The notes below the pieces were generated by a model that was not told where the DNA came from, did not search any database, and was given only the letters and a program-made list of their open reading frames with translations. Positions 1 through 64,000 of a stretch of DNA of 64,000 nt are shown here, in pieces. Source of the DNA: Thermococcus sp. AM4 (lineage in GTDB: Archaea > Methanobacteriota_B > Thermococci > Thermococcales > Thermococcaceae); NCBI RefSeq assembly GCF_000151205.2, contig NC_016051.1, forward strand, positions 744,001-808,000, written 5' to 3'. How positions within the stretch are numbered: the first letter of the stretch is position 1; every line of letters starts with the position of its first letter. The translations under genes were made by a program, and so were the position numbers.

Positions 1-2162
1 CTTTCGCGGTCCCTGAGGCCGAGGATTATGGCCGTCAGCGGCATCAGAAGTCCGGACAGCGCAAAGGGTAAGGTCCCCTTGAGGGTACCCAGGCCGTCCA
101 TGAAGTAGCCGGCGGGTTCCTCCATCGACCATACCTCGACGTCCTCACCGTACTTTGAGAGCTTTGCCCTCAGCTCATCGAGGATTCTTCTGTTTCCCTT
201 AATGTACACCGTTTCCGGAATGGGCGTGAAGTTCTGAACTTGGTTCCGTATCAGGTCACAGCTTGCCATCGCCAGCCTGCCCATTCCACGCTGCGGGCTT
301 ACAAAACCCCTGATCCTGTACGTTTTGTCCCCCAGGTAGAGGTCGATCTCTGCATTCCCACCTTTTGGAACGCCAAGATCCTGGGCGATAGCATAACCTG
401 CCATTATCCTGTCCCTGTTCTCGGTGAGAAGCCTGTAGAACCTCGACGCCGAGGAGCTGGCTGTGGAAGCTTCCCTGACGAATTGAACCATGTCGTCATC
501 GTAGCATTCCATGTCCCCGAAAACGTTCCAGCTCAGCCCATTCGCCCGGTAGACCTTGCCTGCACTCCAGACCGTTGCGAACTCAACTCCTTCCGACCTC
601 AGGAGCGAAACGGTTGTGTTGTAGGCTTCCAAAGTCTGCACGCGATCCTCGATGGAATTCGGGAACGAGACCGTTATGGTGGCCCCGTAGCTCCCGTCCG
701 TTGCGGCGGAGTACAGCGAACCGGCTGGCAGGGAAAGCACAAAGCCCGTGTACGTGAGGAGAACCAGCAGGGAGAGAAGACTCGGAATGAGTATCCGGGC
801 GGAAGCCCTTACTTCAATCCCTCCCCTGAGATCGAGGAGCAGGAGGATGAAGGCCCCGGCGGCTATCGAAAGGAGGAGGTGAGGCAGGTAGTGAAACGCG
901 AAGATGAGGGCTCCCCAGTAGAGGTTCACATCGCCGGAGAGCATGAATGGGGAGGCAAAAGCCATGGCGGCGTAACGCCTAAACTCCGGCTCTAGTAGGG
1001 TCAAGGCAGAGGGAACGGCAGTCGCAAAGAAGAGAGCGACCAGGAGCAGTCTTCCAACCTCTCTCCTCGAGCCGGCTATGAAGTTTTTGAGGAAGAGGAA
1101 CAGGACCAGGAGCAGGGTTATTATGAACCCGTATTTTGCTCCGAAGTAGAGAGACGCCACCGCAGAGCCGCCGAGGACGACACCTGCCGTGATCAGCTCC
1201 AGGAAGAGAGCGTCCCCGCCGTGAACGAGGATCAGCTCCTTCATTTTCCTCTCATCGCTCTTTTCGCGCCCCAGGATCACGAGCATCGCGGGAATGAGGG
1301 GCAGGAGAAGCACCAAGTACTGCCAGAGGTACCTCCACAAAGGTTTTCCTTTCTCCTCGTGCGCAATGACCCATTGGGATGTTATTACCCCCACCTCAGG
1401 GTACCAGCCCCTCGGGGCGAATTTCTCGTACAGGATCCGGTAGATGGCGCTCGCGTTGAATTTCCTTCCAGGAATTACCAGGAGAAACTCCTTCATCGAT
1501 AGATTTTCAACGCCTCCTACTGAATTTACGGCGTCGATGAAGTTCCTGTAGAAATTGCCTCCAATTAGGCAATAGCCTTCGTACTCACTGAGGACTGCCA
1601 GCAGAACCCTGTCTTCCTCGGATCGAGGGTGAAGCCGTTTGACGGATCGTATCGTGGCGTTGTGATAGATTGCACCAACCCCCACGGGTGTCATGAGCCT
1701 GATCATATAGTTTGTACCGCCTTCAAAATCCGTGGATGAGCCACGGGCCACGAGGCAGTCCGCGTCACGCGGTTCGCCGCGAAGGGGCACAATGATCCCA
1801 TATCCGTTTTCAAGGGCATACATGCCATAAACGTGAAAATCCCCGGCTCCGGCCTGCTCCAAAAGATGGACCACTTCCCCTAGGAGGGGCGGATGACCCG
1901 AGTCTGTAAAATTCCTGTATGTAATCAATGGAGCGTCGATTGTGAGCCCTCCAGGTTTAAGGTTGAAGACGGTCCGGGAGGGCGGAGTATTGTACTGGAA
2001 CCTAACAAACAGGTACGTGTTCCCCAGATTGCCCAAACTCATCTCTCGGTACGTTTTTATCCCCGCCGAGGTCACCGCGGGGAAAATTGACACGAGCAGA
2101 ACGAGGAGCAAAAAGAAAGAAGAGACCTTGAGGTAGAGGACCGAGATTCTCAGCCGGTTCAT
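1..2162 (-). CDS. FtsX-like ABC transporter permease, large, 3' end beyond window
   Basis: About 720 residues are visible; the C-terminus lies past the left edge. The start at 2162 is preceded by a GGAGTGGTGA ribosome site. Residues 1-30 form a hydrophobic signal/anchor. A large extracellular domain of about 270 residues follows, then several membrane helices, a second extracellular domain and a final membrane segment near position 1. It aligns throughout with the protein at 6183-8639, for example LVLLLPLIPAMLVILGRE here against IALFLPALPALLVIMGRE there. The architecture matches FtsX/MacB-type permeases, which move or release lipid or peptide substrates using a separate ATPase. No ATPase for this copy is visible and it probably lies just off the left edge. 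The substrate is unknown. Confidence 0.75.
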   Translation of the reverse strand, partial: MNRLRISVLYLKVSSFFLLLVLLVSIFPAVTSAGIKTYREMSLGNLGNTYLFVRFQYNTPPSRTVFNLKPGGLTIDAPLITYRNFTDSGHPPLLGEVVHLLEQAGAGDFHVYGMYALENGYGIIVPLRGEPRDADCLVARGSSTDFEGGTNYMIRLMTPVGVGAIYHNATIRSVKRLHPRSEEDRVLLAVLSEYEGYCLIGGNFYRNFIDAVNSVGGVENLSMKEFLLVIPGRKFNASAIYRILYEKFAPRGWYPEVGVITSQWVIAHEEKGKPLWRYLWQYLVLLLPLIPAMLVILGREKSDERKMKELILVHGGDALFLELITAGVVLGGSAVASLYFGAKYGFIITLLLVLFLFLKNFIAGSRREVGRLLLVALFFATAVPSALTLLEPEFRRYAAMAFASPFMLSGDVNLYWGALIFAFHYLPHLLLSIAAGAFILLLLDLRGGIEVRASARILIPSLLSLLVLLTYTGFVLSLPAGSLYSAATDGSYGATITVSFPNSIEDRVQTLEAYNTTVSLLRSEGVEFATVWSAGKVYRANGLSWNVFGDMECYDDDMVQFVREASTASSSASRFYRLLTENRDRIMAGYAIAQDLGVPKGGNAEIDLYLGDKTYRIRGFVSPQRGMGRLAMASCDLIRNQVQNFTPIPETVYIKGNRRILDELRAKLSKYGEDVEVWSMEEPAGYFMDGLGTLKGTLPFALSGLLMPLTAIILGLRDRE

Positions 2163-2257
2163 ATTCACCACTCCCGCATCTCACCCATCAATCCCGTGTG
2201 ACCATTATCACGGTCCATCAGCCCATGATTCCGCCAACTAAAAGACAAACACTCGAA

Positions 2258-2272
2258 GGGTTTATAAATCTT
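2258..2272 (-). promoter_or_regulatory. TATA box for the left-edge permease
   Basis: The minus strand reads AAGATTTATAAACCC, a good archaeal TATA box. A start site about 25 nt downstream would give a leader of roughly 75-80 nt before the ATG at 2162, longer than most in this window. Confidence 0.5.
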
Positions 2273-2317
2273 ACGAGTCAGAATTGGTAAAAAGAAGCTC
2301 AAACGGAGTTTGGAGCC

Positions 2318-3349
2318 TCAGGTAAGAACTCTCTCTAGAAGTTCGATCTCTTTCCTAAGCTGCTCTTCCAGCGATCCCAACCTGCCGCGGAGTTTTCTGA
2401 GCTCGTCCTTAAGCTCATCGGCCCGCCTCCGGAGATCCTCCATCTCCTTGAGCCTGAGGGATGAAGAGCCCGCGAGCTCGGCTTCCCTTCGCGCTATCTC
2501 AGAAAGCTCCGCTTTAACATTTTGAAGCTCCCCTATTTTGGCAGGAAAGTTTTTCAAAATCCAGTCCGCGGCCTTCCGGCTTTTTCCGTCGAGGCTTGGA
2601 TAGACCTTCTTGACGAGCTCCAGGAATTCCTCCGGATGCTCAACCGCGTAGGAAGAATCGCTCAGGAAGGGATTGGCTTCGGGAAGGCGCATCCTTTTCA
2701 GGGGCTTCTGAAGTTTTGAGGCCTTTGATCGGATTTCCGTTTCAAGGGTCCGGGCCTTAACCTCGAGCGACTTCCTTTCGCGTGAGATCCTCTCCAGCTC
2801 ATCATCATTGGACGGGGCATTCTCAAGCTCAGAGAGGCGCTTTCTGACCCTTTCAAGCTCGGCTTCCAGCTTCCCTATCGCTTCCCGCGTCCTCTCGATT
2901 TCCTCAAAGGTTCTAGCTGGATCGACCTCGGGGAGTTTCAGCTTTGCCACCTCGGCCGAGTACTCCGCGTAAAGCTCCCCCAACTCCTTGAGAAGGCGGT
3001 TTATTCGATAGACTTCCTTCTCGAAAATCGCCAGCAGGTACCTCCCGTGCCCGACGTGGAGCTTTGAGAGCTCGCCCAGCTTCCGCCCGAGGTCCTCCAT
3101 TGAGGAAACGCTTTCGAGGATTCGCCTGAGGGTCGAGACGTAGGCGTTCCTCTCCCTGAGGGCGATCTTCAGGAGGTGCGGGTCAACCTTCTCCGGCGGC
3201 TCCTTTTTCTCGAGTTCCTCCAGACCATCAAGGATTTCGCGGATCAGGGCACGGGTTCTCCGGAAGTATTCCTCCCTTACCTTCTCGATTTTCTCTTCAC
3301 GCTCTGCTCTCAGCGACTCGTATTTCTTCAGAAGGTTCTTCAACTCCAC
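2318..3349 (-). CDS. Coiled-coil protein of unknown function
   Basis: About 343 residues, almost all charged heptad-like helix rich in Glu, Lys, Arg and Leu, with no membrane segment and no recognised enzyme motif. Two long coiled-coil stretches (about 1-180 and 255-343) flank a short Pro-containing linker that reads LPEANPFLSD. I chose the GTG at 3349 with GGTGGT upstream; a GTG at 3361 is also open. The gene overlaps the 3' end of the DUF373 gene by about 50 nt, so the two are probably translated together. DUF373 proteins are membrane proteins, so this could be a cytoplasmic partner, but that is only inference. Confidence 0.65.
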   Translation of the reverse strand: MELKNLLKKYESLRAEREEKIEKVREEYFRRTRALIREILDGLEELEKKEPPEKVDPHLLKIALRERNAYVSTLRRILESVSSMEDLGRKLGELSKLHVGHGRYLLAIFEKEVYRINRLLKELGELYAEYSAEVAKLKLPEVDPARTFEEIERTREAIGKLEAELERVRKRLSELENAPSNDDELERISRERKSLEVKARTLETEIRSKASKLQKPLKRMRLPEANPFLSDSSYAVEHPEEFLELVKKVYPSLDGKSRKAADWILKNFPAKIGELQNVKAELSEIARREAELAGSSSLRLKEMEDLRRRADELKDELRKLRGRLGSLEEQLRKEIELLERVLT

Positions 3350-4460
3350 CGTTACCACCACTGGCCCAGGATAGGAAGTACTTCCTTATGAACGTTGAGA
3401 TGAGGACGCTAAAGATGACATCGACGAAGGCCCCGAGTATCTCCAGTATCGTGCTGAAGGAGTGGAAGTTTATCACCGCCAGCGCATACCTGGCCGTTAC
3501 GTCGATTATTATCCAGAAAGCGGGAAGTATAAAGAGACCGGCTATGTTGTACCAGATGTGGGGATCCCTCCGGAGGTAGGCCTGAACTATGCGCCCGACC
3601 AGGACCACGGCGATTCCTATTATGACGGTCGTGTTTATGGCGTGAATGTAAAGGATGAACTTTATCAGCCCCGGTTCAGGGACGTAGCCCAAAAGCTGCT
3701 TGGCGTACGTATCGATGTTGACGTAGGCGTTTATCATGCCCGCGATTATGATAAGCAGGCCGGAGACTCCGAAGATAACCTGGATGAACTCGTTCGTAAT
3801 CGCCCTGAACACCTGTATCCTGAAGCCCTTGGTGAAGGCGTAGCCGCCGATAAAGAGCAGTATGATACCGACAACTATGTTCGAGATGATGTTCATGCTC
3901 TGGGGATAGCTAACGGAGATCAGCTTGCCGACTCCATAGAGGAGGAATATCAGGCCAGGAATTCCGAGGAAAACCCTTGATGCCTCGGGGTCACTCAAGA
4001 TCTCCTTGATGTACCGGTAAATGACGTAATAGGTCGTCTCGATGGTCTCGTTCTGCTTAACGACGACCCTCTTGGAGGATATTATCGGCAGACGGGAGGA
4101 GAGTATCGGGAAGACCTGCTCATCCTCCGCACCGTCGGTTACGGGAATAACTCCATCCGCCGGAAACTTCCTCAGAACGGCCTCCAGCTGTCTTCCGAGC
4201 TCAATGTCGCTCTTAACTCCCACGTCCGGATGGCCGGTGATGAGAGCAACTTCCACGTCCTCGAACTCCCCGCTCTCCTTCAGTTCGTCGTAGAGCTTAA
4301 CCGCGGCGTAGAGAACGTTCGCATCGCTGTCCTCGGGATCGGCGAGGCTGAGCTTTAACGCAGCGTCAATGCACTTACCCTTCCCGATCACCGGCCCCTT
4401 CACGCCGGCCTTTATACCAAAGTCATCGTCCCTATCGATGGCCAGCACGAGAACTTTCAT
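3297..4460 (-). CDS. DUF373 family membrane protein
   Basis: A 387-residue protein. The N-terminal half (1-150) is a Rossmann-like soluble domain with KVLVLAIDRDDD, ITGHPDVGVKSD and VTDGAEDEQV, which are hallmarks of the archaeal DUF373 family. The C-terminal half has about seven membrane helices (about 165-365), followed by a short acidic tail. The ATG at 4460 follows a GGGGGGTAG ribosome site and lies directly after the stop of the thiamine-binding-like gene, so the three genes 4774-2318 probably form one operon. The biochemical function of DUF373 is unknown. The acidic clusters suggest metal or nucleotide binding, which is inference. Confidence 0.85.
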   Translation of the reverse strand: MKVLVLAIDRDDDFGIKAGVKGPVIGKGKCIDAALKLSLADPEDSDANVLYAAVKLYDELKESGEFEDVEVALITGHPDVGVKSDIELGRQLEAVLRKFPADGVIPVTDGAEDEQVFPILSSRLPIISSKRVVVKQNETIETTYYVIYRYIKEILSDPEASRVFLGIPGLIFLLYGVGKLISVSYPQSMNIISNIVVGIILLFIGGYAFTKGFRIQVFRAITNEFIQVIFGVSGLLIIIAGMINAYVNIDTYAKQLLGYVPEPGLIKFILYIHAINTTVIIGIAVVLVGRIVQAYLRRDPHIWYNIAGLFILPAFWIIIDVTARYALAVINFHSFSTILEILGAFVDVIFSVLISTFIRKYFLSWASGGNGGVEEPSEEIRVAESRA

Positions 4461-4462
4461 CA

Positions 4463-4774
4463 CTACCCCCCACGGGCCTTCTCAAGGACGGATTGAACCT
4501 TGTCCTCCATATGGACCGTCTTATCGCGTCGGTCATCGATCCTAACGGTCGTCGAGACCCTCCTTGCACCGAGCCGGAACATCAGCTCGTGGGCCTCTTC
4601 GATCACATCGAAGGCATCCCTAACCGTTTCAACCTCTATTATCGTTGACATCGGAGTCAATTGATACTTAATTCCCCTCTCCTCTAAAAGCTTTACTACC
4701 TCCGCCACGTATCTGCTCAAACTCGTCTCTCCGAGGGGAACGATTACAAACTCCACGATAACCACTTTCGGCAC
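4463..4774 (-). CDS. MTH1187/YkoF-like thiamine-binding family protein
   Basis: A 103-residue protein of the MTH1187 (DUF77) family, small ferredoxin-like-fold proteins that form tetramers and have been linked to thiamine binding. The segment VIVEFVIVPLGETSLSRYVA and the central LTPMSTIIEVET are typical. I chose the GTG at 4774, which has GGAAG upstream. A longer ATG at 4807 lies too close to the TATA-like TTATTTATTAAC at about 4820-4831 to be inside the transcript. It is first in an operon with the DUF373 and coiled-coil genes, divergent from the AMMECR1 gene. Confidence 0.75.
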   Translation of the reverse strand: MPKVVIVEFVIVPLGETSLSRYVAEVVKLLEERGIKYQLTPMSTIIEVETVRDAFDVIEEAHELMFRLGARRVSTTVRIDDRRDKTVHMEDKVQSVLEKARGG

Positions 4775-4863
4775 CTGACTTAACTTCCTTCGGCACATTT
4801 TAAACATTGCGGCAGGTTAAGTTAATAAATAACCTAAGGGTAATTTAATCGGGGGTGAGGGAC

Positions 4864-5481
4864 ATGTACCGGATAAAGGACGAGTGGGGCGAGTTCTTGG
4901 TTAAGCTCGCGAGGAAAGCCATCGAGGAGTACGTGAGGAACGGAAGAATCATAGAGCCCCCAGACGACACACCGCCGGAGCTCTGGGAGAAGATGGGCGT
5001 CTTCGTAACGCTCAACCGCTACAACGTTCCACCGCAGACCGCGCTCCGCGGGTGCATAGGATTCCCCCTGCCGATTTACCCGCTGGTCGAGGCGACGATT
5101 AAAGCAGCTATTCACGCGGCCGTTGAGGACCCGCGCTTCCCGCCCGTTAGGCCGGAGGAGCTCGACGAGCTAACGGTGGAGGTCAGCGTTCTGACCCCGC
5201 CAGAACCGGTGGAAGGCCCACCCGAGGAGAGGCCGAGGAAGATAAAGGTCGGCAGGGACGGCCTGATAATCGAAAAGGGCATCTACTCAGGCTTGCTGCT
5301 CCCACAGGTGCCGATAGAGTGGGGCTGGGACGAGGAAGAATTCCTGGCCCAGACCTGCTGGAAGGCCGGTCTACCACCGGACTGCTGGCTCGACCCAGAC
5401 GCGAAGGTCTACCGCTTCACCGCGGAGATTTTCGAGGAGGAGTACCCGAGGGGACCCGTTAGAAGGAAGCCGCTGGTTTAA
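4864..5481 (+). CDS. AMMECR1 domain protein
   Basis: A 205-residue protein matching the AMMECR1 family over its whole length. It includes the signature LRGCIGFP (about residues 60-67), the following helix AAIHAAVEDPRFPPV and a late WLDPDAKVYRFTAEIF segment. The family is conserved from archaea to man and the conserved RGCIG strip suggests an active or binding site, but the reaction is not established. In archaea it is often near radical SAM or MEMO-type genes; none is adjacent here. The ATG at 4864 is preferred over the GTG at 4855 because GGGGGTGAGG (4851-4860) then serves as its ribosome site. Divergently transcribed from 4774. Confidence 0.88.
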   Translation: MYRIKDEWGEFLVKLARKAIEEYVRNGRIIEPPDDTPPELWEKMGVFVTLNRYNVPPQTALRGCIGFPLPIYPLVEATIKAAIHAAVEDPRFPPVRPEELDELTVEVSVLTPPEPVEGPPEERPRKIKVGRDGLIIEKGIYSGLLLPQVPIEWGWDEEEFLAQTCWKAGLPPDCWLDPDAKVYRFTAEIFEEEYPRGPVRRKPLV

Positions 5482-5501
5482 AAAGAGGATTTAGAAAGCC
5501 A

Positions 5502-6179
5502 TTAGGAACCAACGACCCTACCGTATCTGAGCCTGTAAGTGGCGTCCGCGATGCCGATGAGCTCTGGATCATGGGTCGATACGATGATTGTCTTTCCCCT
5601 TTCCCTCAGCTCCCGGAGTATCTCAACGACTCGCTTTGAAGACTCCTCGTCCAGATAGGCCGTTGGCTCGTCCAGTATGACCACTGACGGATCCTTCGCG
5701 AGGGCCATGACTATAGAGGCCCTCCTGAGCTCACCGCCGCTGACCTCGGTGGGCTTCTTCGACAGCAGTTTCTCAATGCCGAGACGCTCCGCCAGATCAA
5801 CCGCCAGATCCCTGTGCTTACCGTCCAGTCTGCCCGAGGAGTTGAGTACGAGCTCTACGTTCTCCCATAGCGTGAGCTGGGAAACGAAGACCGGCTGTTG
5901 AAAGGAAATTCCAATTTCCCGCCTGAGGGCGAGCAGTTCCTTCTTGGGGAGCTCGTAGGGGTTTCTCCCGTCGTAATCCACCCTTCCCTCAGTCGGTTTG
6001 AGAAGCGTCCCAACGGCCTTCAGCAGGGTCGTTTTTCCCGAACCGCTCGGGCCGAACACGACCGTTATCCTTCCGGGGACAAATGAGCCGTTAAAGCCCT
6101 TAAGTGCAACGGTCTGGCTTTCTCCCGTTTTATACCTGACGGTTAGGCCTTCGCAGGTTATCTTCCAACCATTCGACAA
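5502..6179 (-). CDS. ABC transporter ATP-binding protein (LolD/MacB-type)
   Basis: A 225-residue ATPase with a Walker A GPSGSGKTT (about 42-50), Q-loop SFQQPV, ABC signature VSGGELRRAS, Walker B VVILDEP and an H-loop in IIVSTHDPE. The set and length fit the FtsE/LolD/MacB subfamily that energises FtsX-like permeases. It begins 3 nt after the stop of the permease at 6183-8639, so the two surely form one transporter. The substrate is unknown; candidates are export or extraction of lipids or peptides at the cell surface. Confidence 0.93.
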   Translation of the reverse strand: MSNGWKITCEGLTVRYKTGESQTVALKGFNGSFVPGRITVVFGPSGSGKTTLLKAVGTLLKPTEGRVDYDGRNPYELPKKELLALRREIGISFQQPVFVSQLTLWENVELVLNSSGRLDGKHRDLAVDLAERLGIEKLLSKKPTEVSGGELRRASIVMALAKDPSVVILDEPTAYLDEESSKRVVEILRELRERGKTIIVSTHDPELIGIADATYRLRYGRVVGS

Positions 6180-6182
6180 GGA

Positions 6183-8639
6183 TCACACCCCCTTAACCTT
6201 TCTCAGTATTGAAGCGAAGTAGAGGAGGAGCCCCGCGAAGAGGCCAAGCAGGGGCACGAGGCCGAGCAACATCAGCTTTCCGCTTACGAAACCTGTTGAG
6301 GCCAGGTAGTAGCCGTCCCTGATCATCGAGGCGGGAACAAAGGCCAGCACGAAGAGGATTGGAGCCACGACAGCCGGGAGAGCTAACGGCTCCTCCCCGT
6401 TGACCTTCATGAGCTCCGCCAGCTTTGAGAGCCTCTCCCCGTCCCTGAGGCCCACCACCAATCCGGTGGCGATCATCAGAACGCCGGAGAGCAGGGAGGG
6501 TATGAAACTCCTCGGGTCTCCAAACTGGGACTCAACGTGGGTGGAGATGCCCTTTAGAGACCACAGCTTGTCAAACGCTTCCGGATACGAGGCGGCCGTT
6601 CTGTTCACTTCTTCCATCGCTTCCCCAGTCGTTTTGGAGTCCCCGTTGAGCAGGAGGAACGCGGGTTTTGGGTTAAGGCCGTTTTTCCTCGCGACTTCAC
6701 ACGAGACGAGAAGGCCGTCGATGTTTCCGGGAAGCAGGTCAACGGTCTCATATGGGCCGGAGATCTCATGGGGGCTCCACTCATCGTCAACTACTGTGAA
6801 GGTGAGAGATTTTCCCGAAATCCGCACGGCCCCGGCCCTTTTGAGTTCGTCGAGGTAGTACTCTGGAACCACGATCGCCCCGGGGTTAGAGGACAGCTTG
6901 TGGTAAAGCAATTGGGCGGTCGTGCTAATCCCACCTGCCTTCTTCAGGAACTCCAGGAAGTCCCTGTCGTAGCATAGGAGCCTGCCATGGGTTGAATACG
7001 TCATCCCGCTACCTTGGACAACGGTACCGGCCTTCCAGAGGGTGGAGTAGACCACGCCCTTTCCCAAGACTGCCTCAAGGGTCATGTTGTAGACTTTTGG
7101 CAGCTCTTTTGAGTCCGCAAAGTTAATCGCCCCCGTGGCGCCGCCGCTGTAGGTGTCGACCACTGAGGCCAGCGAAACCAAAGGCGTCGAGAACAGCAAC
7201 CCCGTGTAGAGGAACAGCACCCCTATGGACACGATCCCGGGGAAGAGAAGCCTTGCAACTGCCTTGTGCCCGGGCTTTCCAACCCTCGCCGCGAGGAAAA
7301 CTAGCGAGAGGGCCCCGATTGAAATCAGAATTCCGGGTAGATACTTGAACGCCACCAGCGTGAGCAGCAATGAAGCGTCAGAGCTGCCGAGGGACAGGAG
7401 GTAACCCAAGATACCCGACGCGTAAAGTCTCAGCTGGAGGTTGTAATGGAGGAGAACTCCGAGGATGCCCAGAAGCACCAGTGGAAAAGCCACAAGGGTG
7501 TACCTTTTTCCGAGCTCCCGGCCCGCCAAAAAGTTCCTCAGGACGTAAACGAGCAGGAGCATCACAGCCGATAGGAGGGCGGCCCTTCTTTCGAGGAAGA
7601 GAGCCACCAGTGCAAGGGCAAGAAGAACGGCTCCCGCGGTTATTAGATCAAGAACGATTTTCCTTCCCCCGCTGGTCGAGATCAGGTACCTCATCCTCTC
7701 CTCGTCTTTCCTTTCCCGGCCCATTATGACGAGCAACGCGGGTAGGGCCGGGAGAAATAGAGCTATGTAACCCCACAGATAGTCCCAGAGGCTCCTCCCG
7801 GTGGAGGATTCCACCGCAAAAACCCAGCGGGGCGTTACAACCTTCATGACGACGGAGAGGTTGTGTTTAGCAGCCTCCCTGGAGATAGCCCGGTAGATAT
7901 CATCTACGCCCTGGCTTCCATCGGTTATAGCTATTATCCCCTGATCCCCCACGGAGAGCTCTCCCAGATCGTCTCCAACGCCGTAGGGCTTGAGAAGTTT
8001 TCTCGCGAAATCCGGAGAGGCTATACAGGCCCTATCATCGTACTTCTCCCAGCTCTTTAGAACCGCCCTGAGGACCCTGCTCTTCTCGTCGTTTCTCGGG
8101 AGAACCTTGACTGTACCGATCCTGATGGTGGCGATTCTGTCATAACCTAGGGAGCTGTCATAGTAATAATACTTTATTTTAACTCCTTCAATTTTCTCGG
8201 CGGCCATTTCGCCCGAAACGTAGCAGTCAGCGCCTTCATATCCCCCTATGAGGGGCACAAAAATTATCCAATCTAAATTAGACTTATGGTCCGAAACGTA
8301 CAGCGGAAGGTAAACTTTCGTGGCCCTTATTCCAGCGCTGGCAAGGATTTTCCGGACGTCGTTTACCGAGAGACCGCCATAAACCTTCACGGAACGAGGG
8401 GATTCAGCGCCAGTGGGGGCTTCTTTTTCGCTTTTCAGATAGATGATGCCCCCTTCATTGTAATCTTTTGGAAGAAACCGGAGCGAAAAGTAGTTACCCG
8501 AAAACTCCCCGAGCCTCATTTCGGTGGCCTGGTTTACCAGGGCGCTCGCCGTTGCAGGCAGTACTGCAACGAGGAAAACAAGGAGAAGGAAGGAGAGAAA
8601 AACCTTTGAGTAGTGCTTTATCATCGGTCTTATCTTCAT
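6183..8639 (-). CDS. FtsX-like ABC transporter permease with large ectodomains
   Basis: An 818-residue membrane protein. Residues 12-35 are a signal/anchor. An extracellular domain runs to about 285, then come about six membrane helices (290-500), a second extracellular domain (about 505-690) and a terminal cluster of membrane helices. The start at 8639 is set by GGAGGTGTTGGA just upstream. It is a paralogue of the truncated permease at 1-2162 and pairs with the ATPase at 5502-6179. The doubled hydrophobic core with long outside loops fits the MacB/FtsX fold. No specific substrate can be read from the sequence. Confidence 0.82.
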   Translation of the reverse strand: MKIRPMIKHYSKVFLSFLLLVFLVAVLPATASALVNQATEMRLGEFSGNYFSLRFLPKDYNEGGIIYLKSEKEAPTGAESPRSVKVYGGLSVNDVRKILASAGIRATKVYLPLYVSDHKSNLDWIIFVPLIGGYEGADCYVSGEMAAEKIEGVKIKYYYYDSSLGYDRIATIRIGTVKVLPRNDEKSRVLRAVLKSWEKYDDRACIASPDFARKLLKPYGVGDDLGELSVGDQGIIAITDGSQGVDDIYRAISREAAKHNLSVVMKVVTPRWVFAVESSTGRSLWDYLWGYIALFLPALPALLVIMGRERKDEERMRYLISTSGGRKIVLDLITAGAVLLALALVALFLERRAALLSAVMLLLVYVLRNFLAGRELGKRYTLVAFPLVLLGILGVLLHYNLQLRLYASGILGYLLSLGSSDASLLLTLVAFKYLPGILISIGALSLVFLAARVGKPGHKAVARLLFPGIVSIGVLFLYTGLLFSTPLVSLASVVDTYSGGATGAINFADSKELPKVYNMTLEAVLGKGVVYSTLWKAGTVVQGSGMTYSTHGRLLCYDRDFLEFLKKAGGISTTAQLLYHKLSSNPGAIVVPEYYLDELKRAGAVRISGKSLTFTVVDDEWSPHEISGPYETVDLLPGNIDGLLVSCEVARKNGLNPKPAFLLLNGDSKTTGEAMEEVNRTAASYPEAFDKLWSLKGISTHVESQFGDPRSFIPSLLSGVLMIATGLVVGLRDGERLSKLAELMKVNGEEPLALPAVVAPILFVLAFVPASMIRDGYYLASTGFVSGKLMLLGLVPLLGLFAGLLLYFASILRKVKGV

Positions 8640-8732
8640 TCCAACACCTCCATGCGGACACTGATCCACTTTAACCCCAGTTACCGTTTATTCCAAATGA
8701 TCGTCGGGTTTCTGGAGGGTCGTAGAGCTCGT

Positions 8733-8746
8733 TCTTTAAAAGATTT
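8733..8746 (-). promoter_or_regulatory. TATA box for the permease/ATPase operon
   Basis: The minus strand reads AATCTTTTAAAGAA, giving a leader of about 75-80 nt before the ATG at 8639. The rest of the 8640-8825 gap holds no supportable gene. Confidence 0.4.
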
Positions 8747-8825
8747 ACTCTAAATTGTGCGATGCTTAATACATAGCACAGGAGACAATAAGCACAAACG
8801 AGAAAAAGTAGTACATCATGTGGAC

Positions 8826-10181
8826 TCACAGTCTACCCATCTTCGCTATGAAGAAGCTGTTGCAGTCGTGCCTGTGCGTCCACGCGCGGAAGACCTTATC
8901 GCCGATTTCGAGGAAGCCCCTATCGCCCCAGCTGAAATCGTAGGGGATTACCTCCAGTCCAACCCTCTCGACGGCGAAGAGGACGTTCTCCTCGTCTTCA
9001 TCAACCCTGATTGAGCACGTCGAGTAGGTCATTTCCCCGCCTTCGCGGAGGTTCTCGTAGGCGTTGCGGAGCATGTTCCTCTGAACGCTTATTATGCGCT
9101 TAATCTTGTTCTCGTCGAAGCGCCACTTAACTTCGGGGAACTGCCTGTAGGTTCCGGAGCTTGAGCACGGCGCGTCGAGGATTATCCTATCGAACTTGGC
9201 CTTATCCCTAAAGCTCTGCCCGTCCGCGTGAACCAGCTTGACGTTCTTAATCCCGAGGAGCTTCATCTTCTCCTTCATGCGCATCAGCCTGTCGTAGGAG
9301 TAGTCCACCGCGACTATCTCGCCCCTGTTCTCCATTAACGCGGCGGCGTGGAAGGTTTTTGAACCGGGGGCAGCGGCCAAATCAAGAACCCTCTCGCCAG
9401 GCTCCGGAGCCAAAACGTGGGCGACGTAAGCACTCGCTAAATCCTGAATGACGAACTTCCCCTCTTTATACCAGTCGAGCCTCGTCACCGGCGTCCTGTA
9501 GTCAAGAACCTTCAGAACGTCCGGAACTGGTGTTAGAGCTGTCCTTACGCCGTTCTCCTCAAGGTAATCTCTCAGCGAGTCCACATCGGTCTTTAGAGTG
9601 TTCGCGCGAACGTAGTATCTCTGCGGCCGGTTGTTGCTGAGGAGAAGCCTTACAGCTTCGTCGTAGCCCAGAAGCTCTATTACGTACTCGACGTACCAGC
9701 GCGGGTGGGAGAAGCGAACAGAAAGCCACTCAATTCTATCCCTCTCCTTGAGCCGTTTCAAGGCCCTCTCCACGTCGAACTTCTCTATCGAGTGCATCAG
9801 CGCGTTGACGAACTTCGCCCGGCTGAAGTCAAAGCGCTCCTTAACGACCCTCACGACGGAGTCGGTAGCTATGGCGGGAGGAACCTTCCGGAAGTGGATT
9901 TCAAACGTCCCGATTCGGAGGAGATTGGCGAGATAGGGGTCGAGGTCTTCAACCTTCGAACCCCTCAGCACGGAGTTGATGATGAAGTCTATCTTTCCCC
10001 TCCACTTCTCAATCTCGAAGACGTAGGCGTGCGCCAGTCCGCGAGCCTTCTCCCTGTCCTTTCCGGCAACCTTCCGGAAGACCCGCTCAAGGGCGTGCTT
10101 GGAGGAGAGCTCGCGCTCCTCAACTAAGCTCAAAGCGTCCGCAACGACCTCCTGAAAGCTCACCCTGTAAAACAGCTCCAT
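8826..10181 (-). CDS. RNA m5C methyltransferase, RsmB/NSUN family with NusB domain
   Basis: A 451-residue enzyme. Residues 1-140 are an all-helical NusB-like domain (LSSKHALERVF, KIDFIINSVL) that binds RNA. Residues 145-451 are the NOL1/NOP2/Sun methyltransferase. Visible motifs are the SAM loop LDLAAAPGSKTFHAA, the catalytic DAPCSSSGTY (motif IV Cys) and TYSTCSI (motif VI Cys), the two-cysteine arrangement of RNA m5C methyltransferases. Domain order matches bacterial RsmB, which modifies 16S rRNA; the archaeal target could be rRNA or tRNA. A TATA-like GTTTTTAAGG at 10200-10210 lies about 25 nt upstream, implying a nearly leaderless message. Divergent from the UPF0175 gene. Confidence 0.9.
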   Translation of the reverse strand: MELFYRVSFQEVVADALSLVEERELSSKHALERVFRKVAGKDREKARGLAHAYVFEIEKWRGKIDFIINSVLRGSKVEDLDPYLANLLRIGTFEIHFRKVPPAIATDSVVRVVKERFDFSRAKFVNALMHSIEKFDVERALKRLKERDRIEWLSVRFSHPRWYVEYVIELLGYDEAVRLLLSNNRPQRYYVRANTLKTDVDSLRDYLEENGVRTALTPVPDVLKVLDYRTPVTRLDWYKEGKFVIQDLASAYVAHVLAPEPGERVLDLAAAPGSKTFHAAALMENRGEIVAVDYSYDRLMRMKEKMKLLGIKNVKLVHADGQSFRDKAKFDRIILDAPCSSSGTYRQFPEVKWRFDENKIKRIISVQRNMLRNAYENLREGGEMTYSTCSIRVDEDEENVLFAVERVGLEVIPYDFSWGDRGFLEIGDKVFRAWTHRHDCNSFFIAKMGRL

Positions 10182-10261
10182 GCTCGGCCCTCCGAGGGAT
10201 ACCTTAAAAACCTGGCGGTGAGGTTTATTAGTCCCGACTGCAATTTCATAATGGTGAGAGC

Positions 10262-10534
10262 ATGGAAGAGGTTGACAGGCTCGTCTTCAACTTTCCCCTG
10301 TTCAAAGATTACCGTGAGAAAGAGCGCTTCCTAAAGGTGATTGGACTGCTCGTAAGCCACCAGATAACGTTCGAGAAAGCCGCAGAGTTGCTCGACATGA
10401 GGTTAGATGAACTTGCGTTTCTCCTCGACAAGTTAGGCGTTGAGTACTCCCTTCTCGATGAGGAGGAGGCGAGGTTAGAAAAAGAAGAAGCAAAAAGAAT
10501 CTTGGAGGAGCTGAAACGTGAGGGCCGTTTTTAA
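10262..10534 (+). CDS. UPF0175 family putative antitoxin
   Basis: A 90-residue UPF0175 protein. The helix-turn-helix-like stretch VSHQITFEKAAELLDMRLDE (about 37-56) followed by LAFLLDKLGVEYSLLDEEE is the family hallmark. UPF0175 proteins are predicted DNA-binding antitoxins paired with DUF3368 PIN-like proteins, and exactly that gene follows with a 17-nt overlap. The start ATG has GGTGAGAGC upstream and a TATA-like GGTTTATTAG at about 10222-10231. It would bind and neutralise the partner and probably repress its own promoter, known for such modules and inferred here. Confidence 0.82.
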   Translation: MEEVDRLVFNFPLFKDYREKERFLKVIGLLVSHQITFEKAAELLDMRLDELAFLLDKLGVEYSLLDEEEARLEKEEAKRILEELKREGRF

Positions 10535-10991
10535 TTCATCTCCTCTAATAACCCTCGCCAAGTTAGGATACATAGACGTTGCGGTTAGTCTTTTTGACGA
10601 GGCAATAATTCCCAGAGGGGTTTTGGAGGAGATTACTGCGAAAGAAGATGATGTCAGTTCGTCAGTACTTAGACTCATTGAAGAAAAACGCATAGAACTC
10701 CACGAGGTCAGTTCAACTCCGGTGTATCCCGGCCTACACAGGGGAGAGCTCGAGGCAATAGCGCTCGCAAAGGAAACTGACTCAATCGTCGTTCTTGATG
10801 ATTTAAAGGCCAGAAAAGCCGCAAGGCTTGAAGGAATACGTGTTATTGGAACGCTGGGCATATTGAAAATTTTACTTGACGGTGGGCTTATTGAAGAGAA
10901 ACCCGATGAGCTCCTGAGTAAGCTGAACCGTATCGGTTTTAGGATTCGTCCAGAGTTGTTTTATGAGGTTATGGGTGGTGAGTTGTCATGA
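10518..10991 (+). CDS. DUF3368 PIN-like putative toxin
   Basis: A 157-residue DUF3368 protein, a PIN-domain relative. It has the N-terminal strand [14 protein letters not shown], where the first PIN acidic residue is replaced by Asn, then [13 protein letters not shown] and the acidic [20 protein letters not shown] proteins are metal-dependent RNases acting as toxins. The GTG at 10518 overlaps the antitoxin reading frame. Its own stop overlaps the polB start by 4 nt (ATGA), which ties translation of the replicative polymerase to this gene pair. Whether the nuclease is active cannot be judged by eye. Confidence 0.8.
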
Positions 10992-13900
10992 TTCTCGATA
11001 CCGACTACATCACCGAGAACGGGAAGCCCGTGATAAGGGTCTTCAAGAAGGAGAACGGCGAGTTTAAAATCGAGTACGACAGAACCTTCGAGCCTTACTT
11101 CTACGCCCTCCTGAAGGACGATTCGGCGATAGAGGACGTCAAGAAGGTAACCGCAAAGAGGCACGGAACGGTCGTCAGGGTGAAGCGCGCCGAGAAGGTG
11201 CAGAGGAAGTTCCTCGGCAGGCCGATAGAGGTCTGGAAGCTCTACTTCACCCACCCCCAGGACGTCCCGGCGATTCGAGACAAAATACGCGCCCACCCCG
11301 CGGTTATCGACATCTATGAGTACGACATACCCTTCGCCAAGCGCTACCTCATCGACAAGGGCCTGATTCCGATGGAGGGCGACGAGGAGCTTACGATGCT
11401 CGCCTTCGACATCGAGACCCTCTACCATGAAGGTGAGGAGTTTGGAACCGGGCCGATTCTCATGATAAGCTACGCCGACGGGAGCGAGGCGAGGGTCATA
11501 ACCTGGAAGAAGATTGACCTTCCGTACGTTGATGTCGTCTCGACCGAGAAGGAGATGATTAAGCGCTTCCTCAGGATTGTTAAGGAGAAGGACCCTGACG
11601 TGCTCATCACCTACAACGGCGACAACTTCGACTTCGCCTACCTGAAGAAGCGCTGTGAGAAGCTCGGGATAAAGTTCACGCTCGGCAGGGACGGAAGCGA
11701 GCCGAAAATCCAGCGCATGGGGGACAGGTTTGCGGTCGAGGTGAAGGGCAGGATTCACTTCGACCTCTATCCCGTCATAAGACGCACGATAAACCTCCCA
11801 ACCTATACCCTTGAGGCCGTTTACGAGGCGGTCTTTGGAAAGCCCAAGGAGAAGGTTTACGCCGAGGAGATAGCGCAGGCCTGGGAGAGCGGGGAGGGCC
11901 TTGAAAGGGTTGCCCGTTACTCGATGGAGGACGCGAAGGTGACCTACGAGCTGGGGAGGGAGTTCTTCCCCATGGAGGCCCAGCTTTCCAGGCTAATCGG
12001 CCAGAGCCTCTGGGACGTCTCGCGCTCGAGCACCGGAAATTTAGTTGAGTGGTTTCTCCTGCGGAAGGCCTACGAGAGGAACGAGCTCGCCCCAAACAAG
12101 CCCGACGAGAAAGAACTTGCGAGACGGCGCGGGGGCTACGCAGGTGGATACGTTAAGGAACCAGAGCGGGGATTATGGGACAATATTGTGTATTTAGACT
12201 TCCGCTCGCTGTACCCCTCAATCATCATAACCCACAACGTCTCGCCGGACACGCTCAACCGCGAGGGCTGTAAAGAGTACGACGTCGCCCCGGAGGTTGG
12301 ACACAAGTTCTGCAAGGACTTCCCCGGCTTCATACCGAGCCTCCTGGGAGACTTGCTCGAGGAGAGGCAGAAGATAAAGCGGAAGATGAAGGCAACGGTT
12401 GACCCGCTGGAGAAGAAGCTCCTCGATTACAGGCAGAGGGCTATCAAAATCTTAGCCAACAGTCTCCTGCCAGAGGAATGGATTCCGGTAGTTAAGAACG
12501 GAGACATCAAGCTCGTCAGGATTGGCGAGTTCGTTGATGGACTCATGAAGGACGAAAAGGAGCGAGTCAAAAGGGACGGAAACACTGAGGTTCTTGAAGT
12601 TACAGGAATTCGTGCGGTTTCCTTTGATAGGAAGACGAAGAAAGCCCGCCTAATGCCAGTGAAAGCCCTGATAAGGCATCGCTATTCTGGAAACGTCTAC
12701 GAGATAACCCTGAGCTCAGGCAGGAGAATAACCGTAACAGAGGGCCACAGCCTTTTCGCTTACAGGAATGAGGAGCTCGCGGAGGTAACTGGAGGGGAAA
12801 TCAGAGCCGGAGACCTCCTCGCGGTTCCAAAGCGCGTGCGCCTGCCCGAAAGAAAGGAAACGTTGAACATTGTCCAACTACTTCTCGAACTGCCGGAGGA
12901 AGAAACGGAGGACATAGTACTGACGATTCCGACGAGAGGCAGAAAGAACTTCTTCAAGGGAATGCTCAGAACCCTCCGGTGGATTTTCGGTGAGGAAAAG
13001 AGGCCGAGAACTGCGAGGCGCTACTTGAAGCACCTGGAGGAGCTCGGATACGTAAAACTCAGGAAAATCGGCTACGAAATCATCGACGGGGAAGGGCTCA
13101 AAAAGTACAGGACCCTCTACGAGGGCTTGGTGGAAGCCGTCAGATACAACCGCAATAGAAAGGAGTATCTCATCGAATTCAACGCCGTTAGAGACGTTAT
13201 AGCGCTCATGCCTGAGGAGGAGCTGAAGGAGTGGAAAATTGGAACCAGAAACGGCTTTAAAATGAGCCCGTTTATAGAGGTCGATGAGAACTTCGCAAAG
13301 CTCCTTGGCTACTACGTGAGCGAGGGCTACGCGGGCAAGCAGAGGAACCCAAAGAACGGCCGGAGTTGTTCCGTTAAGCTTTACAACAACGATGAGAGCG
13401 TTCTCGACGACATGGAGCGTCTCTCAGAAAGGTTCTTTGGAAAGGTGAGGCGTGGGAAGAACTACGTCGAGATTCCAAAGAAAATGGCGTGCATTATCTT
13501 TGAGGCTCTCTGCGGGACTTTAGCGGAGAACAAGCGGGTTCCAGAGGTAATCTTCACATCTCCTGAGAGCGTGCGCTGGGCATTCCTTGAGGGATACTTC
13601 ATCGGCGATGGCGACGTTCACCCGAACAAGAGGGTTCGCCTTTCGACAAAGAGCGAGATTTTGGTGAACGGCCTGGTCCTTCTCCTCAACTCCCTCGGCG
13701 TCTCTGCCATCAGGCTTAGATACGACAGCGGAGTTTACAGGGTCTACGTTAACGAGGAGCTTCCGTTCACGGACTACAAAAAGAAAAAGAACGCCTATTA
13801 TTCCCACGTTATTCCGAAGGAAGTGCTTGAGGAAACGTTCGGTAAGGTCTTCCAGAAGAACATGAGCTACGAAAAGTTCCGGGAGCTCGTTGATAACGGA

Positions 13901-16087
13901 AGACTCGACGGGGAGAAGGCCAAGAGAATAAAATGGCTAATCAGTGGGGACATCGTCCTCGACAGGGTCGTGGAAGTCAAGAAGAGACACTATGAAGGCC
14001 ACGTCTACGACCTGAGCGTCGAGGAGGACGAGAACTTTTTAGCTGGCTTTGGACTCCTCTACGCGCACAACAGTTACTACGGCTACTACGGCTATGCCAA
14101 GGCCCGGTGGTACTGCAGGGAGTGCGCCGAGAGCGTTACGGCATGGGGAAGGGAGTACATAGAAACCACCATTCGCGAAATAGAGGAAAAGTTCGGCTTT
14201 AAAGTGCTCTACGCGGACAGCGTTACTGGCGAAACCGAAATCATAATCAGGAGGAATGGAAAGGTTGAATTCGTGCCGATTGAAGAACTCTTCCAGCGCG
14301 TTGATTATCGGATTGGAGAGAAAGAATACTGCGTTCTTGAAGGCGTTGAGGCTCTGACACTGGATAACAGAGGCCAGCTCGTTTGGAGAAAAGTTCCCTA
14401 TGTAATGAGACACAGGACAAACAAGAGAATCTACCGCGTCTGGTTCACGAACTCGTGGTATCTCGACGTTACAGAGGACCACTCGTTAATAGGCTACCTG
14501 AACACCAGCAGGGTGAAGCCCGGAAAGCCGCTGAGAGAGCGCCTCGTCGAGGTAAAGCCCGAGGAAATCGGCAAAGAAGTTAAATCACTCATCACACCAA
14601 ACCAGCCGATTGCCAGGAGCATTAAGCCGACTCAAACCGCCGTTAGGCTGTGGGAGCTTATAGGGCTGTTGGTTGGCGATGGCAACTGGGGAGGGCATTC
14701 AAACTGGGCTAAATATTACGTTGGCCTTTCCCTGGGGATAGACAAGGAAGAAATAGAAGAGAAAATTCTGAAGCCTCTTAAAGAAGCTGGCATAATTTCC
14801 AACTACTACGATAAAAGCAAGAAGGGTGATGTTTCAATACTCTCAAAGTGGCTGGCAGGCTTTATGGTCAGGTACTTCAAAGATGAGAACGGAAACAAGA
14901 GAATCCCCAACTTCATGTTCAGCCTTCCCAGAGAGTACATAGAGGCGTTTCTGCGGGGACTGTTTTCAGCGGATGGAACGGTAAGCCTCCGCAGGGAAAT
15001 CCCAGAGGTAAGACTGACGAGTGTTAATCCAGAACTCAGCGAGTCTGTAAGAAAGTTGCTGTGGCTCGTTGGCGTTTCAAACTCGATGTTCACTGAGACC
15101 AAGCCAAACCGCTACCTTGGAAAAGAAAGCGGAACTCACTCAATTCATGTCAGGATAAAGAACAAACACCGCTTCGCTGAGAGGATAGGATTTGTTTTGG
15201 ACAGAAAAACATCAAAGCTCTCCGAGAACTTAGGTGGCTATACAACTAAGAAGGGTGCCTATCAGTACGGGTTTGACTTGGTGTATCCGCGGAGGATAGA
15301 AGAAATTCCCTACGATGGCTACGTCTACGACATCGAGGTTGATGGGACGCACCGGTTCTTCGCAAACGGAATCTTGGTCCACAATACGGACGGTTTCTTT
15401 GCGACAATCCCCGGAGCCGACGCCGAGACCGTGAAGAAGAAGGCCAAGGAGTTCCTCAAGTACATTAATGCAAAACTGCCCGGCCTGCTCGAACTCGAGT
15501 ACGAGGGCTTCTACGTCAGGGGGTTCTTCGTGACGAAGAAGAAGTACGCGGTAATAGATGAGGAGGGCAAGATAACCACGAGGGGTCTCGAGATTGTGAG
15601 GCGCGACTGGAGCGAGATAGCGAAGGAGACGCAGGCCAGGGTTCTCGAGGCGATACTCAAGCACGGTGACGTCGAGGAGGCCGTCAGGATAGTGAAGGAA
15701 GTGACGGAAAAGCTGAGCAAGTACGAGGTTCCGCCCGAGAAGCTGGTAATCCACGAGCAGATAACGCGCGATTTGAGGGATTACAAAGCCACCGGTCCGC
15801 ACGTTGCCGTTGCGAAGAGGCTCGCGGCGAGGGGAGTGAAAATCCGGCCCGGCACGGTGATAAGCTACATCGTCCTAAAGGGCTCTGGAAGGATAGGCGA
15901 CAGGGCGATTCCCTTCGACGAGTTCGACCCGACGAAGCACCGCTACGATGCGGAATACTACATCGAGAACCAGGTTCTCCCGGCGGTGGAGAGGATTCTA
16001 AAGGCCTTCGGCTACCGGAAGGAGGATTTGCGCTACCAGAAGACGAAGCAGGTCGGCTTGGGCGCGTGGCTGAAGGTGAAGAAGTGA
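10988..16087 (+). CDS. polB: Family B DNA polymerase with two inteins
   Basis: A 1699-residue precursor. Removing 537 and 389 intein residues leaves a 773-residue polymerase, normal for Thermococcus enzymes. The extein has the 3'-5' exonuclease motifs ([28 protein letters not shown]), motif [15 protein letters not shown], motif [15 protein letters not shown], motif C YAD-TDG, and the C-terminal [15 protein letters not shown]. Intein 1 splits motif B at Asn491/Ser492 and intein 2 splits motif C next to the catalytic aspartates, the pol-b and pol-c insertion sites. The polymerase is therefore inactive until both splice out. The start overlaps the upstream DUF3368 stop (ATGA), so polB seems to be co-transcribed with a toxin-antitoxin-like pair. 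Confidence 0.97.
12461..14071 (+). other. Intein 1 of DNA polymerase (pol-b site), with LAGLIDADG endonuclease
   Basis: 537 residues, precursor positions 492-1028. It begins with Ser ([10 protein letters not shown]) and ends with His-Asn (LLYAHN), followed by the extein Ser. The block B-like [10 protein letters not shown] and terminal [20 protein letters not shown] mark the splicing domain. Two dodecapeptide motifs, [12 protein letters not shown] (about 13300) and [13 protein letters not shown] (about 13590), show a LAGLIDADG homing endonuclease. Length and position match pol-b inteins of Thermococcus. The acidic residue is Glu in the first motif and Asp in the second, so cutting activity is plausible. 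Confidence 0.95.
14219..15385 (+). other. Intein 2 of DNA polymerase (pol-c site), with LAGLIDADG endonuclease
   Basis: 389 residues, precursor positions 1078-1466. It begins [10 protein letters not shown] and ends ANGILVHN before the extein Thr. The splicing block [10 protein letters not shown] and the end [21 protein letters not shown] region are typical. LAGLIDADG motifs are [13 protein letters not shown] and [11 protein letters not shown], both with the catalytic Asp. The insertion is inside polymerase motif C, between YAD and TDG. Size and site resemble the T. litoralis Pol-2 (PI-TliI) class. Confidence 0.95.
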
Positions 16088-16096
16088 GTAGGCGGG

Positions 16097-16798
16097 TTAT
16101 TCCCCGTTTTCTATTCTCTCCAAAACCTCCAGAATCCCCTCTACACTGGGCACCTCGAAGCCCCTCTCGTGGATTCTCCTCACACCTTCGGCCTCTGGAT
16201 TAATCCAGACCGCCCAGAGGCCGGCCCCTAATGCACCTTCAAAGTCCTCCGCCTTCGTGTCGCCTATGTGTACGGCCTCCTCAGGCTCCACGTTGAAGGT
16301 CTCCAGCGGCTTTTTGAACATCTCAGGCATCGGCTTGTAAGCGAGAACCTCGTCGGCGAAGAAGGTTCTGTCGATGTAGTTCATGAGCCCGAAGCGCTCA
16401 AGGAGAAGTCTCGTGTACGAGCCGGGCCAGAACATCACGTTGCCCGTGACGGTAACCTTCAGGCCCTTCCGCTTGACGCCCTCAAGAGCCTTTTTGGCTC
16501 CGGGGAGCACTATCTCCTCATCGACCCTGAGGACCGCCCTCGCCGCGGCCCGCTTTACCAGCTCGACGTCTATTCCAAGGAGCTCAGCCAGCATCTCCTG
16601 GCTCTCCTCTAAAGCCCGCCTCGGGTCGCCTTCGCCCTTGGCGCGCATGGCCTTTATCCTCTCGCGCGTCAGCATTATTCCCTCGGCCACGTCGAGTATG
16701 CATGCTCCCATGAGCTTCGTGAGTTCCACCGTGAGGGCATCGAGCATAATCTCTATGTCGAGGAGGGTGTTCCAGACGTCGAATGAGACGAGCTTCAT
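16097..16798 (-). CDS. HAD superfamily hydrolase
   Basis: A 233-residue HAD protein with a helical cap. Motif I is [10 protein letters not shown], so the nucleophile Asp is present but the usual second Asp of phosphatases is Trp, as in haloacid-dehalogenase-like members. Motif II is TVTGN, the motif III Lys sits in AYKPMPEMF and motif IV is [13 protein letters not shown]. The substrate cannot be assigned; a phosphatase without the second Asp would be unusual. It converges on polB, only 9 nt from the polymerase stop, and its message probably starts just upstream of 16798. Confidence 0.85.
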
Positions 16799-16844
16799 GT
16801 TCTCACCGAGGGAAGAACGAAACTCCGCTTTAAAAGATAAGCGG

Positions 16845-17099
16845 TTACGGTTCGACCGCTAAGTACTGGCCGTTTCGCTCGAAGGCCTCGAAGACCTTTC
16901 CCCCTTCTTTCGTCTTCAGCTCGACGAGAACCTTCTTCGGAACCTTTTCAACCTCGGTTTCAACCCGCTGATGGCTGAGAACCTGAATAAACGCATCGCC
17001 GAGCCTCTCGAACTCAAAAACGAGGTTTCCGTCCTCCCATCTCGTACCGCGGAAGTTCACTCCGCCCATCCTGAAGGTTACCTCAAGAACTATCTTCAT
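16845..17099 (-). CDS. Small conserved-looking protein of unknown function
   Basis: 84 residues, acidic/basic mixed, predicted beta-rich ([20 protein letters not shown], then [19 protein letters not shown]). No signal peptide, cysteines or known motif. Codon use is like its neighbours and the frame is intact, so it is probably a real gene. It may share a promoter region with the HAD gene downstream (46 nt gap). Function not recognised. Confidence 0.6.
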
Positions 17100-17172
17100 C
17101 CTTGTTCCCCCGTTGTCTGTATGGATACCTCAGCAGGAGAGCTTAAAAAGGTGTGGCTGGTTTTTCCCCACC

Positions 17173-17187
17173 GAAAATTTATTAAAA
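17173..17187 (+). promoter_or_regulatory. TATA box for the secreted protein at 17233
   Basis: AAAATTTATTAAAAC lies about 50 nt before the ATG at 17233. It excludes the upstream in-frame TTG at 17113 as start, because that codon would precede the promoter. Confidence 0.5.
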
Positions 17188-17232
17188 CTCATTATGTCGA
17201 GATTACAATGCAAGAACATAAAGGTGACAAAA

Positions 17233-18726
17233 ATGGCCAAAAGGAGAGTGTACGTTGCTGTAATAACTTTGATTCTGATAGTGTTGGTATGTTCAACCGC
17301 TTTAGTCAGGGGGTACCTCTCTCCAGCGGACGTTGACGTTCAGACTAACACCAAAATTGAGTACTACCGGACTTTTCCCCTGATGAAGCCAACCTTAGAG
17401 TTCGAACTGCCGGGAAAGGGGCCGATGAGCCTCAGCATCGGGGGAATCCTCCCGAACGGCTCTTTTGTTGATCTCGGCCTGTACTTCGGAAAAGGTACCC
17501 TCAGAATCCCCCGAAAGAAACTGCTGTGGTACTTCAGGAAATGGGCCGAGTACGGGAAGAGGAACAGTCTAAAGCATGGAGAAGTTGTTCCCGGTCTGAT
17601 ACTGCTGGGGACGGTGGTGGAAGGCAATCAAAGCTATTCGATCGCTTCCTCTGTCGTGCTCGATCCAGGGAAGGTTCTCGGGGGTTACACCGTAAAGGTA
17701 GCCCTTCGCGGAGAGTTAGTTCCGATGGGGAAACCTCCACAGGTATCTAAAGATTCCACGTATGAAATTTCAAATCCTTACGGCTGCACCGCCACCGAGC
17801 AGGACCCCTTCTTGAGGGAGTACTGGAAGCTCGGGGAAGTCCTGGACAGCGGAAGCTCATTCGTGCCGCTCGGGAACGTCTACCTCCACGGCGACACTTC
17901 AAAGATCAACAACATTGTACTCAAGGAGAAGTTCCAGAGCACCGAAGACGTTGGGATAAAGTTCTCGGGAGTCCTGGCGTACCAGACAAAGAGCCTGGAT
18001 ATTCACTCGCAGCTTGTAGACACGGTGCTCGAGCTTAGGGGCAACCGCATATGGCTCAATTACCAGAAGGACTTCTGGAGGAACGCTGAAATAAGAGGGG
18101 CAACTCTTCTCGGGATGGGTGTGAGGGGGAGATACGTCATCGCCAGGTACTGGAAGTTCGTCGGGAAGGGCTGTCCCTGGGATTGGAATACGAGCGAGTC
18201 CGCGTACTTCATAGCGTTCATCCCCGAAATAAAAAACGGGGAAATGGTCGGAGAGTATCGGGTGGAATACAATACTCCCGAGGCCAATGATCCAGTTGAA
18301 ACCCAGGGAGTGCTGTCAAGGACCATGTACTACGTCCAGAGGCACTACAGAGGCCAGGAGAGCTGGATGAGCGGGGCGAAGGTGATCGACAGCATAAGAT
18401 CTCTCAGCTATGAAAGCGAGAGCCCCCTCTTCAGCCTTGGGATACCTCTCCTCCCGTTGCTGGGTGAAAGCGTGCCCCCATCGTTAAAGCCGCCTCTGAT
18501 GTCGGCCACAGTGGGGATAACCTCCAACAAACAGGAGTTCTCAATTGTGGCAGTGGCAATCTCTCCAGCCTCCAAGGACGTTGAATACAGGGTTACACGT
18601 TACGAAAGTCCCGCAGTTTTCTGGTATAAGGGACAGTACTACCGGATATCGACGATGTTCCTCGACGTCTATGTCCCAGAGGAGAAGGAGGAGCGCCCGG
18701 ATGCCTTAAGCCGGGTTCAGAGTTAG
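17233..18726 (+). CDS. Secreted or membrane-anchored protein of unknown function
   Basis: 497 residues. The ATG at 17233 has AAGGTGA upstream and gives a clean N-terminal anchor (KRRVYVAVITLILIVLVCST). The rest is predicted beta-rich and extracellular, with several N-x-S/T sites and few Cys (a PYGC and a KGCPW). The N-terminal domain pattern ILPNGS ... GKGTLRIPRKKL ... LILLGTVV resembles ALYPDG ... KGGTVYLDVSGL ... FIVLTIV in the protein at 22683-23858, suggesting remote homology. No enzyme motif is seen. It ends before a hairpin/T-run shared with the convergent DHH gene. Confidence 0.72.
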   Translation: MAKRRVYVAVITLILIVLVCSTALVRGYLSPADVDVQTNTKIEYYRTFPLMKPTLEFELPGKGPMSLSIGGILPNGSFVDLGLYFGKGTLRIPRKKLLWYFRKWAEYGKRNSLKHGEVVPGLILLGTVVEGNQSYSIASSVVLDPGKVLGGYTVKVALRGELVPMGKPPQVSKDSTYEISNPYGCTATEQDPFLREYWKLGEVLDSGSSFVPLGNVYLHGDTSKINNIVLKEKFQSTEDVGIKFSGVLAYQTKSLDIHSQLVDTVLELRGNRIWLNYQKDFWRNAEIRGATLLGMGVRGRYVIARYWKFVGKGCPWDWNTSESAYFIAFIPEIKNGEMVGEYRVEYNTPEANDPVETQGVLSRTMYYVQRHYRGQESWMSGAKVIDSIRSLSYESESPLFSLGIPLLPLLGESVPPSLKPPLMSATVGITSNKQEFSIVAVAISPASKDVEYRVTRYESPAVFWYKGQYYRISTMFLDVYVPEEKEERPDALSRVQS

Positions 18727-18742
18727 TATGTCCCACAAAAGA

Positions 18743-18780
18743 AAATGGATGAATGGTTGTCCATTTGCTCATTCTTTTTT
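18743..18780 (+). terminator. Hairpin plus T-run after the secreted protein gene
   Basis: AAATGGA (18743-18749) pairs with TCCATTT (18760-18766) across a 10-nt loop, followed by TTTTTT at 18775-18780. This fits a terminator for the plus-strand gene and overlaps the 3' end of the convergent gene. Confidence 0.5.
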
Positions 18781-20994
18781 CTTCAGCTTGACCACCTGCT
18801 TCGCGAACTCCTCAAGCACTTCCTTGCGCATGCCCTCGAAGAATTTGATTGACCCTGCGTAGCTGTGGCCGCCGCCCTCGATTCCAGCCGCGGGAAGCTT
18901 CTCCTGGAGCTTTGGAATTATCTCGTTGAGGTCGAAGCTGTAAGCCGCCATTCCGTCGCTCGCTCTAACCACGGCGAAGTCAGGTCCATAAGCCAGCGTC
19001 AGGATTGGACTGTCTTCACCGTACTTCTCCTTGAAGTGGTCGTGGATTAAACCGCTCAGCTTGCCCGGTGAAGGATAGCTGAACTTCGGCGCGAAGAGTT
19101 CGACATCGATGGTGTTGAACCTTATGCCGTTGGGCAGGACGACGCTCTTGACGTGCGGTAGCGATGCCTTCAGCGCTTTCTCCTGCTTCTCTTTCACTTC
19201 GGGGTAAATCGCGTTTATCAGCTCGCGGTGCCTCTGCAGGTTCCCGGTCAGGAGGAGAATCTCGTCTATTATCCCGTGCCCGTCCATGAACTTCCAGTAG
19301 AAGGCCTCGTGGTCTATGACCTCTGCAATCTTCTTCAGGTCCTCCTCGGTGAGGCCCTTCGCCTTCTTGGCAATCTCAAGATACTGGTAGAACTCCGGAG
19401 CCTTGCTCCTGTCGCCGGTTCCGGCTATGGCAGGCAGGTGCTTTATCTTGTCCTCAACGTCGGGGTTGACGAAGCGGGCCACCTCGGTGGCAAGCATTCC
19501 GGCAGTTAGTTCGTAGTAACCGCGCTTGACGTGGTGCGGATTGACGTGAACATCGACGTACTCGTCAACCTTCGCCTTGTCCTCGCTCACCCACTCGCGC
19601 GGGTCGTGGTGGTCTATGACCACTATCGGAACCCCGTAGGCCTTTATCCTCTTGTAGGCCGGGATGTCCTCGCTCGTTCCGCCGTTGTCCACTATGACGA
19701 CGAGCGGGAGTGGGTCGCCGAACTTCTCGTGGTCCTCGACCATGAAGATTATGTCCTTGAGCACATCTTCCAGCTCGTAGAAGGGGGCCCTGCTCGGTCT
19801 GCGCTTGAAGAGCTTCCACCTCGCCTGCGGGTCCGGCGAGATGCTCTCTATCAGCGGGACTATCGCGTATTCAAGGGCCAGACCGGAAGTGTAACCGTCG
19901 GCATCGGAGTGGTGCCTCAGGAGAATCGGCCTGCCCTCGAAGATGGCCCTGCGTATCATGAAGGCAGCCTTCATAATCTTCGGCTTGAGCTTTTCGAGAA
20001 CCTCGCTCTGGACGAGAAAGCCGACATCCTGGGGCTGGGCGCGCTTGTCGAGCTCGGCCTCTATCTGCTGCTTCACTCTCGCCGCGTCTGGCCCCCAGAG
20101 CCTCGCCATGTCGCTGACTTCAATCTGAATCTCGCCAGAATGGAAGGCTATCTTTCCGATGATTTCCACGATGTCTCCTACCTGAATGTTGGGATAAGCT
20201 CTCACTCCCGGCGCCTCGAAGGCGGCCGCCCACGTTATTCCCGTTCCGTCGGTTATTGTGAATACCGTCGGCCCGCCGGTGACCTGTATCTGCGTAACCT
20301 TACCCTGTATCCTCACGGTCTTTCCGGCCATGTCCTTGCTGAGCTCGGCTATCGGCGTTACGGGCAGTTCCTTCCTTACAGTCACCGTCTTGTAGTTCTT
20401 GAGCGCCGACTCGATGAGGTCTATCTCCCTCTTGTCGGGCCTGACGTCGAGAACCTGGACGAGTATCTCCTCACCCGGCTTGTACTCCCTTCCGCCGAGA
20501 AGGTCCTTCCTCTTAATCAAGCCAACCACGTGGGGGTTGAGCCTGACGAAGACTCCAAAGCGCTCCACGCGGTCGATTGTTCCCTTGTAGACGTTTCCGA
20601 TCTCAACGTCCTCGTAGTCGCAGGTTTTGTCAAGGATGTAAACGACCTTGTACTTCCGCATGCAGTCTGGGCAGACCCACGTCGTCTCCATTCCCGGCTC
20701 CCACGGTTCTTTTATCTTGCCGCAGATGTCACAGGCGAGCACTTTGCCGGTTCCGCCGCAGGTTGGGCAGGTGTCGTAAACCGGAACCGTTCCCTTGCCG
20801 TGGCACTCGGGACACGGAATCTCGTCGACTTCGTCCTCAACGCCAAAGTAATCAAGGTTCCTGTAACCTTTTAGCTTGTCTCCAATTTTAAAATCAGCCG
20901 GAACGTAGCCCCAGCCCTCGCAAACGGGGCACTCCTTCTCGCCTACCTTCACCTTTCCCGTTCCGTGGCATTCGGGACACTCCTTGACTACCAT
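18769..20994 (-). CDS. Large DHH-family phosphoesterase with zinc-finger, S1 and OB domains
   Basis: 741 residues. Residues 1-115 hold DnaJ-like CxxCxGxG zinc repeats (CPECHGTGK, CPVCEGWG, CPECHGKGT, CPTCGGTGK) plus CDIC and CPDC. Residues about 125-205 are an S1 RNA-binding domain (GNVYKGTIDRVERFGVFVRL). About 215-310 is an OB-fold (GKTVRIQGKVTQIQVTGGP). The C-terminal half is a DHH/DHHA1 phosphoesterase with HHSDADGYTSG, VIVDNGG, VVIDHHDP and GGGHSYAGS. This is the archaeal RecJ-related family, so a nuclease on single-stranded nucleic acid is likely. It is larger than the replisome-associated RecJ homologue. The ATG at 20994 has GGTGGGAG upstream and is preferred to the GTG at 21006. Confidence 0.87.
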   Translation of the reverse strand: MVVKECPECHGTGKVKVGEKECPVCEGWGYVPADFKIGDKLKGYRNLDYFGVEDEVDEIPCPECHGKGTVPVYDTCPTCGGTGKVLACDICGKIKEPWEPGMETTWVCPDCMRKYKVVYILDKTCDYEDVEIGNVYKGTIDRVERFGVFVRLNPHVVGLIKRKDLLGGREYKPGEEILVQVLDVRPDKREIDLIESALKNYKTVTVRKELPVTPIAELSKDMAGKTVRIQGKVTQIQVTGGPTVFTITDGTGITWAAAFEAPGVRAYPNIQVGDIVEIIGKIAFHSGEIQIEVSDMARLWGPDAARVKQQIEAELDKRAQPQDVGFLVQSEVLEKLKPKIMKAAFMIRRAIFEGRPILLRHHSDADGYTSGLALEYAIVPLIESISPDPQARWKLFKRRPSRAPFYELEDVLKDIIFMVEDHEKFGDPLPLVVIVDNGGTSEDIPAYKRIKAYGVPIVVIDHHDPREWVSEDKAKVDEYVDVHVNPHHVKRGYYELTAGMLATEVARFVNPDVEDKIKHLPAIAGTGDRSKAPEFYQYLEIAKKAKGLTEEDLKKIAEVIDHEAFYWKFMDGHGIIDEILLLTGNLQRHRELINAIYPEVKEKQEKALKASLPHVKSVVLPNGIRFNTIDVELFAPKFSYPSPGKLSGLIHDHFKEKYGEDSPILTLAYGPDFAVVRASDGMAAYSFDLNEIIPKLQEKLPAAGIEGGGHSYAGSIKFFEGMRKEVLEEFAKQVVKLKKKE

Positions 20995-21078
20995 CGCTCC
21001 CACCACCGGTAAAATCTGCCATGATCTTATAGTCTTTTCCCAAACGGTTTTATAGTGTCGGGAAGAGTGAAGATCGCG

Positions 21079-21600
21079 ATGATGAGTGAATCCAATGCTG
21101 ACGGGATGATGAACCCCAAACCTGAGCGCGAGGTGGTTGAACTGGAGAAACTCCGAAAGAGCGTTGAGGAACTTACGAGACAGGTCGCTAAGCTGGAGGA
21201 GAGGAGAAAGCCAGATTCCCTAGGCTGGGACGACATAGCGCAGGAGATAGTCGGGGCGATAACCTTCGCGCTTCCCTTCATCTTCACCGGCGAGGTCTGG
21301 GACGTGGCAAAGGACATCTCGGTCGAGCGCTCGCTCGCCATCTTCCTCATGACGATTGGCCTCGCTTATCTGTTCCTCACGAAGGCAGGGCTCGGAAACC
21401 TGAAGCGCGAGGAAATTTTCCACGTCCCCAAGAGGCTTATAACCGTCGCCCTCATCTCATACGCCGTTTCCGCGGTTCTAATCTACCTCTTCGGCATAGA
21501 TTACATAGCCCACTTCGACGCGGTCCAGTACTTCAACGCGACGGTCATAATAAGCACCTTCGCGGTCATAGGCGCGATAGCGGTTGACATGGTGAGGTAA
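21079..21600 (+). CDS. DUF2391-like integral membrane protein
   Basis: About 173 residues. A charged coiled N-terminus (VVELEKLRKSVEELTRQVAKL) precedes four membrane helices from about residue 55 onward, including IVGAITFALPFIFTGEVWDVA, which resembles DUF2391. The start is uncertain: a TATA-like GTTTTATAG at about 21047-21055 touches the GTG at 21055, so the ATG at 21079 (or 21082) is preferred. The stop TAA abuts the ATG of the next gene, and GGTGAGG at its end is that gene's ribosome site, so the two are translationally coupled. The function is unknown. Confidence 0.65.
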   Translation: MMSESNADGMMNPKPEREVVELEKLRKSVEELTRQVAKLEERRKPDSLGWDDIAQEIVGAITFALPFIFTGEVWDVAKDISVERSLAIFLMTIGLAYLFLTKAGLGNLKREEIFHVPKRLITVALISYAVSAVLIYLFGIDYIAHFDAVQYFNATVIISTFAVIGAIAVDMVR

Positions 21601-22623
21601 ATGAAAGTAGTAACGGGAAAGCGCTGGGAGGCCTTCGCCGATGAGAATGCTGTCCTTTTTCCCGAGTATCAGAAGAACCGAGACGAGCTGGTTGACTTCG
21701 TGAGCTCACTGAAGGGCGACGAGACGATAGTAACGGCGAGTCTGGAGCTGGTAGACCTGATAGCTAACCGATTTAGGAAGGGCGAGGAGAACGTTCTAAT
21801 CTACTCCGACACCGGGAGAAGCATAACGCTCAAGGAAGCCTACGAGCTGAGGAAATACCTCGACTTCGACGTTCGCGGGGGCTTCTCGGGGGAAAATGCC
21901 AAGGCGAGCGTCCTCTTCGTCGAGGGAAAGACCGACGCCAAGTTCTTCAAGGCCGTCTTCAAGAAGCTCTTCGAGTTCAGGGAGAGCCGAAATGCCCCGT
22001 ACCAGTTCAGGTTTATAGAGCGTGTCTTTGAGCGCGACAACTTCGACCTCCTAAGACGGGAATCGGACGGGGTTTACCTCGCCGTTATCCCGAGCGAGGG
22101 CAACTCCGGGGTGATTAGAAACCTCGGAAACTTTCTAAGGGCCATGGAGGTCTTCGATTTCAGTGTTGAGGGGCTCGGCGTTGCCATCGACATCGACGAG
22201 AGCAGGGAAAGCGCCCTCGCCTCGATAGCGGGGAAGCTCTCGGGCTTTGAGCATGGGACGACGGCGAGGGGCTACCTCGTCGGAAAAACCGAGGTAATTC
22301 CGCTCGTTATCGGACTGCCCTTCGAGGACGAGCTGATAGAGTGGAAAAAACCGACGGTCGAGGACCTGATGCTCCACCTCATCGAGCGCGAGGGACTGCT
22401 CGACAGGGTCAGGCCGGGCATTAAAGCGCTAAACGAGAGCCTCGGGAGAAAGCTCAAGCCCAAGGAAGTCATGTATCTGGCGCTTTCCGCATACGGACAC
22501 TGGGGCAACCTCGAGGGCTTCTACGAGCTGTTCGTCATGCGCTCCCGGTTTAGAAACCTCAAGGCGGTTCTGAGGGAAGCCGGGCTTATGGAAGGACTCA
22601 GGTATCTCGCATTCGTGTCCTAG
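21601..22623 (+). CDS. TOPRIM-like (DUF3226-type) protein
   Basis: 340 residues. The centre has VLFVEGKTDAKFFKAVFKKL (about 107-126) and later LGVAIDIDESRESA (about 192-205). This Glu plus DxD pattern is that of TOPRIM folds, as in DUF3226/OLD-type nucleases and primase-like proteins. An N-terminal part (1-100) and C-terminal helical part are not recognised. No ATPase domain is attached, unlike OLD proteins. It starts directly at the stop of the membrane protein gene, so the two products probably work together, perhaps a membrane-linked nuclease; that is inference. Confidence 0.65.
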   Translation: MKVVTGKRWEAFADENAVLFPEYQKNRDELVDFVSSLKGDETIVTASLELVDLIANRFRKGEENVLIYSDTGRSITLKEAYELRKYLDFDVRGGFSGENAKASVLFVEGKTDAKFFKAVFKKLFEFRESRNAPYQFRFIERVFERDNFDLLRRESDGVYLAVIPSEGNSGVIRNLGNFLRAMEVFDFSVEGLGVAIDIDESRESALASIAGKLSGFEHGTTARGYLVGKTEVIPLVIGLPFEDELIEWKKPTVEDLMLHLIEREGLLDRVRPGIKALNESLGRKLKPKEVMYLALSAYGHWGNLEGFYELFVMRSRFRNLKAVLREAGLMEGLRYLAFVS

Positions 22624-22682
22624 TTTCAGGAGTTACTTGGCGGGTTACTGAGAAGGGCAACGTAATAAGGAGGGAGGGTTGA

Positions 22683-23858
22683 TCACCCCTCAATGCGAAA
22701 CGCAACAAGGGGAACTCCTTGATCTGTTTCCTTAGATTCTGATAAGCCTTCAAAGACCAGGTGGCGCGAACCGCTCTCACCGTAGAGGTCGAGGGTAAAG
22801 GTGAAGGCGCTCATGTTATCGCTTTTGTACCTCACATCAATGGAGAAGTTCCCCGGCCAAACGTCGGGAATTGCTCCCTCTGGAGACAGAACTGAGACAA
22901 AACCTGAGGCATCAATTGAGAAATAATCACTGGGAAGCTCGTTCAGCGAGAACTGGTAGTATGGATACGTGATGGTATCCGAGGTGTACCCGCCCGCGAG
23001 CTTCCACGAACTAACCGGGGCGGGCATTACGTTGGGCGGCCTCTCGTGTCCCCACGAAAGCGAGGCAGGTTCGAAGCCCTTTACGAAGACGTACTCCTCG
23101 TAGAAATTGCCACCGCTTACGTGCACACTCCAGCGTTCGCACCTGTAGGTAAAGTTCATCCAGACGTACACGCCTTCACCGCGACCAAATGCCGCGTGAG
23201 AGACGCTCCCCCCATGGGGGCTGTAGAGATAGACCGTTCCCACTCTCATCAATTCCCCGTTGAGGAAGACGTAAACTCCGAATCCAACGCGCGCGTTTTG
23301 GGAATAGCTCCAGGTTACCTGTCCCCAGCTGGTGTTGTCAAAGTTCCTAACCTCCGCAACGACCGCTGGGATAGTCATTTCTTTCGATTCTTCAAGAACC
23401 TCGCTGACATCATCCGATCCCGAGGTGCAGGAAGAAGTCCCGCTCTGCCCAGGCGACGCGTTAACCTGCAAAAGCCGCCTATACCTTGGAACGATCGTTA
23501 TTTTTGAAGAGCGGGCCTTTTCGTCCAGGGGAAATCCGTGAACGGCAACTTCGCAGCCCCGCACAATGGTCAGCACAATGAAGGGCTCACCTCCGTAGGA
23601 TCTCTTCTTTACCGCTTCACTCCATGCTCTCCTCAGCCCGGACACGTCCAGATAAACGGTTCCTCCCTTAATCGAGAGGGGCTGGATTTCCCTAAAGCCA
23701 TCGGGATAGAGGGCCTTAACGAGAATCCTCGCCCCCGTGGAATTCTGGATCTCGATCGCCACGACCTCCGAGGAGGACGAGTGAGCGTGAAGTGCCATCG
23801 CAAGAACTCCCAACACGACGAGGATCGCCGTTAACAGTGCAAGCATCTTCCCCTTCAT
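22683..23858 (-). CDS. Secreted or membrane-anchored protein of unknown function
   Basis: 391 residues with an N-terminal hydrophobic segment (LALLTAILVVLGVLAMALHA), then a beta-rich extracellular region with N-x-S/T sites and a Ser/Gly/Cys-rich linker (about 145-165). The N-terminal domain resembles that of the protein at 17233-18726. The TATA-like GTTAAATATC at about 23893-23902 puts transcription start within about 10 nt of the ATG at 23858, so this start is preferred to the GTG at 23867. No catalytic motif was seen. Confidence 0.68.
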   Translation of the reverse strand: MKGKMLALLTAILVVLGVLAMALHAHSSSSEVVAIEIQNSTGARILVKALYPDGFREIQPLSIKGGTVYLDVSGLRRAWSEAVKKRSYGGEPFIVLTIVRGCEVAVHGFPLDEKARSSKITIVPRYRRLLQVNASPGQSGTSSCTSGSDDVSEVLEESKEMTIPAVVAEVRNFDNTSWGQVTWSYSQNARVGFGVYVFLNGELMRVGTVYLYSPHGGSVSHAAFGRGEGVYVWMNFTYRCERWSVHVSGGNFYEEYVFVKGFEPASLSWGHERPPNVMPAPVSSWKLAGGYTSDTITYPYYQFSLNELPSDYFSIDASGFVSVLSPEGAIPDVWPGNFSIDVRYKSDNMSAFTFTLDLYGESGSRHLVFEGLSESKETDQGVPLVAFRIEG

Positions 23859-24066
23859 GGGAACCACTAAAACAATGTAGGCTCATCATGATATTTAACA
23901 ATTGCTGTTCATCGCCGATATTTTGCATGAGTATATTGTTCTTTCGACTGTGCAAAGTATAAAGAAGCTCCAGTTGGGGCCGTTTGCGGTTTAGTGGGCT
24001 TGAGACTGTCCCAAGGAACCCACAATTAAACAAAAGTATAATTACCGAATTAAATAATTATCGGGG

Positions 24067-25338
24067 CTAAACCCCGAGCAGGAACTTCCAGAGGGGAACG
24101 ACCCTTATCTTCCTGCCCTCAAACTCCCGCACGTCTTCTTCGTCGAGAGTAACTACCGTCAGATTCTTGCAGTTGAGCGTTTTGGACGCGCGGATAAGGG
24201 CTGAAATCTCTCGTTCCCTGGCATCTTCAAGGCTTAGGGTGACCTGAATCAGTTCAACGACTCTCCCGGATTCAGAAACCACGAAATCAACCTCCTTCTC
24301 GCCGGAACCGCCATAGTAGTGAATCTCCAGGAGAGGATTGAAGTAGTGCTTCCTCCTGAGTAGCTCAAGGAAGACCGCGTTTTCCATGTCCCTTCCGGTC
24401 TCTTTGCGCGAGAAAAGGGCAAGGCCGGTGTCCACGAGATAGACCTTCTTCGGCGCCCTGAGGGATTCCTTCTCGGAGCGGGCGAACCTGGGGAGGAAGA
24501 AAACGAAGAACGAGTCTTCCAAAGCCCTGAGGTACTCAAGAACGGTCGTCTTCGACGTCCCGAACTCCGACTTGAGAAAGCGGTGTATCGCGCTGTACGA
24601 CGTGTACTTAGCGTAGCTCGCCAGGAGAAGCTTGACTATGGCCTCAACGAGGGCCACGTTCCTTATCCTGTGCCTCTCAACGACGTCCCTCGTTATCATC
24701 ACCGAGAGATACTCTTCAAGGATTCTAACCCTGTCCTCGAACAGCGCCACTTCTGGAAAAGCGCCATAATAAAGGTACTCGTCGAGCAGTTTCCGCACTC
24801 GATTGGTGGTTCTGCCGTAGATGTCCTTCCGCTCGAAGGATAGGCCCCTGAACCTCAGGAACTCCCGGAAGGATAGGGGAAGCAGAGTGTACGCTACCCC
24901 CCGTCCCCTGAGCTGGGTGGCGACTTCCCTCGACAGCAACCGCGACGAAGAGCCGGTGACCGCCACGAGGAAACCCTCATCGAGGAGGTATCTAACGCCG
25001 ATTTCCCAGTCCGGGACGTTTTGAACCTCGTCGAGCAAAAAGTGAACCGTCTTCCCGATGTTTTCGGGGTAGAGGTCAAAGTAGGCATCAACGAGGTTTG
25101 GAAAGTCACGTCCGGTTATTCCAAAGAGAAGGGGGTTTTCGAAGTTCATGTAAACGTAGCGCTCCCGTTCTTTACCTATCAGCGAGTAGAGGAGGTACGT
25201 CTTCCCTGAGCGCCTCGGGCCGACAATCGCGGTTGCCTTGCCCGGAATGAACGTGAGCTTGAGTTCTCTCTCGATTACCTCAGGAAGTTCACGCTCATGG
25301 AAGAGCCTTATGTATCGCTTGACGTCCTCAGGGTTCAT
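24067..25338 (-). CDS. AAA ATPase with DUF4143 C-terminus
   Basis: 423 residues. The AAA domain has Walker A VGPRRSGKTY (about 38-47), Walker B VHFLLDEVQN and sensor AVTGSSSRLLS. A winged-helix section follows, then the DUF4143 domain, which carries a nuclease-like EVDFVVSESGRVVELIQVTLS (D/E-D-E-Q pattern of restriction-like folds). This family is widespread in Thermococcales and may be linked to mobile or defence functions. The ATG at 25338 lies about 25 nt below a TATA-like CTTTTTAAGC (25361-25370), giving a nearly leaderless mRNA. Three palindromes of identical layout surround that promoter. Confidence 0.85.
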   Translation of the reverse strand: MNPEDVKRYIRLFHERELPEVIERELKLTFIPGKATAIVGPRRSGKTYLLYSLIGKERERYVYMNFENPLLFGITGRDFPNLVDAYFDLYPENIGKTVHFLLDEVQNVPDWEIGVRYLLDEGFLVAVTGSSSRLLSREVATQLRGRGVAYTLLPLSFREFLRFRGLSFERKDIYGRTTNRVRKLLDEYLYYGAFPEVALFEDRVRILEEYLSVMITRDVVERHRIRNVALVEAIVKLLLASYAKYTSYSAIHRFLKSEFGTSKTTVLEYLRALEDSFFVFFLPRFARSEKESLRAPKKVYLVDTGLALFSRKETGRDMENAVFLELLRRKHYFNPLLEIHYYGGSGEKEVDFVVSESGRVVELIQVTLSLEDAREREISALIRASKTLNCKNLTVVTLDEEDVREFEGRKIRVVPLWKFLLGV

Positions 25339-25356
25339 GGTACTATACACTGTACC
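25339..25356. promoter_or_regulatory. Palindromic operator copy 1 (GGTAC-N8-GTACC)
   Basis: GGTACTATACACTGTACC lies directly against the ATPase start codon and over its expected transcription start. It is the first of three 18-bp sites of the same form with 34-35 bp periodicity. Binding here should block transcription of 24067-25338. Confidence 0.65.
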
Positions 25357-25373
25357 AATGCTTAAAAAGATTT

Positions 25374-25391
25374 GGTACGCTTTACTGTACC
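25374..25391. promoter_or_regulatory. Palindromic operator copy 2 (GGTAC-N8-GTACC)
   Basis: GGTACGCTTTACTGTACC, flanked by TTT and AAA so the symmetry extends to 8 bp arms. It lies just upstream of the TATA-like element at 25361-25370, where transcription factor B would bind. Confidence 0.65.
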
Positions 25392-25407
25392 AAAAACAAC
25401 TTTTCTT

Positions 25408-25425
25408 GGTACATCGCACAGTACC
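25408..25425. promoter_or_regulatory. Palindromic operator copy 3 (GGTAC-N8-GTACC)
   Basis: GGTACATCGCACAGTACC, 34 bp from copy 2. It lies between the end of the PFK gene and the ATPase promoter. Confidence 0.65.
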
Positions 25426-25468
25426 AGTCAAAGGCAAGCCTAACGGTCCCGGAGAGAACGGGAAAATA

Positions 25469-26851
25469 TCAGAGCGCGCCCTTCTCTCTCAGAAGCGCGA
25501 GATAGCTCGTGAAGGCTCCCGTCGAGATTGTATCGCCGAGGCCGACCGTCGAAACCGGGTTCTTAACGAGCCTCGTCGGGATTATCACGACCTTGTATTC
25601 CCTCGTGCGGAGCCTCCTCTTGGCCTCCTCAAAGCGGAGCTTGACGTACTCCCCGCGCTCGTTGTAGGGGACGCTTAGACCGACTTTAAAGTCCTCGGGC
25701 GAGCGGACGTCGCCGAGCGAGGCCCTCGCCGCCGCTAAAGTCGTTGCCAGCTCAAGGCTTCTCCTGAGCTCGTCCTCGCTCAACGGGTTGTCAGCGTGGG
25801 TGATGTACATGAGGTAGTAAATCGTGTGGATTTGAAGAACCTCGAGGTTCATCTCGTCGATGAGGATTTTTCCGCCCAAGACAGTGTCCTCGATGCGGTT
25901 GTAGGTGAATATCCTGTCGGCGAGCTTGGAGTAGCCGAGGGCGCTCAGAACGTAGGCTATCTCAGACTCGTCCATGCCGACGCTGTCAACGAGCGGGAAG
26001 AGGTTGTAGATGACCTTCTTCCTGAGTTCCCTGCTCTGTATCGAGGCGAACTCGAGGTGGACCTTGACGTCCTTCTCGCGCTTGAGCAGGAGAATGTCCT
26101 TCTTGGCCTCCCTGAGGTAGTAGTTCGCGTCCTTTCCGTCGGAATAGCGGAGCCTTATCCCCTGATAGCCCGAGAGGATTGCACCGTCAATCTGGAGGCC
26201 AATCTCGGGGAGGAAGGGTTTGAGCTTCTCCTCCGTGTAAATCCTTATGCTCTCGAAGCGGGCCGAAACGATGAAGCGACCGGAGTACGGAACTGTAATC
26301 GTCTCGTCGCCCAGTCTGAAGGTCGTTCCAGCGCGGAACTCAAAAATCCTGTTCACCTTGACGGGGTCGTTCTCGCGGTAGGCCTCGCGGGGGTGCTTCA
26401 GAACGAGCTTTCTGTTCTCAACGACGGGATAGAATAAGTTGGGCTTATTAACGAACATCTCCGCCTGCCTTTTCGCGAGGTGGGGAGTGTAAACGATTAC
26501 CTTCCTGAAGTCGAGGTTGGCCAGGAGGTTCGCTATTATTCCAGCCTGACCCCCGATTCTCTCAACGTCGTACTTGAAGTGGCTGTCGAACCAGCCCTGG
26601 AGCTCCTCGTTGACGAGTGGAACCGCCATCGGCTTTCCGGTCTTGAGGGCGTGAACGAGCCTCGCAACAAAGTCAATCGGCTCCTCAATCTGCCGGGGGA
26701 ACTCCTCCATTCTTTTCCTGACCGCATCGGCGCCGAACTCGTCGATGAGCCTCTGAACGGTCTCGCCTTTCAGGTAGACTATCGCGTCAACGTTCGCGTT
26801 GTAGGCGGTGAAGATCGATAGCTTCCTTGCCTCGTCGAGGAGCTCCATCAT
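25469..26851 (-). CDS. pfkC: ADP-dependent phosphofructokinase
   Basis: 460 residues matching archaeal ADP-PFK from end to end, e.g. YTAYN-type FTAYNANVDAIVYLKGE, FVARLVHALKTGKPMAVPL, RIGGQAGIIANLL, LSGYQGIRLRYSDGKDANYY and the catalytic VSTVGLGDTISTGAF with Asp as base. It phosphorylates fructose 6-phosphate using ADP in the modified Embden-Meyerhof pathway of Thermococcales. ADP-glucokinase is the close relative; the overall match to known PFK sequences favours PFK. GAGGGTGAT precedes the ATG at 26851. It is transcribed toward the DUF4143 ATPase but separated by the operator array. Confidence 0.95.
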   Translation of the reverse strand: MMELLDEARKLSIFTAYNANVDAIVYLKGETVQRLIDEFGADAVRKRMEEFPRQIEEPIDFVARLVHALKTGKPMAVPLVNEELQGWFDSHFKYDVERIGGQAGIIANLLANLDFRKVIVYTPHLAKRQAEMFVNKPNLFYPVVENRKLVLKHPREAYRENDPVKVNRIFEFRAGTTFRLGDETITVPYSGRFIVSARFESIRIYTEEKLKPFLPEIGLQIDGAILSGYQGIRLRYSDGKDANYYLREAKKDILLLKREKDVKVHLEFASIQSRELRKKVIYNLFPLVDSVGMDESEIAYVLSALGYSKLADRIFTYNRIEDTVLGGKILIDEMNLEVLQIHTIYYLMYITHADNPLSEDELRRSLELATTLAAARASLGDVRSPEDFKVGLSVPYNERGEYVKLRFEEAKRRLRTREYKVVIIPTRLVKNPVSTVGLGDTISTGAFTSYLALLREKGAL

Positions 26852-26930
26852 TATGTATCACCCTCAGTGAGTAAAGAGCTCTGAATCTTAAAAGGATTTC
26901 GGGAGGCTTTATCACTCCGAGTGTTCAGGC

Positions 26931-26942
26931 AAATTTTAAAAG
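26931..26942 (+). promoter_or_regulatory. TATA box for the metalloprotease and cassette array
   Basis: CAAATTTTAAAAGC-type element (about 26929-26942) about 45 nt before the ATG at 26985. It is the only clear promoter seen before the run of ten same-strand genes, so the island may be one operon. Confidence 0.45.
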
Positions 26943-26984
26943 CACATGCACGTGATTATCTTTCGGGATTTTGAGGTGGTACAC

Positions 26985-29627
26985 ATGCGATTTAGGAGAA
27001 CCGTTATGTCGGTAGGCCTGGCCCTTCTCCTACTCCTAAGCGTGGGGGGGGCCGTTGCACTTTTGGAGCCACAGCCAAAGCCAGACCTGATCGGGGACCT
27101 GCCAAGGCCGGTGATAATCGGGATGAGCGTGCATAAAACCGTCTGCAACGGAAAGGCCACCATCGACGTCACGGTGAACAACTACGGGGGAAGCACCGCC
27201 ATGGGCACGCTCAAGGCCTACGTCGACGGAAACGCCGGGGACGGCGTGGCCATAGAGGTTGACCCATACCACCCAACGACCTTCACAGTAGAGGCCCCCG
27301 CAGGGCCCGGTGAGCATACTGTCAAGGTCGTTCTCACCTATCCGGGCGGAAGCGACTCGATGAGCAAAACGGCGACGCTCCTCAAGGATTCCGACTGCGA
27401 CTACCTCAGCGATCGGGAGGAATACGAATACGGAACCGACCCACTGAACAAAGACACCGACGGGGACGGTATTATCGACTCCCGGGACATGAACCCCGTT
27501 GGGGACTACAGGATAACGATCTACATCCTCAGGGCGAGGGCGCTGGACGATGTTGACAGTTCGATTACCGGTCACAACCCTGCGGACATGAGCCTCGACG
27601 TTACCGTGAACGGACAGACCAAAACGCTCCGCCTGACCGACAATCAGGACGACCTGGAGAGAAAGATCCCTGCCGGTGCGGATCCGCTCTTCAACCTTGA
27701 GGACTACGCAATAGCCAAGGCTACCTTCGACGTCCCGGACGACAGGGTTTTCGTCCCGATAACCTTCCACCTCTACGACAGAGATAACGATGACGGGACA
27801 AAGAGGACCGAAATGGACGTTTCCCCCGGTCCCGACACCGTTGCGAGGATAATGTACAACCTCAAAACAGGAACCTGGAGCGGCGACGATTATCCGGGGG
27901 ACGCGGAGAAGTACTTCGGTTACGGCCACCTGAGCGGCTGCGGCGACGGCTCGTGCGGCGTTTCTTCTCACGATCCCGACAAGGATCTGAAAGTCTACGT
28001 CAAGTACGAGAGCATACTGCAGAAAAAGGGAATCGACGGGAGAATTTTGAAGGTGTACTCGCCCGCCAACGTCAGTGAAGTAAGGCTGAAATCCGGAAAA
28101 GACACCATGATCATCAGAAAACCGGAGAGCGTCCACGTGGCTGAAGTTCTCCTGAGCAACGGGAGCGTTGTGAACGTCACCCTCGTCAACACATACAACG
28201 CCAGGATCTTCGACCTCAAGCCAATAAAGCCCCCCGTCAATCCGGACGTTCCCCTGGCCAGGAAGAACCTATCGAGCGTGGAAGTGATAGCCACCACCCC
28301 GGAGGAACCGTTAAAGGGTGAAGTTGAGATAATTCCACTGGAAGGCGGCCTCATCGATCCCGGCCTCGGGGACGTAGTTACGTACTCCTCCCAGGAGGAG
28401 CACGACGGGGAGATCTGGTTCGTCATCGTGCCGGACGATTCCGACGGGATACCCTTCTGGCGCGAGGTCGAGCTGAACAAAGAGCTGGAAGCGAACGGGT
28501 TCTCAGAGAGGTTCGACCCGGGCGACGGCTACATGATAAGAAGCTACTATCCAGAGCTCGCCGAAAGCCTGAACGAGATGGACGAGCTCGGCGACTACGA
28601 CGGTGACGGTGTTCCGAACGCGGTTGAGGTTTTGATCGGGAAGGATCCTGCGAAGAGAGATATACTTGGAATCCAGCTCAACGTTTCCGTTGAGTGGAAG
28701 ATGAGCGATGAGGACAAGGAAAAACTGGTTTACAGCATCAGGAAGGCGAGCGACTTCATCTACGACTACACGGACGGCTACGCGATGATTACGAGGATAA
28801 CGGTCTGGGACGACAAGAGGAACTGGGATAAGGCTGATGTTAGGGTGCACGATACAACATGGGTGATTCCCCAAACTGGTTTTGAGATTTTCTATCAGGG
28901 GTGGCCAAAATCTGCAATAGGAGGATATTGGACTGGCGGAAACGTTATGATGCCTGAGAGGTATCAGGGTGGACCAGGGAACGGTGGTTCCATTGGTGAC
29001 GTTAGCTGGGGCAGGACTTTGGGCCACGAGCTCGGTCACTACGTCTTCTGGCTTGGGGACGAGTACATGGACTGGCACGGTCATAGTTACCAGCTCTGGT
29101 ACTATGGAACACTGGAGGCCGCGGCAACTGACTCGACAATAATAGCAGGCGGGGTACTCTCCGCATTGGATTTAACATACTACGCCTATAAGATACAGTT
29201 TGGGGACTTTATGAATATTCATTCGGTCATGAATAAACAGTGGAAGTGGAGTGAGCTCAGCACGCCCAGGGATTACGAGAAGTTCAAGAAGGATGCGAGT
29301 GAGCTATGGGACAAAACCGATATAGTGTGGAAACTCCTAGGATACAACTCACCCGACGACATGCTCACAGACCAATGGGGTAACGTAACAAAGAACTCTA
29401 CAACCGACTATGGAATTTGGCATTGCTCAGCATGGGAGGCTGTTTATTCATTCATCACAGACCATAACACTCCTACTTGGATTGTTAATAAGTTTAATAA
29501 CCCTAAGACACCCCCACGCCGTCAGAGAATCGTAATATCAGCGTCTTTGGCAATTGATAAATGGTTTAAACCCAAAACAGGCCCATATACTGGCGTTGGT
29601 TATTTCATGGAGGTGACTTGGGAATGA
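26985..29627 (+). CDS. Secreted zinc metalloprotease with calcium-binding repeats
   Basis: 880 residues from the ATG at 26985 (GAGGTGG upstream). Residues 7-28 form a signal peptide. About 45-125 is a CARDB-like adhesion domain. About 135-170 has calcium-binding repeats (DSDCDYLSDREEYEYG, DTDGDGIIDSRD), and another (GDYDGDGVPNAVEV) is near 535. Residues 681-685 are HELGH within HELGHYVFWLGDEY. The HExxH plus downstream DEY resembles the HExxHxxxGxxDEY of CLCA-type metalloproteases, though the Gly position is Trp here. DNA before about 28850 is GC-rich like the chromosome; DNA after it is AT-richer like the array. The stop overlaps the first array gene by ATGA. It probably acts outside the cell; the target is unknown. 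Confidence 0.85.
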   Translation: MRFRRTVMSVGLALLLLLSVGGAVALLEPQPKPDLIGDLPRPVIIGMSVHKTVCNGKATIDVTVNNYGGSTAMGTLKAYVDGNAGDGVAIEVDPYHPTTFTVEAPAGPGEHTVKVVLTYPGGSDSMSKTATLLKDSDCDYLSDREEYEYGTDPLNKDTDGDGIIDSRDMNPVGDYRITIYILRARALDDVDSSITGHNPADMSLDVTVNGQTKTLRLTDNQDDLERKIPAGADPLFNLEDYAIAKATFDVPDDRVFVPITFHLYDRDNDDGTKRTEMDVSPGPDTVARIMYNLKTGTWSGDDYPGDAEKYFGYGHLSGCGDGSCGVSSHDPDKDLKVYVKYESILQKKGIDGRILKVYSPANVSEVRLKSGKDTMIIRKPESVHVAEVLLSNGSVVNVTLVNTYNARIFDLKPIKPPVNPDVPLARKNLSSVEVIATTPEEPLKGEVEIIPLEGGLIDPGLGDVVTYSSQEEHDGEIWFVIVPDDSDGIPFWREVELNKELEANGFSERFDPGDGYMIRSYYPELAESLNEMDELGDYDGDGVPNAVEVLIGKDPAKRDILGIQLNVSVEWKMSDEDKEKLVYSIRKASDFIYDYTDGYAMITRITVWDDKRNWDKADVRVHDTTWVIPQTGFEIFYQGWPKSAIGGYWTGGNVMMPERYQGGPGNGGSIGDVSWGRTLGHELGHYVFWLGDEYMDWHGHSYQLWYYGTLEAAATDSTIIAGGVLSALDLTYYAYKIQFGDFMNIHSVMNKQWKWSELSTPRDYEKFKKDASELWDKTDIVWKLLGYNSPDDMLTDQWGNVTKNSTTDYGIWHCSAWEAVYSFITDHNTPTWIVNKFNNPKTPPRRQRIVISASLAIDKWFKPKTGPYTGVGYFMEVTWE

Positions 29628-30538
29628 AAAAGGTTTTAGTTGCTCTCCTCTTGATTCTGCTCCTTTCCTTCTTCGCATATAACGCGTACACTTACCATCA
29701 GCTCTCCTCAGCGGAAGGAGCTTACAAGTTAGCGGGAATTTCAGGAGATGAAAAGCTCATTGCGGTCTACCATGATGCTCATTTCTGGCAGTTCGCAACG
29801 TACAATCCAAAAACCAACACGCTCAAGCTCTACACGGTTGAGCAATCTTCTATATTCTGGCTGAAGAGCATAACAATGGAAAGCGCGAAGGCTTTAGTAA
29901 ACTACACTCCCTTAGCTTTAGACTTAAACCAGCTCAAACGATACAAGCCTCACAGTAAAGCACTTCTCTTCAAAACCCTCGGCTGGAAGTACGACTACCA
30001 AATCAACGGTTCATACTGGGCAAACTTAAGCGAAATCATCCGGCCGGGAGAAAAATATTATCGGATTTATGGGCTCGGGAGCAGTTCTGGACTTTGGATT
30101 AAGTCAAAAGCCGTGTGCAGAAAAACCACCCTCGAGGCTGTATGCTACGGAACAGTGGGGACTAATGGGATTCTCGTGATCCCAGGATTTAAGGATAGTA
30201 AAATGCTGTGGGTAGTTGAAGGAGTTAAGGGAAATCCCCAAGTGGCATTCTTTTATCCTGGAGTGGTGCTCAAGACTGTGACAGAGGAGAACAAAGTATT
30301 CACGTACTCCAGCGAAGATGGTGACGTAATTGAAAGCATCGTCCAAAAGCTTGAGGGAAAAAATCCCTTTTACCTAGAAGTATGGTTTTCAAGAAAAGCC
30401 AAGTGCCCAGGTTACGGACAAATTCTGGCCAACAGGGGAACGTTTTGTGAGCTCTATGCTTGTTACAACGACAATTCAACAAATATAGAACTTGAGAATA
30501 TTTCCTGCATTCCAAACCTTGAACTAAGAAACGGGTGA
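29624..30538 (+). CDS. Array protein A1, membrane-anchored, unknown function
   Basis: 304 residues. One N-terminal membrane helix (about 4-20) then an extracellular domain with N-x-S/T sites and several Cys. It opens with the subfamily A signature YTYHQLSSAEGAYKLAGISG and FWQFATYNPKT. After about residue 65 it diverges from A2-A4 although the motifs NYTPLALDL and NGILVIPG remain. 120 nt (29658-29777) are identical to the start of A4. The ATG overlaps the protease stop, and its ribosome site GGAGGTGA lies within the protease's last codons, so its translation is coupled to the protease. As immediate partner it is the best candidate inhibitor or protector, which is inference. Confidence 0.75.
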   Translation: MKKVLVALLLILLLSFFAYNAYTYHQLSSAEGAYKLAGISGDEKLIAVYHDAHFWQFATYNPKTNTLKLYTVEQSSIFWLKSITMESAKALVNYTPLALDLNQLKRYKPHSKALLFKTLGWKYDYQINGSYWANLSEIIRPGEKYYRIYGLGSSSGLWIKSKAVCRKTTLEAVCYGTVGTNGILVIPGFKDSKMLWVVEGVKGNPQVAFFYPGVVLKTVTEENKVFTYSSEDGDVIESIVQKLEGKNPFYLEVWFSRKAKCPGYGQILANRGTFCELYACYNDNSTNIELENISCIPNLELRNG

Positions 30539-30545
30539 GGGAGAC

Positions 30546-31502
30546 ATGAAAAAACTTACTGTGATTTTTGGACTCCCTCTAGCTCTCCTCTTGCTCTTCT
30601 CTTACTCATACCTCCCAAGCGAGAACATGAACGAACTCTACCAAAAGATTCCAGAGCAAATGAGAGAGAATTCTCAACTTATCGCGGCTTACTACTCCTC
30701 CCAAACCGGCTTTAGCGGCTTCAGAGAATACCAATTCGCATTCTACAATCCAAAAGAGCGGACAATTAGCATTTACACGTTCAAAATCTCCAAACTCTTG
30801 AAAATCTGGCCAAGAATGACAGAAAACAAAATAACCTGCAAGACCCCATTCAACTACTCAATCCTCGCAACAAGTCCGAAAAAACTCAAAAACTTCACAA
30901 ACTGCAACAACTGCAGAATACTCCTCTACACGGGCAGAATTTACAAGAATGAGGAAATTGAGAGAATTCAACCAAGAATAGATAACATTCTGCAGCGTAA
31001 TCGGGAATACTGGAAGGTCAAGGGGATAAAAAGCTCTGAACTCTCTGTCGGAACCGTTAGCATGTATTCAGGAGACACTATAAGGGATATCGGATTCGAA
31101 GGTTACCCTGGAGCGCTTCTCCTGCCCAATCAAGGCTCGGAAGTTGGAAAGGCCGTATGGATCGAGATTTACCTAAAGAACAATAAAACAGTTGTGAACG
31201 TCCACTATCCAATGAACATAACCCTCAGCGCGATAGCCAAATACAAGATTACCAATAGCTCACTGTGGAGTCCTGACTACACTAAACTCCAGAATATGCT
31301 GAGTGAACTGGAAAAATTCGGGAAGTACTCAAAGAAGGCATGGAGATTTAAAGTCTCAATATGGGATCCAGATACAGTATGGATCGAATGGATAATCCCC
31401 AGTAAGAACACGTATAGCTATCTCAAAATCGGGAACCAACCCATTCCCATTAGAAGGATATACTTCAAAAAGGTCTACATAACCCACTGTTCAAATAACT
31501 AA
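30546..31502 (+). CDS. Array protein B1, membrane-anchored, unknown function
   Basis: 318 residues with one N-terminal membrane helix (about 4-20) and extracellular remainder. Subfamily B signature: YLPSENMNELYQKIPEQMRE, then SQLIAAYYSSQTGF, QFAFYNPKERTISIY, KTPFNYSILATS, a Cys pair in NCNNC, and GYPGALLLPNQGS. These parallel the A motifs (KLIAAYHD, QFATYNPKT, NYSPLALD, GRILVIP), so A and B share a fold. It is close to B2 in the first half, including 56 identical nt, and divergent later. GAGGGAGAC precedes the ATG, 7 nt after the A1 stop. No enzyme motif seen. Confidence 0.75.
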   Translation: MKKLTVIFGLPLALLLLFSYSYLPSENMNELYQKIPEQMRENSQLIAAYYSSQTGFSGFREYQFAFYNPKERTISIYTFKISKLLKIWPRMTENKITCKTPFNYSILATSPKKLKNFTNCNNCRILLYTGRIYKNEEIERIQPRIDNILQRNREYWKVKGIKSSELSVGTVSMYSGDTIRDIGFEGYPGALLLPNQGSEVGKAVWIEIYLKNNKTVVNVHYPMNITLSAIAKYKITNSSLWSPDYTKLQNMLSELEKFGKYSKKAWRFKVSIWDPDTVWIEWIIPSKNTYSYLKIGNQPIPIRRIYFKKVYITHCSNN

Positions 31503-31531
31503 CACGTGATAGACAAGTAGGAGGGCAGACC

Positions 31532-32464
31532 ATGAGAACTCTGGCTGTCTTTGGTTTCTTTTTGATCATCCTTTCCTTCTTCGCCTATAATGCCTACACT
31601 TACCATCAGCTCTCCTCAGCGGAAGGAGCTTATAAACTGGCAGGGATTCCAGGGGATGAAAAGCTCATCGCTGCATATCACGATAATGGCTTCTGGCAGT
31701 TCGCAACGTACAATCCAAAAACCAGAGAACTCAAAGTCTACTACCTCAGCCAGGGTCATCCATTAGATTTTAGAATCAAAAAGACAAAAACCGTAAAAAC
31801 ATCATTAAACTACTCTCCCCTCGCCCTTGACTTGAAACTCCTTAAGAAAGCGCCGGAAGAGACTCCAGCGTTGCTCTTCGCGGGGAAATGGTACACTAAG
31901 GAAAACCCACCAAAATTCCCTACAGTTGAGCAAATCCTTAAAGAGTGCGGCAACAAAACAATAAGGAGATTGAGTGCTTATTATGCCGAAAAGGAACTCT
32001 GGATTGGGGCAATAACCATGCAGACAGGCGATGCAATTTATGGAGGAATAGGGCCCGGGAGAATCCTCGTAATACCAAGTTTGAGATCCTACATGGAAAA
32101 ACCCTTTGTGTGGCGTGTTGAAATTCCAGCAGGAAGGGATAGGTCCCAGCACATTGTCTATTACCCAGGCGGAATTGCAATCAAGGGATATGGAGAAGTC
32201 GTTCTCCCAAAAGCGTTTGTGATGGAGAAATGGGTTCTTGAAAAGTCTTTAAACGCAACATTGAAAGCACTGGCAAAGCCTACTCCAATCTCAGGCTCTG
32301 CAAGAAGTTTTGTCGATCTCACGATATCCTGCTGGGGCTCAAACTCAATAGAGTGGAGCATCATGTACATTACCAGATACTGGCCCGGCATCTCAATGCA
32401 GAACAAAATACCGGAAGGTTACGTTCTTAGTGACTATGGTCAAACCCCCGGAAAATGCCAATAA
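31532..32464 (+). CDS. Array protein A2, membrane-anchored, unknown function
   Basis: 310 residues: membrane helix at about 4-20, then YTYHQLSSAEGAYKLAGIPG, KLIAAYHDNGFWQFATYNPKT, NYSPLALDLKLLKKAPEETP, LLFAGKWYTKENPPKFPT, ELWIGAITMQTGDAIYGGIG and GRILVIPSL, ending in a Cys-containing tail. This is the most complete subfamily A layout, shared with A3 and A4. AGGAGGGC precedes the ATG at 31532. Unlike C1, D, A4 and B2, no protease-tail remnant is visible before it. The function is unknown. Confidence 0.75.
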   Translation: MRTLAVFGFFLIILSFFAYNAYTYHQLSSAEGAYKLAGIPGDEKLIAAYHDNGFWQFATYNPKTRELKVYYLSQGHPLDFRIKKTKTVKTSLNYSPLALDLKLLKKAPEETPALLFAGKWYTKENPPKFPTVEQILKECGNKTIRRLSAYYAEKELWIGAITMQTGDAIYGGIGPGRILVIPSLRSYMEKPFVWRVEIPAGRDRSQHIVYYPGGIAIKGYGEVVLPKAFVMEKWVLEKSLNATLKALAKPTPISGSARSFVDLTISCWGSNSIEWSIMYITRYWPGISMQNKIPEGYVLSDYGQTPGKCQ

Positions 32465-32496
32465 CAAGAACAGCCAATTCACAGGGGTGATCCGGG

Positions 32497-33426
32497 ATGA
32501 AGAAGTTCCTTGCTTTGGTTTTACTTTTCCTATTTTTCGCCTATAACACCTACACTTACCATCAGCTCTCCTCAGCGGAGGGAGCTTATAAACTGGCGGG
32601 AATTCCAAGCAGTGAAAAACTCATCGCTGCATATCACGATAATGGCTTCTGGCAGTTCGCAACGTACAACCCAAAAACTCGGAAACTCAAAGTCTACGCC
32701 ATTTACACTGACAAACCAATCCTCCCATGGGGAAGGGACGTAAAGAGCGTAAAAACACCCTTAAATTATTCCCCACTCGCGCTCAATCCAAAACTCCTCG
32801 AAAAAGCGCCAAAAGAGACTCCCGCATTACTCTTTGCCGGAAAATGGTACACAAGAAAAAACCCGCCAAAATTCCCAACGGCAGAGCAAATAGCCAAAGA
32901 GTACGCTAATAAGACCCTGCGAGAACTCACGGCATACCACGCCAGAAAAGAACTCTGGATCGGAGGTATAACCATCCAAACCGGCGATGCGATTTACGGA
33001 GCAATTGGGTCAGGTGGGGTTCTGGTAATACCAGATCTAAAACAAACGGGAAAAAGTTTCATTTGGGAGGTCGAGATACCTATCGACTCAAACGCTTCTA
33101 AGTTTGTTGTCAGGTATCTCACTAATATGACAGTGAGAGGAATAGGTATACCCACTCCATCCAACGATTTCATAGTGACCAATGAAACTGTAGAGAAAGC
33201 ACTAAGCCTATTTGAGAAATCGCAGGTTTCGAAAGCTAATCCCATTTTCCTTGTGATTACCTTATACTCAAGGAGTTCGAATCTTGTAAAGATAAGCATC
33301 ATGTCGATCACTACATATCAGAAGGGAATATCAATGATGGACAAAATTCCCCGCGGGGACACTCTTGGAGATTACCAAGAAATTCCGATAAACAACACAG
33401 AATCAAAGTCTAAAATGCCCGACTAG
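32497..33426 (+). CDS. Array protein A3, membrane-anchored, unknown function
   Basis: 309 residues, same layout as A2 (membrane helix, YTYHQLSSAEGAYKLAGIPS, FWQFATYNPKT, LLFAGKWYTRKNPPKFPT, ELWIGGITIQTGDAIYGAIG). The middle shares a 44-nt identical run with A4 (32809-32852 against 35678-35721). The last third differs from A2 and A4. Its leader GGGGTGATCCGGG before the ATG matches the leader of C2 at 17 of 19 positions across the start, although the two encoded proteins belong to different subfamilies. Confidence 0.75.
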   Translation: MKKFLALVLLFLFFAYNTYTYHQLSSAEGAYKLAGIPSSEKLIAAYHDNGFWQFATYNPKTRKLKVYAIYTDKPILPWGRDVKSVKTPLNYSPLALNPKLLEKAPKETPALLFAGKWYTRKNPPKFPTAEQIAKEYANKTLRELTAYHARKELWIGGITIQTGDAIYGAIGSGGVLVIPDLKQTGKSFIWEVEIPIDSNASKFVVRYLTNMTVRGIGIPTPSNDFIVTNETVEKALSLFEKSQVSKANPIFLVITLYSRSSNLVKISIMSITTYQKGISMMDKIPRGDTLGDYQEIPINNTESKSKMPD

Positions 33427-33432
33427 CATCAA

Positions 33433-33459
33433 TACCAAGTGGAGGTGGCTTGGGGATGA
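33433..33459 (+). pseudogene. Protease C-terminus remnant before C1
   Basis: In frame this reads YQVEVAWG then TGA, matching the protease end YFMEVTWE then TGA. Its TGA overlaps the C1 ATG (ATGA), as the real protease stop overlaps A1. GGAGGTGG within it is the C1 ribosome site. This is the shortest and least certain of the four remnants. Confidence 0.5.
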
Positions 33460-34415
33460 ACATCGTTAAGGCTTTGTTTGTTTTTCTTTTTGTCTTTCTC
33501 CTCTTGCTTGGCGGATTAGCTTATACAAAGCACACAAAGAACGAGAGATTAAAAGACCCCAAATTCGTTTACGAACACTACCTAAAAACCTATGAAGCCC
33601 AGAATTACACCCTCCTTGGAGTCTACTTTGAGCTGGACAGGAGTTCAATACTCAACCCGTGGAAGCCTAAGTGGGAGTTCTATCTCTACAACTCAAGCGG
33701 AAAACTCGTGAAGCTTACAATAACGCCAGACGGAGAGAGCAAAGAAAAAGCCAAAACAATCCTCAACTACACAAACCTGACGGTACCTATTAATCAAGTC
33801 CAAAACCTACCAAAATACGAGGAAAGATTCAGGGAGATAGTATACCTGCCCAGAGAAGGAAAACTGATAGACCATCCGGCAAGGGGTTACAGTGATTTCA
33901 GGAAAGTATGTGTAAAACTCAGCAGAATCCTTGACAACAGAACCTTCAAACTAATCAAAACCATTCGTGGAGGAGTCTATCATTGGTTAACCTTGAAGAA
34001 CACGAGTATTGTTGGTGGTGTTTTTACGGTAATGAGTTCTACTGATCCGCTTTGCGAGGGCACTTGGCTGGTGGTTGAGCCGTACAACGAAACGCACGAT
34101 TTAGTAAAAGTCATTTACCCGCACGGGAATGCAAGTACACTAGTAAAAGCACTAAACCTGCCAGTCTTCCAAGGAAAAGAGTATTTGGGACTTTTGAAGA
34201 AAGTGGAGGCGGGACATTGCTCGGCTGTGGAGGGTACTTTAGTGAATGCCACTGGAATTTACGTTAATCCTCACGCTCAGGAAATCTTCAACCAAACGGC
34301 ACCAAAAGCAATAAAGGAGAGGAGATGCTTCACAATCATACAAGTGATAGTCCTGAAAAACGGCACGGTGAAAACATGGGCAAGAGGAACAATATGGTGT
34401 GCCAGAGGAGACTAA
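33456..34415 (+). CDS. Array protein C1, membrane-anchored, unknown function
   Basis: 319 residues. Membrane helix at about 5-22, then the subfamily C signature KDPKFVYEHYLKTYEAQNYT, WEFYLYNSSGKL, ILNYTNLTVP, CVKLSRILDNRTFKLI, WLVVEPYNETHDLVKVIYPHG and a late VLKNGTVKTWARGTIW. C2 shares all of these. The W-F-YN and NY-x-L positions line up with the A and B motifs, so it is a divergent branch of the same superfamily. Many N-x-S/T sites fit an extracellular location. The ATG at 33456 is chosen because of GGAGGTGG 7 nt upstream. Confidence 0.75.
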   Translation: MNIVKALFVFLFVFLLLLGGLAYTKHTKNERLKDPKFVYEHYLKTYEAQNYTLLGVYFELDRSSILNPWKPKWEFYLYNSSGKLVKLTITPDGESKEKAKTILNYTNLTVPINQVQNLPKYEERFREIVYLPREGKLIDHPARGYSDFRKVCVKLSRILDNRTFKLIKTIRGGVYHWLTLKNTSIVGGVFTVMSSTDPLCEGTWLVVEPYNETHDLVKVIYPHGNASTLVKALNLPVFQGKEYLGLLKKVEAGHCSAVEGTLVNATGIYVNPHAQEIFNQTAPKAIKERRCFTIIQVIVLKNGTVKTWARGTIWCARGD

Positions 34416-34428
34416 ATACCCACACACT

Positions 34429-34464
34429 AACACTGGCTACTTCATGGAGGTGGTCTGGGGGTGA
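34429..34464 (+). pseudogene. Protease C-terminus remnant before D
   Basis: Reads NTGYFMEVVWG then TGA, matching the protease end GVGYFMEVTWE. Its TGA overlaps the GTG start of D (GTGA). It has no start codon or upstream frame of its own. Confidence 0.65.
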
Positions 34465-35309
34465 AGAAGATCGTTGCCTTTTTGTTTTTGTTCCTTACAT
34501 TCACAGTGTCTTGGATACTGTGGGAGAGCCATGAAGCCGTGTCCTGTTTTAACTCTCCATATTGCATGACGGAACATCTTAACATAACAGACCACATACT
34601 CATCATGCAACACAACGGAAACGAATGGAGAATCGTTACCTACACCGCGGGGAAACTGTCCCTCCATAAAATCGAGCTCAGCGGTTTTATAATCCCCAAC
34701 ATCAGAGACTCCGTGAAAAGCGTCGAGACACAAGTTGATTATTCACCCCTGACTTTTGAAAACAATGCCCTCAAAGGCTTGAAAGGAACAATTGGGCTCA
34801 TTGCGAAGTTCAACGGAAGCGTTAAGGCCATTCCACCCACTGAGCTTCAAAAACCCCTTGCTTATGAAGAATTACTGAAACTGTGTTCTTCATGCAAGCT
34901 CCTCCTTGGCGAGGGCGGGAATTTCCTAAGGCTCGGCTACACCAACCTCACAAGTGGTTACGTGGTCATGCCCTCCCCTAAAGGTAGCTCCAGATTCGTC
35001 CTTGAGATCCAATCTTACAACGCAACCAAAGATGTCATAATCGCCAAATACCCAATGGGAACCGTCAAGGGATATATCCCAAAGCTTGATCTTCCTCGTA
35101 TCGGAAACACGCGCATTCCAACTGACGCTTCCCATTACCTCGAATCCGCTTGGGGTATCCTTGTAACAAAGAATGAAACAGTACTCAATCCAGATCCGTG
35201 GAGCATTGTTGAGGAACTAGGAGAATGCAGAATGGTGTACAAAATTACAATTTACAACAACGGAACAATAGAAAAAACAGAATACGGGCTGCCCTGCTGG
35301 AGAAGGTAA
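34461..35309 (+). CDS. Array protein D, membrane-anchored, unknown function
   Basis: 282 residues, the only member of subfamily D. N-terminal membrane helix (about 4-18), then extracellular sequence with EWRIVTYTAGKLSLHKIEL, VDYSPLTFENNALK, a Cys pair LCSSCKLLLG, GYVVMPSPKGS and a C-terminal IYNNGTIEKTEYGLPCW. The VDYSPL and GYVVMP motifs correspond to NYSPL and GRILVIP in subfamily A, and the ending resembles C1 and C2. The GTG start occupies the position that is ATG in the other cassettes and is preceded by GGAGGTGG. The function is unknown. Confidence 0.72.
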   Translation: MKKIVAFLFLFLTFTVSWILWESHEAVSCFNSPYCMTEHLNITDHILIMQHNGNEWRIVTYTAGKLSLHKIELSGFIIPNIRDSVKSVETQVDYSPLTFENNALKGLKGTIGLIAKFNGSVKAIPPTELQKPLAYEELLKLCSSCKLLLGEGGNFLRLGYTNLTSGYVVMPSPKGSSRFVLEIQSYNATKDVIIAKYPMGTVKGYIPKLDLPRIGNTRIPTDASHYLESAWGILVTKNETVLNPDPWSIVEELGECRMVYKITIYNNGTIEKTEYGLPCWRR

Positions 35310-35324
35310 AACTAAAACCCTTAC

Positions 35325-35363
35325 AATAGTGTTGGCTACTTCATGGAGGTGAGGTGGGGATGA
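35325..35363 (+). pseudogene. Protease C-terminus remnant before A4
   Basis: Reads NSVGYFMEVRWG then TGA, matching GVGYFMEVTWE of the protease. Its TGA overlaps the A4 ATG, and GGAGGTGA within it is the A4 ribosome site. Confidence 0.65.
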
Positions 35364-36289
35364 GAGCTCTGCTTACTCTCCTCTTAATTTTGCTCCTTTC
35401 CTTCTTCGCATATAACGCGTACACTTACCATCAGCTCTCCTCAGCGGAAGGAGCTTACAAGTTAGCGGGAATTTCAGGAGATGAAAAGCTCATTGCGGTC
35501 TACCATGATGTTCATTTCTGGCAGTTTGCCACTTACAACCCTAAAACTCGGGAGCTTAAGGTGTACTACGTCGGTCAAAATCTCCCCCTGCTCTTCAGGA
35601 CAAAGAAAACAAAAACCGTGAAAACGCCGTTAAACTACTCCCCACTCGCCCTTGACTTAAAACTCCTAGAGAAAGCCCCAAAAGAGACTCCCGCATTACT
35701 CTTTGCCGGAAAATGGTACACGAGAGAAAACCCGCCAAAATTCCCAACGGCAGAACAAATCGCCAAAGAATACGAGAACAAAACCCTGAGAGAACTCACG
35801 GCATACTACGCCAGAAAAGAACTCTGGATTGGCAGCATAATCCTCCAAACGGGAGATGCCATTTATGGAGGCATTGGGCCAGGACGAATCCTTGTGGTTC
35901 CGGCTCTGCAGGACAACATTAGCTTCGTCTGGTATGCTGAAATTCCAGTTAATGCAAATGTTTCACTGAAAAGAGCCGCGTACCCGGGAGACATTACAGT
36001 GAAGGGAACCGGAAAGACTAGCCTTTCGACGAGACCCTTTATAATTACAGGGAGGATATTGAACAGGGGACTAACTTCAGCTTTGCGTTCAATTGAAGAG
36101 TATCAAGCAAAGGCCGGGCAAAAAACAGAGTTCGCATCCATAACCTTCTACTGTTACCCTGAGAATATTACTTGGGGTTTGATATTTTTAGACGAGTACT
36201 GGAAAGGAATTTCAATGGAAAGGAAAATCCCAAGGGCCTACGGCCACATAGATGTTGGTGACACTCATGAGAAATGCAACAAAACCTGA
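35360..36289 (+). CDS. Array protein A4, membrane-anchored, mosaic, unknown function
   Basis: 309 residues with the full subfamily A layout. The first part is identical at DNA level to A1 for 120 nt (35391-35510), while the middle matches A3 (44 identical nt at 35678-35721) and the last third is its own. It is therefore a recombinant of array members. Motifs seen are YTYHQLSSAEGAYKLAGISG, FWQFATYNPKT, LLFAGKWYTRENPPKFPT, ELWIGSIILQTGDAIYGGIG and GRILVVPAL. The ATG at 35360 has GGAGGTGA 7 nt upstream. Confidence 0.75.
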   Translation: MRALLTLLLILLLSFFAYNAYTYHQLSSAEGAYKLAGISGDEKLIAVYHDVHFWQFATYNPKTRELKVYYVGQNLPLLFRTKKTKTVKTPLNYSPLALDLKLLEKAPKETPALLFAGKWYTRENPPKFPTAEQIAKEYENKTLRELTAYYARKELWIGSIILQTGDAIYGGIGPGRILVVPALQDNISFVWYAEIPVNANVSLKRAAYPGDITVKGTGKTSLSTRPFIITGRILNRGLTSALRSIEEYQAKAGQKTEFASITFYCYPENITWGLIFLDEYWKGISMERKIPRAYGHIDVGDTHEKCNKT

Positions 36290-36290
36290 A

Positions 36291-36350
36291 AATCCAAAAA
36301 CAGGCCCGTATACTGGCGTCGGCTACTTCATGGAGGTGACTTGGGGATGA
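36291..36350 (+). pseudogene. Protease C-terminus remnant before B2 (longest)
   Basis: Reads N then PKTGPYTGVGYFMEVTW, then G and TGA. The shared 17 residues equal the protease C-terminus, with mostly third-position DNA differences (CCA/CCG, GTT/GTC, GGT/GGC, TAT/TAC). The TGA overlaps the B2 ATG. It follows the A4 stop immediately and has no start codon of its own. Confidence 0.8.
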
Positions 36351-37324
36351 AGAGATCTCTTATCCTCTCTAGCCTTCTTTTGATCTTTCTCTTGCTCTTC
36401 TCTTACTCCTACCTCCCGAGCGAAAACATGAACGAACTCTACCAAAAAATTCCAGAGCAAATGAGAGAGAATTCCCAGCTCATTGCGGCTTACTACTCTT
36501 CCCAAACCGGCTTTGATGGCTTCAGAGAATACCAATTCGCATTTTACAATCCAAACGACCAAACACTCAGCATTTACACTTTCAAAATTTCCAAAATATT
36601 GAAAATCTGGCCAAGAATGACAGAAAACAAAATAACCTGCAAGACCCCATTCAATTATTCAATCCTAGCAACAAGCCAGGAAAAACTCAAAAACTTCAAA
36701 AACTGCAACAACTGTCAGCTCTTCCTCTACAAGGGCAGGATTTACAAGAACGAAGAAATCGAGAGCATTCAACCAAGACTCTCGGAAGTGTTGAAAGCAA
36801 ACGAAAGCTACTGGTGGGTTCAAGTCCTCGGAGCCAGCGAACTATCAACAGGAAATATAATAGGCTCCTCTGGCGATGCTGGAGAAATGTTTGGTCTATC
36901 AGGGTACCCAGGATTGCTGATTCTTCCGGCAGGAAATAACGCAAGCAGGGGAGTAATCATTGCGATTCAACCGTTGAATGAAACTCATGAGGTTATCAGA
37001 ATACACTTTCCGCTGAACGTTACTTTTGAATTCGTGGAGAGACATTATGGCAACCCAGATTTTCCCCTCTGGGATTTGGAGAACTTGTCAAGTGCTGTTA
37101 AGCGCTTGCAGGCTTTTAAGATTGAACCAAAACCCTGGCGCTGGGAGGCCACACTAAGCGGCAAATACGCCGGAATAGCATGGTTCACACAATCAGGAGC
37201 GTACTACGAATACGAAATACATCCTCAGTCAAAGTGGATTTATAATGGTGACTTCACAATATCGCGGTTCGAGTTCAGGTGTAGGAGAGGAGGTGCATCC
37301 CCATACTCATACTACTACCCATAA
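36347..37324 (+). CDS. Array protein B2, membrane-anchored, unknown function
   Basis: 325 residues, subfamily B. The membrane helix and the first 130 residues are nearly identical to B1 (YLPSENMNELYQKIPEQMRE, QFAFYNP, KTPFNYSILATS, NCNNC), with 56 identical nt at 36599-36654. The later part diverges, with GYPGLLILPAGNN and a Cys/Arg-rich end. The ATG at 36347 sits on the TGA of the long protease-tail remnant, with GGAGGTGA as ribosome site. The function is unknown. Confidence 0.75.
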   Translation: MKRSLILSSLLLIFLLLFSYSYLPSENMNELYQKIPEQMRENSQLIAAYYSSQTGFDGFREYQFAFYNPNDQTLSIYTFKISKILKIWPRMTENKITCKTPFNYSILATSQEKLKNFKNCNNCQLFLYKGRIYKNEEIESIQPRLSEVLKANESYWWVQVLGASELSTGNIIGSSGDAGEMFGLSGYPGLLILPAGNNASRGVIIAIQPLNETHEVIRIHFPLNVTFEFVERHYGNPDFPLWDLENLSSAVKRLQAFKIEPKPWRWEATLSGKYAGIAWFTQSGAYYEYEIHPQSKWIYNGDFTISRFEFRCRRGGASPYSYYYP

Positions 37325-37337
37325 CGGAGGTCGGAAG

Positions 37338-37439
37338 ATGAAGGGACTTCTCATGGTTTCAGTTTTTGTCTCAATCCTTTTGCTTTTCGGGATGACTAAA
37401 GATAAGCTCAATAACCTGAATTGGGGTGATCCTAGATGA
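37338..37439 (+). CDS. 33-residue membrane peptide, probably truncated array member
   Basis: ATG at 37338 with GGAGGTCGG upstream. It encodes an N-terminal membrane helix (MKGLLMVSVFVSILLLFG) like that of the array proteins, then TKDKLNNLNWGDPR and a TGA that overlaps the C2 ATG (ATGA). It looks like an N-terminus that lost its ectodomain and now serves as a translated leader for C2. A functional small membrane peptide cannot be excluded. Confidence 0.5.
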   Translation: MKGLLMVSVFVSILLLFGMTKDKLNNLNWGDPR

Positions 37440-38371
37440 AGCGCATAATGTTGCTTTCCCTTGCCTTGCTCTTTCTTTTAATTGGAGGCTGGACGTATCA
37501 TCTCTACACCAAAAACGAACAACTAACGGATCCAAGCTTTGTCTATGACCACTATCTCAAACCCTATGAGGCTCACCATTACAGATTAGTTGCAGTGCAG
37601 TACACACTTAAACCAGGTTTCATCGTTCAATGGGAACCCCACTGGAAAATTTACCTGTACACGGATCACAGACTTCTTGAACTCGATGTGGACTACAGAG
37701 GGGGAAGTACAAGGAACTATTCGACTGTTCTGGACTACTCAACGATCAGCACCTTAGTAGAGAATTTTCGAAATTTGGATCTGCCAGCTAGGGACTATTC
37801 AACGTGGATCTACGTTCCCAATGAAGATAGACTAGTTGAATATCGTGACAAGTGCATGAAACTTGAGAAAGTGCTCGACAATAGGACGATAAAGTTGATA
37901 AACTCAACGTTTAGCAGAGATCTTCCCAATCCAAGGGATCTTAAACTCATTAAAATGAAACCCATCGGAGGGGTTTTGGCGTTGCACTATTACCGGGGCT
38001 GCAAATGCTCGGCCATGTGGGCTGTATTCAGCCCCTACAATGAGACCCACGATCTGGTGTGGGTAGTTTATCCATGGGGAGTCGTGAAGGGCTACTCACC
38101 CGCGTTAAAGGTTCAGCCTTTTAATGGCACGTACTATCTCAAACTTGCGGACAAACTAAACAATAGGTACTGTGAATTCCTCGGGGGGGTCATTGTAAAC
38201 GCGACTGGAATATACGTTAATCCCAATGCTGAAGTTGTCTTTCGAAAAGTTATTGAGGAGGCCAAAAAAGATAGGCGACGGCTTATAATCCCGAGCATAA
38301 CAATATACAGAAACGGCACTATAGATGAAAGGGGAATAGGCGTTATGTGGCCTTCTTACGGATCCGGGTAG
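37436..38371 (+). CDS. Array protein C2, membrane-anchored, unknown function
   Basis: 311 residues, subfamily C: membrane helix at about 4-20, then TDPSFVYDHYLKPYEAHHYR, WKIYLYTDHRL, CMKLEKVLDNRTIKLI, WAVFSPYNETHDLVWVVYPWG, VNATGIYVNPNAE and IYRNGTIDERGIGVMW. It is a paralogue of C1 throughout, but without long identical DNA runs, so the two copies separated earlier than A1/A4 or B1/B2. It is the last full member of the array. Its ATG overlaps the stop of the 33-residue peptide. Confidence 0.75.
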   Translation: MKRIMLLSLALLFLLIGGWTYHLYTKNEQLTDPSFVYDHYLKPYEAHHYRLVAVQYTLKPGFIVQWEPHWKIYLYTDHRLLELDVDYRGGSTRNYSTVLDYSTISTLVENFRNLDLPARDYSTWIYVPNEDRLVEYRDKCMKLEKVLDNRTIKLINSTFSRDLPNPRDLKLIKMKPIGGVLALHYYRGCKCSAMWAVFSPYNETHDLVWVVYPWGVVKGYSPALKVQPFNGTYYLKLADKLNNRYCEFLGGVIVNATGIYVNPNAEVVFRKVIEEAKKDRRRLIIPSITIYRNGTIDERGIGVMWPSYGSG

Positions 38372-38378
38372 GTGATAT

Positions 38379-38462
38379 ATGAAAAAGAGCGCTTGCGTTT
38401 GTTTAACCCCTTTTTTCTACCCTAGCACCCCAATAGAATCATTGAGATCTAACCGGGGATAA
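38379..38462 (+). CDS. 27-residue open frame after the array, possible remnant
   Basis: ATG at 38379 preceded by GGTGATAT, reading MKKSACVCLTPFFYPSTPIE and a few more residues before TAA. It could be a decayed array-gene N-terminus. A pyrimidine-rich CCCCTTTTTT at 38407-38416 inside it could end transcription of the array instead. Weak evidence. Confidence 0.25.
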   Translation: MKKSACVCLTPFFYPSTPIESLRSNRG

Positions 38463-38486
38463 CACCTGAAAATCTGAAAAGGAGCA

Positions 38487-39200
38487 CTAATACTCCGTCA
38501 AAAGCCTCCCAAGCTCGGGGATCTTCTCCATAACGTCCATCTCTCTTAAAGCCAGCCAGAGAGAGGCCTGGTTGCTCGTGACGACGGGAACACCGAGATC
38601 GTCCTCAAGGGCCTCGATTATCTCGAACGTTCTCCAGTTGGTGCAGCTTATGAAAATCCCCTCAACCTCGTCCATAAAGGCCGACTTGGCCAAACGGTAG
38701 GCCTCGTACGGCTCAAGCCTTCCGATCTGGAGGTTGTCCGTGAGGCCAAGGCCGACTATATCGAGGACGTTGAACTCGTTTGCCTCAAGGAACTCCTTTT
38801 CGCGCCGGTTTATCTCGTCGGTGTAAGGGGTCACGACGAGTATATCGCGAACGTCGAGAATTTTCAGGGCCTCCACAACGGCGGTGCTCGTGCTTATCAC
38901 TGGAACGTTCACCTCGTCCTCTATCCTCGCCTCGAGTTCCTTCTCGAAGTCCTTACCGCCGATGAATGAACCGCTCGTGCATCCATAGAGGATCAGCTCA
39001 ACGCCAGCATCGCGGAGGAGTTTTGCGCCCTCAACCGCCATCGTGCTCATTTTGAGAAGTTCCTCCTCGGTGACGTCCCTCAGGGGCATCCTTGAAACGT
39101 GAAGCGAGACGCCGTAGGGGAGGTAGCTGTGGAGCTCCATCTCCATCGTGGTGTTTGATGACGGCACTATGAGGCCGAGCCTTCCTCTCCATCCGTACAT
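38487..39200 (-). CDS. Asp/Glu racemase superfamily protein (maleate isomerase-like)
   Basis: 237 residues of the maleate isomerase/arylmalonate decarboxylase branch. N-terminal GLIVPSSNTTMEME and the two catalytic-cysteine motifs LILYGCTSGSF (about residue 76) and GIFISCTNWRT (about 188) are clear, with a GLGLTDN segment between. The family uses the paired cysteines for racemisation, isomerisation or decarboxylation of carboxylic acids. The substrate here cannot be fixed. It is convergent with the array and divergent from the nitroreductase gene. Confidence 0.85.
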   Translation of the reverse strand: MYGWRGRLGLIVPSSNTTMEMELHSYLPYGVSLHVSRMPLRDVTEEELLKMSTMAVEGAKLLRDAGVELILYGCTSGSFIGGKDFEKELEARIEDEVNVPVISTSTAVVEALKILDVRDILVVTPYTDEINRREKEFLEANEFNVLDIVGLGLTDNLQIGRLEPYEAYRLAKSAFMDEVEGIFISCTNWRTFEIIEALEDDLGVPVVTSNQASLWLALREMDVMEKIPELGRLLTEY

Positions 39201-39294
39201 GCTTTCACCCTTTGAAGTTTCTCGAGGGCTCTATTAAACCTTTGGTTTTGAAAAGGGATTAATACGCAATCCACCAACGATCCATGGTGGGAGC

Positions 39295-39903
39295 ATGGAG
39301 CTGGACGAGGCTATAAGGAAGAGAACCTCGGTGCGCTACTTCCGCGAAGAGCCCGTTCCAGAAGAGGCCATCAAAAAGCTAATCGAGGCCGCGATAAGGG
39401 CTCCAACTGCCAGCGGACTTGAGAACTGGCTCTTCGTGGTCTTCAGGAGCGATGAGGCGAGGGAGAAACTCTACGAGCTCATGGCGAAGGGCATGGAAGT
39501 TTACTACCGCGCGGTCAGCCTGCCGGAGGAAAAGATAGAGAAGCTCAGGAAGAGGATGTACGAAGAGGGCATGTACCGGGCGCCGGTCTACATAGCGGTC
39601 TTCATAGACAGGCGCGTTCGCTTCCTCCCGGGAGAAGAGTTCGACGAGGTTGAGTTCATCTGGAGCGTCGAGAGTGCAGCAATGGCGATTCAGAACCTCA
39701 TGCTCAAAGCTGTGGAGCTCGGCCTCGGCACGGTCTACATCGGCGTGACGAACTTCAGAGGCATCGAGGAGAAGGTTAGAGAGCTCGCGGGTCTCGACGA
39801 GAACCACTACCTCGTGGGTGTCATTCCAGTTGGCTACCCGAAGACCGAGCCCAAACCGAGGCGGAGAAAGAAGGGCGTTGAAGATGTGACGATGTTCATC
39901 TAA
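39295..39903 (+). CDS. Nitroreductase family flavoprotein
   Basis: 202 residues. RKRTSVRYFREEPVPEEAIKKL at the N-terminus, with RTSVR as the FMN-phosphate contact, then APTASGLENW, SVESAAMAIQNLMLKAVELG and the C-terminal GVIPVGYPKTEPKPRRRK are all family hallmarks. These enzymes bind FMN as dimers and reduce nitro compounds, quinones or other acceptors with NAD(P)H; the physiological substrate is unknown. GGTGGGAGC precedes the ATG. Confidence 0.92.
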   Translation: MELDEAIRKRTSVRYFREEPVPEEAIKKLIEAAIRAPTASGLENWLFVVFRSDEAREKLYELMAKGMEVYYRAVSLPEEKIEKLRKRMYEEGMYRAPVYIAVFIDRRVRFLPGEEFDEVEFIWSVESAAMAIQNLMLKAVELGLGTVYIGVTNFRGIEEKVRELAGLDENHYLVGVIPVGYPKTEPKPRRRKKGVEDVTMFI

Positions 39904-39941
39904 ACTTTTTTATCCCCTTCACCCAAGCAGGGACGATAGCC

Positions 39942-40262
39942 ATGATAGAGTTCGTGATCCTGCTGGGCGTCATAGGCGGCTGGTTCATAGCCACGACGAC
40001 CCTCATAGCCATGCTCATCTTTGGGAAAATGTGGGGACTGATCGGCGTCCCCCTGCTCGTGCTGGGCGTTGAGCTCAACAAATTCCTGAAAAGGCGGTAC
40101 ATGGACGTCGTTGTCTCCAACTCGCCCCGCGCGAGGGAGATATCCAAGCACATCTTTGAGATGAACGAGCTCATAATTCTCTCCTCCTACGCCGCCGCCC
40201 TTTTCCTGTACATCGTCGTGCAGAAGTACGTTGAGATCGTAATCAAGGTGCCACCGAGGTGA
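39942..40262 (+). CDS. Small membrane protein of unknown function
   Basis: 106 residues with three likely membrane helices: about 3-25, 28-45 and 78-97. A basic loop (KFLKRRYMDVVVSNSPRARE) lies between the second and third. Not recognised. It ends 4 nt before thiI and is probably co-transcribed with it. Confidence 0.65.
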   Translation: MIEFVILLGVIGGWFIATTTLIAMLIFGKMWGLIGVPLLVLGVELNKFLKRRYMDVVVSNSPRAREISKHIFEMNELIILSSYAAALFLYIVVQKYVEIVIKVPPR

Positions 40263-40266
40263 TTCC

Positions 40267-41409
40267 ATGAACGTCGTCATAGTCCGCTACGGCGAGATTG
40301 GAACGAAGTCGAGGCAGACGAGGAGATGGTTCGAGAACATACTCATGAACAACATACGCGAGGCTCTGGTAAGCGAAGGAATCGACTTCAAGAAGGTCGA
40401 GGCCAAGCACGGGAGGATTCTCGTGAGAACGAACAAAGCCAAAGAGGCCGTTGAGGTCCTTACGAGAGTTTTTGGCATAGTCTCGCTCTCACCGGCGATG
40501 GAGGTCGAGGCGAACCTTGAGAAAATAAACAAAACCGCGCTAAAGCTCTTCAGGAGGAAGAAGAGGGAGCTCGGCCTTGAGAAGCCGAAGTTCCGAGTTA
40601 CCGCGAGGAGAATCACCAAGGAGTTCCCGCTGAAGAGCCCCGAGGTTCAGGCCAAGGTCGGGGAGTACATACTCGAGAACGAGGAGAGCGAGGTTGACCT
40701 TCACAACTACGATATCGAGGTCGGCGTCGAGCTGATGGAGGGCAAAGCGTACGTCTTCGTTGACAAGGTGAGAGCCTGGGGAGGACTGCCGATAGGCACG
40801 CAGGGCAAGGTCGTTGCGCTCCTCAGCGGGGGCATAGACTCACCTGTGGCAGCTTTCCTGATGATGAAGCGTGGTGTCGAGGTCATTCCGGTTCACATCT
40901 ACATGGGCGAGAAGACCCTTGAGAAGGTCAGGAAAATCTGGAACCAGCTGAAGAAGTACCACTACGGCGGGAAGGCCGAGCTTATAGTTGTCAAGCCGAA
41001 GGAGCGCGAGAGAATCCTTGAGAAGCTGAGGGAACTCGGGAAGGAGAAGTACACCTGCGTGTTCTGCAAGTTCATGATGGTGAGGCACGCGGATAAGATA
41101 GCCAAGGACTTCGGCGCGAAGGGCATCGTGATGGGCGACTCCCTCGGACAGGTGGCGAGTCAGACGCTTGAGAACATGTACATCGTCAGCCAGGCGAGCG
41201 ACTTACCGATTTACAGGCCGTTGATAGGCATGGACAAGGAGGAGATAGTCAGCATAGCGAAGAGAATCGGCACCTTCGAGCTTTCAACGCTTCCCGAGGA
41301 CGAGATACCCTTCATCCCGAAGCACCCGATAATCAGGGGCTCGTGGGAAGAGTTCAGGAAGCTCTACAAGGCGGTCTTTGGCGAGGAGCCAAGGAAGAGG
41401 GAGTGCTGA
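40267..41409 (+). CDS. thiI: tRNA 4-thiouridine synthase / ThiI
   Basis: 380 residues. The N-terminal ferredoxin-like and THUMP domains (1-165) include VIVRYGEIGTKSRQTRRWFE. The PP-loop ATP-binding motif LLSGGIDSPVAAF lies at about 182-194, and later CVFCKFMMVRHADKI and GDSLGQVASQTLENM. ThiI adenylates U8 of tRNA and transfers sulfur to make s4U, and may supply sulfur for thiamine. No rhodanese domain is present, as is normal in archaea, where the Cys pair in CVFC may carry the persulfide. It lies upstream of a DUF998 gene and a THUMP-less paralogue. Confidence 0.93.
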   Translation: MNVVIVRYGEIGTKSRQTRRWFENILMNNIREALVSEGIDFKKVEAKHGRILVRTNKAKEAVEVLTRVFGIVSLSPAMEVEANLEKINKTALKLFRRKKRELGLEKPKFRVTARRITKEFPLKSPEVQAKVGEYILENEESEVDLHNYDIEVGVELMEGKAYVFVDKVRAWGGLPIGTQGKVVALLSGGIDSPVAAFLMMKRGVEVIPVHIYMGEKTLEKVRKIWNQLKKYHYGGKAELIVVKPKERERILEKLRELGKEKYTCVFCKFMMVRHADKIAKDFGAKGIVMGDSLGQVASQTLENMYIVSQASDLPIYRPLIGMDKEEIVSIAKRIGTFELSTLPEDEIPFIPKHPIIRGSWEEFRKLYKAVFGEEPRKREC

Positions 41410-41419
41410 GGTGGTCGCG

Positions 41420-41968
41420 GTGGAACTCGAACGCTTCGCCTCCTACGTAGCCCTCTCCCTGCCCATCATCTTCATCGTGGGCTTAGCGGTGGTTATCCAC
41501 GCCAACCCGTGGTTCTCCTTTACAGACAACGCGCTGAGCGACATGGGGTCCTTAAAAAACCCCAACCGCTGGCTCTTCAACGGCTTCGTGATGTTCTTCG
41601 CGGTAGTTGCAATGGTTCCATCCGTTGTAGCCTTCAAGCACGGTCTCTCCTACCTGATGCCCCTCGCGCTGGTCTTCCTGTTCCTCGTTGGAGTTTTCCC
41701 GGAGGAGCTCCCCTACCACACACCCTCAGCGGTTCTCTTCTACGTTCTGGCTTTAGCTGATATAGCGCTCGTCGGGATAAAGCTCGGGCGGAAAAACCCT
41801 ATCAACTACGTCTGGAGCGTTCTCTCGGTTGTCGTGTTCCTCACGATGCTCTACCTGATTAGGGCGAGGGTCTTCAAGGGGCTGGCGATTCCGGAGTTGA
41901 TAGGGGCATCGCTAATCCTCGCGTGGTTCGTCTACATCGGCCTTCTCCTCAAGGGTTTGAAACCCTGA
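41420..41968 (+). CDS. DUF998 family membrane protein
   Basis: About 182 residues with six membrane helices. The segment NPWFSFTDNALSDMGSLKNPNRW after the first helix is the DUF998 hallmark. The GTG at 41420 with GAGGTGGT upstream is chosen; in-frame starts further up would overlap thiI. The function of DUF998 proteins is unknown. Confidence 0.8.
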   Translation: MELERFASYVALSLPIIFIVGLAVVIHANPWFSFTDNALSDMGSLKNPNRWLFNGFVMFFAVVAMVPSVVAFKHGLSYLMPLALVFLFLVGVFPEELPYHTPSAVLFYVLALADIALVGIKLGRKNPINYVWSVLSVVVFLTMLYLIRARVFKGLAIPELIGASLILAWFVYIGLLLKGLKP

Positions 41969-42009
41969 GTTGAAGAAAGCCTCATAAAAGCCCACCCGAA
42001 GTTCCGGTC

Positions 42010-42603
42010 ATGAAGGCCGTCACACTGCTCAGCTCGGGCATCGACTCACCTGTGGCAATCTACCTGATGCTCCGGAAGGATGTCGAGGTAGTTCCGGTTC
42101 ACTTCAGGCAGGATTCCATCAAGGAGGAGAAGGTTCACGAGCTCTGGGAGGTTCTGAGGAGGTATGGCAAGCTCGACGAGCTGATAGTTGTAGATTTTGC
42201 GGAGGAGCACGTCCCGGTGTTTGAGAGGCTGAAGGAGCTCAAGAAGGAGCGCTGGACCTGCGTCTTCTGCAAGTGGCTGATGCTTAGAAGGGCCTGCAGG
42301 ATTGGGCACGAGGTCGGGGCGAGTACGATAATAACCGGTGACTCCCTCGGACAGGTCGCTTCACAGACGCTCGACAACCTCCTAATCGTCAGCAGGGCGA
42401 GTGATTTACCGGTTCTGAGGCCCTTGATTGGACTCGACAAGGAGGAAATCGTTTGGATAGCCAAGGAGATAAGAACCTTCGAGATAAGCGCCCGCGAGGA
42501 GCCGGGGTGTCCCTTCACGCCGATGTATCCGATAGTTAGGGGCTCACCTGGAGAGTTCAATAAAGTGTTGGAGGAACTTCGAAGAAATGGGAATAGTTTA
42601 TAA
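42010..42603 (+). CDS. ThiI-like PP-loop protein lacking THUMP domain
   Basis: 197 residues equal to the catalytic half of ThiI. The PP-loop is LLSSGIDSPVAIY, with Ser in place of the first Gly of SGGxDS. CVFCKWLMLRR, GDSLGQVASQTLDNLL and LRPLIGLDKEEIVWIA match the ThiI gene 600 nt upstream at many positions. Without the THUMP domain it cannot bind tRNA in the usual way, so it may thiolate another substrate or work with a separate RNA-binding partner. Both Cys of CVFC are kept. Confidence 0.82.
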   Translation: MKAVTLLSSGIDSPVAIYLMLRKDVEVVPVHFRQDSIKEEKVHELWEVLRRYGKLDELIVVDFAEEHVPVFERLKELKKERWTCVFCKWLMLRRACRIGHEVGASTIITGDSLGQVASQTLDNLLIVSRASDLPVLRPLIGLDKEEIVWIAKEIRTFEISAREEPGCPFTPMYPIVRGSPGEFNKVLEELRRNGNSL

Positions 42604-42660
42604 ACTGAACCATTCCATTAAGCCCAACGGTTCCAATTTTGGATCCAGACGGTGGTGTTA

Positions 42661-43755
42661 ATGCCGGACTCTTCGATTGTGATCGCGGGTGCCCTAACCG
42701 TGATGGGCATCGACGTACTCGCCGCACTGCTGATATTCTCGATTTACCTTAAGAACAGGAGAACCTCCGCACTCCTCTTTTCAATGGCGTGGTTCTCGGA
42801 TTTTCTGGCGATAGCGACGTCCTCTTCGTCAGCATTAAGGCCTATCAGCCTGTTAATGCTCCCCCTCTTCTCGTCCCTTATGTTCGCGGGCTCGTTCTAC
42901 CTAGTCGATGAGGAGGGCATAAAGATCAGTACAAAGACTGTTAGGCTGTTCTCCGCCGCACCGGTTGCTTACATGCTCTACCTACTCATGGTCTACTGGT
43001 ACACGCAGAACCCAGAGTGGACGGCGACGGTTGCGGCTTCACTGGGTATCACGGGCGTTTTTGTGACCGCATCCGGGCTCATAGTGAAGAACGTGGTTAG
43101 CATATATCAAAGTGTGGCAAAGTATCTCTACGTTGGGATAACCCTGTTCGGTCTCCACCTGATCCCCGCCGCCCTCTTCGGCCAGGAACGGTGGTATCAG
43201 CCAGTAGGATTCCTGCTCTCCGCGAGCCTGATCGTGGTGATGACGACGGCGATGGTCAAAATAATGCGCTCGGAGGGCTTCAGGAGGATATCCCTTCAGG
43301 AGCTTCCCCAAGAGCCGGAGGCAGAATTCGAGAGCCCGGTGGTTATAGTTCACCCAAGGGAACTACCAGAGATAAAGGAGAAGTTCAGGGATTTTCCTGT
43401 GCTCGCGTTTCTCAGAAACACGCGTGACGTCCCCGATGCCTGGACCGTTTACTTCATGACGACGGTTCCCTTCAGCGAGAGGAGGAAGAGAACCATAGAG
43501 CCAACGGAACTTCCCAGGATGGGGGAGATAATCTACCGCTACCTTCAGGAAATGAAGTCAAAGAACCTCAAGGGTGTCGTACTGTTCGATTGCGTCGAGT
43601 ATCTGCTCGTGTACAACAGCCAGGAAAGCCTCCTCAAGTTCCTGGCAAAGGTTAGGGATTTCGTGGTTGTGAGCAACGGCTCTCTGATACTGGCGGTTGA
43701 TCCCCAGGGAGTTGAACCCCAGTTCATCGCCCAGCTCAGGAGGATACTCCTCTGA
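42661..43755 (+). CDS. Membrane protein with C-terminal DUF835 domain
   Basis: 364 residues. Seven or so membrane helices (about 5-200) are followed by a cytoplasmic linker and a DUF835 domain (about 225-364) with AWTVYFMTTVPF, GVVLFDCVEYLLVYN and SNGSLILAVDPQGVE. DUF835 domains are typical of Thermococcales and often attached to sensor-like modules. A membrane sensor role is possible but not shown. The ATG at 42661 with GGTGGTG is preferred to the GTG at 42652. Confidence 0.82.
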   Translation: MPDSSIVIAGALTVMGIDVLAALLIFSIYLKNRRTSALLFSMAWFSDFLAIATSSSSALRPISLLMLPLFSSLMFAGSFYLVDEEGIKISTKTVRLFSAAPVAYMLYLLMVYWYTQNPEWTATVAASLGITGVFVTASGLIVKNVVSIYQSVAKYLYVGITLFGLHLIPAALFGQERWYQPVGFLLSASLIVVMTTAMVKIMRSEGFRRISLQELPQEPEAEFESPVVIVHPRELPEIKEKFRDFPVLAFLRNTRDVPDAWTVYFMTTVPFSERRKRTIEPTELPRMGEIIYRYLQEMKSKNLKGVVLFDCVEYLLVYNSQESLLKFLAKVRDFVVVSNGSLILAVDPQGVEPQFIAQLRRILL

Positions 43756-43762
43756 GCTCAAC

Positions 43763-43770
43763 TTTTTATA
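43763..43770 (+). promoter_or_regulatory. TATA box for the H/ACA-like RNA
   Basis: TTTTTATA about 25 nt before the first base-paired nucleotide of the RNA at 43792, which places the transcript start exactly at the first stem. Confidence 0.6.
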
Positions 43771-43791
43771 CCCATGTTCTCTACTCCCTCT

Positions 43792-44008
43792 GCCCCCGCG
43801 CGAGGACCCCGGGGAGAATGAACCGGGGGGCGATGCGGGGGCCACAGCCCGGTCTCAGCGAGGTCCCCGCGGGAGGGCCTTCCGCGTCCCGGAGCACGAT
43901 GACCGCGGGAAACCCAGACCGGGCACAATTCTCGGCCCGCCTGGGTTAGCCCGTCCAATTCTGCCGTCCGGCTGAGATGAGGGCGGGAGTTACGGGCGGG
44001 CCACACTC
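43792..44008 (+). ncRNA. Three-hairpin H/ACA-box guide RNA (predicted)
   Basis: A very GC-rich non-coding block with three consecutive hairpins, each ending directly before ACA. Hairpin 1: GCCCCCGC (43792) pairs with GCGGGGGC (43835), with an upper stem CCCCGG/CCGGGG and ACA at 43844. Hairpin 2: GCCCGGTCT (43847) pairs with AGACCGGGC (43916), upper stem CCCGCGG/CCGCGGG, and ACA at 43925. Hairpin 3: GGCCCGCC (43934) pairs with GGCGGGCC (43995), and ACA at 44003. Unpaired pockets separate lower and upper stems. AATGA or GATGA near the upper stems fits the K-loop/K-turn bound by L7Ae. This is the layout of archaeal pseudouridylation guide RNAs. Target sites were not assigned. Confidence 0.78.
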
Positions 44009-44095
44009 TTGAATTACTCCAAAGAAATTCACAGAGAGCTATTCTCTGCCGGTTCTACTCAGAAACCTAGAAAAGGATCAAAAAGTGGAGGGAAA

Positions 44096-44299
44096 TCACT
44101 CGAGAACCTCGAGGATCTTGGCCTTGATGATGCCCTTACCACCGGTCGGCTCGACGAGGGTTGCACCGCAGACGAGGCAGCGGACCTTGGTGGCCGGGTG
44201 GCTGAAGACTATCTGCTCGTTGCCGCAGTCAATGCACTTGACGCGGAGGAACCTGCTCCTCGGCATCGGGATGAGGTTCTTCGGGAGCGCCATGTTCAC
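44096..44299 (-). CDS. rps27e: 30S ribosomal protein S27e
   Basis: 67 residues, complete. The C4 zinc ribbon is visible as [10 protein letters not shown] and [10 protein letters not shown]. The sequence [11 protein letters not shown] and the end [15 protein letters not shown] are typical of archaeal S27e. It overlaps the L44e gene by 4 nt, the usual archaeal pair. Confidence 0.97.
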
Positions 44300-44580
44300 A
44301 CCTCCACCAGCTCGAACTTCTTAACGCGGAAGCCCTTTCCTCTGGTGTGGGCCTTGCCGCAGACGGTGCAGCGGAAGCGGAGGTCGAGCTTCTTGACCGG
44401 CTTCTCCCTGCCAGCGGGGTTCGGCCTCGGGAAACCGCGGTAACCCTTGAGGATTCTTCTAAACCTCCTCTGGCCCTGGCTGAGCTCGCTCCTCGGCCTC
44501 TTCTTGACCTTCTCTACCTTGTGGATGGTGTGCTTCTTACAGTACGGGCAGTAGGTTCTTATCTTCTTTGGATACTTCAT
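44296..44580 (-). CDS. rpl44e: 50S ribosomal protein L44e
   Basis: 94 residues from the ATG at 44580 (GAGGTGAGTGG upstream). Zinc-binding CPYCKKHT and [15 protein letters not shown], and the basic centre [18 protein letters not shown], identify L44e. It is first in a two-gene unit with S27e. A TATA-like CTTTTTAAAGC at about 44674-44684 would give a leader of about 75 nt. Confidence 0.97.
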
Positions 44581-44744
44581 CCCACTCACCTCCAGAGGGA
44601 GCCCGGTGGGTTCCTCCTCGGATACCCCCGAGCCATGAGGCGTGATAGTGCCTTCGCCTTCGGTTGGGGCGAAGCTTTAAAAAGTTTTGCCGGGGAAAAG
44701 TTTAAGAACAAAAGGTAACTAAAAATCTCGGAGGTGGTTGAAAA

Positions 44745-45338
44745 ATGGTCGGAATCGAGGAGACCATCAGGGAAATCGAGGAGGTTGAGAAGAGGGCCGA
44801 GAAAGAATACAGGTCCATTCTCAAGAAGCTCAAGGACCCCCAGTACGCCGACTTCAGGGTGCTCCTCCTCAGGATGGCCATAGACACGGCCCTTCACAAG
44901 CATCTCGCGGAGGCCCTGAGAAAGGCGTACAAGGAGGCCGTTGAGCTCGTCGACGAGTTTGGCTACACCGACGGCATTGAACTGCCGGAGGACGCCCCGA
45001 GGAGGCAGATGAACGAGGAGATCGTCGTGATACCCGGACTGCCGAGCATAATACTCCCCGGCGGCGAGTTCATGGGTGGAAGGATACCCCCTGAGGAGGC
45101 GCTCAGAGAACTGCTCAACCTCAAGCTTGAGAACGTCGTCATACCCCTTGAGAAGAAGAGGGACATAGTCAAGGTCGTGGATGAGATCCTGAGCCTTGAA
45201 GGCAGAATGAGGGACGGCTACTCCCACCTCGAGAAAAGGGCGATACACCCATTGATAAAGGCGATCGCCGTGGAGAGCAAAAACAACGAAGAACAGCACA
45301 TAAGCGTTCTCCAGAAAATCAAGGAAAGGATGGAGTGA
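44745..45338 (+). CDS. Helical protein, possibly ferritin-like, unknown function
   Basis: 197 residues, mostly helical at both ends (KRAEKEYRSILKKL; RMAIDTALHKHLAEALRKAY; AVESKNNEEQHISVLQKIK) with a central Gly/Pro-rich loop LPGGEFMGGRIPPEE. The E-to-H spacing in TALHKH and NNEEQH recalls ferritin-like diiron helices, but the metal set is incomplete by eye. AGGTGG precedes the ATG. The stop abuts the convergent zinc-ribbon gene. The function is uncertain. Confidence 0.6.
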   Translation: MVGIEETIREIEEVEKRAEKEYRSILKKLKDPQYADFRVLLLRMAIDTALHKHLAEALRKAYKEAVELVDEFGYTDGIELPEDAPRRQMNEEIVVIPGLPSIILPGGEFMGGRIPPEEALRELLNLKLENVVIPLEKKRDIVKVVDEILSLEGRMRDGYSHLEKRAIHPLIKAIAVESKNNEEQHISVLQKIKERME

Positions 45339-45665
45339 TCATCCTTTCATCTTTTTGTCCCAGTTCTCGAGCATCCTGTCCAGAGCTAAGAGGCTGTTCA
45401 GTCTGAGGCGGACGCGCTTGTTCTCCCAGTCTATCGAGCCCTTGAACTCGTTTAGGAGCTCAAAGACCTTCTCGGCCTCCTCCCTCGGCAGGTACTTGCC
45501 GTAGAACTCCTCACCGCAGTGGGGGCACTTGAAGGCGAACTCCTCGATGGCCTTCAGGAACCTCTCGCGGTCCTTCAGCGTTTCCTCGGCGTTCTCAAGG
45601 CTCAGCATCTGCTCAACCAGCTCCCCCCAGTCGAGGGGCTTTCCGCACAGCGGGCACTTCGCCAT
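45339..45665 (-). CDS. Zinc-ribbon protein of unknown function
   Basis: 108 residues with two CxxC pairs: CPLCGKPLDWGEL near the N-terminus and CPHCGEEFYGKYL near residue 47, together able to bind one zinc. The rest is helical and charged. Its translation start follows the DHH gene stop within a few nucleotides, so the two are co-expressed. Not otherwise recognised. Confidence 0.65.
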   Translation of the reverse strand: MAKCPLCGKPLDWGELVEQMLSLENAEETLKDRERFLKAIEEFAFKCPHCGEEFYGKYLPREEAEKVFELLNEFKGSIDWENKRVRLRLNSLLALDRMLENWDKKMKG

Positions 45666-45670
45666 CTCAA

Positions 45671-46654
45671 TCACCCGTTCTCCCTGAGGAAGTTCTCAAT
45701 CTCCTTGAGGATTAGCTTTATGGCCTTATCAAGGTTGGCCTTTCCGTTCGCTCCTGCGGCCCCGGCGTGGCCACCGCCAGAGCCTTCAATAACGGGCCCC
45801 ACCTTCTCCATGATTTTTCCGAGGTGGAGGCCCTTCTTAACGAGGCTCTCTTTGGCCCTTGCAGAAATCCTAACGCCCTTCTTCTCGCTCCCGACTATCG
45901 CGATATCTGCCCCAAGCTGGAGGAAGACCTTGCAGGCGTAGGATTCGTAGGCCGAGACCTTCGAGACGGCGATGATGTACTTCCTGAACTTCATGATTTC
46001 GAGCCTCTGGCAGGCCTTTAAAACCGCCATCCTCCGGGCGTTGTCGGTGTTTTCGTCGCTGGCAGGGGCAACGAGGGAAAATACCTCCCCCATCTGGAGC
46101 GGAAACCTCTCCAGTATCTCGCTCACCGCTTTGAAGGTCTTCGCGTTGGCAAAGCGAAAGTTGGCCGTGTCGGTAACGATTCCCGCCAAAAGGGCTCTCG
46201 CGCTTTCCTCGTCGGCAAAGCCGAGGTACTTGAACAGCTCCCACACGATTTCAGCTGTTGATGTCCTTGAGGAGTCAACGACCGCTATATCTGCTTTAAT
46301 CGGCCTCTCCTTCTCCACGTGGTGGTCAATCAGGATTACCGTCTTCCCCTTCGGAATCTCAATCGGTTCGAGCTGTTCGAGGGAGGAGGTATCGAAGATT
46401 ACGACAACGTCCTCCTCAACGGTCGGGTTTTTCTCAACGGGAACGGGCGAGAGCGTCAAAAGCCGTTTCGCGTAGGAGGAAACGCTCTGGGCAACGCCTA
46501 TTCTAACCATCTCAACGCCGATAAACCTGAGGTAGCGGGCGAAGGCTATCGCCGAGCCGAGGGAATCGGGGTCGGCGTTGTGGTGGCAGAGGAGGAGGTA
46601 GGATTTGTCGCGCGAGCGCTCGAGAAAGCGCTTAAGCTTGAGCTTTCCCTTCAT
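45671..46654 (-). CDS. DHH/DHHA1 phosphoesterase (NrnA-like)
   Basis: 327 residues. DHH motifs are CHHNADPDSLGSA, VVIFDTSS, VILIDHH and GIVTDTANFRF; the DHHA1 motif is EGSGGGHAGAAGA near the C-terminus. The size and order match NrnA-type enzymes that degrade short oligoribonucleotides and/or 3'-phosphoadenosine phosphate with Mn. It overlaps the HEPN gene by 4 nt and the zinc-ribbon gene follows it, so the run from 48067 to 45339 is likely transcribed together. Confidence 0.88.
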   Translation of the reverse strand: MKGKLKLKRFLERSRDKSYLLLCHHNADPDSLGSAIAFARYLRFIGVEMVRIGVAQSVSSYAKRLLTLSPVPVEKNPTVEEDVVVIFDTSSLEQLEPIEIPKGKTVILIDHHVEKERPIKADIAVVDSSRTSTAEIVWELFKYLGFADEESARALLAGIVTDTANFRFANAKTFKAVSEILERFPLQMGEVFSLVAPASDENTDNARRMAVLKACQRLEIMKFRKYIIAVSKVSAYESYACKVFLQLGADIAIVGSEKKGVRISARAKESLVKKGLHLGKIMEKVGPVIEGSGGGHAGAAGANGKANLDKAIKLILKEIENFLRENG

Positions 46655-47034
46655 TTCAGCTCCTCCAATGCTTTTTCTACCCGCTCAATAAAGCGTTCTG
46701 CGTCCTCTATTATGCTTTCGGCCTCCTCTTCACTTGGGCGGTATGTTGGGTCATAGTCAGCTCGCTCCCTACTTGTCTCAGCAAGGGAAAGCGCCTTTGC
46801 ATAGTATTTTTCAACGATACCCATGTTCACGAACTCAAGCCCGAATTTTGCAATAACTCCTCGGTGGCTTTTTGTGACGACCCCTTTAGCACGAAGAAGG
46901 GCACTTGCCGCATAGAACATCGCATAATATGCTCTGCTAATCGCATCTCTGTAAAATCCATTCTCAAGAAGCACTCTTGCCGCTTCAAGGGATTCATGGG
47001 CATCGTTAAGGAGTATTTCGACCTCAGTGGCCAA
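46651..47034 (-). CDS. HEPN domain protein (HepT-like)
   Basis: 127 residues, all helical, with the HEPN core SRAYYAMFYAASALLRAKG and the late ERADYDPTYRPSEEEAE. Together with the overlapping MNT nucleotidyltransferase (11 nt) this is the MNT-HEPN arrangement, in which HEPN is an RNase toxin and MNT neutralises it by adding AMP. The exact R-x4-6-H active site of the toxic subgroup is not obvious here, so RNase activity is uncertain. It lies between DUF3194 and the DHH gene. Confidence 0.85.
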   Translation of the reverse strand: MATEVEILLNDAHESLEAARVLLENGFYRDAISRAYYAMFYAASALLRAKGVVTKSHRGVIAKFGLEFVNMGIVEKYYAKALSLAETSRERADYDPTYRPSEEEAESIIEDAERFIERVEKALEELK

Positions 47035-47347
47035 CCCTAACTCCCTCCCTGCTCACGTTGATGTAAAACGCCGAGTTTATGCCCTTCATGAACTCGAACT
47101 CCTCGACGCTCAGGACTTTGGGGGATACGTAGACGCCGTACTTGAGAAGATAATCAACGACGAGGTCGGCAAGCTTCTTTTGGCTATCCCAAGGGTTTTT
47201 CTTGACAATCACGAGGATATCAACGTCGCTTTCCTCACTGGCCTCTCCCCTCGCGACGGAGCCGAAGAGTATGACTTCGATGACGTTGTCTCCCAGCAGT
47301 CTTCTGACGTCCCTTGCGAAGGCCTCGGCTACTTCCCTGTGTCTCAT
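47024..47347 (-). CDS. MNT-type minimal nucleotidyltransferase (MntA-like)
   Basis: 107 residues. The nucleotidyltransferase signature LFGSVARGEASEESDVDILV (about 27-46) gives GSxxRG and both DxD aspartates. Such MNT proteins AMPylate or bind HEPN partners as antitoxins. It overlaps the start of the HEPN gene by 11 nt. The ATG at 47347 has GGGAG-type sequence upstream. Confidence 0.9.
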   Translation of the reverse strand: MRHREVAEAFARDVRRLLGDNVIEVILFGSVARGEASEESDVDILVIVKKNPWDSQKKLADLVVDYLLKYGVYVSPKVLSVEEFEFMKGINSAFYINVSREGVRVGH

Positions 47348-47380
47348 TCTCCCACCAAGAAGATGTTGTCAAAACTGAAT

Positions 47381-47689
47381 TTAACCCTTACCCGCAATCT
47401 CCCTCAGCTTTCTCTCAACCGCTTCGTAGGCCTTCTCGAGGGCCTCGTCAATCAGCCTCTCGACGTCCACCTTGACGAAGACAGGCACTTCGAGGTAGAC
47501 CTCGATTTCGAGGTTGAGCGTTTCGTCCCGGTTTATCCTCGTGGTTACTTCGATGTCCTTGACGTCGCTCCTGTTGAGGGCGTCGAAGACGTGCTTTATT
47601 ATGACCCTCTGCGCCAGCTCCCCGATTTCGATGAGCTGTTCTTCGCTCAGCTCTGGAAGACCTATGTTGATAACGCCCCTCTGCTCCAT
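47381..47689 (-). CDS. DUF3194 family protein
   Basis: 102 residues. The acidic PELSEEQLIEIGELAQRVII and VEVTT-like DIEVTTRINRDETLNLEIEVYLEVP segments match archaeal DUF3194, a small protein usually encoded next to prefoldin beta, as here. ATG at 47689 with GGTGGTGAG upstream, preferred over the GTG at 47698. The function is unknown; a chaperone link is suggested only by its neighbour. Confidence 0.85.
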   Translation of the reverse strand: MEQRGVINIGLPELSEEQLIEIGELAQRVIIKHVFDALNRSDVKDIEVTTRINRDETLNLEIEVYLEVPVFVKVDVERLIDEALEKAYEAVERKLREIAGKG

Positions 47690-47716
47690 GCTCACCACCG
47701 GGGGAGAAAAGGGAAA

Positions 47717-48067
47717 TCAGCCCGCCGTCGGGCGGAGCGAGCTCTGTATCTTGGCGGTCAGTTCCTTGAGCTTCTCATTGAGCTTCTTCTCCTGCCTCTC
47801 AAGGGCACTGAGGCGGACTTCGAGAGTTTCTACCTTCTCCTTGAGCTCCTCGACGGCCTTGGCCTTGTCGGTCTTGACGATGAGCGTCCCAACGGTCTTG
47901 TAGACGACCGCGTCGTCGGGGAGCTTTTCAATCTCCTCAAGGGCCTTCTTGGCCTCGTTGAGTTCGAGCTGGACTTTCTGCTTCTGCTGAACGAGAAGCT
48001 GAAGCTGCCCCTGGTAGCTCTCAAGCTGGGCCAGCATGGACTGAACCTGTGGCGGAATACCCTGCAT
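47717..48067 (-). CDS. pfdB: Prefoldin beta subunit
   Basis: 116 residues with two coiled-coil arms (PPQVQSMLAQLESYQGQLQL... and RLSALERQEKKLNEKLKELT) around the beta-hairpin DDAVVYKTVGTLIVKTDK, the classic prefoldin beta pattern. Four beta and two alpha subunits form the jellyfish-shaped hexamer that hands unfolded proteins to the thermosome. A TATA-like CTATTTAAAGC at about 48112-48124 precedes it. Confidence 0.96.
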   Translation of the reverse strand: MQGIPPQVQSMLAQLESYQGQLQLLVQQKQKVQLELNEAKKALEEIEKLPDDAVVYKTVGTLIVKTDKAKAVEELKEKVETLEVRLSALERQEKKLNEKLKELTAKIQSSLRPTAG

Positions 48068-48144
48068 GACAACACCTCCGTAATCGTAATGCCGGGTTAG
48101 AATAAGGGCGGGGCTTTAAATAGTTTAGGCCGGAAAAGTTAAAC

Positions 48145-48543
48145 TCAAGCCGGCGGGGAAGCCCCGGAGCCGGACTTCATACTCAGCCGGTAGAGGAGGG
48201 CACCAAGCAGGAGGCCCAGCAGAATTATCCCCGAGACGAAGAACCACACGACCCCATCGTCGCACGTTGTTGGCGTGCAGTTTCTTGTGAGGACGAGATA
48301 CAGGACAACCGACACCAGCATGACCGTCAACACTGAAGTCAGGCCGAACTCGGCGGGGGGCTCACGGGTTCTTCTCAGGAACAGGAACGACGCGAGGGCA
48401 GGCACCGCTATGAGGAGACCAATTTGGAGTAGCTCCTCGATGGGACTGGACCCTTCATCAGAGGGAGGAAGGAGCATTATGGCGGCGATTATGGAGAGGT
48501 AAACGAGGAGAACAAAGAGGAAAGAGGCCAGGGTTCGATTCAT
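48145..48543 (-). CDS. Small membrane protein of unknown function
   Basis: 132 residues with four membrane helices (about 5-25, 38-54, 68-85, 98-120) and a Cys-containing outside loop TRNCTPTTCDD. ATG at 48543 with GGGGTGATTG upstream. It sits between pcc1 and pfdB on the same strand. Not recognised. Confidence 0.7.
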   Translation of the reverse strand: MNRTLASFLFVLLVYLSIIAAIMLLPPSDEGSSPIEELLQIGLLIAVPALASFLFLRRTREPPAEFGLTSVLTVMLVSVVLYLVLTRNCTPTTCDDGVVWFFVSGIILLGLLLGALLYRLSMKSGSGASPPA

Positions 48544-48661
48544 CAACAATCACCCCTCTGGATTAGTGTGTTCCATTCACTTTTGTTATGTAGATCCCCG
48601 GTTATAAGCTTTACCACTTCTTGTTATTAATTTCCAGAGGACGTGTGAGAATCACACAAAA

Positions 48662-48934
48662 TCAGAGCTCAAGGGAATCCATCGCGACCTTAATCCATCT
48701 CAAATATGAGTTCAGCGTTCCCCGTAATGCCGAGTTGTCTTTGGCCAAAAAGCGGATTACGATTTTCCTCCCGTCGAGAAGGAAATCAATCCTGCTCCGC
48801 CTGTAGGGGACGGTCTTGTGCTCGTAGAGAACGCTCTCGTAGACAACTCTGGCCGTTTCCTCGTCGGGAAAGGCGAGCTCAATCACTCCCTCGATTGGCC
48901 AGACTTCCTCAGAAGAGCTTCCTTGTAGTCCCAT
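48662..48934 (-). CDS. pcc1: KEOPS complex subunit Pcc1
   Basis: 90 residues. VIELAFPDEETARVVYESVL, the loop VPYRRSRIDFLLDG and SALRGTLNSYLRWIKVAMD match archaeal Pcc1. Pcc1 dimerises and bridges Kae1 in the KEOPS complex that makes t6A37 in tRNA. The ATG at 48934 has GGCGGAG upstream and lies inside the end of the Brix gene (52-nt overlap). A GTG at 48889 overlapping the Brix stop is an alternative that would shorten the N-terminus by 15 residues. Confidence 0.88.
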   Translation of the reverse strand: MGLQGSSSEEVWPIEGVIELAFPDEETARVVYESVLYEHKTVPYRRSRIDFLLDGRKIVIRFLAKDNSALRGTLNSYLRWIKVAMDSLEL

Positions 48935-49518
48935 CTCCGCCCGTCCTCCATAATCCAGATTTTCACGAGGATTAAAGGCCCTACCGGCCGGTCCTTTGTG
49001 ACGTCGAAGCGGTAGAAGTTGACGGCCATTCCCCTGGGATAGTTCTCGATTACGCCGATTACGTCCGTGTTGTTCTTGTCCGCGATAGTCTGGAGACTCT
49101 TGTTACCGCGCGGGACGAACTTTCCGCCGGTGAGCTCGGCGAAGGCCTGGGCGAAGGCTGTGTGGTCTATGCCAACGCGCTTGGCGGTGGTTACAACGAA
49201 GGGCATCTCCTCGCGGATTGGCCTGATGTCCCTAAAACCGATTTCACGCTGGAGCTTAATGCCGTGGAGGTAGAGGTAGCCAAGGTAGCCCCAGTCGTCG
49301 GGGTCAACCTTGATGAAGGTCATCTTGAGCGGGTTGCCCTTCCAGACGTTGATTATCAAGAGCCTCTCGTAGTTCCTGTCGTAGGCCTCCATGAGCAGGT
49401 CCTGGATGGTCTTCTTTCCCCTGGTCAGGTAGAGCGAGTTGGGGAAGACCTTCTCCAGGTCGTGGCCGAAGCTCCTCGTCCTCCTCGTCGGTCTGTGGGA
49501 AGTCGTTATCAGCATCAT
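48883..49518 (-). CDS. Brix domain (Imp4-like) ribosome biogenesis protein
   Basis: 211 residues. TTSHRPTRRTRSFGHDLEKVFPNS at the N-terminus, GKKTIQDLLMEAYDRNYERLLII and FVVTTAKRVG match the archaeal Brix family related to Imp4/Rpf1/Rpf2, which bind rRNA during ribosome assembly. A TATA-like TTTTTAAC at about 49540-49548 lies about 25 nt upstream, so the mRNA is nearly leaderless. It overlaps pcc1, a common archaeal neighbour. Confidence 0.9.
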   Translation of the reverse strand: MMLITTSHRPTRRTRSFGHDLEKVFPNSLYLTRGKKTIQDLLMEAYDRNYERLLIINVWKGNPLKMTFIKVDPDDWGYLGYLYLHGIKLQREIGFRDIRPIREEMPFVVTTAKRVGIDHTAFAQAFAELTGGKFVPRGNKSLQTIADKNNTDVIGVIENYPRGMAVNFYRFDVTKDRPVGPLILVKIWIMEDGRRWDYKEALLRKSGQSRE

Positions 49519-49543
49519 GGCATTTCTTAGCTCTGGTGCAGGG

Positions 49544-50413
49544 TTAAAAACCTTTTCCCGAGCCGGTTCTAATTTTCTCGAGAGCCGTTCTGGCTTTCCT
49601 CTCGAAGTCCTCCTTGTCCTGGTACTCCCAGTAGTGCTCGGAACTTGGAAATTCTCCGGCCTTGACCTCGCGGTTGTACTGACTCAGGGCCTCCATTATA
49701 ACCTTCCCCAGCTCGGCGTAGCGCTTGGCGAAGGGAGGCGAGCTTTCGTAAATTCCAAGGAGGTCGTGCCAGACCAGAACCTGACCGTCAACGTACGGAC
49801 CCGCCCCGATTCCTATCGTCGGTATCGAGACTTCCTCAGTTACGAGCTTCGCGACATCAGCTAAAACGAACTCCAGAACGACCGCGAAGGCTCCGGCTCG
49901 TTCCAAGGCTTTCGCGTCGCGCAGGATTTCCTCGATTTCCTCCTCCGTCTCGCCCGTGATTCTGTAGCCACCGAGCCTTAGATAGCGCTGGGGAGTTAAA
50001 CCAGTGTGCCCCATAACCGGAATTCCCATTCTAACGAGCTTCCTGACGAGCTTCTCGTGGTCGGCACCGCCTTCAATCTTCACAGCATCGGCTCCGGCCT
50101 GAATAAGCCGAACGGCGTTCTTAACGCCCTCCTCGATGCTGACTTCGTAGCTGGAGAAGGGCATATCCGCTAAAACGAGCGCCCGCTTAACGGCCCTTGC
50201 AACGGCCCTCGTGTGGAATACCATCTGCTCCATCGTCACGTTGAGCGTGTTGTTATCGCCGTAAACGACCATGCCAAGGGAATCGCCAACGAAGACGATG
50301 TCAATTCCCGCTTTATCGGCCAGGAGCGCCGAGGGATAATCGTATGCCGTCACCATCGTGATTTTCTCCTTCCCCTTCATCTCGCGGATTTTCTTCGGCG
50401 TTACCTCCCTCAT
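49544..50413 (-). CDS. panB: 3-methyl-2-oxobutanoate hydroxymethyltransferase
   Basis: 289 residues. [39 protein letters not shown] with the Mg-binding Asp residues, [16 protein letters not shown] and [21 protein letters not shown] are diagnostic PanB motifs. The enzyme adds a one-carbon unit to 2-oxoisovalerate, the first step toward pantoate and coenzyme A. GGGAGGTAAC lies just after the promoter-side ATG region; divergent from the VapBC-like genes. Confidence 0.96.
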
Positions 50414-50462
50414 GCCACCACCGGCTTCGTTTCGACGGCGGTCTAATTAACGGTTTCGATAG

Positions 50463-50489
50463 GGTTATATACCAACGTCGGTAATTACC
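50463..50489 (+). promoter_or_regulatory. TATA element and palindrome before the VapBC-like genes
   Basis: GGTTATATACC (50463-50473), a TATA box with mirrored ends, is followed by the perfect palindrome GGTAATTACC (50480-50489) at the expected transcription start. Ribbon-helix-helix antitoxins bind such sites, so autoregulation is likely. Confidence 0.5.
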
Positions 50490-50502
50490 TACAGGTGGTA
50501 GC

Positions 50503-50760
50503 ATGGGCAGGGTAAAGACGAGCGTTTACGTTGACGAGGAGCTGTGGAGAGAATTTAAAGAGCTGGCCCTTCGGGAGGGAAGTGAAGTTAGCAAACTGCT
50601 GGAAGAGGCAATAAGGAACTACATAGTCAGGGAGCTGATAAACGTTGACGACTCGGACATCCCAATATGGTTCGAGCCGGTTAAAGTTAGGGGAAAGCCA
50701 GCATCAGAGATAGTGAGGGAGATGAGGGATGAACGGGAGAAAAGCCTACTTGGACAGTAG
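50503..50760 (+). CDS. Ribbon-helix-helix antitoxin (VapB-like)
   Basis: 85 residues. The N-terminal ribbon RVKTSVYVDEELWREFKELAL and helix SEVSKLLEEAIRNYIV make a ribbon-helix-helix DNA-binding domain, and the acidic/basic C-terminus would wrap the toxin. It overlaps the PIN gene by 32 nt. GGTGGTAGC precedes the ATG. Confidence 0.85.
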   Translation: MGRVKTSVYVDEELWREFKELALREGSEVSKLLEEAIRNYIVRELINVDDSDIPIWFEPVKVRGKPASEIVREMRDEREKSLLGQ

Positions 50761-51193
50761 CGCACTCATCAAGCGCTACGTGGACGAGAATGGGAGTGAG
50801 GTCGTCAAGGAGCTATACAAGAAAGCCTACAGCGGGGAAGTCAAGCTTGTAACGAGTCTCTGGAATGTGGGAGAAGCACTCGGAGTCTTTGACAGAAAAA
50901 AGCGAAGAGGCGAGCTTGATGAGAAAACTCACGACTTCGTAAGGAGAGCCCTCCTTGCGGACATTAAACGACTCTCAACCCTTGGTGTTCTCGAACTCGT
51001 ACCCGTCCATTCCATGCTCCTCGCCGATGCGTGGGAGTTGATTGAGGGGTATCACATTTATCAGGCAGACGCCTTGCAGATAGTTTCGGCGAAGTACGTT
51101 GGAGCCGATGCCTTTTACACCGCAGATAAGAGGCTTCACGATGTGGCCCTTAAAGAGGGCCTGAACTCAATCCTCCTGGGGGTGAGAGAATGA
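50729..51193 (+). CDS. PIN domain RNase toxin (VapC-like)
   Basis: 154 residues. PIN acidic residues are visible in [14 protein letters not shown] (first Asp), NVGEALGVF (Glu), [12 protein letters not shown] (Asp) and [12 protein letters not shown] (Asp), giving a complete Mg-binding set. VapC toxins cleave tRNA or rRNA. The overlap with the ribbon-helix-helix gene supports a toxin-antitoxin pair. Its stop overlaps the archease ATG (51190) by 4 nt, which couples a toxin gene to the following RNA-processing operon. Confidence 0.88.
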
Positions 51194-51618
51194 GAACCTG
51201 GGAGCACTACGAGCACACGGCAGACATAGGCGTTCGCGGTTACGGCTCAACTCTGGAGGAGGCCTTCGAGGCGGTCGCGCTGGGTCTCTTCGACGTGATG
51301 GTGGACGTGAGGAAGGTCGAGCCGAGGGAGTGTCGCGAGGTTGAGGTGGAAGAAGAGGACCTGGAGGCGCTCCTGTACAGCTTCCTTGAGGAACTCCTGG
51401 TGCTCCACGACATGGAGGGGCTGGTCTTCGGCGACGTCAGGGTCAGGATAGAGAAGACAGAGAACGGCTACCGCCTCAAAGCGAAGGCCTGTGGAGAGGT
51501 CCTCGACTACGAGAAGCACGAGCCGAAGGAGGAAGTCAAGGCGATAACCTACCACGACATGAGGATTGAGAAGCTCCCCGACGGGAGATGGATGGCGCAG
51601 TTCGTCCCCGACCTGTGA
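51190..51618 (+). CDS. Archease
   Basis: 142 residues. The N-terminal [22 protein letters not shown] with the metal-binding His-x-x-Asp, and the C-terminal [25 protein letters not shown], are archease hallmarks. Archease activates the RNA ligase RtcB by promoting its guanylylation, and in Pyrococcus abyssi it was also shown to sharpen the specificity of the neighbouring tRNA m5C methyltransferase. Both partners are encoded right downstream here. Confidence 0.95.
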
Positions 51619-51627
51619 GGTGATTGG

Positions 51628-52563
51628 ATGAGCGCGAGGGACGTTATCAGGGAAACCAATCCCCCATTTTACGAACGCTACTCAAGGCTCGACGATTCGG
51701 ACGAGTTCTGGGAGTTCATGGTTAAGCCCCTCAGGCAGAGCATCAGGGTGAACACGCTCAAGGCACCGCTGGAGGTTGTGGTTGAGAGACTCAGAGAGGA
51801 GTTCGAGCTCGAGCCGATTCCCTGGGTCAGGGAGGGGTTCTTCATCAACGTTGACAACCTCGCGAAGGTCCCGGAGCACGGCCTCGGCTTAATCTTCGGC
51901 CAGGAAGCGAGCTCAATGATTCCGCCGGTGGTTCTCAAGCCGAGGCCGGGGGAGCTGGTTTTGGATATGGCCGCTGCGCCGGGCTCGAAGACCGGACAAA
52001 TAGCCCAGTACATGGAGAACGAAGGCTGTATAATCGCCAACGACCCCAACAGGGACAGGGCCAACGTTCTGATAGCGAACCTCAACAGAATGGGGGTCCT
52101 GATAGCGAGGGTAACGACGAGAGACGGGGCCAAATTCGCGCGCTTCGAGAATACCTTCGACAGGGTTCTGCTCGATGCCCCCTGCTCCTCGGTGGGGATG
52201 ATACGAAAGAGCTGGCGCTTCCTGAGGGAGTGGCGTGAGAAGGCCGTCGTCAAGTACATGAACATTCAGAAGAGGCTCATCTTGGCGGGCTACAAAGCGT
52301 TAAAGCCCGGCGGAACTCTCGTATACTCCACATGCACGATAGACCCGCTGGAGAACGAAGAGGTCGTTGACTACCTCCTGAGGAAGACCGACGCGAGGCT
52401 TGAAAAGATAGACCTGCCCGTGAAGACGAGCGAGCCCGTCCTTGAGTGGGAGGGGAAGACCTACTCGGACGAGCTGAGGAAGGCTTTGCGTATACACCCG
52501 AACGACAACGACACCGAGGCCTTCTTCATAGCGAAGATAGTCAAGCCGGGTGATGGGGAATGA
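51628..52563 (+). CDS. tRNA m5C methyltransferase (NSUN/Trm4-like)
   Basis: 311 residues of the NOL1/NOP2/Sun family without an N-terminal NusB domain. SAM loop LDMAAAPGSKTGQIAQYM, catalytic LLDAPCSSVGMIRKSW and VYSTCTIDPLENEEVV are present. Its place after archease matches the P. abyssi PAB1947/aTrm4 arrangement, so the target is probably tRNA cytidines. GAGGTGATT precedes the ATG and its end overlaps the next gene by ATGA. Confidence 0.93.
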   Translation: MSARDVIRETNPPFYERYSRLDDSDEFWEFMVKPLRQSIRVNTLKAPLEVVVERLREEFELEPIPWVREGFFINVDNLAKVPEHGLGLIFGQEASSMIPPVVLKPRPGELVLDMAAAPGSKTGQIAQYMENEGCIIANDPNRDRANVLIANLNRMGVLIARVTTRDGAKFARFENTFDRVLLDAPCSSVGMIRKSWRFLREWREKAVVKYMNIQKRLILAGYKALKPGGTLVYSTCTIDPLENEEVVDYLLRKTDARLEKIDLPVKTSEPVLEWEGKTYSDELRKALRIHPNDNDTEAFFIAKIVKPGDGE

Positions 52564-53000
52564 GCAACCCAAGAAACGAGATTGGGAAAACCGGCGATGC
52601 CGAGCTCGTTAAAAGGCTCCTTATCGAGAACTATGGTTATGCTCCGGAGCTAATCTACGAGATAAGGGGCAACCACAGCAAGGTCTACGCCTACAAGCCT
52701 TGTCAGTTGAAGATAAGCGACACAGGCAGGCGAGGAATTTACTTCGGCAGGATAGAGAGCGACGGGATAAGGCTTACCATCGAGGGTGCCTTCCTCGTCG
52801 GACCAAGGGCAACGAAGAACGTTGTTGAGCTGGACGATGAGCGAGCGAGGCGCTACTTGGCCGGGGAGAGTGTTGAGATTGATGCGCCGGACGGCTGGGT
52901 GCTCCTCAAATGGCGCTCCTACTACCTCGGCTCCGCTAAGGCCAAGAACGGGAGGTTGCTCAACTACGTCCCGAAGGAGAGGAGGTTAAGGCTTGAGTAA
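52560..53000 (+). CDS. PUA-like RNA-binding partner of the m5C methyltransferase
   Basis: 146 residues, resembling the PUA-like C-terminal domain of RsmF-type methyltransferases: KVYAYKPCQLKISDTGRRGIYFG, EGAFLVGPRATKNVVELDD and a final WVLLKWRSYYLGSAKAKNGRLLNYVP. It overlaps the methyltransferase gene by 4 nt, so it probably supplies RNA binding in trans. The exact role is inference. Confidence 0.78.
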   Translation: MSNPRNEIGKTGDAELVKRLLIENYGYAPELIYEIRGNHSKVYAYKPCQLKISDTGRRGIYFGRIESDGIRLTIEGAFLVGPRATKNVVELDDERARRYLAGESVEIDAPDGWVLLKWRSYYLGSAKAKNGRLLNYVPKERRLRLE

Positions 53001-53059
53001 CATTTCCGTCCCGCGAAAGCTTAAAATAATTTTAGGGCAACCTAAGGAGGGGTGAGAAG

Positions 53060-55942
53060 ATGGTTCCGCTGAAGAGGATTGACAAAATCCGCTGGGAGAT
53101 TCCGAAGTTCGACAGGAGAATGCGCGTTCCGGGCAGGGTTTATGCTGACGACCAGCTCATCGAGAAGATGCGGCAGGACAGGACGCTGGAGCAGGCCGCC
53201 AACGTTGCCATGCTCCCGGGCATCTACAAGTACTCCATAGTGATGCCCGACGGGCATCAGGGCTACGGCTTCCCGATTGGCGGCGTCGCCGCGTTCGACG
53301 TAAAGGAAGGTGTGATAAGCCCCGGAGGCGTCGGATACGACATTAACTGCCTTGCCCCCGGCTCAAAAGTCCTCACGGAGCACGGATACTGGATTAAGGT
53401 TGAGGAAATGCCCGAAAAGTTCAAGCTCCAGGGTCTGAGGGTCTACGACGTTGACGAGGGCCACAATGATTTCTCACAGGTTGCCTTCGTCGCCGAGAGG
53501 GACGTCGAGGAGAACGAGCTCGCGGTGAGAATCATCACCGAGTCAGGAAAGGTCATCGAGGGCAGTGAAGACCACCCGGTTCTAACCCCCCAGGGCTACG
53601 TTTACCTCGGCAACGTCAAGGAGGGGGATGAAGTCCTCATTTATCCGTTCGAGGGCGTTGAGTTCGAGGAGCGGAAGGGCGTTCTCCTAAGCGAGGATGA
53701 CTTTAAGGGCGAGGACGGCCAAATAGTGAAGTTCCTGCGCGAGAGAAAGCTACTTCCGCTCCGCTGGGACGACCCGAGGATAGGAACCCTCGCGAGAATC
53801 CTCGGCTTCGCCTTCGGCGATGGTCACCTCGGCGAGATGGACGGCAGGCTCTACCTGAGCTTCTACGGGAAGGAGGAGACGCTGAAGGAGCTCAAGAAAG
53901 ACCTTGAGAGGCTCGGCATCAGCGCGAACCTCTACGTGCGCGAGAGGGACTACCACATCGAAACGGTGAGTGGCGAGTACGAGGGCAGGAGCGTTTCAGC
54001 AGAGCTGAGGGTCACCTCAAGGAGCTTCGCCCTGCTCATGGAGAAGCTCGGAATGCCGAGAGGTAGGAAAGCGGAAACCCTGTACAACGTCCCTGAATGG
54101 ATTAAGAGCGCGCCCCTCTGGGTGAAGAGGAACTTCTTGGCGGGTCTCTTCGCGGCCGACGGAAGCATCGTCGAGTTCAAGGGCAACACTCCACTTCCGA
54201 TAAACCTCACCCAGTCAAAGGCGGAGGCGCTTGAAGAAAACCTCAGAGGGTTCATGGAGGAAATAGCAGGACTTTTGGCGGAGTTTGGCATCAGAACAAC
54301 GGTTTACAGGGTCAAGTCGAAGAAGGGCGTAACGTACAGGCTGGCCCTCGTTGGAGAAGAGAGCATCAGGAACTTCCTCGGCAGGATAAACTACGAGTAC
54401 GACATCGAGAAGAAGGCGAAAGGCTTAATCGCCTACGCCTATCTGAGGTTCAAGGAGCGCGTTAGGGCCGAGAGGAAGAGAGCCGCCGAAATCGCGAGAA
54501 GGGTTTACGCCGAGACCGGAAGCGTAGCAAAGGCCCACGAGGCCGTCAGAGATGTCGTCAACAAGCGCTTCGTAGAGAGGGCAATATACGAGGGTGAGAA
54601 AGAACCGCGCGTCCCCAAGGATTTCCCGACCTTTGAGGAGTTCGCGCGCGAGAGGGGCTACGAGGGCGGCTTCGTCGCCGAGAAGGTCGTTAAAGTCGAG
54701 AGGGTTAGGCCAAGCTACGAGAAGTTCTATGACATCGGCGTCTACCACAGGGCGCACAACTTCATAGCCAACGGAGTTGTCGTTCACAACTGCGGCGTCA
54801 GACTGATTAGAACGAATTTAACGGAAAAAGAAGTCAGACCAAGGATAAAGGAGCTCGTTGACACGCTCTTCAAAAACGTCCCGAGCGGACTTGGAAGCAA
54901 GGGAAGGGTGAGGCTCCACTGGACCCAGCTCGACGACGTCTTAGCGGACGGCGCCAAGTGGGCCGTTGACAACGGCTACGGCTGGAAGGAGGATTTGGAG
55001 CACCTTGAGGAAGGCGGGAGGATGGAAGGTGCCGACCCGAACGCCGTCAGCCAGAGGGCGAAGCAGAGGGGAGCGCCACAGCTCGGCTCCCTCGGCTCCG
55101 GAAATCACTTCCTCGAGGTTCAGGTCGTTGACAAAATCTACGACGAGGAGATAGCCAAGGCGTACGGCCTCTTCGAGGGGCAGGTTGTGGTAATGGTCCA
55201 CACCGGTTCGCGCGGTCTCGGCCACCAGGTGGCGAGCGACTACCTCAGGATAATGGAGAAGGCCAACAGGAAGTACGGAATCCCCTGGCCCGACCGCGAG
55301 CTGGTGAGCGTTCCCTTCCAGAGCGAAGAAGGTCAGAGGTACTTCAGCGCGATGAAAGCTGCCGCGAACTTCGCCTGGGCCAACAGGCAGATGATAACCC
55401 ACTGGGTCAGGGAGAGCTTTGAGGAGGTCTTCAGGAGGAAAGCGGAAGACATGGAGATGCACATCGTCTACGACGTGGCACACAATATAGCCAAGGTGGA
55501 GGAGCACGAGGTCGACGGGAGGAAGGTTAAGGTCGTCGTCCACAGGAAGGGAGCGACGAGGGCCTTCCCGGCAGGCCACCCGGACGTGCCAAGGGCTTAC
55601 CGCGACGTCGGACAGCCGGTTCTGATTCCGGGCTCGATGGGAACGGCGAGCTACGTCTTAGCTGGAGCCGAGGGTTCGATGAGGGAGACCTTCGGAAGCT
55701 CCTGCCACGGCGCAGGAAGACTGCTCAGCAGAAAGGCCGCAACGAGGCAGTACCGCGGTGACAGGCTCAGGAACGAGCTCATGAGGCGCGGCATCTACGT
55801 CCGCGCGGCTTCGCTCAGAGTCGTCGCAGAGGAGGCCCCCGGAGCCTACAAGAGCGTCGATAACGTCGTTAACGTCGTCCACCAGGCTGGCATAGCGAAG
55901 CTCGTCGCCAGGATGCGCCCGATGGGCGTGGCGAAGGGCTGA
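53060..55942 (+). CDS. rtcB: RNA-splicing ligase RtcB with intein
   Basis: A 960-residue precursor; removal of the 481-residue intein leaves 479 residues, normal for RtcB. Extein motifs are [28 protein letters not shown] split by the intein exactly before the metal-binding Cys, [34 protein letters not shown] and HGAGRLLSR with the His nucleophile. RtcB joins tRNA halves using GTP and Mn. A TATA-like AGCTTAAAATAAT at about 53016 and GGAGGGGTGAG before the ATG give it its own promoter, though it lies beside archease. Confidence 0.97.
53348..54790 (+). other. Intein in RtcB with LAGLIDADG endonuclease
   Basis: 481 residues (97-577). Begins [15 protein letters not shown], ends [11 protein letters not shown], followed by extein Cys. 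The splicing-block [16 protein letters not shown] is clear. Endonuclease motifs are [15 protein letters not shown] and [12 protein letters not shown], both with Asp. The first Cys and last His-Asn are intact, so splicing should work. Confidence 0.95.
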
Positions 55943-55969
55943 GGTTTTTCAGCTCTTTTTTTGCTTTTC
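55938..55969 (+). terminator. Terminator after rtcB
   Basis: GCTGA/TCAGC hairpin (55938-55953) spanning the stop codon, followed by a run of seven T and a second T-rich stretch. Confidence 0.6.
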
Positions 55970-55984
55970 TGTATGTTCCCCGGA

Positions 55985-57343
55985 TCAATATCGAAAGTCT
56001 TCCAAATCCCAGGCGAGACAGTTCTCGTTTTTCAACTCGTCTTTTTCAGAAATATCTTTTGCCACCAATCCATAGCTCTTCTCCCAGCCATCAAGTCCCA
56101 CAAGCTCCGCCTTCCTCTCCAAGTCCTTCAAAATTCCCCGCGCTTCTCTTTCCTCCAACTCCTTCCACTTCACCTCAACGAAGAGCGCCTTCCTCTCGCG
56201 TTCGTTCAAAGCAACCAAATCAATCTCCTCGCCCTTACGCCACCACCTGCCGATTTTTGTAAAGCGGAACGGCAGCTTTCCGGCCCTGTTAAGGGCGATT
56301 AGAAACTGTCCCACAACGTCTTCAAAGACGCCTCCGAGGTAACGGTTGTAATCCTCCAAGAACTCCCCCCAGAATTCGAGGCTCTCAAGCTCTATCCGCT
56401 CCCTGTAGCGCTCGACAAAGCGGAAGTAGAAGTTCAGGTAGTTGTCCTCAATCCGGTAGAGGGTGTTCTTTGTGTTGGGCCTCGCCGTTACGGGGATTTC
56501 CCGCTTGAGAAAGCCGAGCCTTTCGAGAACTTCAACGTACTTGAAGAGGTTCGAGCGCGGGATTCCCGTGTAGTTGCTTATCTCGTTGAACCTCCTCCTC
56601 CCTTCGGCGACCGCCTTCAGAACCAGCTTGTAAACCCTCGGCTCCCGCAATTCGCTGGACAGGAGAAAGTCCGCCTCGGCGTAGAGGAAGCCCCTCTTAT
56701 CGAAAGCCAGCCTCTTCACGTCCTCAAACCTTTCAAACAGCTCAAGGTAGGCGGGAATTCCGCCAGCTATGCCATATACCCTAATCGCCTCCTCGACATC
56801 CACCCCCAGGAGTTTCCAGGAGCTGAAGAAATCGAGTTGGGAAAGCTTAATCTGACCGTCCCTCCTGCCGTAGAGGGGGCTCTTCTGGCTCAGAACGTGT
56901 TCCTCCATCATGCCAACCGATGAACCCACGAGGATTAGGTGAAGGCTTGAGGCTCTCACTACCTCGTCCACGATGTACTGAAACTCGCTGAGAACCCTTT
57001 TATCCGACTGAATGAGATATGGGAACTCGTCTATCACAACGATGAGCTTTTCCTTCTCGGCGAGGTATTTAAAGACGTTGGAAAAGCTTGAAAAAGAGGC
57101 CACGCTGAGGAAAGGCGCCGGAAACCGCTCAAGAACCGCCCTTGAAAACTCCCTCAGGTTGTCGAGGTAGGTGCTATTCCGGGCCAGGTAGTATACAGAG
57201 GGCTTGCCGGTTATGAACTCTTTGATGAGCCTCGTTTTTCCGACCCTTCTCCTGCCATAGACTGGAATGAAGGAGTTCTTTCTCTCCCACAGCCTCTCGA
57301 GGAACTCAAGCTCCCGCTCCCTGTCAATGAAAGTTATAGGCAT
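55985..57343 (-). CDS. Archaeal AAA ATPase with DUF234 domain
   Basis: 452 residues. FIDRERELEFLERLW then Walker A VYGRRRVGKTRL (about 28-39), Walker B LIVVIDEFPYL and sensor LILVGSSVGMM, followed by the typical IKLSQLDFF segment. A winged helix (RFNEISNYTGIPRSNLFKY) and a C-terminal DUF234 nuclease-like domain (EIDLVALNERERKALFVEVKW, with D and E-x-K) complete it. The family is abundant in Thermococcales; a role in mobile-element biology or defence is suspected, not shown. The TATA-like CCTTAAAAAG at about 57365-57375 implies an almost leaderless mRNA. Confidence 0.88.
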   Translation of the reverse strand: MPITFIDRERELEFLERLWERKNSFIPVYGRRRVGKTRLIKEFITGKPSVYYLARNSTYLDNLREFSRAVLERFPAPFLSVASFSSFSNVFKYLAEKEKLIVVIDEFPYLIQSDKRVLSEFQYIVDEVVRASSLHLILVGSSVGMMEEHVLSQKSPLYGRRDGQIKLSQLDFFSSWKLLGVDVEEAIRVYGIAGGIPAYLELFERFEDVKRLAFDKRGFLYAEADFLLSSELREPRVYKLVLKAVAEGRRRFNEISNYTGIPRSNLFKYVEVLERLGFLKREIPVTARPNTKNTLYRIEDNYLNFYFRFVERYRERIELESLEFWGEFLEDYNRYLGGVFEDVVGQFLIALNRAGKLPFRFTKIGRWWRKGEEIDLVALNERERKALFVEVKWKELEEREARGILKDLERKAELVGLDGWEKSYGLVAKDISEKDELKNENCLAWDLEDFRY

Positions 57344-57387
57344 GGTATAATACTCGGGCTATAACTTTTTAAGGATTTCGAAGGAAC

Positions 57388-58146
57388 CTAAGGCCTCGCG
57401 AAACGCTCAAGGAACCGCCCGGCCCCCTCGAAGTCTCTTCTCTCGAGGAGCCTCTGGAAGCCGAGGTAGAGGCCGAGGAGCTCAAGGTTTTTCTCCTTCA
57501 TAAGCTCATCAACCCGGGCGTCGAGCTCTCTGAGGGCCCTTTCGACGGCCTTCTCGGAATAGTCCGCGAACTTAAGGCCGTTCAAAATCCCGAGGAGTTT
57601 CTGGGCCTCGAGCTTGACGGTTTCAGGCGTTCCCTCTTCCTTCACCCCAGCCTTGGAGCCCTTCGGCTCTACCCTCTTCCCGCTGATTTCCGCCAGGAAC
57701 TGCCTGAACTCCTCAAGTTCCGGCTCTATATCGATGCCTGCTTGCTTGAGAACTGGGAATGGGTTGTCCGCCTTGAGTGCTGTGCGGAGCGCCTTAAGTT
57801 GGTCCTCCTGATATTTATCATATAACTTGTCAACGATCTTTCCTGCCTTTTCCACGGCTGTCCTTATGGTTTCCCGCAGTTTTTCCTTGTCGTATCTGTA
57901 TCCCAGCTTTTCTAGTTGGAATTGAATCTTATCCACAATTAGATCCGGATTTTGCTTCAGATGGTCGTAGTGTTTTCCATCTTCTGCAATATCTGACAGA
58001 GCATTTCCAACAATGTGTCCAATGTTCCCGTTGTATACACCTGTGTGCTCCGCCAGGGCCATCGCAAGGAATGGCTGTATGAATACTAATTTTACGAAAG
58101 GCGGCTCTTTAGTATGCGTTGCAATCTCGTGGAATTTCTTCCGCAT
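57388..58146 (-). CDS. Helical protein of unknown function
   Basis: 252 residues from the ATG at 58146 (a TTG at 58179 is also open). The N-terminal part FVKLVFIQPFLAMALAEHTGVYNGNIGHIVGNAL resembles a helical core, and the remainder is charged helix with a Lys/Gly-rich linker at about 165-180. It overlaps the upstream gene by 38 nt. Base composition drops in its first third (about 57800-58150). Not recognised. Confidence 0.55.
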   Translation of the reverse strand: MRKKFHEIATHTKEPPFVKLVFIQPFLAMALAEHTGVYNGNIGHIVGNALSDIAEDGKHYDHLKQNPDLIVDKIQFQLEKLGYRYDKEKLRETIRTAVEKAGKIVDKLYDKYQEDQLKALRTALKADNPFPVLKQAGIDIEPELEEFRQFLAEISGKRVEPKGSKAGVKEEGTPETVKLEAQKLLGILNGLKFADYSEKAVERALRELDARVDELMKEKNLELLGLYLGFQRLLERRDFEGAGRFLERFARP

Positions 58147-58384
58147 CGACCTTATATATATAATAGCTACCTCCACCAATATCGAGTATTTTCCTTATCT
58201 TTTCCTCGTTATTATCCGGATCTGCGCGTTTGAGAAGCTCGATGATCCCCTGTCTGTGCTCCAATATGGTGGCTGTTAGGTGACCTATCGCATCGTACGT
58301 CGTGTCGTACTTTGCCGCCACGCGCCTCCTTAGTGCTTCCCAGTCGACTTTCTGCACCTCTTTCTTCTTTTTCCTGAAGAGCAT
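58109..58384 (-). CDS. Small protein of unknown function
   Basis: 91 residues starting MLFRKKKKEVQKVDWEALRR, with a helical middle and the end GGGSYYIYKVDAEEIPRDC. The ATG at 58384 has GGGTGGTG upstream. It overlaps the next gene by 38 nt, so the two are translated together. The pair is AT-richer than its neighbours near the junction and may be recently acquired. Not recognised. Confidence 0.55.
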   Translation of the reverse strand: MLFRKKKKEVQKVDWEALRRRVAAKYDTTYDAIGHLTATILEHRQGIIELLKRADPDNNEEKIRKILDIGGGSYYIYKVDAEEIPRDCNAY

Positions 58385-58438
58385 CACACCACCCATCAAA
58401 CTACGGCGGAAGAAGAGAAAAGGGTTTCGAAGAAGACC

Positions 58439-60658
58439 TCACCTAATCCTCGCGCCGAGCTTTACCTCCTTGTCGGGCATGAGTAAAGCCACGTTCTCGC
58501 CGTCGTCAGCGGCCAGAAGCATTCCCTGGCTCTCGACACCGCGGAGCTTCTTGGGCTCGAGGTTCGCTATGATGACGACGGTCTTGTTGAGGAGCTCTTC
58601 CGGCTTGTAGTACTTCTTAAGGCCAGCCACCAGCTGTCTGACCTCGTCGCCCAAATCAACCTTGACCACGTAGAGCCTGTCGGCGTTCGGGTGGTCCTTG
58701 ACCTCGATTATCTTTCCAACGCGGAGGTCGAGCTTCGCGAAGTCGTCAAAGCTGACGTAGTCCATCTTTCCACCCTCCTTTTTCTTCACCTTCTCCTTCT
58801 TCGAGGCCTTTCCGGGCTTTTCGGACTTAACCTCGAGTTCCTCACCGTAGACGCTCTTAAGGATTGCGAAAGCTTCCTCCCTGTTCTTGAAGCGCTCAAG
58901 GGCGACCTTCACGACATCGTCGCGCTTGTAGTACTTGTCGAGTAGCACCCTCGCGCTCTCCGGGTTTCCGCGCGCTATGTAGTTGAGTATGAAGTGGATA
59001 ATGTCCTCGTCGGCGACCTTCCTGAACATCGGAGTTGCCTTCCTGACGCGATGACCGGCCGGAATCTCGGTGAACTCCCAGCGCTTGAGCTCCTCGAGGT
59101 TGAGCAGGTGCCATATCTTCTCGCTGGCATCGGGAAGGAACGGCTCAAGGAGGATTCCGAGGGCCTTGACTATCTGGAGCGAGACGTTCACGGTGGTGGC
59201 CGTCCTCTCGCGGTCGGTCTTTGCCGTCTTCCAGGGCCTCTGGTGGTCGAAGTAGCGGTTGCCGAAGATGGCCAGCTCCATAACCCTTCTGAGCGCGTCC
59301 TTGAAGCGGTACTGGCTTATGAGCTCGCCGACCTCCTCGAAGGCCCTCTCAATCTCCTCGAAAGCCTGCTTGTCCAGCTCGTTGAGCTCGCCCCTCTCCG
59401 GCACGATTCCGTCGAAGTAGCGGTTCACGAAGGTGAGCGCACGGTGAACGAAGTTGCCGAGGTTGTTGACGAGCTCCTCGTTTATCTTCACCTTGAAGTC
59501 GGCGAAGCTGAAGTCGCTGTCGCGAGTTTCGGGCATTATCGCGGTGAGGTAGTAGCGCAGGTAGTCGGCAGGGAAGGCGTCGAGGAACTCGTGAACCCAG
59601 ATGGCCCAGTTCCTGCTCGTTGAGAACTTCTTGCCCTCGAGGTTGAGGTACTCGTTGGCGGGAATGTCGTATGGGAGATTCCACTCGGCCTCGACTTCCT
59701 CGTCCTTATACTTGCCGTAGGCCATCAGGAACGCCGGCCAGAATATCGCGTGGAAGGGTATGTTGTCCTTGCCGATGAAGTGTGTAACTTTGGTCTCGCC
59801 GTCGAGGTTGAGCCAGAACTTCTTCCACTCCTTCTCCTTTCCGGCGCGCTTGAGGGCCTCGATGGTGATTGAGATGTAGCCGATAGGAGCTTCAAACCAG
59901 ACGTAGAGGACCTTGCCCTTGACGTCCTCGTCGTCGAGGGGAACCGGGATTCCCCAGTCGAGGTCGCGCGTTATGGCCCTCTCCTCAAGGCCCTCGTTAA
60001 TCCACCCCAAAACGGTGTTCTTGACGTTGGGCTTCCAGTGCTGGCTCTCAACCCACTTCTTGAGCCTCTCCTCGAAATCCTGCATTTTGATGTAGTAATG
60101 AGCTGAATCCTTGAAGGTTATCGGGTTCCCGCAGATGTTACAGCGCGGGTTGATGAGGATTTCCGGCGTTAAGGGCCTTCCGCAGACCTCACACTGGTCG
60201 CCACGCTGGTTTTCGGCACCACAGTAGGGGCAGGTTCCGATGACGTAGCGGTCCGGGAGGAACATCTTGTCGTGCTCGCAGTAGGCCTGCTTGGTGACCT
60301 TCTTGACGAGGTGGCCGTTTTCCAGGGCCTTGAGGAAGAACTCCTGGCTTATCCGGTAGTGGACGGGAAGCTCGGTCCTGCCGAAGTAGTCGAAGCTGAT
60401 TTTAGCCCTCTCGAAGGTCGTCTTTATGTGCTCGTGGAACTCGTCAACGATTTCCCTCGGGCTTCTGCCTTCTTTGAGCGCGCGGAAGGTTATCGGCGTT
60501 CCGTGCTCATCTGTGCCGCAGATGAAGAGCACTTCCTCGCCCTTCAGTCTGAGGTAGCGGACGAATATATCGGCTGGCAGATACGCTCCCGCCAGGTGGC
60601 CCGCGTGAATCGGCCCGTTCGCGTAAGGGAGTGCCGAGGTTACCATGTAGCGCACCAT
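58439..60658 (-). CDS. metG: Methionyl-tRNA synthetase
   Basis: 739 residues from the ATG at 60658 (GGTGGTTG upstream). The HIGH motif is seen as ANGPIHAGHLAGAYLPADI, two zinc knuckles as CPYCGAENQRGDQCEVCGRP and CNICGNP, and the KMSKS-equivalent as KKFSTSRNW. The C-terminal 110 residues (FDDFAKLDLRVGKIIEVKDH, VVIIANLEPKKLRG) are the EMAP-type tRNA-binding domain, fused here. An upstream in-frame start at 60715 would lie before the TATA-like CTTATAAAAC (about 60683-60692), so it is excluded. Confidence 0.97.
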   Translation of the reverse strand: MVRYMVTSALPYANGPIHAGHLAGAYLPADIFVRYLRLKGEEVLFICGTDEHGTPITFRALKEGRSPREIVDEFHEHIKTTFERAKISFDYFGRTELPVHYRISQEFFLKALENGHLVKKVTKQAYCEHDKMFLPDRYVIGTCPYCGAENQRGDQCEVCGRPLTPEILINPRCNICGNPITFKDSAHYYIKMQDFEERLKKWVESQHWKPNVKNTVLGWINEGLEERAITRDLDWGIPVPLDDEDVKGKVLYVWFEAPIGYISITIEALKRAGKEKEWKKFWLNLDGETKVTHFIGKDNIPFHAIFWPAFLMAYGKYKDEEVEAEWNLPYDIPANEYLNLEGKKFSTSRNWAIWVHEFLDAFPADYLRYYLTAIMPETRDSDFSFADFKVKINEELVNNLGNFVHRALTFVNRYFDGIVPERGELNELDKQAFEEIERAFEEVGELISQYRFKDALRRVMELAIFGNRYFDHQRPWKTAKTDRERTATTVNVSLQIVKALGILLEPFLPDASEKIWHLLNLEELKRWEFTEIPAGHRVRKATPMFRKVADEDIIHFILNYIARGNPESARVLLDKYYKRDDVVKVALERFKNREEAFAILKSVYGEELEVKSEKPGKASKKEKVKKKEGGKMDYVSFDDFAKLDLRVGKIIEVKDHPNADRLYVVKVDLGDEVRQLVAGLKKYYKPEELLNKTVVIIANLEPKKLRGVESQGMLLAADDGENVALLMPDKEVKLGARIR

Positions 60659-60762
60659 TTCAACCACCGTTGGCCGTTGTTTCCCGGTTTTATAAGGCCT
60701 GCGGGTTTTAAGCATTACGGTGGGTTATTAAGTTGCGGGTAAAATATGCAGGGTTTGATATA

Positions 60763-61020
60763 TCACTTGCCGAGGGAGAGGCTCTTGGCCCTCACCACGA
60801 TAGCTCCTTCGGGAAGCTCGATTTCTCCCCTCGTGATTATCAGCGCCCCGTCGTAGGTGGTCATCGTCAGCCTCGTCTTCTTGAAGCCGCCGGTTTCGCC
60901 AATTATGACGAGGGGACGCCCCTTGAGTTCGAGAAACCTCTTGAAGTCCTCCGGCTCAACGAAGATGAGCACTCCCCCAGCCACAACCCGGTTCGCGTCA
61001 ACGGCCATCCCGCAGCCCAT
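60763..61020 (-). CDS. Small conserved-looking protein of unknown function
   Basis: 85 residues, predicted beta-rich: GGVLIFVEPEDFKRFLEL, PLVIIGETGGFKKTRLTM, YDGALIITRGEIELPEGAIVVRAKSL. GGTGGTGCC precedes the ATG. It lies 13 nt after the HAD gene's stop on the same strand and so probably belongs to the TrmO/HAD unit. Not recognised. Confidence 0.65.
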   Translation of the reverse strand: MGCGMAVDANRVVAGGVLIFVEPEDFKRFLELKGRPLVIIGETGGFKKTRLTMTTYDGALIITRGEIELPEGAIVVRAKSLSLGK

Positions 61021-61033
61021 GGCACCACCGGGA

Positions 61034-61717
61034 CTATTCCGATCCCGTTCCTAATTGGTTTTTCGCTCGAAGTCCCTTGACGAGCTCCACCAGCTCCCAG
61101 AGGTCAGACACGTAGAAGTCCGCACCGGGGACGCGCTCAAAGCGCACGATGTTCACCGTCCTTATCCCCGCGTTTCTCCCGGCCAAAACGTCGTTGGAAC
61201 TGTCGCCGACGAGCAGGACTTCGTTTCGTTTCAGGCCGAGTATCTTAAGGGCCTTGTTCAGCAGGTAGGGGTTCGGTTTGACGCCGTCGAGGTAGGAGTA
61301 GTCCTTTCCGAGGATCACGTCGAAGTGCCTGTCGAGCCCAAACGCCTTGAGTACGAGCTCCGTATTGTCCTGAGAGGCGTTGCTGACGGCCGCGAGCTTC
61401 AGACCGAGGTTCCGGAGCTCTCCAAGGGCCCCAACGTCCGGGAAGGGTTTTATCTTCCCCGCCCTCAGGAGTCTTTCCCGATAGGCCCTGTTTGCCCTGT
61501 CCATCGCCTTCCAGAACTCAACGTGATCAATCCCGAACCGCTCAACGTACTTCCTTGAGAGCTCTCCCCGAACTATCCTCCTGAACGTCTCCCAGTCGAG
61601 GAGAACACCGAGTTTTTCCATAGCGGGCTTTCCGACCTCCTCATACCATCCCCGCAGGGTGTAACCCTCGTAGTAAACGAGGGTCTCGTCAACGTCAAAG
61701 ATCAGAGCCCTGAGCAT
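61034..61717 (-). CDS. HAD family phosphatase
   Basis: 227 residues. Motif I IFDVDETLVYYEG has both Asp residues of a phosphatase. Motif II AAVSNAS, the motif III Lys in DGVKPNPYLL and motif IV LLVGDSSNDVLAGRNAG are complete. The helical cap is at about 18-90. It is similar to phosphoglycolate phosphatase and related small-molecule phosphatases; the substrate is not determined. It overlaps the TrmO gene by 23 nt. Confidence 0.9.
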   Translation of the reverse strand: MLRALIFDVDETLVYYEGYTLRGWYEEVGKPAMEKLGVLLDWETFRRIVRGELSRKYVERFGIDHVEFWKAMDRANRAYRERLLRAGKIKPFPDVGALGELRNLGLKLAAVSNASQDNTELVLKAFGLDRHFDVILGKDYSYLDGVKPNPYLLNKALKILGLKRNEVLLVGDSSNDVLAGRNAGIRTVNIVRFERVPGADFYVSDLWELVELVKGLRAKNQLGTGSE

Positions 61718-62360
61718 GTGACCCCGCCCCCAGCTTGTCCCTTATCTCCACCGGCAGGCCCTCGTAGACCTCCTTGAGGGCATCGATGAGCTCGACGAGT
61801 TCTTTAGCGGTTAGAGTCGTCGTCTTCGGACCGATTTCGAGTATCAGCGCATCGTATTCCTCCGGCGAAACCTCCTCAAGCTCGTCTAAATGCTCCGCTT
61901 TCCTCGGGATTATGTTCACCTCTCCAATCATTCTACCGGCCCTTATCTCGGCTTCCCGCTCCTCTATCGGCACCTCCTTGGGGCAGTCGTAGCGCTCGAC
62001 GAAAATCTTGATGTCCACCACGGGAGTTCCGTCGAGGGCGTCAATCTCGTCTATGTATAGCCTCCCATCCTCGATGCGGTGTATCCTGACGGTGTAGAGA
62101 GCTATCGGATTCGGCCTGTAGGGCGAGCGCGTGGCAAAAACGCCGGTGAGCGGGTTCTTTGGGTTTCCGTAGGGGTGCACCTTGAGGATTTTTCTTCTGG
62201 CGGGCGTGTCGCTCTCGTGGAACCAGAGGACGAGCTTGACCCAGTCACCTTCTCTGAGGCCCTCCGTTGCCTCCCGGAACTCGGGCAGGATTTCGATGTG
62301 CGTTTCCCCGCTTTTCCTCACGAAGCCGACGGGGGTTATTTTGAAGGGCTCGAAGTTCAT
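61695..62360 (-). CDS. tRNA methyltransferase TrmO-like
   Basis: 221 residues. The family motif TGVFATRSPYRPNPIALYTV is obvious, with LVLWFHESD and GTPVVDIKIFVERYD. TrmO (VirR/YaeB family, beta-barrel SAM enzyme) methylates N6 of t6A37 in certain tRNAs. It works on the product of the KEOPS complex, one subunit of which (Pcc1) is also in this window. The ATG at 62360 is preferred to the GTG at 62369. The C-terminal 70 residues form an extra helical extension. Confidence 0.88.
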   Translation of the reverse strand: MNFEPFKITPVGFVRKSGETHIEILPEFREATEGLREGDWVKLVLWFHESDTPARRKILKVHPYGNPKNPLTGVFATRSPYRPNPIALYTVRIHRIEDGRLYIDEIDALDGTPVVDIKIFVERYDCPKEVPIEEREAEIRAGRMIGEVNIIPRKAEHLDELEEVSPEEYDALILEIGPKTTTLTAKELVELIDALKEVYEGLPVEIRDKLGAGSHAQGSDL

Positions 62361-62479
62361 GGGCACCACATCTTTAGTTCACGGGGGATCTTATAAATCC
62401 CAGCACTCCGCAACTTTTAAAAATGGCTGTTGTTTTCAAAATACAAAGGTAAATTGAAAACATTTGCGAGGTGTAGACA

Positions 62480-63454
62480 GTGAAGCCCAGCAGGTTCAGG
62501 AGTATTGTGGAAGAGATAACGTCCACGATATCTTCGGTGTACATTGGAAACGAAACGCCGATAAGAAAGACCCTTGCAGCCCTTCTCGTGAACGGCAACG
62601 TTCTCTTTGAAGACTATCCGGGACTCGGCAAGACCCTTCTCGCCAAAGCCTTTGGAAAGACGCTCGGACTCAGCTACACGAGGATCCAATTCACCCCGGA
62701 CCTCCTGCCCGCAGACATAATAGGAACCAAGGTGTGGCGCCACGATAAGGGGGTTTTTGAACTCGTTAAAGGCCCAATTTTCACCAACGTCCTGCTCGCG
62801 GACGAGATAAACCGGGCTCCCCCAAAGACCCAGTCGGCACTGCTTGAGGCCATGGAAGAGAGGCAGGTGACGATAGAGGGGGAAACCCACAGGCTTGAGA
62901 GGCCTTTTTTCGTCATAGCAACCCAGAACCCCATAGAGTTCGAGGGAACGTACCCGCTCCCGGAGGCCCAGCTTGACCGCTTTCTCCTCCGTCTGAGCGT
63001 CGGTTACCCCAAGAACTTAGAAACCGAAATAGCCATCATGGAGGCCCGCCTGCGCTGGGGCAAGGACGATCCCACCGGGGACATAAAACCTGTGATTGAC
63101 AGGGAAACCCTCTTAGAAATGCAGGCCCTCGTCGAGGAGAGCGTCTTCGTCGGACGGGAAATCCTGACCTACATTGCGAGGCTTGTAAGAAACGCGCGTT
63201 CTGACGGAAGGGTTGAGGCCGGCCCGAGTCCAAGGGGAGCACTTGCCCTGATGAAGATCGCCAAGGCCAACGCTTTAATGGAGGGAAGGGATTACGTCAT
63301 CCCAGACGACGTAAAAGCCTTCGCAATCGAGGCATTGGCCCACAGGATAGTCATAAAACCGGAGCGTGCCTTTGAGGGCGTCATGGGTAGGGATGTGGTT
63401 TTGAGTGCCCTCCAGAAAACACCTGTACCAAAGGGAGAGAACGATGAGGCGTGA
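62480..63454 (+). CDS. MoxR-family AAA ATPase
   Basis: 324 residues. Walker A FEDYPGLGKTLLAKAF (about 43-58), Walker B VLLADEINRAPPKTQSALLEAM, sensor VIATQNPIEFEGTYPLPEAQ and arginine finger QLDRFLLRL are all intact, and the C-terminal lid follows. MoxR ATPases act as chaperones that assemble or activate membrane or metalloprotein complexes, usually with DUF58 and transglutaminase-like proteins. GTG start with GAGGTG upstream. The next gene overlaps by 11 nt. Confidence 0.94.
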   Translation: MKPSRFRSIVEEITSTISSVYIGNETPIRKTLAALLVNGNVLFEDYPGLGKTLLAKAFGKTLGLSYTRIQFTPDLLPADIIGTKVWRHDKGVFELVKGPIFTNVLLADEINRAPPKTQSALLEAMEERQVTIEGETHRLERPFFVIATQNPIEFEGTYPLPEAQLDRFLLRLSVGYPKNLETEIAIMEARLRWGKDDPTGDIKPVIDRETLLEMQALVEESVFVGREILTYIARLVRNARSDGRVEAGPSPRGALALMKIAKANALMEGRDYVIPDDVKAFAIEALAHRIVIKPERAFEGVMGRDVVLSALQKTPVPKGENDEA

Positions 63455-64000
63455 GGGATACGCTCTGATGTTGCTCCTCTTCATTTTCCTCGCAACCTTG
63501 ACCCTTGGATACGGGAGTTCTTTCAACTCTGGAGACGGCAGTAAAACGAGGAACATCATAAGTGAACTCCTGAAAGAAACATCCAACAAAACCGAAAAAG
63601 TTAGCGGTTTAGATTCTGGAATCAACGGAAAGCCGACTTTGATGGAACCGTTCACCCCCCATCGTAGTGGAAATCAGGAGCCTGGAATCCCACCGACCGA
63701 CTTGAAGTTCACCCCAACTAACCTGAAGGTTCAATGTCCTGTTGCAATCCTGCCGAGGGATCCCATGCTGGTCTGCGTTAAACGGCCCGCCAAGAGCGTT
63801 CCACTTATCTCCTGGAGCTTCCCCCGGGACTTTAAGATGGTGGTCTGGTACAGGGGAACGTACTACATCCCCTACATCAAAAGCCCCACTGGCCCGGACT
63901 ACCTGAAGGGCATCAACGGCCGGCCCCGGTATAGCCTCGACACGGAGACCCCAATCGTCGTAACGACCTATGGAATCTCAAAGAGGTTCAGGGTTTACAC
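63444..64000 (+). CDS. Secreted or membrane-anchored protein, cut by window edge
   Basis: The first 185 residues are visible. An N-terminal hydrophobic segment (YALMLLLFIFLATLTLGYG) is followed by a Ser/Thr/Gly-rich linker and a beta-rich region with VPLISWSFPRDFKMVVWYRG. ATG at 63444 overlaps the end of the MoxR gene. In other archaeal MoxR operons the partner is often a large membrane transglutaminase-like protein; the catalytic part would lie beyond the window, so this is only a guess. Confidence 0.6.
   Translation, partial: MRREGYALMLLLFIFLATLTLGYGSSFNSGDGSKTRNIISELLKETSNKTEKVSGLDSGINGKPTLMEPFTPHRSGNQEPGIPPTDLKFTPTNLKVQCPVAILPRDPMLVCVKRPAKSVPLISWSFPRDFKMVVWYRGTYYIPYIKSPTGPDYLKGINGRPRYSLDTETPIVVTTYGISKRFRVY

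What the first reader, a model, noticed from the sequence alone, without database searches (positions are those of the whole stretch)
26985..38371. Secreted metalloprotease followed by nine tandem membrane-anchored proteins of one diverged superfamily
The protease gene overlaps the first of nine same-strand genes, all about 280-325 residues, each with one N-terminal membrane helix and an outside domain. They split into subfamilies A (29624, 31532, 32497, 35360), B (30546, 36347), C (33456, 37436) and D (34461). Shared positions such as NYSPL, a G-x-L/V-x-IP strip and a YP near the middle tie the subfamilies together. A secreted effector followed by a bank of diverse anchored proteins resembles polymorphic toxin-immunity loci, where extra immunity genes pile up behind the toxin. 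Here the effector would be a protease and the partners would stand on the cell surface where it acts. I know of no described archaeal system of this form. Alternatives are protease substrates, adhesins or regulators.
Basis: partly seen in the sequence, partly recalled or inferred. Interest (0 to 1): 0.88.

Follow-up and report, generated by a model that had tools for sequence, protein, structure and literature searches.

The report
Archaeal protease toxin with immunity bank
A heat-loving archaeon carries a secreted protein-cutting enzyme followed by a row of surface proteins, and related genomes show that the enzyme's variable end travels with the gene right behind it while older partners pile up downstream, the pattern of a weapon kept with a bank of antidotes.

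Summary
A gene (26985-29627) for a secreted metzincin-like zinc protease overlaps the first of nine same-strand genes (29624-38371) of one diverged superfamily (ARR1: N-terminal membrane helix plus ectodomain). (1) 36 of 37 protease-type ORFs or fragments with an intact C-terminal tail are followed directly by ARR1 or by a second, unrelated surface-anchored family (ARR2, CGP-CTERM). (2) The protease's variable region co-varies with the next gene (r=0.63, 0.92) but not with the one after it (r=0.09). (3) Some proteases about 80% identical in their N-terminal part have C-terminal parts and partners of only 19-37% identity. (4) Standalone catalytic cassettes sit inside arrays. (5) Severed protease tails lie upstream of 23 of 89 array genes not behind a protease, against 0 of 396 control genes; three of the 23 are in this window. 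(6) 89 of 96 array genes have their nearest relative in another genome, so the array looks collected, not duplicated. Most likely an extracellular protease toxin with surface-displayed cognate immunity and a bank of retained immunities. Toxicity and inhibition are inferred. Distinct from the published VARTIG module; a new variant of a known kind.

The parts
26985..28810 (+). Conserved N-terminal part of the protease gene: signal peptide, TSP3 (calcium-binding type) repeats, start of catalytic domain; 56.8% GC; the boundary is approximate
   Evidence: (TSP3_bac 5.3e-6); matches L063 (G019) at 82.5% DNA identity up to window 28844
28811..29573 (+). Variable C-terminal part: metzincin-like catalytic core with HELGHYVFWLGDEY (first H is residue 681) and a Met-turn-like invariant M (residue 749), with hypervariable segments; about 47.5% GC
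29574..29627 (+). Near-invariant protease tail (KTGPYTGVGYFMEVTWE*); its last codons hold GGAGGTGA, a ribosome-binding-site sequence, and overlap the next start codon
29624..30538 (+). Array gene 1 (ARR1, type A): predicted cognate immunity protein of this protease; N-terminal anchor plus ectodomain
   Evidence: 82% identical to the first-position gene of G019
30546..31502 (+). Array gene 2 (ARR1, type B); 86% identical to the first-position gene behind the G057 protease (L072)
31532..32464 (+). Array gene 3 (ARR1, type A); structure model pLDDT 84.5, pTM 0.86
32497..33426 (+). Array gene 4 (ARR1, type A)
33439..33459 (+). Possible short remnant of a protease tail (VEVAWG*) overlapping the next start; read by eye, not supported by the HMM
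   Evidence: scores -1.0 and -0.5 bits
33456..34415 (+). Array gene 5 (ARR1, type C); 90% identical in protein and DNA to the first-position gene behind the second protease of the same genome (L061)
34429..34464 (+). Remnant of a protease tail (NTGYFMEVVWG*)
   Evidence: 14.6 bits
34461..35309 (+). Array gene 6 (ARR1, type D); 84% identical to L063 12187
35328..35363 (+). Remnant of a protease tail (SVGYFMEVRWG*)
   Evidence: 20.2 bits
35360..36289 (+). Array gene 7 (ARR1, type A)
36285..36350 (+). Well-preserved remnant of a protease tail (PENPKTGPYTGVGYFMEVTWG*)
   Evidence: 45.4 bits
36347..37324 (+). Array gene 8 (ARR1, type B); 90% identical to L063 8155
37338..37439 (+). Possible remnant of an array gene: 33-residue ORF holding only an ARR-like N-terminal hydrophobic segment; read by eye
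37436..38371 (+). Array gene 9 (ARR1, type C)

Best explanation
A polymorphic, extracellular toxin-immunity system of Thermococcaceae. The toxin is a secreted metzincin-like protease: a conserved delivery part followed by a catalytic core with hypervariable segments. The next gene, whose start overlaps it, encodes its own surface-anchored immunity protein. This is ARR1, held by an N-terminal helix, or the unrelated ARR2, held by a C-terminal CGP-CTERM anchor. It displays an ectodomain on the producer's surface that should bind and block the matching protease variant. Recombination in the protease gene swaps the variable region together with its partner gene. The displaced protease decays to a cassette or to a tail scar, while its immunity gene is kept. 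The nine genes would then be one cognate plus eight retained or captured immunities against other variants. Shown: architecture, co-variation with the adjacent gene only, module swapping, scars, origin not by simple duplication, surface topology (predicted). Inferred: that the protease harms rivals, that ARR proteins inhibit it, and that the array protects against foreign variants.
For: 36 of 37 protease-type ORFs or fragments with intact tail are directly followed by ARR1 (23) or ARR2 (13). Variable C-terminal part against next gene: r=0.63 (n=19) and 0.92 (n=10), 0/2000 each; against the second gene r=0.09, 499/2000, n=12; the nearest C-terminal neighbour predicts the partner family in 28 of 29. 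Swaps: L089/L092 N 81%, C 36%, partner 27%; L072/L073 N 81%, C 37%, partner 19%; L087/L092 N 81%, C 32%, partners of different families. A stretch of protease C-terminus plus partner is 95.1% identical in DNA over 1868 nt between two genera (L073/L090). Six standalone catalytic cassettes of 209-369 aa, each directly followed by ARR. Tail scars upstream of 23 of 89 array genes against 0 of 396 control genes, Fisher p = 8.7e-19. Nearest relative in another genome 89, in own array 7. Window gene 5 is 90% identical to the first-position partner of the sibling protease in the same genome, window gene 2 is 86% identical to that in G057. Protease-less ARR loci exist. CGP-CTERM in 20 of 21 ARR2; N-terminal TM in 72 of 80 ARR1. 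Metzincin-like core.
Against: No killing, inhibition or binding data. A substrate or receptor specific to each protease variant would co-vary in the same way. Window and G019 (L063) share an 82% identical first gene although their protease C-terminal parts are only 47% identical. No tail remnant of at least 10 bits at five of the eight internal junctions of the window (one of these five has a possible remnant by eye) or at 66 of 89 overall. Relatedness contributes: the conserved core (ARR1 r=0.28, 0/2000; ARR2 r=-0.06, 1016/2000) and the tail (ARR1 r=0.21, 2/2000; ARR2 r=0.79, 0/2000) also correlate with the partner in part. Some pairs show no swap (L062/L086: N 85%, C 89%, partner 91%). The nearest-relative count favours other genomes somewhat, because far more genes lie there than in one array. 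The protease model has low confidence (mean pLDDT 53.5). The final 17 residues are conserved, unlike a classical polymorphic toxin.
Confidence: 0.7

Rival explanations
1. The ARR proteins are surface receptors or substrates of the protease (regulated shedding or signalling), and the pair co-evolves as enzyme and substrate.
For: Enzyme and substrate would also co-vary; both are predicted to be extracytoplasmic.
Against: Does not explain why partner genes are kept after their protease has decayed to a scar, nor loci with partners and no protease (L064, L097, L125), nor a bank of up to twelve partners (L063).
Confidence: 0.12
2. A self-recognition or surface-variation system (kin discrimination, virus-receptor evasion), in which the protease trims or selects surface tags, as proposed among other options for VARTIG.
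For: Hypervariable surface proteins shared between species; VARTIG in the same order has a PTS-like layout and was given non-toxin hypotheses (PMC8416519).
Against: Adjacency and co-variation of a catalytic domain with a single neighbour, and HExxH kept in 15 of 15 full-length sequences aligned.
Confidence: 0.12
3. A nutritional secreted protease with a dedicated inhibitor or chaperone for self-protection during export; the array is accidental accumulation.
For: Overlap of protease and first partner genes; Thermococcales grow on peptides among other substrates (stated in PMC8416519, passage seen).
Against: Hypervariability, cassette shuffling, orphan partners and repeated use of the same sites are not expected of a housekeeping enzyme.
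Confidence: 0.05
4. Tandem gene duplication of a surface-protein family that happens to sit behind a protease.
For: Nine same-strand paralogues.
Against: Nearest relative in another genome for 89 of 96 array genes and in the own array for 7; protease tail scars at internal junctions.
Confidence: 0.01

Closest known systems
Polymorphic toxin systems (Zhang et al. 2012, PMC3482391)
   Same: Conserved delivery part, variable C-terminal effector part, adjacent immunity gene, standalone effector cassettes, poly-immunity loci; zincin peptidases are known among their toxin domains (passages seen).
   Different: That paper states that all but few immunity proteins identified by then are cytoplasmic; here both partner families are predicted to be surface-anchored. 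Here one catalytic fold with hypervariable segments and an almost invariant end is varied, not an exchange of unrelated toxin domains. The nine array proteins match no Pfam or NCBIfam model above its cut-off.
VARTIG, the hypervariable Ig-protein module of Thermococcales (Makarova et al. 2021, PMC8416519)
   Same: Same order of archaea, large secreted protein first, downstream membrane proteins, variable C-terminus, shorter homologues of that C-terminus in the array (abstract, results parts 1 and 2 of 3, and discussion read).
   Different: VARTIG centres on arCOG07710 Ig proteins, its authors could identify no toxin, and its marks are a conserved serine and a C-terminal D[ND]NxxxG[GD] motif; here an HExxH protease with a GPYTGVGY tail.
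IgA peptidase family M64 and the metzincin clan
   Same: HExGHxxxxLxDEY and a later Met-turn-like M align with the M64 IgA protease 9ekk at E=0.013; nearly all of the 50 best structural rows are metzincins by title, Z 6.1-8.7.
   Different: Similarity is weak: the Pfam M64 model reached only E 0.0062, in 3 of 19 members, and Z of this size is called middling by the tool.
E-type colicin nuclease and immunity families (recalled, no call)
   Same: One catalytic scaffold diversified into many immunity specificities.
   Different: Protease instead of nuclease, outside instead of inside the cell, with banks of immunity genes.

Membership tests
Polymorphic toxin-immunity system | Conserved N-terminal part with a variable C-terminal effector part | tested here: met
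   N 75-81% with C 28-37% in L089/L092, L087/L092, L087/L089, L072/L073; other pairs (L062/L086, L069/L072) show no swap
Polymorphic toxin-immunity system | Partner gene directly behind the effector, specific to its type | tested here: met
   adjacency 36 of 37; co-variation with the next gene and not the second; that the partner gives immunity was not tested
Polymorphic toxin-immunity system | Standalone effector cassettes | tested here: met
   six ORFs of 209-369 aa with HExxH and tail inside arrays
Polymorphic toxin-immunity system | Effector is toxic to related cells and neutralised by its partner | not testable with these tools
   needs experiment
VARTIG | C-terminal D[ND]NxxxG[GD] motif of the large protein | tested here: not met
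   by eye on the alignment: the C-termini end in GPYTGVGY... and a few further residues
VARTIG | CARDB/Ig-type C-terminal domain | tested here: not met
   the C-terminal part is an HExxH domain, invariant H, E, H in 15 of 15; no CARDB match at E <= 1 in the window protease
Metzincin metalloproteases | HExxHxxGxxH/D motif (recalled) and Met-turn | tested here: inconclusive
   HExxH and an invariant later M (M220 in 19 of 19 rows of A3) are present and neighbours are metzincins, but the glycine and the spacing of the third ligand differ (HELGHYVFWLGDEY), as in the M64 alignment
Peptidase M64 | Significant match to the family model | tested here: not met
   3 of 19 members, best E 0.0062; 9ekk E 0.013
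CGP-CTERM surface proteins (ARR2 only) | TIGR04288 C-terminal signal | tested here: met
   20 of 21 members at E <= 1, best 3.1e-7; member 1 25.5 bits against a cut-off of 21

The most novel reading that the evidence does not exclude
An arms race fought outside the cell: Thermococcaceae release protease toxins that differ mainly in hypervariable segments of one metzincin-like scaffold, and each strain carries on its surface a heritable bank of matching inhibitors, taken from rivals' modules by recombination at a few shared chromosomal sites. The protease-tail scars between the array genes would be a readable record of past toxin replacements.
Probability: 0.5. Interest if true: 0.87.

Novelty: new variant of a known kind. 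Interest (0 to 1): 0.8.

Why it matters
Weapons of archaea against other archaea are hardly known experimentally (the VARTIG paper says so of predicted archaeal polymorphic toxins). This module gives a concrete effector with a predicted enzymatic activity and a one-to-one partner, in an order with genetically tractable species, so the question can be tested directly. It would extend polymorphic toxin systems to an extracellular, surface-neutralised protease, with two unrelated immunity families anchored at opposite ends. The scars make the history of toxin turnover readable, and the pairs are a natural set for studying how protease and inhibitor specificity co-evolve at high temperature.

Tried and rejected
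Reprolysin_3 (PF13582) in the own genome: no match. A viral or plasmid origin: no relative in IMG/VR with the protease alignment, none in PLSDB plasmids with the catalytic domain, no PHROGs match at E <= 0.1 for the 7 proteins scanned, 5 of the 9 array proteins among them. PADLOC: one match, E 0.02, to a membrane segment of gene 8. A relation of ARR1 to ARR2: hhalign probability 22% over 14 columns of signal peptide, rejected. The first profile took one ARR2 protein (L077:2840) as ARR1, so mislabels that pair; corrected with separate profiles. A known fold for ARR1: Foldseek against PDB gave nothing at E <= 0.001; VIA-align gave 4exr at Z 7.3, rmsd 2.5, 95 residues, which by the tool's own note may mean little; not used. 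Distribution outside Thermococcaceae: searches covered 115 genomes of the phylum and all matches lie in the family (one search counted 94 genomes there); 12 loci of genome contigs are all Thermococcus or Thermococcaceae. Other phyla were not searched with the genome search. Literature: searches listed no paper on this module by title or abstract; Makarova et al. 2019 (mBio, archaeal polymorphic toxins) is not held, so an earlier mention there cannot be excluded. CGP-CTERM: passages of PMC4870337 only. The first scar test gave, at 8 bits, 17 of 67 ARR1, 5 of 11 ARR2 and 2 of 345 controls; one search repeated it with cleaner labels, six more loci, a wider stretch and a 10-bit cut-off. Rows come from stretches fetched because they held a hit, so counts are per hit locus; five protease-type ORFs without tail were left out of the 37. 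The 37 include short tail fossils. One search used the 29 pairs with HExxH and tail. Segment-wise sub-tests lacked rows (136-153 of 171 pairs for five ARR1 segments, 21-36 of 45 for four ARR2 segments). In one search, 58 of 82 ARR1 proteins could be split into halves and 11 pairs entered the half-wise test, which did not separate the halves (r=0.61 and 0.57). In one search, 65 of 77 ARR1 proteins could be given a type, and the profile of type C alone found none of the A and B window genes.
Full report
WHAT IS THERE. The window lies at G000:C1:744001-808000 of a closed 2,086,428-bp genome; named relatives are Thermococcus and Thermococcaceae. The gene at 26985-29627 encodes an 880-residue protein with a signal peptide, TSP3 repeats and HELGHYVFWLGDEY. 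Its stop overlaps the start of the first of nine + strand genes ending at 38371. The nine match no Pfam or NCBIfam model above its cut-off and no PADLOC model better than E 0.02. They form one superfamily, here ARR1. This rests, where profiles made without the target type, and without the signal segment, still find the others (A to B 1.1e-29 or better, A to D 2.1e-9, D to C 6.9e-18 and 6e-12, D to A 5.1e-7 or better). The C profile alone, from 8 sequences, finds D but not A or B. Gaps between array genes are 7 to about 110 nt. GC content drops inside the protease gene: 56.8% before window 28810, 47.5% after, 44.3% in the array, flanks 54-55%; the same direction holds in 16 of 17 long proteases.

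THE PROTEASE. In 15 full-length sequences H681, E682 and H685 are invariant. In 19 catalytic parts a downstream methionine (M220 of A3) is invariant too, placed like a metzincin Met-turn. AlphaFold2 gives a low-confidence model (mean pLDDT 53.5), whose better part has the strand-helix-strand-strand-strand-HExxH-helix order. Nearly all of its 50 best rows in the second-look alignment are metzincins by title, Z 6.1-8.7, a range the tool calls middling. By sequence the nearest solved structure is an M64 IgA protease, E 0.013. The last 17 residues (KTGPYTGVGYFMEVxWG) are almost invariant, and their codons hold a ribosome-binding-site sequence for the next gene; segments between the conserved motifs are hypervariable.

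THE PARTNERS. Two unrelated families follow the protease. ARR1 has an N-terminal membrane segment (72 of 80 by a simple scan) and a beta-rich ectodomain (model of 31532: pLDDT 84.5, pTM 0.86). ARR2 has a signal peptide and a CGP-CTERM anchor in 20 of 21 members. Profile comparison shows no relation beyond the signal peptide. Of 37 protease-type ORFs or fragments with an intact tail, 23 are followed by ARR1 and 13 by ARR2; the one exception is a tail fossil at an array end. Of 115 genomes of the phylum searched, 20 have a protease C-terminal region beyond the tail; all 20 have ARR1 or ARR2. Four more have ARR genes without such a region (G026 distant, G032, G038 broken, G050; G050 has a protease start at a contig end), and G020 has only a tail (Fisher 9e-19). 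Many weak ARR2 hits cover only the CGP-CTERM anchor and were not counted.

CO-VARIATION AND SWAPPING. In 29 pairs with a complete catalytic part, identity of the variable region tracks identity of the next gene: r=0.63 for 19 ARR1 pairs and 0.92 for 10 ARR2 pairs, 0 of 2000 permutations each. For the second gene r=0.09 (499 of 2000, n=12). The nearest C-terminal relative predicts the partner family in 28 of 29. The conserved core before the active site correlates weakly for ARR1 (0.28, 0 of 2000) and not for ARR2 (-0.06); the tail correlates at 0.21 and 0.79. So relatedness contributes but does not explain the difference between next and second gene. Genes that share 75-81% of the N-terminal part can carry C-terminal parts of 28-37% identity and partners of 19-27%, even partners of different families (L087/L092, L087/L089). 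Other pairs show no swap (L062/L086 N 85%, C 89%, partner 91%). One stretch of protease C-terminus plus partner is 95.1% identical in DNA between two genera. Against the rule: window and L063 have first genes of 82% but C-terminal parts of 47% identity.

HOW THE ARRAY GROWS. Six standalone cassettes with HExxH and tail lie inside arrays, each followed by an ARR gene. Of 89 array genes not directly behind a protease-type ORF, 23 carry a protease-tail remnant of at least 10 bits upstream; of 396 other genes in the same stretches, none does (p 8.7e-19). In the window three junctions pass this cut-off (before 34461, 35360, 36347); a fourth, shorter candidate (before 33456) is visible by eye only, and the other four show none. 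A 33-residue ORF with an ARR-like start lies at 37338-37439. For 96 array genes with a family member in their own array, the nearest relative is in another genome in 89 and in the own array in 7; the pool of other genomes is larger, which favours this count to some degree. Of 83 non-first genes, 34 are at least 60% and 9 at least 80% identical to a gene that stands first behind a protease elsewhere: window gene 5 to the partner of the second protease of this same genome (90%), window gene 2 to the partner in G057 (86%). Within ARR1, 22 of 1596 pairs have similar first parts (over 60%) and dissimilar second parts (under 35%), and none the reverse. So the array looks like a bank of former or foreign first-position partners, not a tandem duplication.

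SITES. The same chromosomal sites are used again with different contents (flanking genes matched). Next to the 460-residue sugar-kinase gene: window, L063, L066, L074, L081, L083, and L098, where only a fossil remains; window, L063, L081 and L098 also have the same 237-residue-type gene on the other side. Between a HIT-family gene and a gene taken here to be iorA: L072, L080, L082, L089, L092, L095, L096, L097, L125, L126. Next to a translation-factor GTPase gene: L068, L071, L075, L123, L124. The names kinase, HIT, iorA and GTPase are my reading of the sequences, from no search. The own genome has four loci: the window, L061, L062, and L123 with four ARR2 genes and no protease but a broken tail upstream.

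MECHANISM. Best reading: a secreted protease toxin and an adjacent, surface-displayed immunity protein, diversified together, with displaced immunities retained. Shown are the anatomy, the pairing, the swapping and the scars. Inferred are toxicity, inhibition, target and the protective value of genes 2-9. A specific substrate instead of an inhibitor would co-vary equally, but would not be expected to persist without its protease.

RELATION TO KNOWN SYSTEMS. It works like a polymorphic toxin system (PMC3482391; passages seen), where zincin toxins and poly-immunity loci are described and all but few immunity proteins then identified were cytoplasmic. The published VARTIG module (PMC8416519) is the nearest in the same order but has another central protein, and its authors could identify no toxin. 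Searches for an earlier description listed none; one relevant paper is not held.

Noticed in passing
L123 (G000:C1:476000-490000), 5383-8334: Fourth locus in the same genome: four ARR2 surface proteins without a protease, behind a broken protease-tail fragment.
   Followed up: partly
L098 (G020:C1:895000-912000), near 7975-8186: A site with only a fossil: protease tail followed by about 40 residues of an ARR1 start, between the same two flanking genes as in the window.
   Followed up: partly
L070:8111-8446, L085:7359-7565, L067:15559-15804: Small ORFs in which an ARR1 start is joined in frame to the protease tail, which suggests deletions between an array gene and a following cassette.
   Followed up: partly
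protease tail, e.g. window 29574-29627: The near-invariant tail is the most distal part of an otherwise variable region; why it is conserved at the protein level beyond the ribosome-binding site is unexplained.
   Followed up: no
L073:11334-13201 and L090:12122-13979: Protease C-terminus plus partner at 95.1% DNA identity between two genera, a likely recent transfer.
   Followed up: partly
L127:5539-6291 (G026): A lone, distant ARR2-like gene (about 29% identity), possibly an outgroup of the partner family.
   Followed up: no

What the first reader, a model, noticed from the sequence alone, without database searches (positions are those of the whole stretch)
33433..36350. Four remnants of the protease C-terminus sit in frame before array genes
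The protease ends PKTGPYTGVGYFMEVTW-E and its TGA overlaps the A1 ATG. Before B2 (36291-36350) the same 17 residues are encoded, with mostly third-position DNA changes, again ending in TGA inside the ATGA start. Shorter versions precede A4 (35325-35363), D (34429-34464) and C1 (33433-33459). Their synonymous differences imply that they diverged as coding sequence of real protease genes before truncation. Each array gene would then have once followed its own protease copy, and cassettes of protease tip plus partner gene were collected here. The ribosome site GGAGGTG lies inside the tail, which explains part of the retention, but the match before B2 reaches about 35 nt further upstream.
Basis: seen in the sequence. 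Interest (0 to 1): 0.85.

Follow-up and report, generated by a model that had tools for sequence, protein, structure and literature searches.

The report
Archaeal protease-tip and partner-gene cassette array
A heat-loving archaeon (Thermococcaceae) carries a secreted metalloprotease gene followed by a row of related membrane-anchored partner genes, several of which still bear a stub of a lost protease end, so the row looks like a collection of protease-plus-partner cassettes resembling bacterial toxin/immunity cassette arrays.

Summary
The last residues of the protease (PKTGPYTGVGYFMEVxWG, stop overlapping the next start as ATGA) recur in frame before B2, A4 and D; before C1 only a 6-residue stub remains. 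The motif is not a generic leader: all 5 exact genome copies lie in protease modules. Other Thermococcaceae show a graded truncation series before the same gene family: whole proteases (about 850-1325 aa), then 555, 374, 328, 217, 209, 121, 114, 58, 41, 34 and 15 residues. Full-length proteases sit directly before close relatives of C1 (92% identity, same genome), B1 (84%), A1 (81%), and more distantly A4 and B2. The variable protease tip co-varies with the partner (Mantel rho 0.80, p 0.0004, n=11), while the N-terminal region (-0.08) and the tail do not. A 95%-identical tip+partner cassette is shared by two genera whose compared core gene is 73% identical; related genomes show an empty site and one scar. 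The inference "each array gene had its own protease" is too strong: in one relative, tail plus partner 5' end was recently copied within the array (98%). Best reading: an archaeal polymorphic-toxin-like system with protease tips and probable inhibitor/immunity partners, distinct from VARTIG. Immunity function is inferred, not shown.

The parts
26985..29627 (+). Full-length secreted metalloprotease-like gene (about 880 aa from ATG 26985; open from 26946): signal-like N-terminus, TSP3-type Ca repeat, conserved central region, variable metalloprotease tip, conserved tail
   Evidence: (TSP3; homologs in Thermococcaceae; alignment)
29025..29066 (+). Zincin motif HELGHYVFWLGDEY (HExxHxxxxLxDEY), catalytic residues invariant in the aligned family
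   Evidence: best fold matches are metzincins, weak
28850..29570 (+). Variable tip; lower G+C than the 5' part; the segment whose divergence tracks the partner gene
   Evidence: G+C drop 0.57 to 0.44; tip-partner association
29571..29627 (+). Conserved C-terminal tail PKTGPYTGVGYFMEVTWE + TGA; contains ATGGAGGTG (Shine-Dalgarno GGAGGTG 29609-29615); TGA overlaps A1 ATG (29624-29626)
29624..30538 (+). A1, cognate partner candidate of the intact protease; N-terminal hydrophobic helix + extracellular-type domain
30546..31502 (+). B1 partner-family gene (no tail stub); 84% relative directly behind a full-length protease in L038
31532..32464 (+). A2 partner-family gene (no tail stub)
32497..33426 (+). 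A3 partner-family gene (no tail stub)
33439..33459 (+). Shortest stub: VEVAWG + TGA (GTGGAGGTGGCTTGGGGATGA) before C1; DNA match to the C1 copy behind a full-length protease in the same genome (L032) starts at 33440
33456..34415 (+). C1 partner-family gene
34429..34464 (+). D stub: (HTN)TGYFMEVVWG + TGA
34461..35309 (+). D partner-family gene (GTG start)
35318..35363 (+). A4 stub: NPYNSVGYFMEVRWG + TGA, part of a 233-nt repeat of 29582-29814
35360..36289 (+). A4 partner-family gene
36291..36350 (+). B2 stub: all 18 tail codons PKTGPYTGVGYFMEVTWG + TGA
36347..37324 (+). B2 partner-family gene
37436..38371 (+). C2 partner-family gene, last of the array

Best explanation
The locus is a polymorphic-toxin-like module of Thermococcaceae. 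A secreted protein with a conserved N-terminal body ends in a zinc-metalloprotease tip whose outer half diversifies, closed by an invariant tail. The tail also carries the Shine-Dalgarno site and overlaps the start of the next gene, so protease and partner are probably translationally coupled. The partner is a membrane-anchored protein facing outside that most likely binds and blocks its own protease tip (immunity or inhibitor). Units of tip plus partner move between strains and genera as cassettes. When a new unit takes over, older units stay downstream; their protease part, no longer needed or harmful, is lost step by step, while the partner and the last codons that hold its ribosome-binding site are kept. 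The stubs before B2, A4, D and C1 are late stages of that decay, blurred by copying among array genes. Shown: homology, graded truncation, pairing with full-length proteases elsewhere, tip-partner co-segregation, transfer, empty site. Inferred: protease activity, partner as inhibitor/immunity protein, benefit of keeping a collection, order of events.
For: Tail ends full-length proteins across the family with strong constraint (nearest-pair pN 0.011, pS 0.310, 9 codons). Graded series of protease-derived sequence before partner genes; orphan tips of 209-217 aa with the active site inside arrays (L036 8264-8908, L041 8658-9287). Full-length protease + C1 (92%) in the same genome (L032), + B1 84% (L038), + A1 81% (L033), + A4-like 53-54% (L040, L042). 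Tip vs partner distance rho 0.80, p 0.0004; N-terminal region -0.08; partial given N-term 0.80; robust to leaving one out (0.74-0.83), same-subfamily permutation p 0.003. Association along the protein rises from about 0 before residue 520 to 0.74 at 711-780; tail none. Cross-genus cassette: L039 vs L087 95.1% over 1868 nt, right end at the next tail, core gene 73%. Island of 11.6 kb between genes that lie about 100 nt apart in most genus genomes; scar in G020. Zincin residues invariant.
Against: No toxicity, protease activity or inhibition has been tested by anyone for this family, as far as I found. All tips belong to one metalloprotease family, unlike classic polymorphic toxins with unrelated toxin domains. 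Tip and partner are neighbours, so part of their co-variation is expected from linkage alone. With all 19 units, very distant ones included, the correlation falls to 0.21 (p 0.04). The partner model has no convincing structural match, so nothing says inhibitor by fold. Within-array copying can also create stubs. 40 of 75 partner genes of 240 aa or more have no tail by the strict criterion, though some of these keep even shorter stubs.
Confidence: 0.66

Rival explanations
1. The stubs spread by gene conversion or tandem duplication of [tail end + partner 5' end] inside the array, because that DNA is the conserved, homologous junction; most array genes never had their own protease.
For: L033 6684-6889 vs 14553-14758, 98% over 206 nt, starting inside the tail; window A1/A4 share tail plus about 190 nt of gene at 88% while the 3' halves differ.
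Against: Does not produce orphan tips of 114-374 aa with catalytic residues, the full-length protease + C1/B1/A1/A4 pairs, or the B2 stub: B2's own 5' end is not A1-like and only the 61 nt of tail match.
Confidence: 0.2
2. The tail is kept only as a ribosome-binding leader; the amino-acid match is incidental.
For: GAG-GTG codons nearly invariant in this tail type (GTG 39/39); the tail gives a strong Shine-Dalgarno site about 8 nt before the start.
Against: The tail is conserved as protein at the end of full-length genes, also in the second tail type without GGAGGTG (GPYTGVGYYLRVNWG). Matches extend 35 nt or more upstream of the site. The exact pattern occurs nowhere else in the genome. About half of the array genes use other ordinary sites.
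Confidence: 0.06
3. The partners are not immunity proteins but variable surface proteins, chaperones or substrates of the protease, and the array is a reservoir for antigenic variation.
For: Partners are mosaic: near-identical 5' parts with different 3' parts (B1/B2 89.5% over 391 nt, then divergent); membrane-anchored by hydropathy (71/75); no inhibitor-like fold found.
Against: Translational overlap with the protease and co-variation with its tip fit a partner specific to the tip; a pure antigen reservoir does not need a protease tip in each unit.
Confidence: 0.2

Closest known systems
Neisseria Maf genomic islands (MafB/MafI with mafB-CT cassettes; PMC4287609)
   Same: Full-length secreted protein followed by its partner, then alternative C-terminal pieces each followed by a small partner gene; some pieces lack start codons; pieces match full-length tips elsewhere (paper text).
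   Different: Archaeal; all tips are one metalloprotease family; a conserved tail closes the tip and carries the partner's ribosome-binding site; decay down to 6-18 codons; partners are larger membrane-anchored proteins. No sequence relation found.
Polymorphic toxin systems and homogeneous polyimmunity loci in general (PMC3482391)
   Same: Conserved N-terminus, divergent C-terminus, partner directly downstream, standalone tip cassettes, tandem paralogous partners.
   Different: No unrelated toxin domains; no known Imm family by Pfam; arrays mix partners with decaying tips, whereas classical polyimmunity loci are described as uninterrupted by toxin cassettes.
VARTIG modules of Thermococcales (PMC8416519)
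   Same: Thermococcales-only hypervariable islands; large secreted protein with variable C-terminus followed by membrane proteins; short homologs of the C-terminal region; inter-species exchange.
   Different: VARTIG centres on Ig-domain proteins with a DNNxxxGG C-terminal motif and no metalloprotease; here zincin tips and PKTGPYTGVGYFMEVxWG. A sister system in logic, not the same proteins.
Peptidase M64 / CLCA-type zincins (PMC3650047)
   Same: Motif HExxHxxxxLxDEY as in M64; CLCA HExxHxxxGxxDEY has the same spacing; CLCA_N reported from Thermococcus sp. AM4.
   Different: Only sub-threshold Pfam matches (M64 E 0.083 for one member); closest folds were matrix metalloproteinases, weakly.

Membership tests
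Polymorphic toxin system | Conserved N-terminal region with a more divergent C-terminal tip | tested here: met
   Mean identity 0.63-0.82 at residues 475-627, 0.35-0.46 at 711-862
Polymorphic toxin system | Unrelated toxin domains exchanged at the C-terminus | tested here: not met
   All tips align as one zincin family with HExxH, DEY and Met invariant or nearly so
Polymorphic toxin system | Cognate partner gene immediately downstream | tested here: met
   4-nt overlap at full-length genes of this tail type; co-variation
Polymorphic toxin system | Standalone tip cassettes near the full-length gene | tested here: met
   L036, L041, L042, L037, L045, L093
Polymorphic toxin system | Tip is toxic and partner neutralises it | not testable with these tools
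   Needs experiment
VARTIG | Ig-domain large protein with C-terminal D[ND]NxxxG[GD] motif | tested here: not met
   Tail is PKTGPYTGVGYFMEVxWG; no Ig/CARDB Pfam match at E 0.1
Peptidase M64/CLCA zincin | HExxHxxxxLxDEY (M64) or HExxHxxxGxxDEY (CLCA) and profile match | tested here: inconclusive
   Motif HELGHYVFWLGDEY fits M64; profile match only E 0.083; fold search favours metzincins weakly (model pLDDT 52)
Maf (MafB/MafI) | DUF1020 N-terminal domain | tested here: not met
   Pfam scan of the window protein shows only TSP3 and a sub-threshold PapJ hit
Known immunity families (Imm) | Match of the partner to a described immunity family | tested here: not met
   No Pfam or NCBIfam hit except one sub-threshold RfbT match; PADLOC only one weak ZorB hit

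The most novel reading that the evidence does not exclude
A previously undescribed archaeal self/non-self system in which the diversifying weapon is a single metalloprotease fold and the partners form a diversifying repertoire of membrane-anchored inhibitors; an in-frame tail that doubles as the partner's ribosome-binding site and as the cassette junction lets units be gained, exchanged between genera and worn down to stubs, leaving a readable record of past protease-partner pairs.
Probability: 0.5. Interest if true: 0.82.

Novelty: new variant of a known kind. Interest (0 to 1): 0.7.

Why it matters
Toxin/immunity-type conflict in archaea is mostly predicted, and VARTIG, the known Thermococcales module, lacks an identifiable effector. 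Here the variable tip has a readable enzymatic motif, the partner can be named for each tip, and stubs record former pairs, so specificity, exchange and decay can all be tested directly in culturable hyperthermophiles. It also offers a protease-inhibitor co-evolution system inside one fold family.

Tried and rejected
Generic-leader idea: rejected by the genome-wide pattern search. Solved-structure sequence search with the tip profile: no usable relative. Partner fold search: only incoherent low-TM matches to sliding clamps, TM about 0.15, treated as no match. Tip model: pLDDT 52, only coarse use. Plasmid collection: no match to the tip. GTDB phylum-wide profile search: hits only in Thermococcaceae, 21 of 115 genomes, 3 genera. 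The key 2019 paper on archaeal polymorphic toxins could not be opened, so I cannot exclude that it mentions these proteins. Pooled synonymous/non-synonymous counts over all stubs are not informative (pN/pS 0.75) because mismatches upstream of each truncation point are foreign sequence. Sequences between the two flanking genes in G062, G065 and G038 gave no hit to the module proteins.
Full report
WHAT IS THERE. The window is G000:C1:744001-808000 of a 2.09-Mb Thermococcaceae genome. A protease gene (ATG about 26985, stop 29625-29627) is followed on the same strand by nine genes, A1 B1 A2 A3 C1 D A4 B2 C2 (29624-38371). G+C falls from 0.57 to 0.44 inside the protease gene and returns to 0.53 and above after 38.45 kb. 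Pfam and NCBIfam know none of the nine. Iterated profiles started from A, B, C or D all reach the same set of genes, so they are one superfamily.

THE STUBS. B2 keeps all 18 codons with 5 synonymous and 1 non-synonymous differences from the intact gene, and 3 synonymous, 0 non-synonymous from the paralogous protease elsewhere in the same genome. A4 and D keep 9-10 codons, C1 six. As DNA the repeats are 29568-29628/36291-36351 (88.5%), 29582-29814/35318-35547 (88.4%) and 34435-34472/36321-36357 (86.8%). The exact pattern occurs five times in the genome, only at these modules.

TESTING 'PROTEASE REMNANT'. I took the neighbourhoods of the protease relatives from other Thermococcaceae. Nearly every full-length protein of the tail type seen here ends in the tail. 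Tails before partner genes come with protease-derived sequence of very different lengths: about 850-1325 aa, 555, 484, 374, 328, 304, 217, 209, 179, 121, 114, about 58, 41, 34, 32, 27 and 15 residues (some of the middle values are cut by contig ends or frameshifts, and 374, 328, 179 and 58 belong to the second tail type). Orphan tips in L036 and L041 hold the intact active-site motif. Full-length proteases stand before relatives of C1 (92%, in the same genome, L032), B1 (84%, L038), A1 (81%, L033), A4 (53-54%, L040 and L042) and B2 (58% over two thirds, L041); the nearest D relative (82%, L033) has a 34-residue tail. In the same genome as the window, the match between the two C1 copies begins at 33440, inside the stub.

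LIMITS OF 'EACH GENE HAD ITS OWN PROTEASE'. In L033 the last 30 nt of the tail plus about 176 nt of the first partner recur before another array gene at 98%: recent copying inside the array. A1 and A4 in the window show an older version of the same thing. So a stub proves protease ancestry of the DNA, not always a separate former protease for that gene. The 'synonymous changes' argument is sound for B2, untestable for A4, D and C1.

THE TAIL HAS TWO JOBS. As protein it is under strong constraint: nearest-pair pN 0.011 against pS 0.310 over the nine codons GPYTGVGYF, outside the ribosome site. A second tail type, GPYTGVGYYLRVNWG, is conserved without GGAGGTG and is usually not overlapped by a partner start. 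In the GGAGGTG type the Val codon is GTG in 39 of 39 tails, in the other type in 1 of the 9 Val codons at that position. So the ribosome site explains why the last codons are kept, not where they came from.

TIP AND PARTNER BELONG TOGETHER. For 11 units with a conserved N-terminal region, distances between tips (HExxH to tail) follow distances between partners: rho 0.80, p 0.0004; the N-terminal region gives -0.08; the partial correlation given the N-terminal region is 0.80. Leaving any unit out gives 0.74-0.83; tips with partners of one subfamily are more alike (0.52 vs 0.41, p 0.003) while N-terminal regions are not (0.58 vs 0.60). Along the protein the association rises from about zero before residue 520 to 0.74 at 711-780, and the tail itself shows none. 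With all 19 units, including very distant ones and orphan tips, it is weaker (0.21, p 0.04). Linkage alone could give part of this.

MOVEMENT. A 1868-nt stretch holding tip and partner is 95.1% identical between G024 and G001, genomes of two genera whose compared core gene is 73% identical, and it ends exactly at the next tail; beyond it one genome has an extra partner gene. In the window the island (11.6 kb) sits between a sugar-kinase-like gene and a racemase-like gene; these are about 90-110 nt apart in most of the genus genomes searched. G019 and G030 have islands of about 15 and 12 kb at that site. G020 has only a scar of about 0.6 kb with 24 residues of protease tail followed by about 39 residues of an A-type partner. 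The family was found only in Thermococcaceae: 21 of 115 genomes of the GTDB phylum.

WHAT THE PROTEINS ARE. Tips share HELGHYVFWLGDEY-type motifs, which fits the M64 consensus HExxHxxxxLxDEY quoted in PMC3650047, and a downstream Met; these are invariant in a 15-sequence alignment. Pfam gives only sub-threshold zincin hits; the AlphaFold model is poor (pLDDT 52) but its best Foldseek hits are metzincins (probability up to 0.96, E about 0.01). The partner model is better (pLDDT 74.6, pTM 0.75, N-terminal helix then a beta-rich domain) and matches nothing convincingly. 71 of 75 partners have a strongly hydrophobic N-terminal segment by hydropathy. Reading the partner as an inhibitor/immunity protein is inference from position, overlap, co-variation and analogy.

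COMPARISON. The layout is that of polymorphic toxin loci and most of all the Maf islands. VARTIG (PMC8416519) is the known Thermococcales relative in logic, with other proteins. I found no description of the present module in the literature that I could search, but one key paper was not available.

VERDICT. Observation confirmed; interpretation right in its core and too strong in 'each'. A new variant of a known kind, in archaea.

Noticed in passing
G000:C1:481102-481374 (L115 about 2600-2880): A decayed tip of the second tail type (GYIPKTGPYTGVGYYMIARWG, frame broken) stands before a tandem of at least three genes of another secreted family (about 233-257 aa) related to the partner behind an orphan tip in L037; no full-length protease match was found at that position. 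G019 has a similar remnant and one such gene.
   Followed up: partly
37339-37439: Between B2 and C2 lies a 33-codon start of what looks like another truncated partner gene (MKGLLMVSVFVSILLLFGMTKDKLNNLNWGDPR) with its own GGAGGTC leader.
   Followed up: no
30588-30977 and 36389-36778: Partner paralogs B1/B2 (and A1-A4) share near-identical 5' parts and divergent 3' parts, suggesting mosaic partners.
   Followed up: partly
G000:C1:1331202-1333805 and 1478856-1481459: Two further full-length proteases in the same genome, one of each tail type; the second is followed by a C1 relative (92%), a B2 relative (76%) and a broken A gene.
   Followed up: partly
10988-16087 and 53060-55942: Family B DNA polymerase and an RtcB-like gene look interrupted by inteins, judged by eye from the translations.
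   Followed up: no
L036 7400, L042 11919, L049 8992, L041 9301: Genes of the D subfamily are repeatedly followed by a protease-tip fragment, and several share the tail variant MEVVWG with the codon GTC, as if tail and subfamily travelled together.
   Followed up: partly
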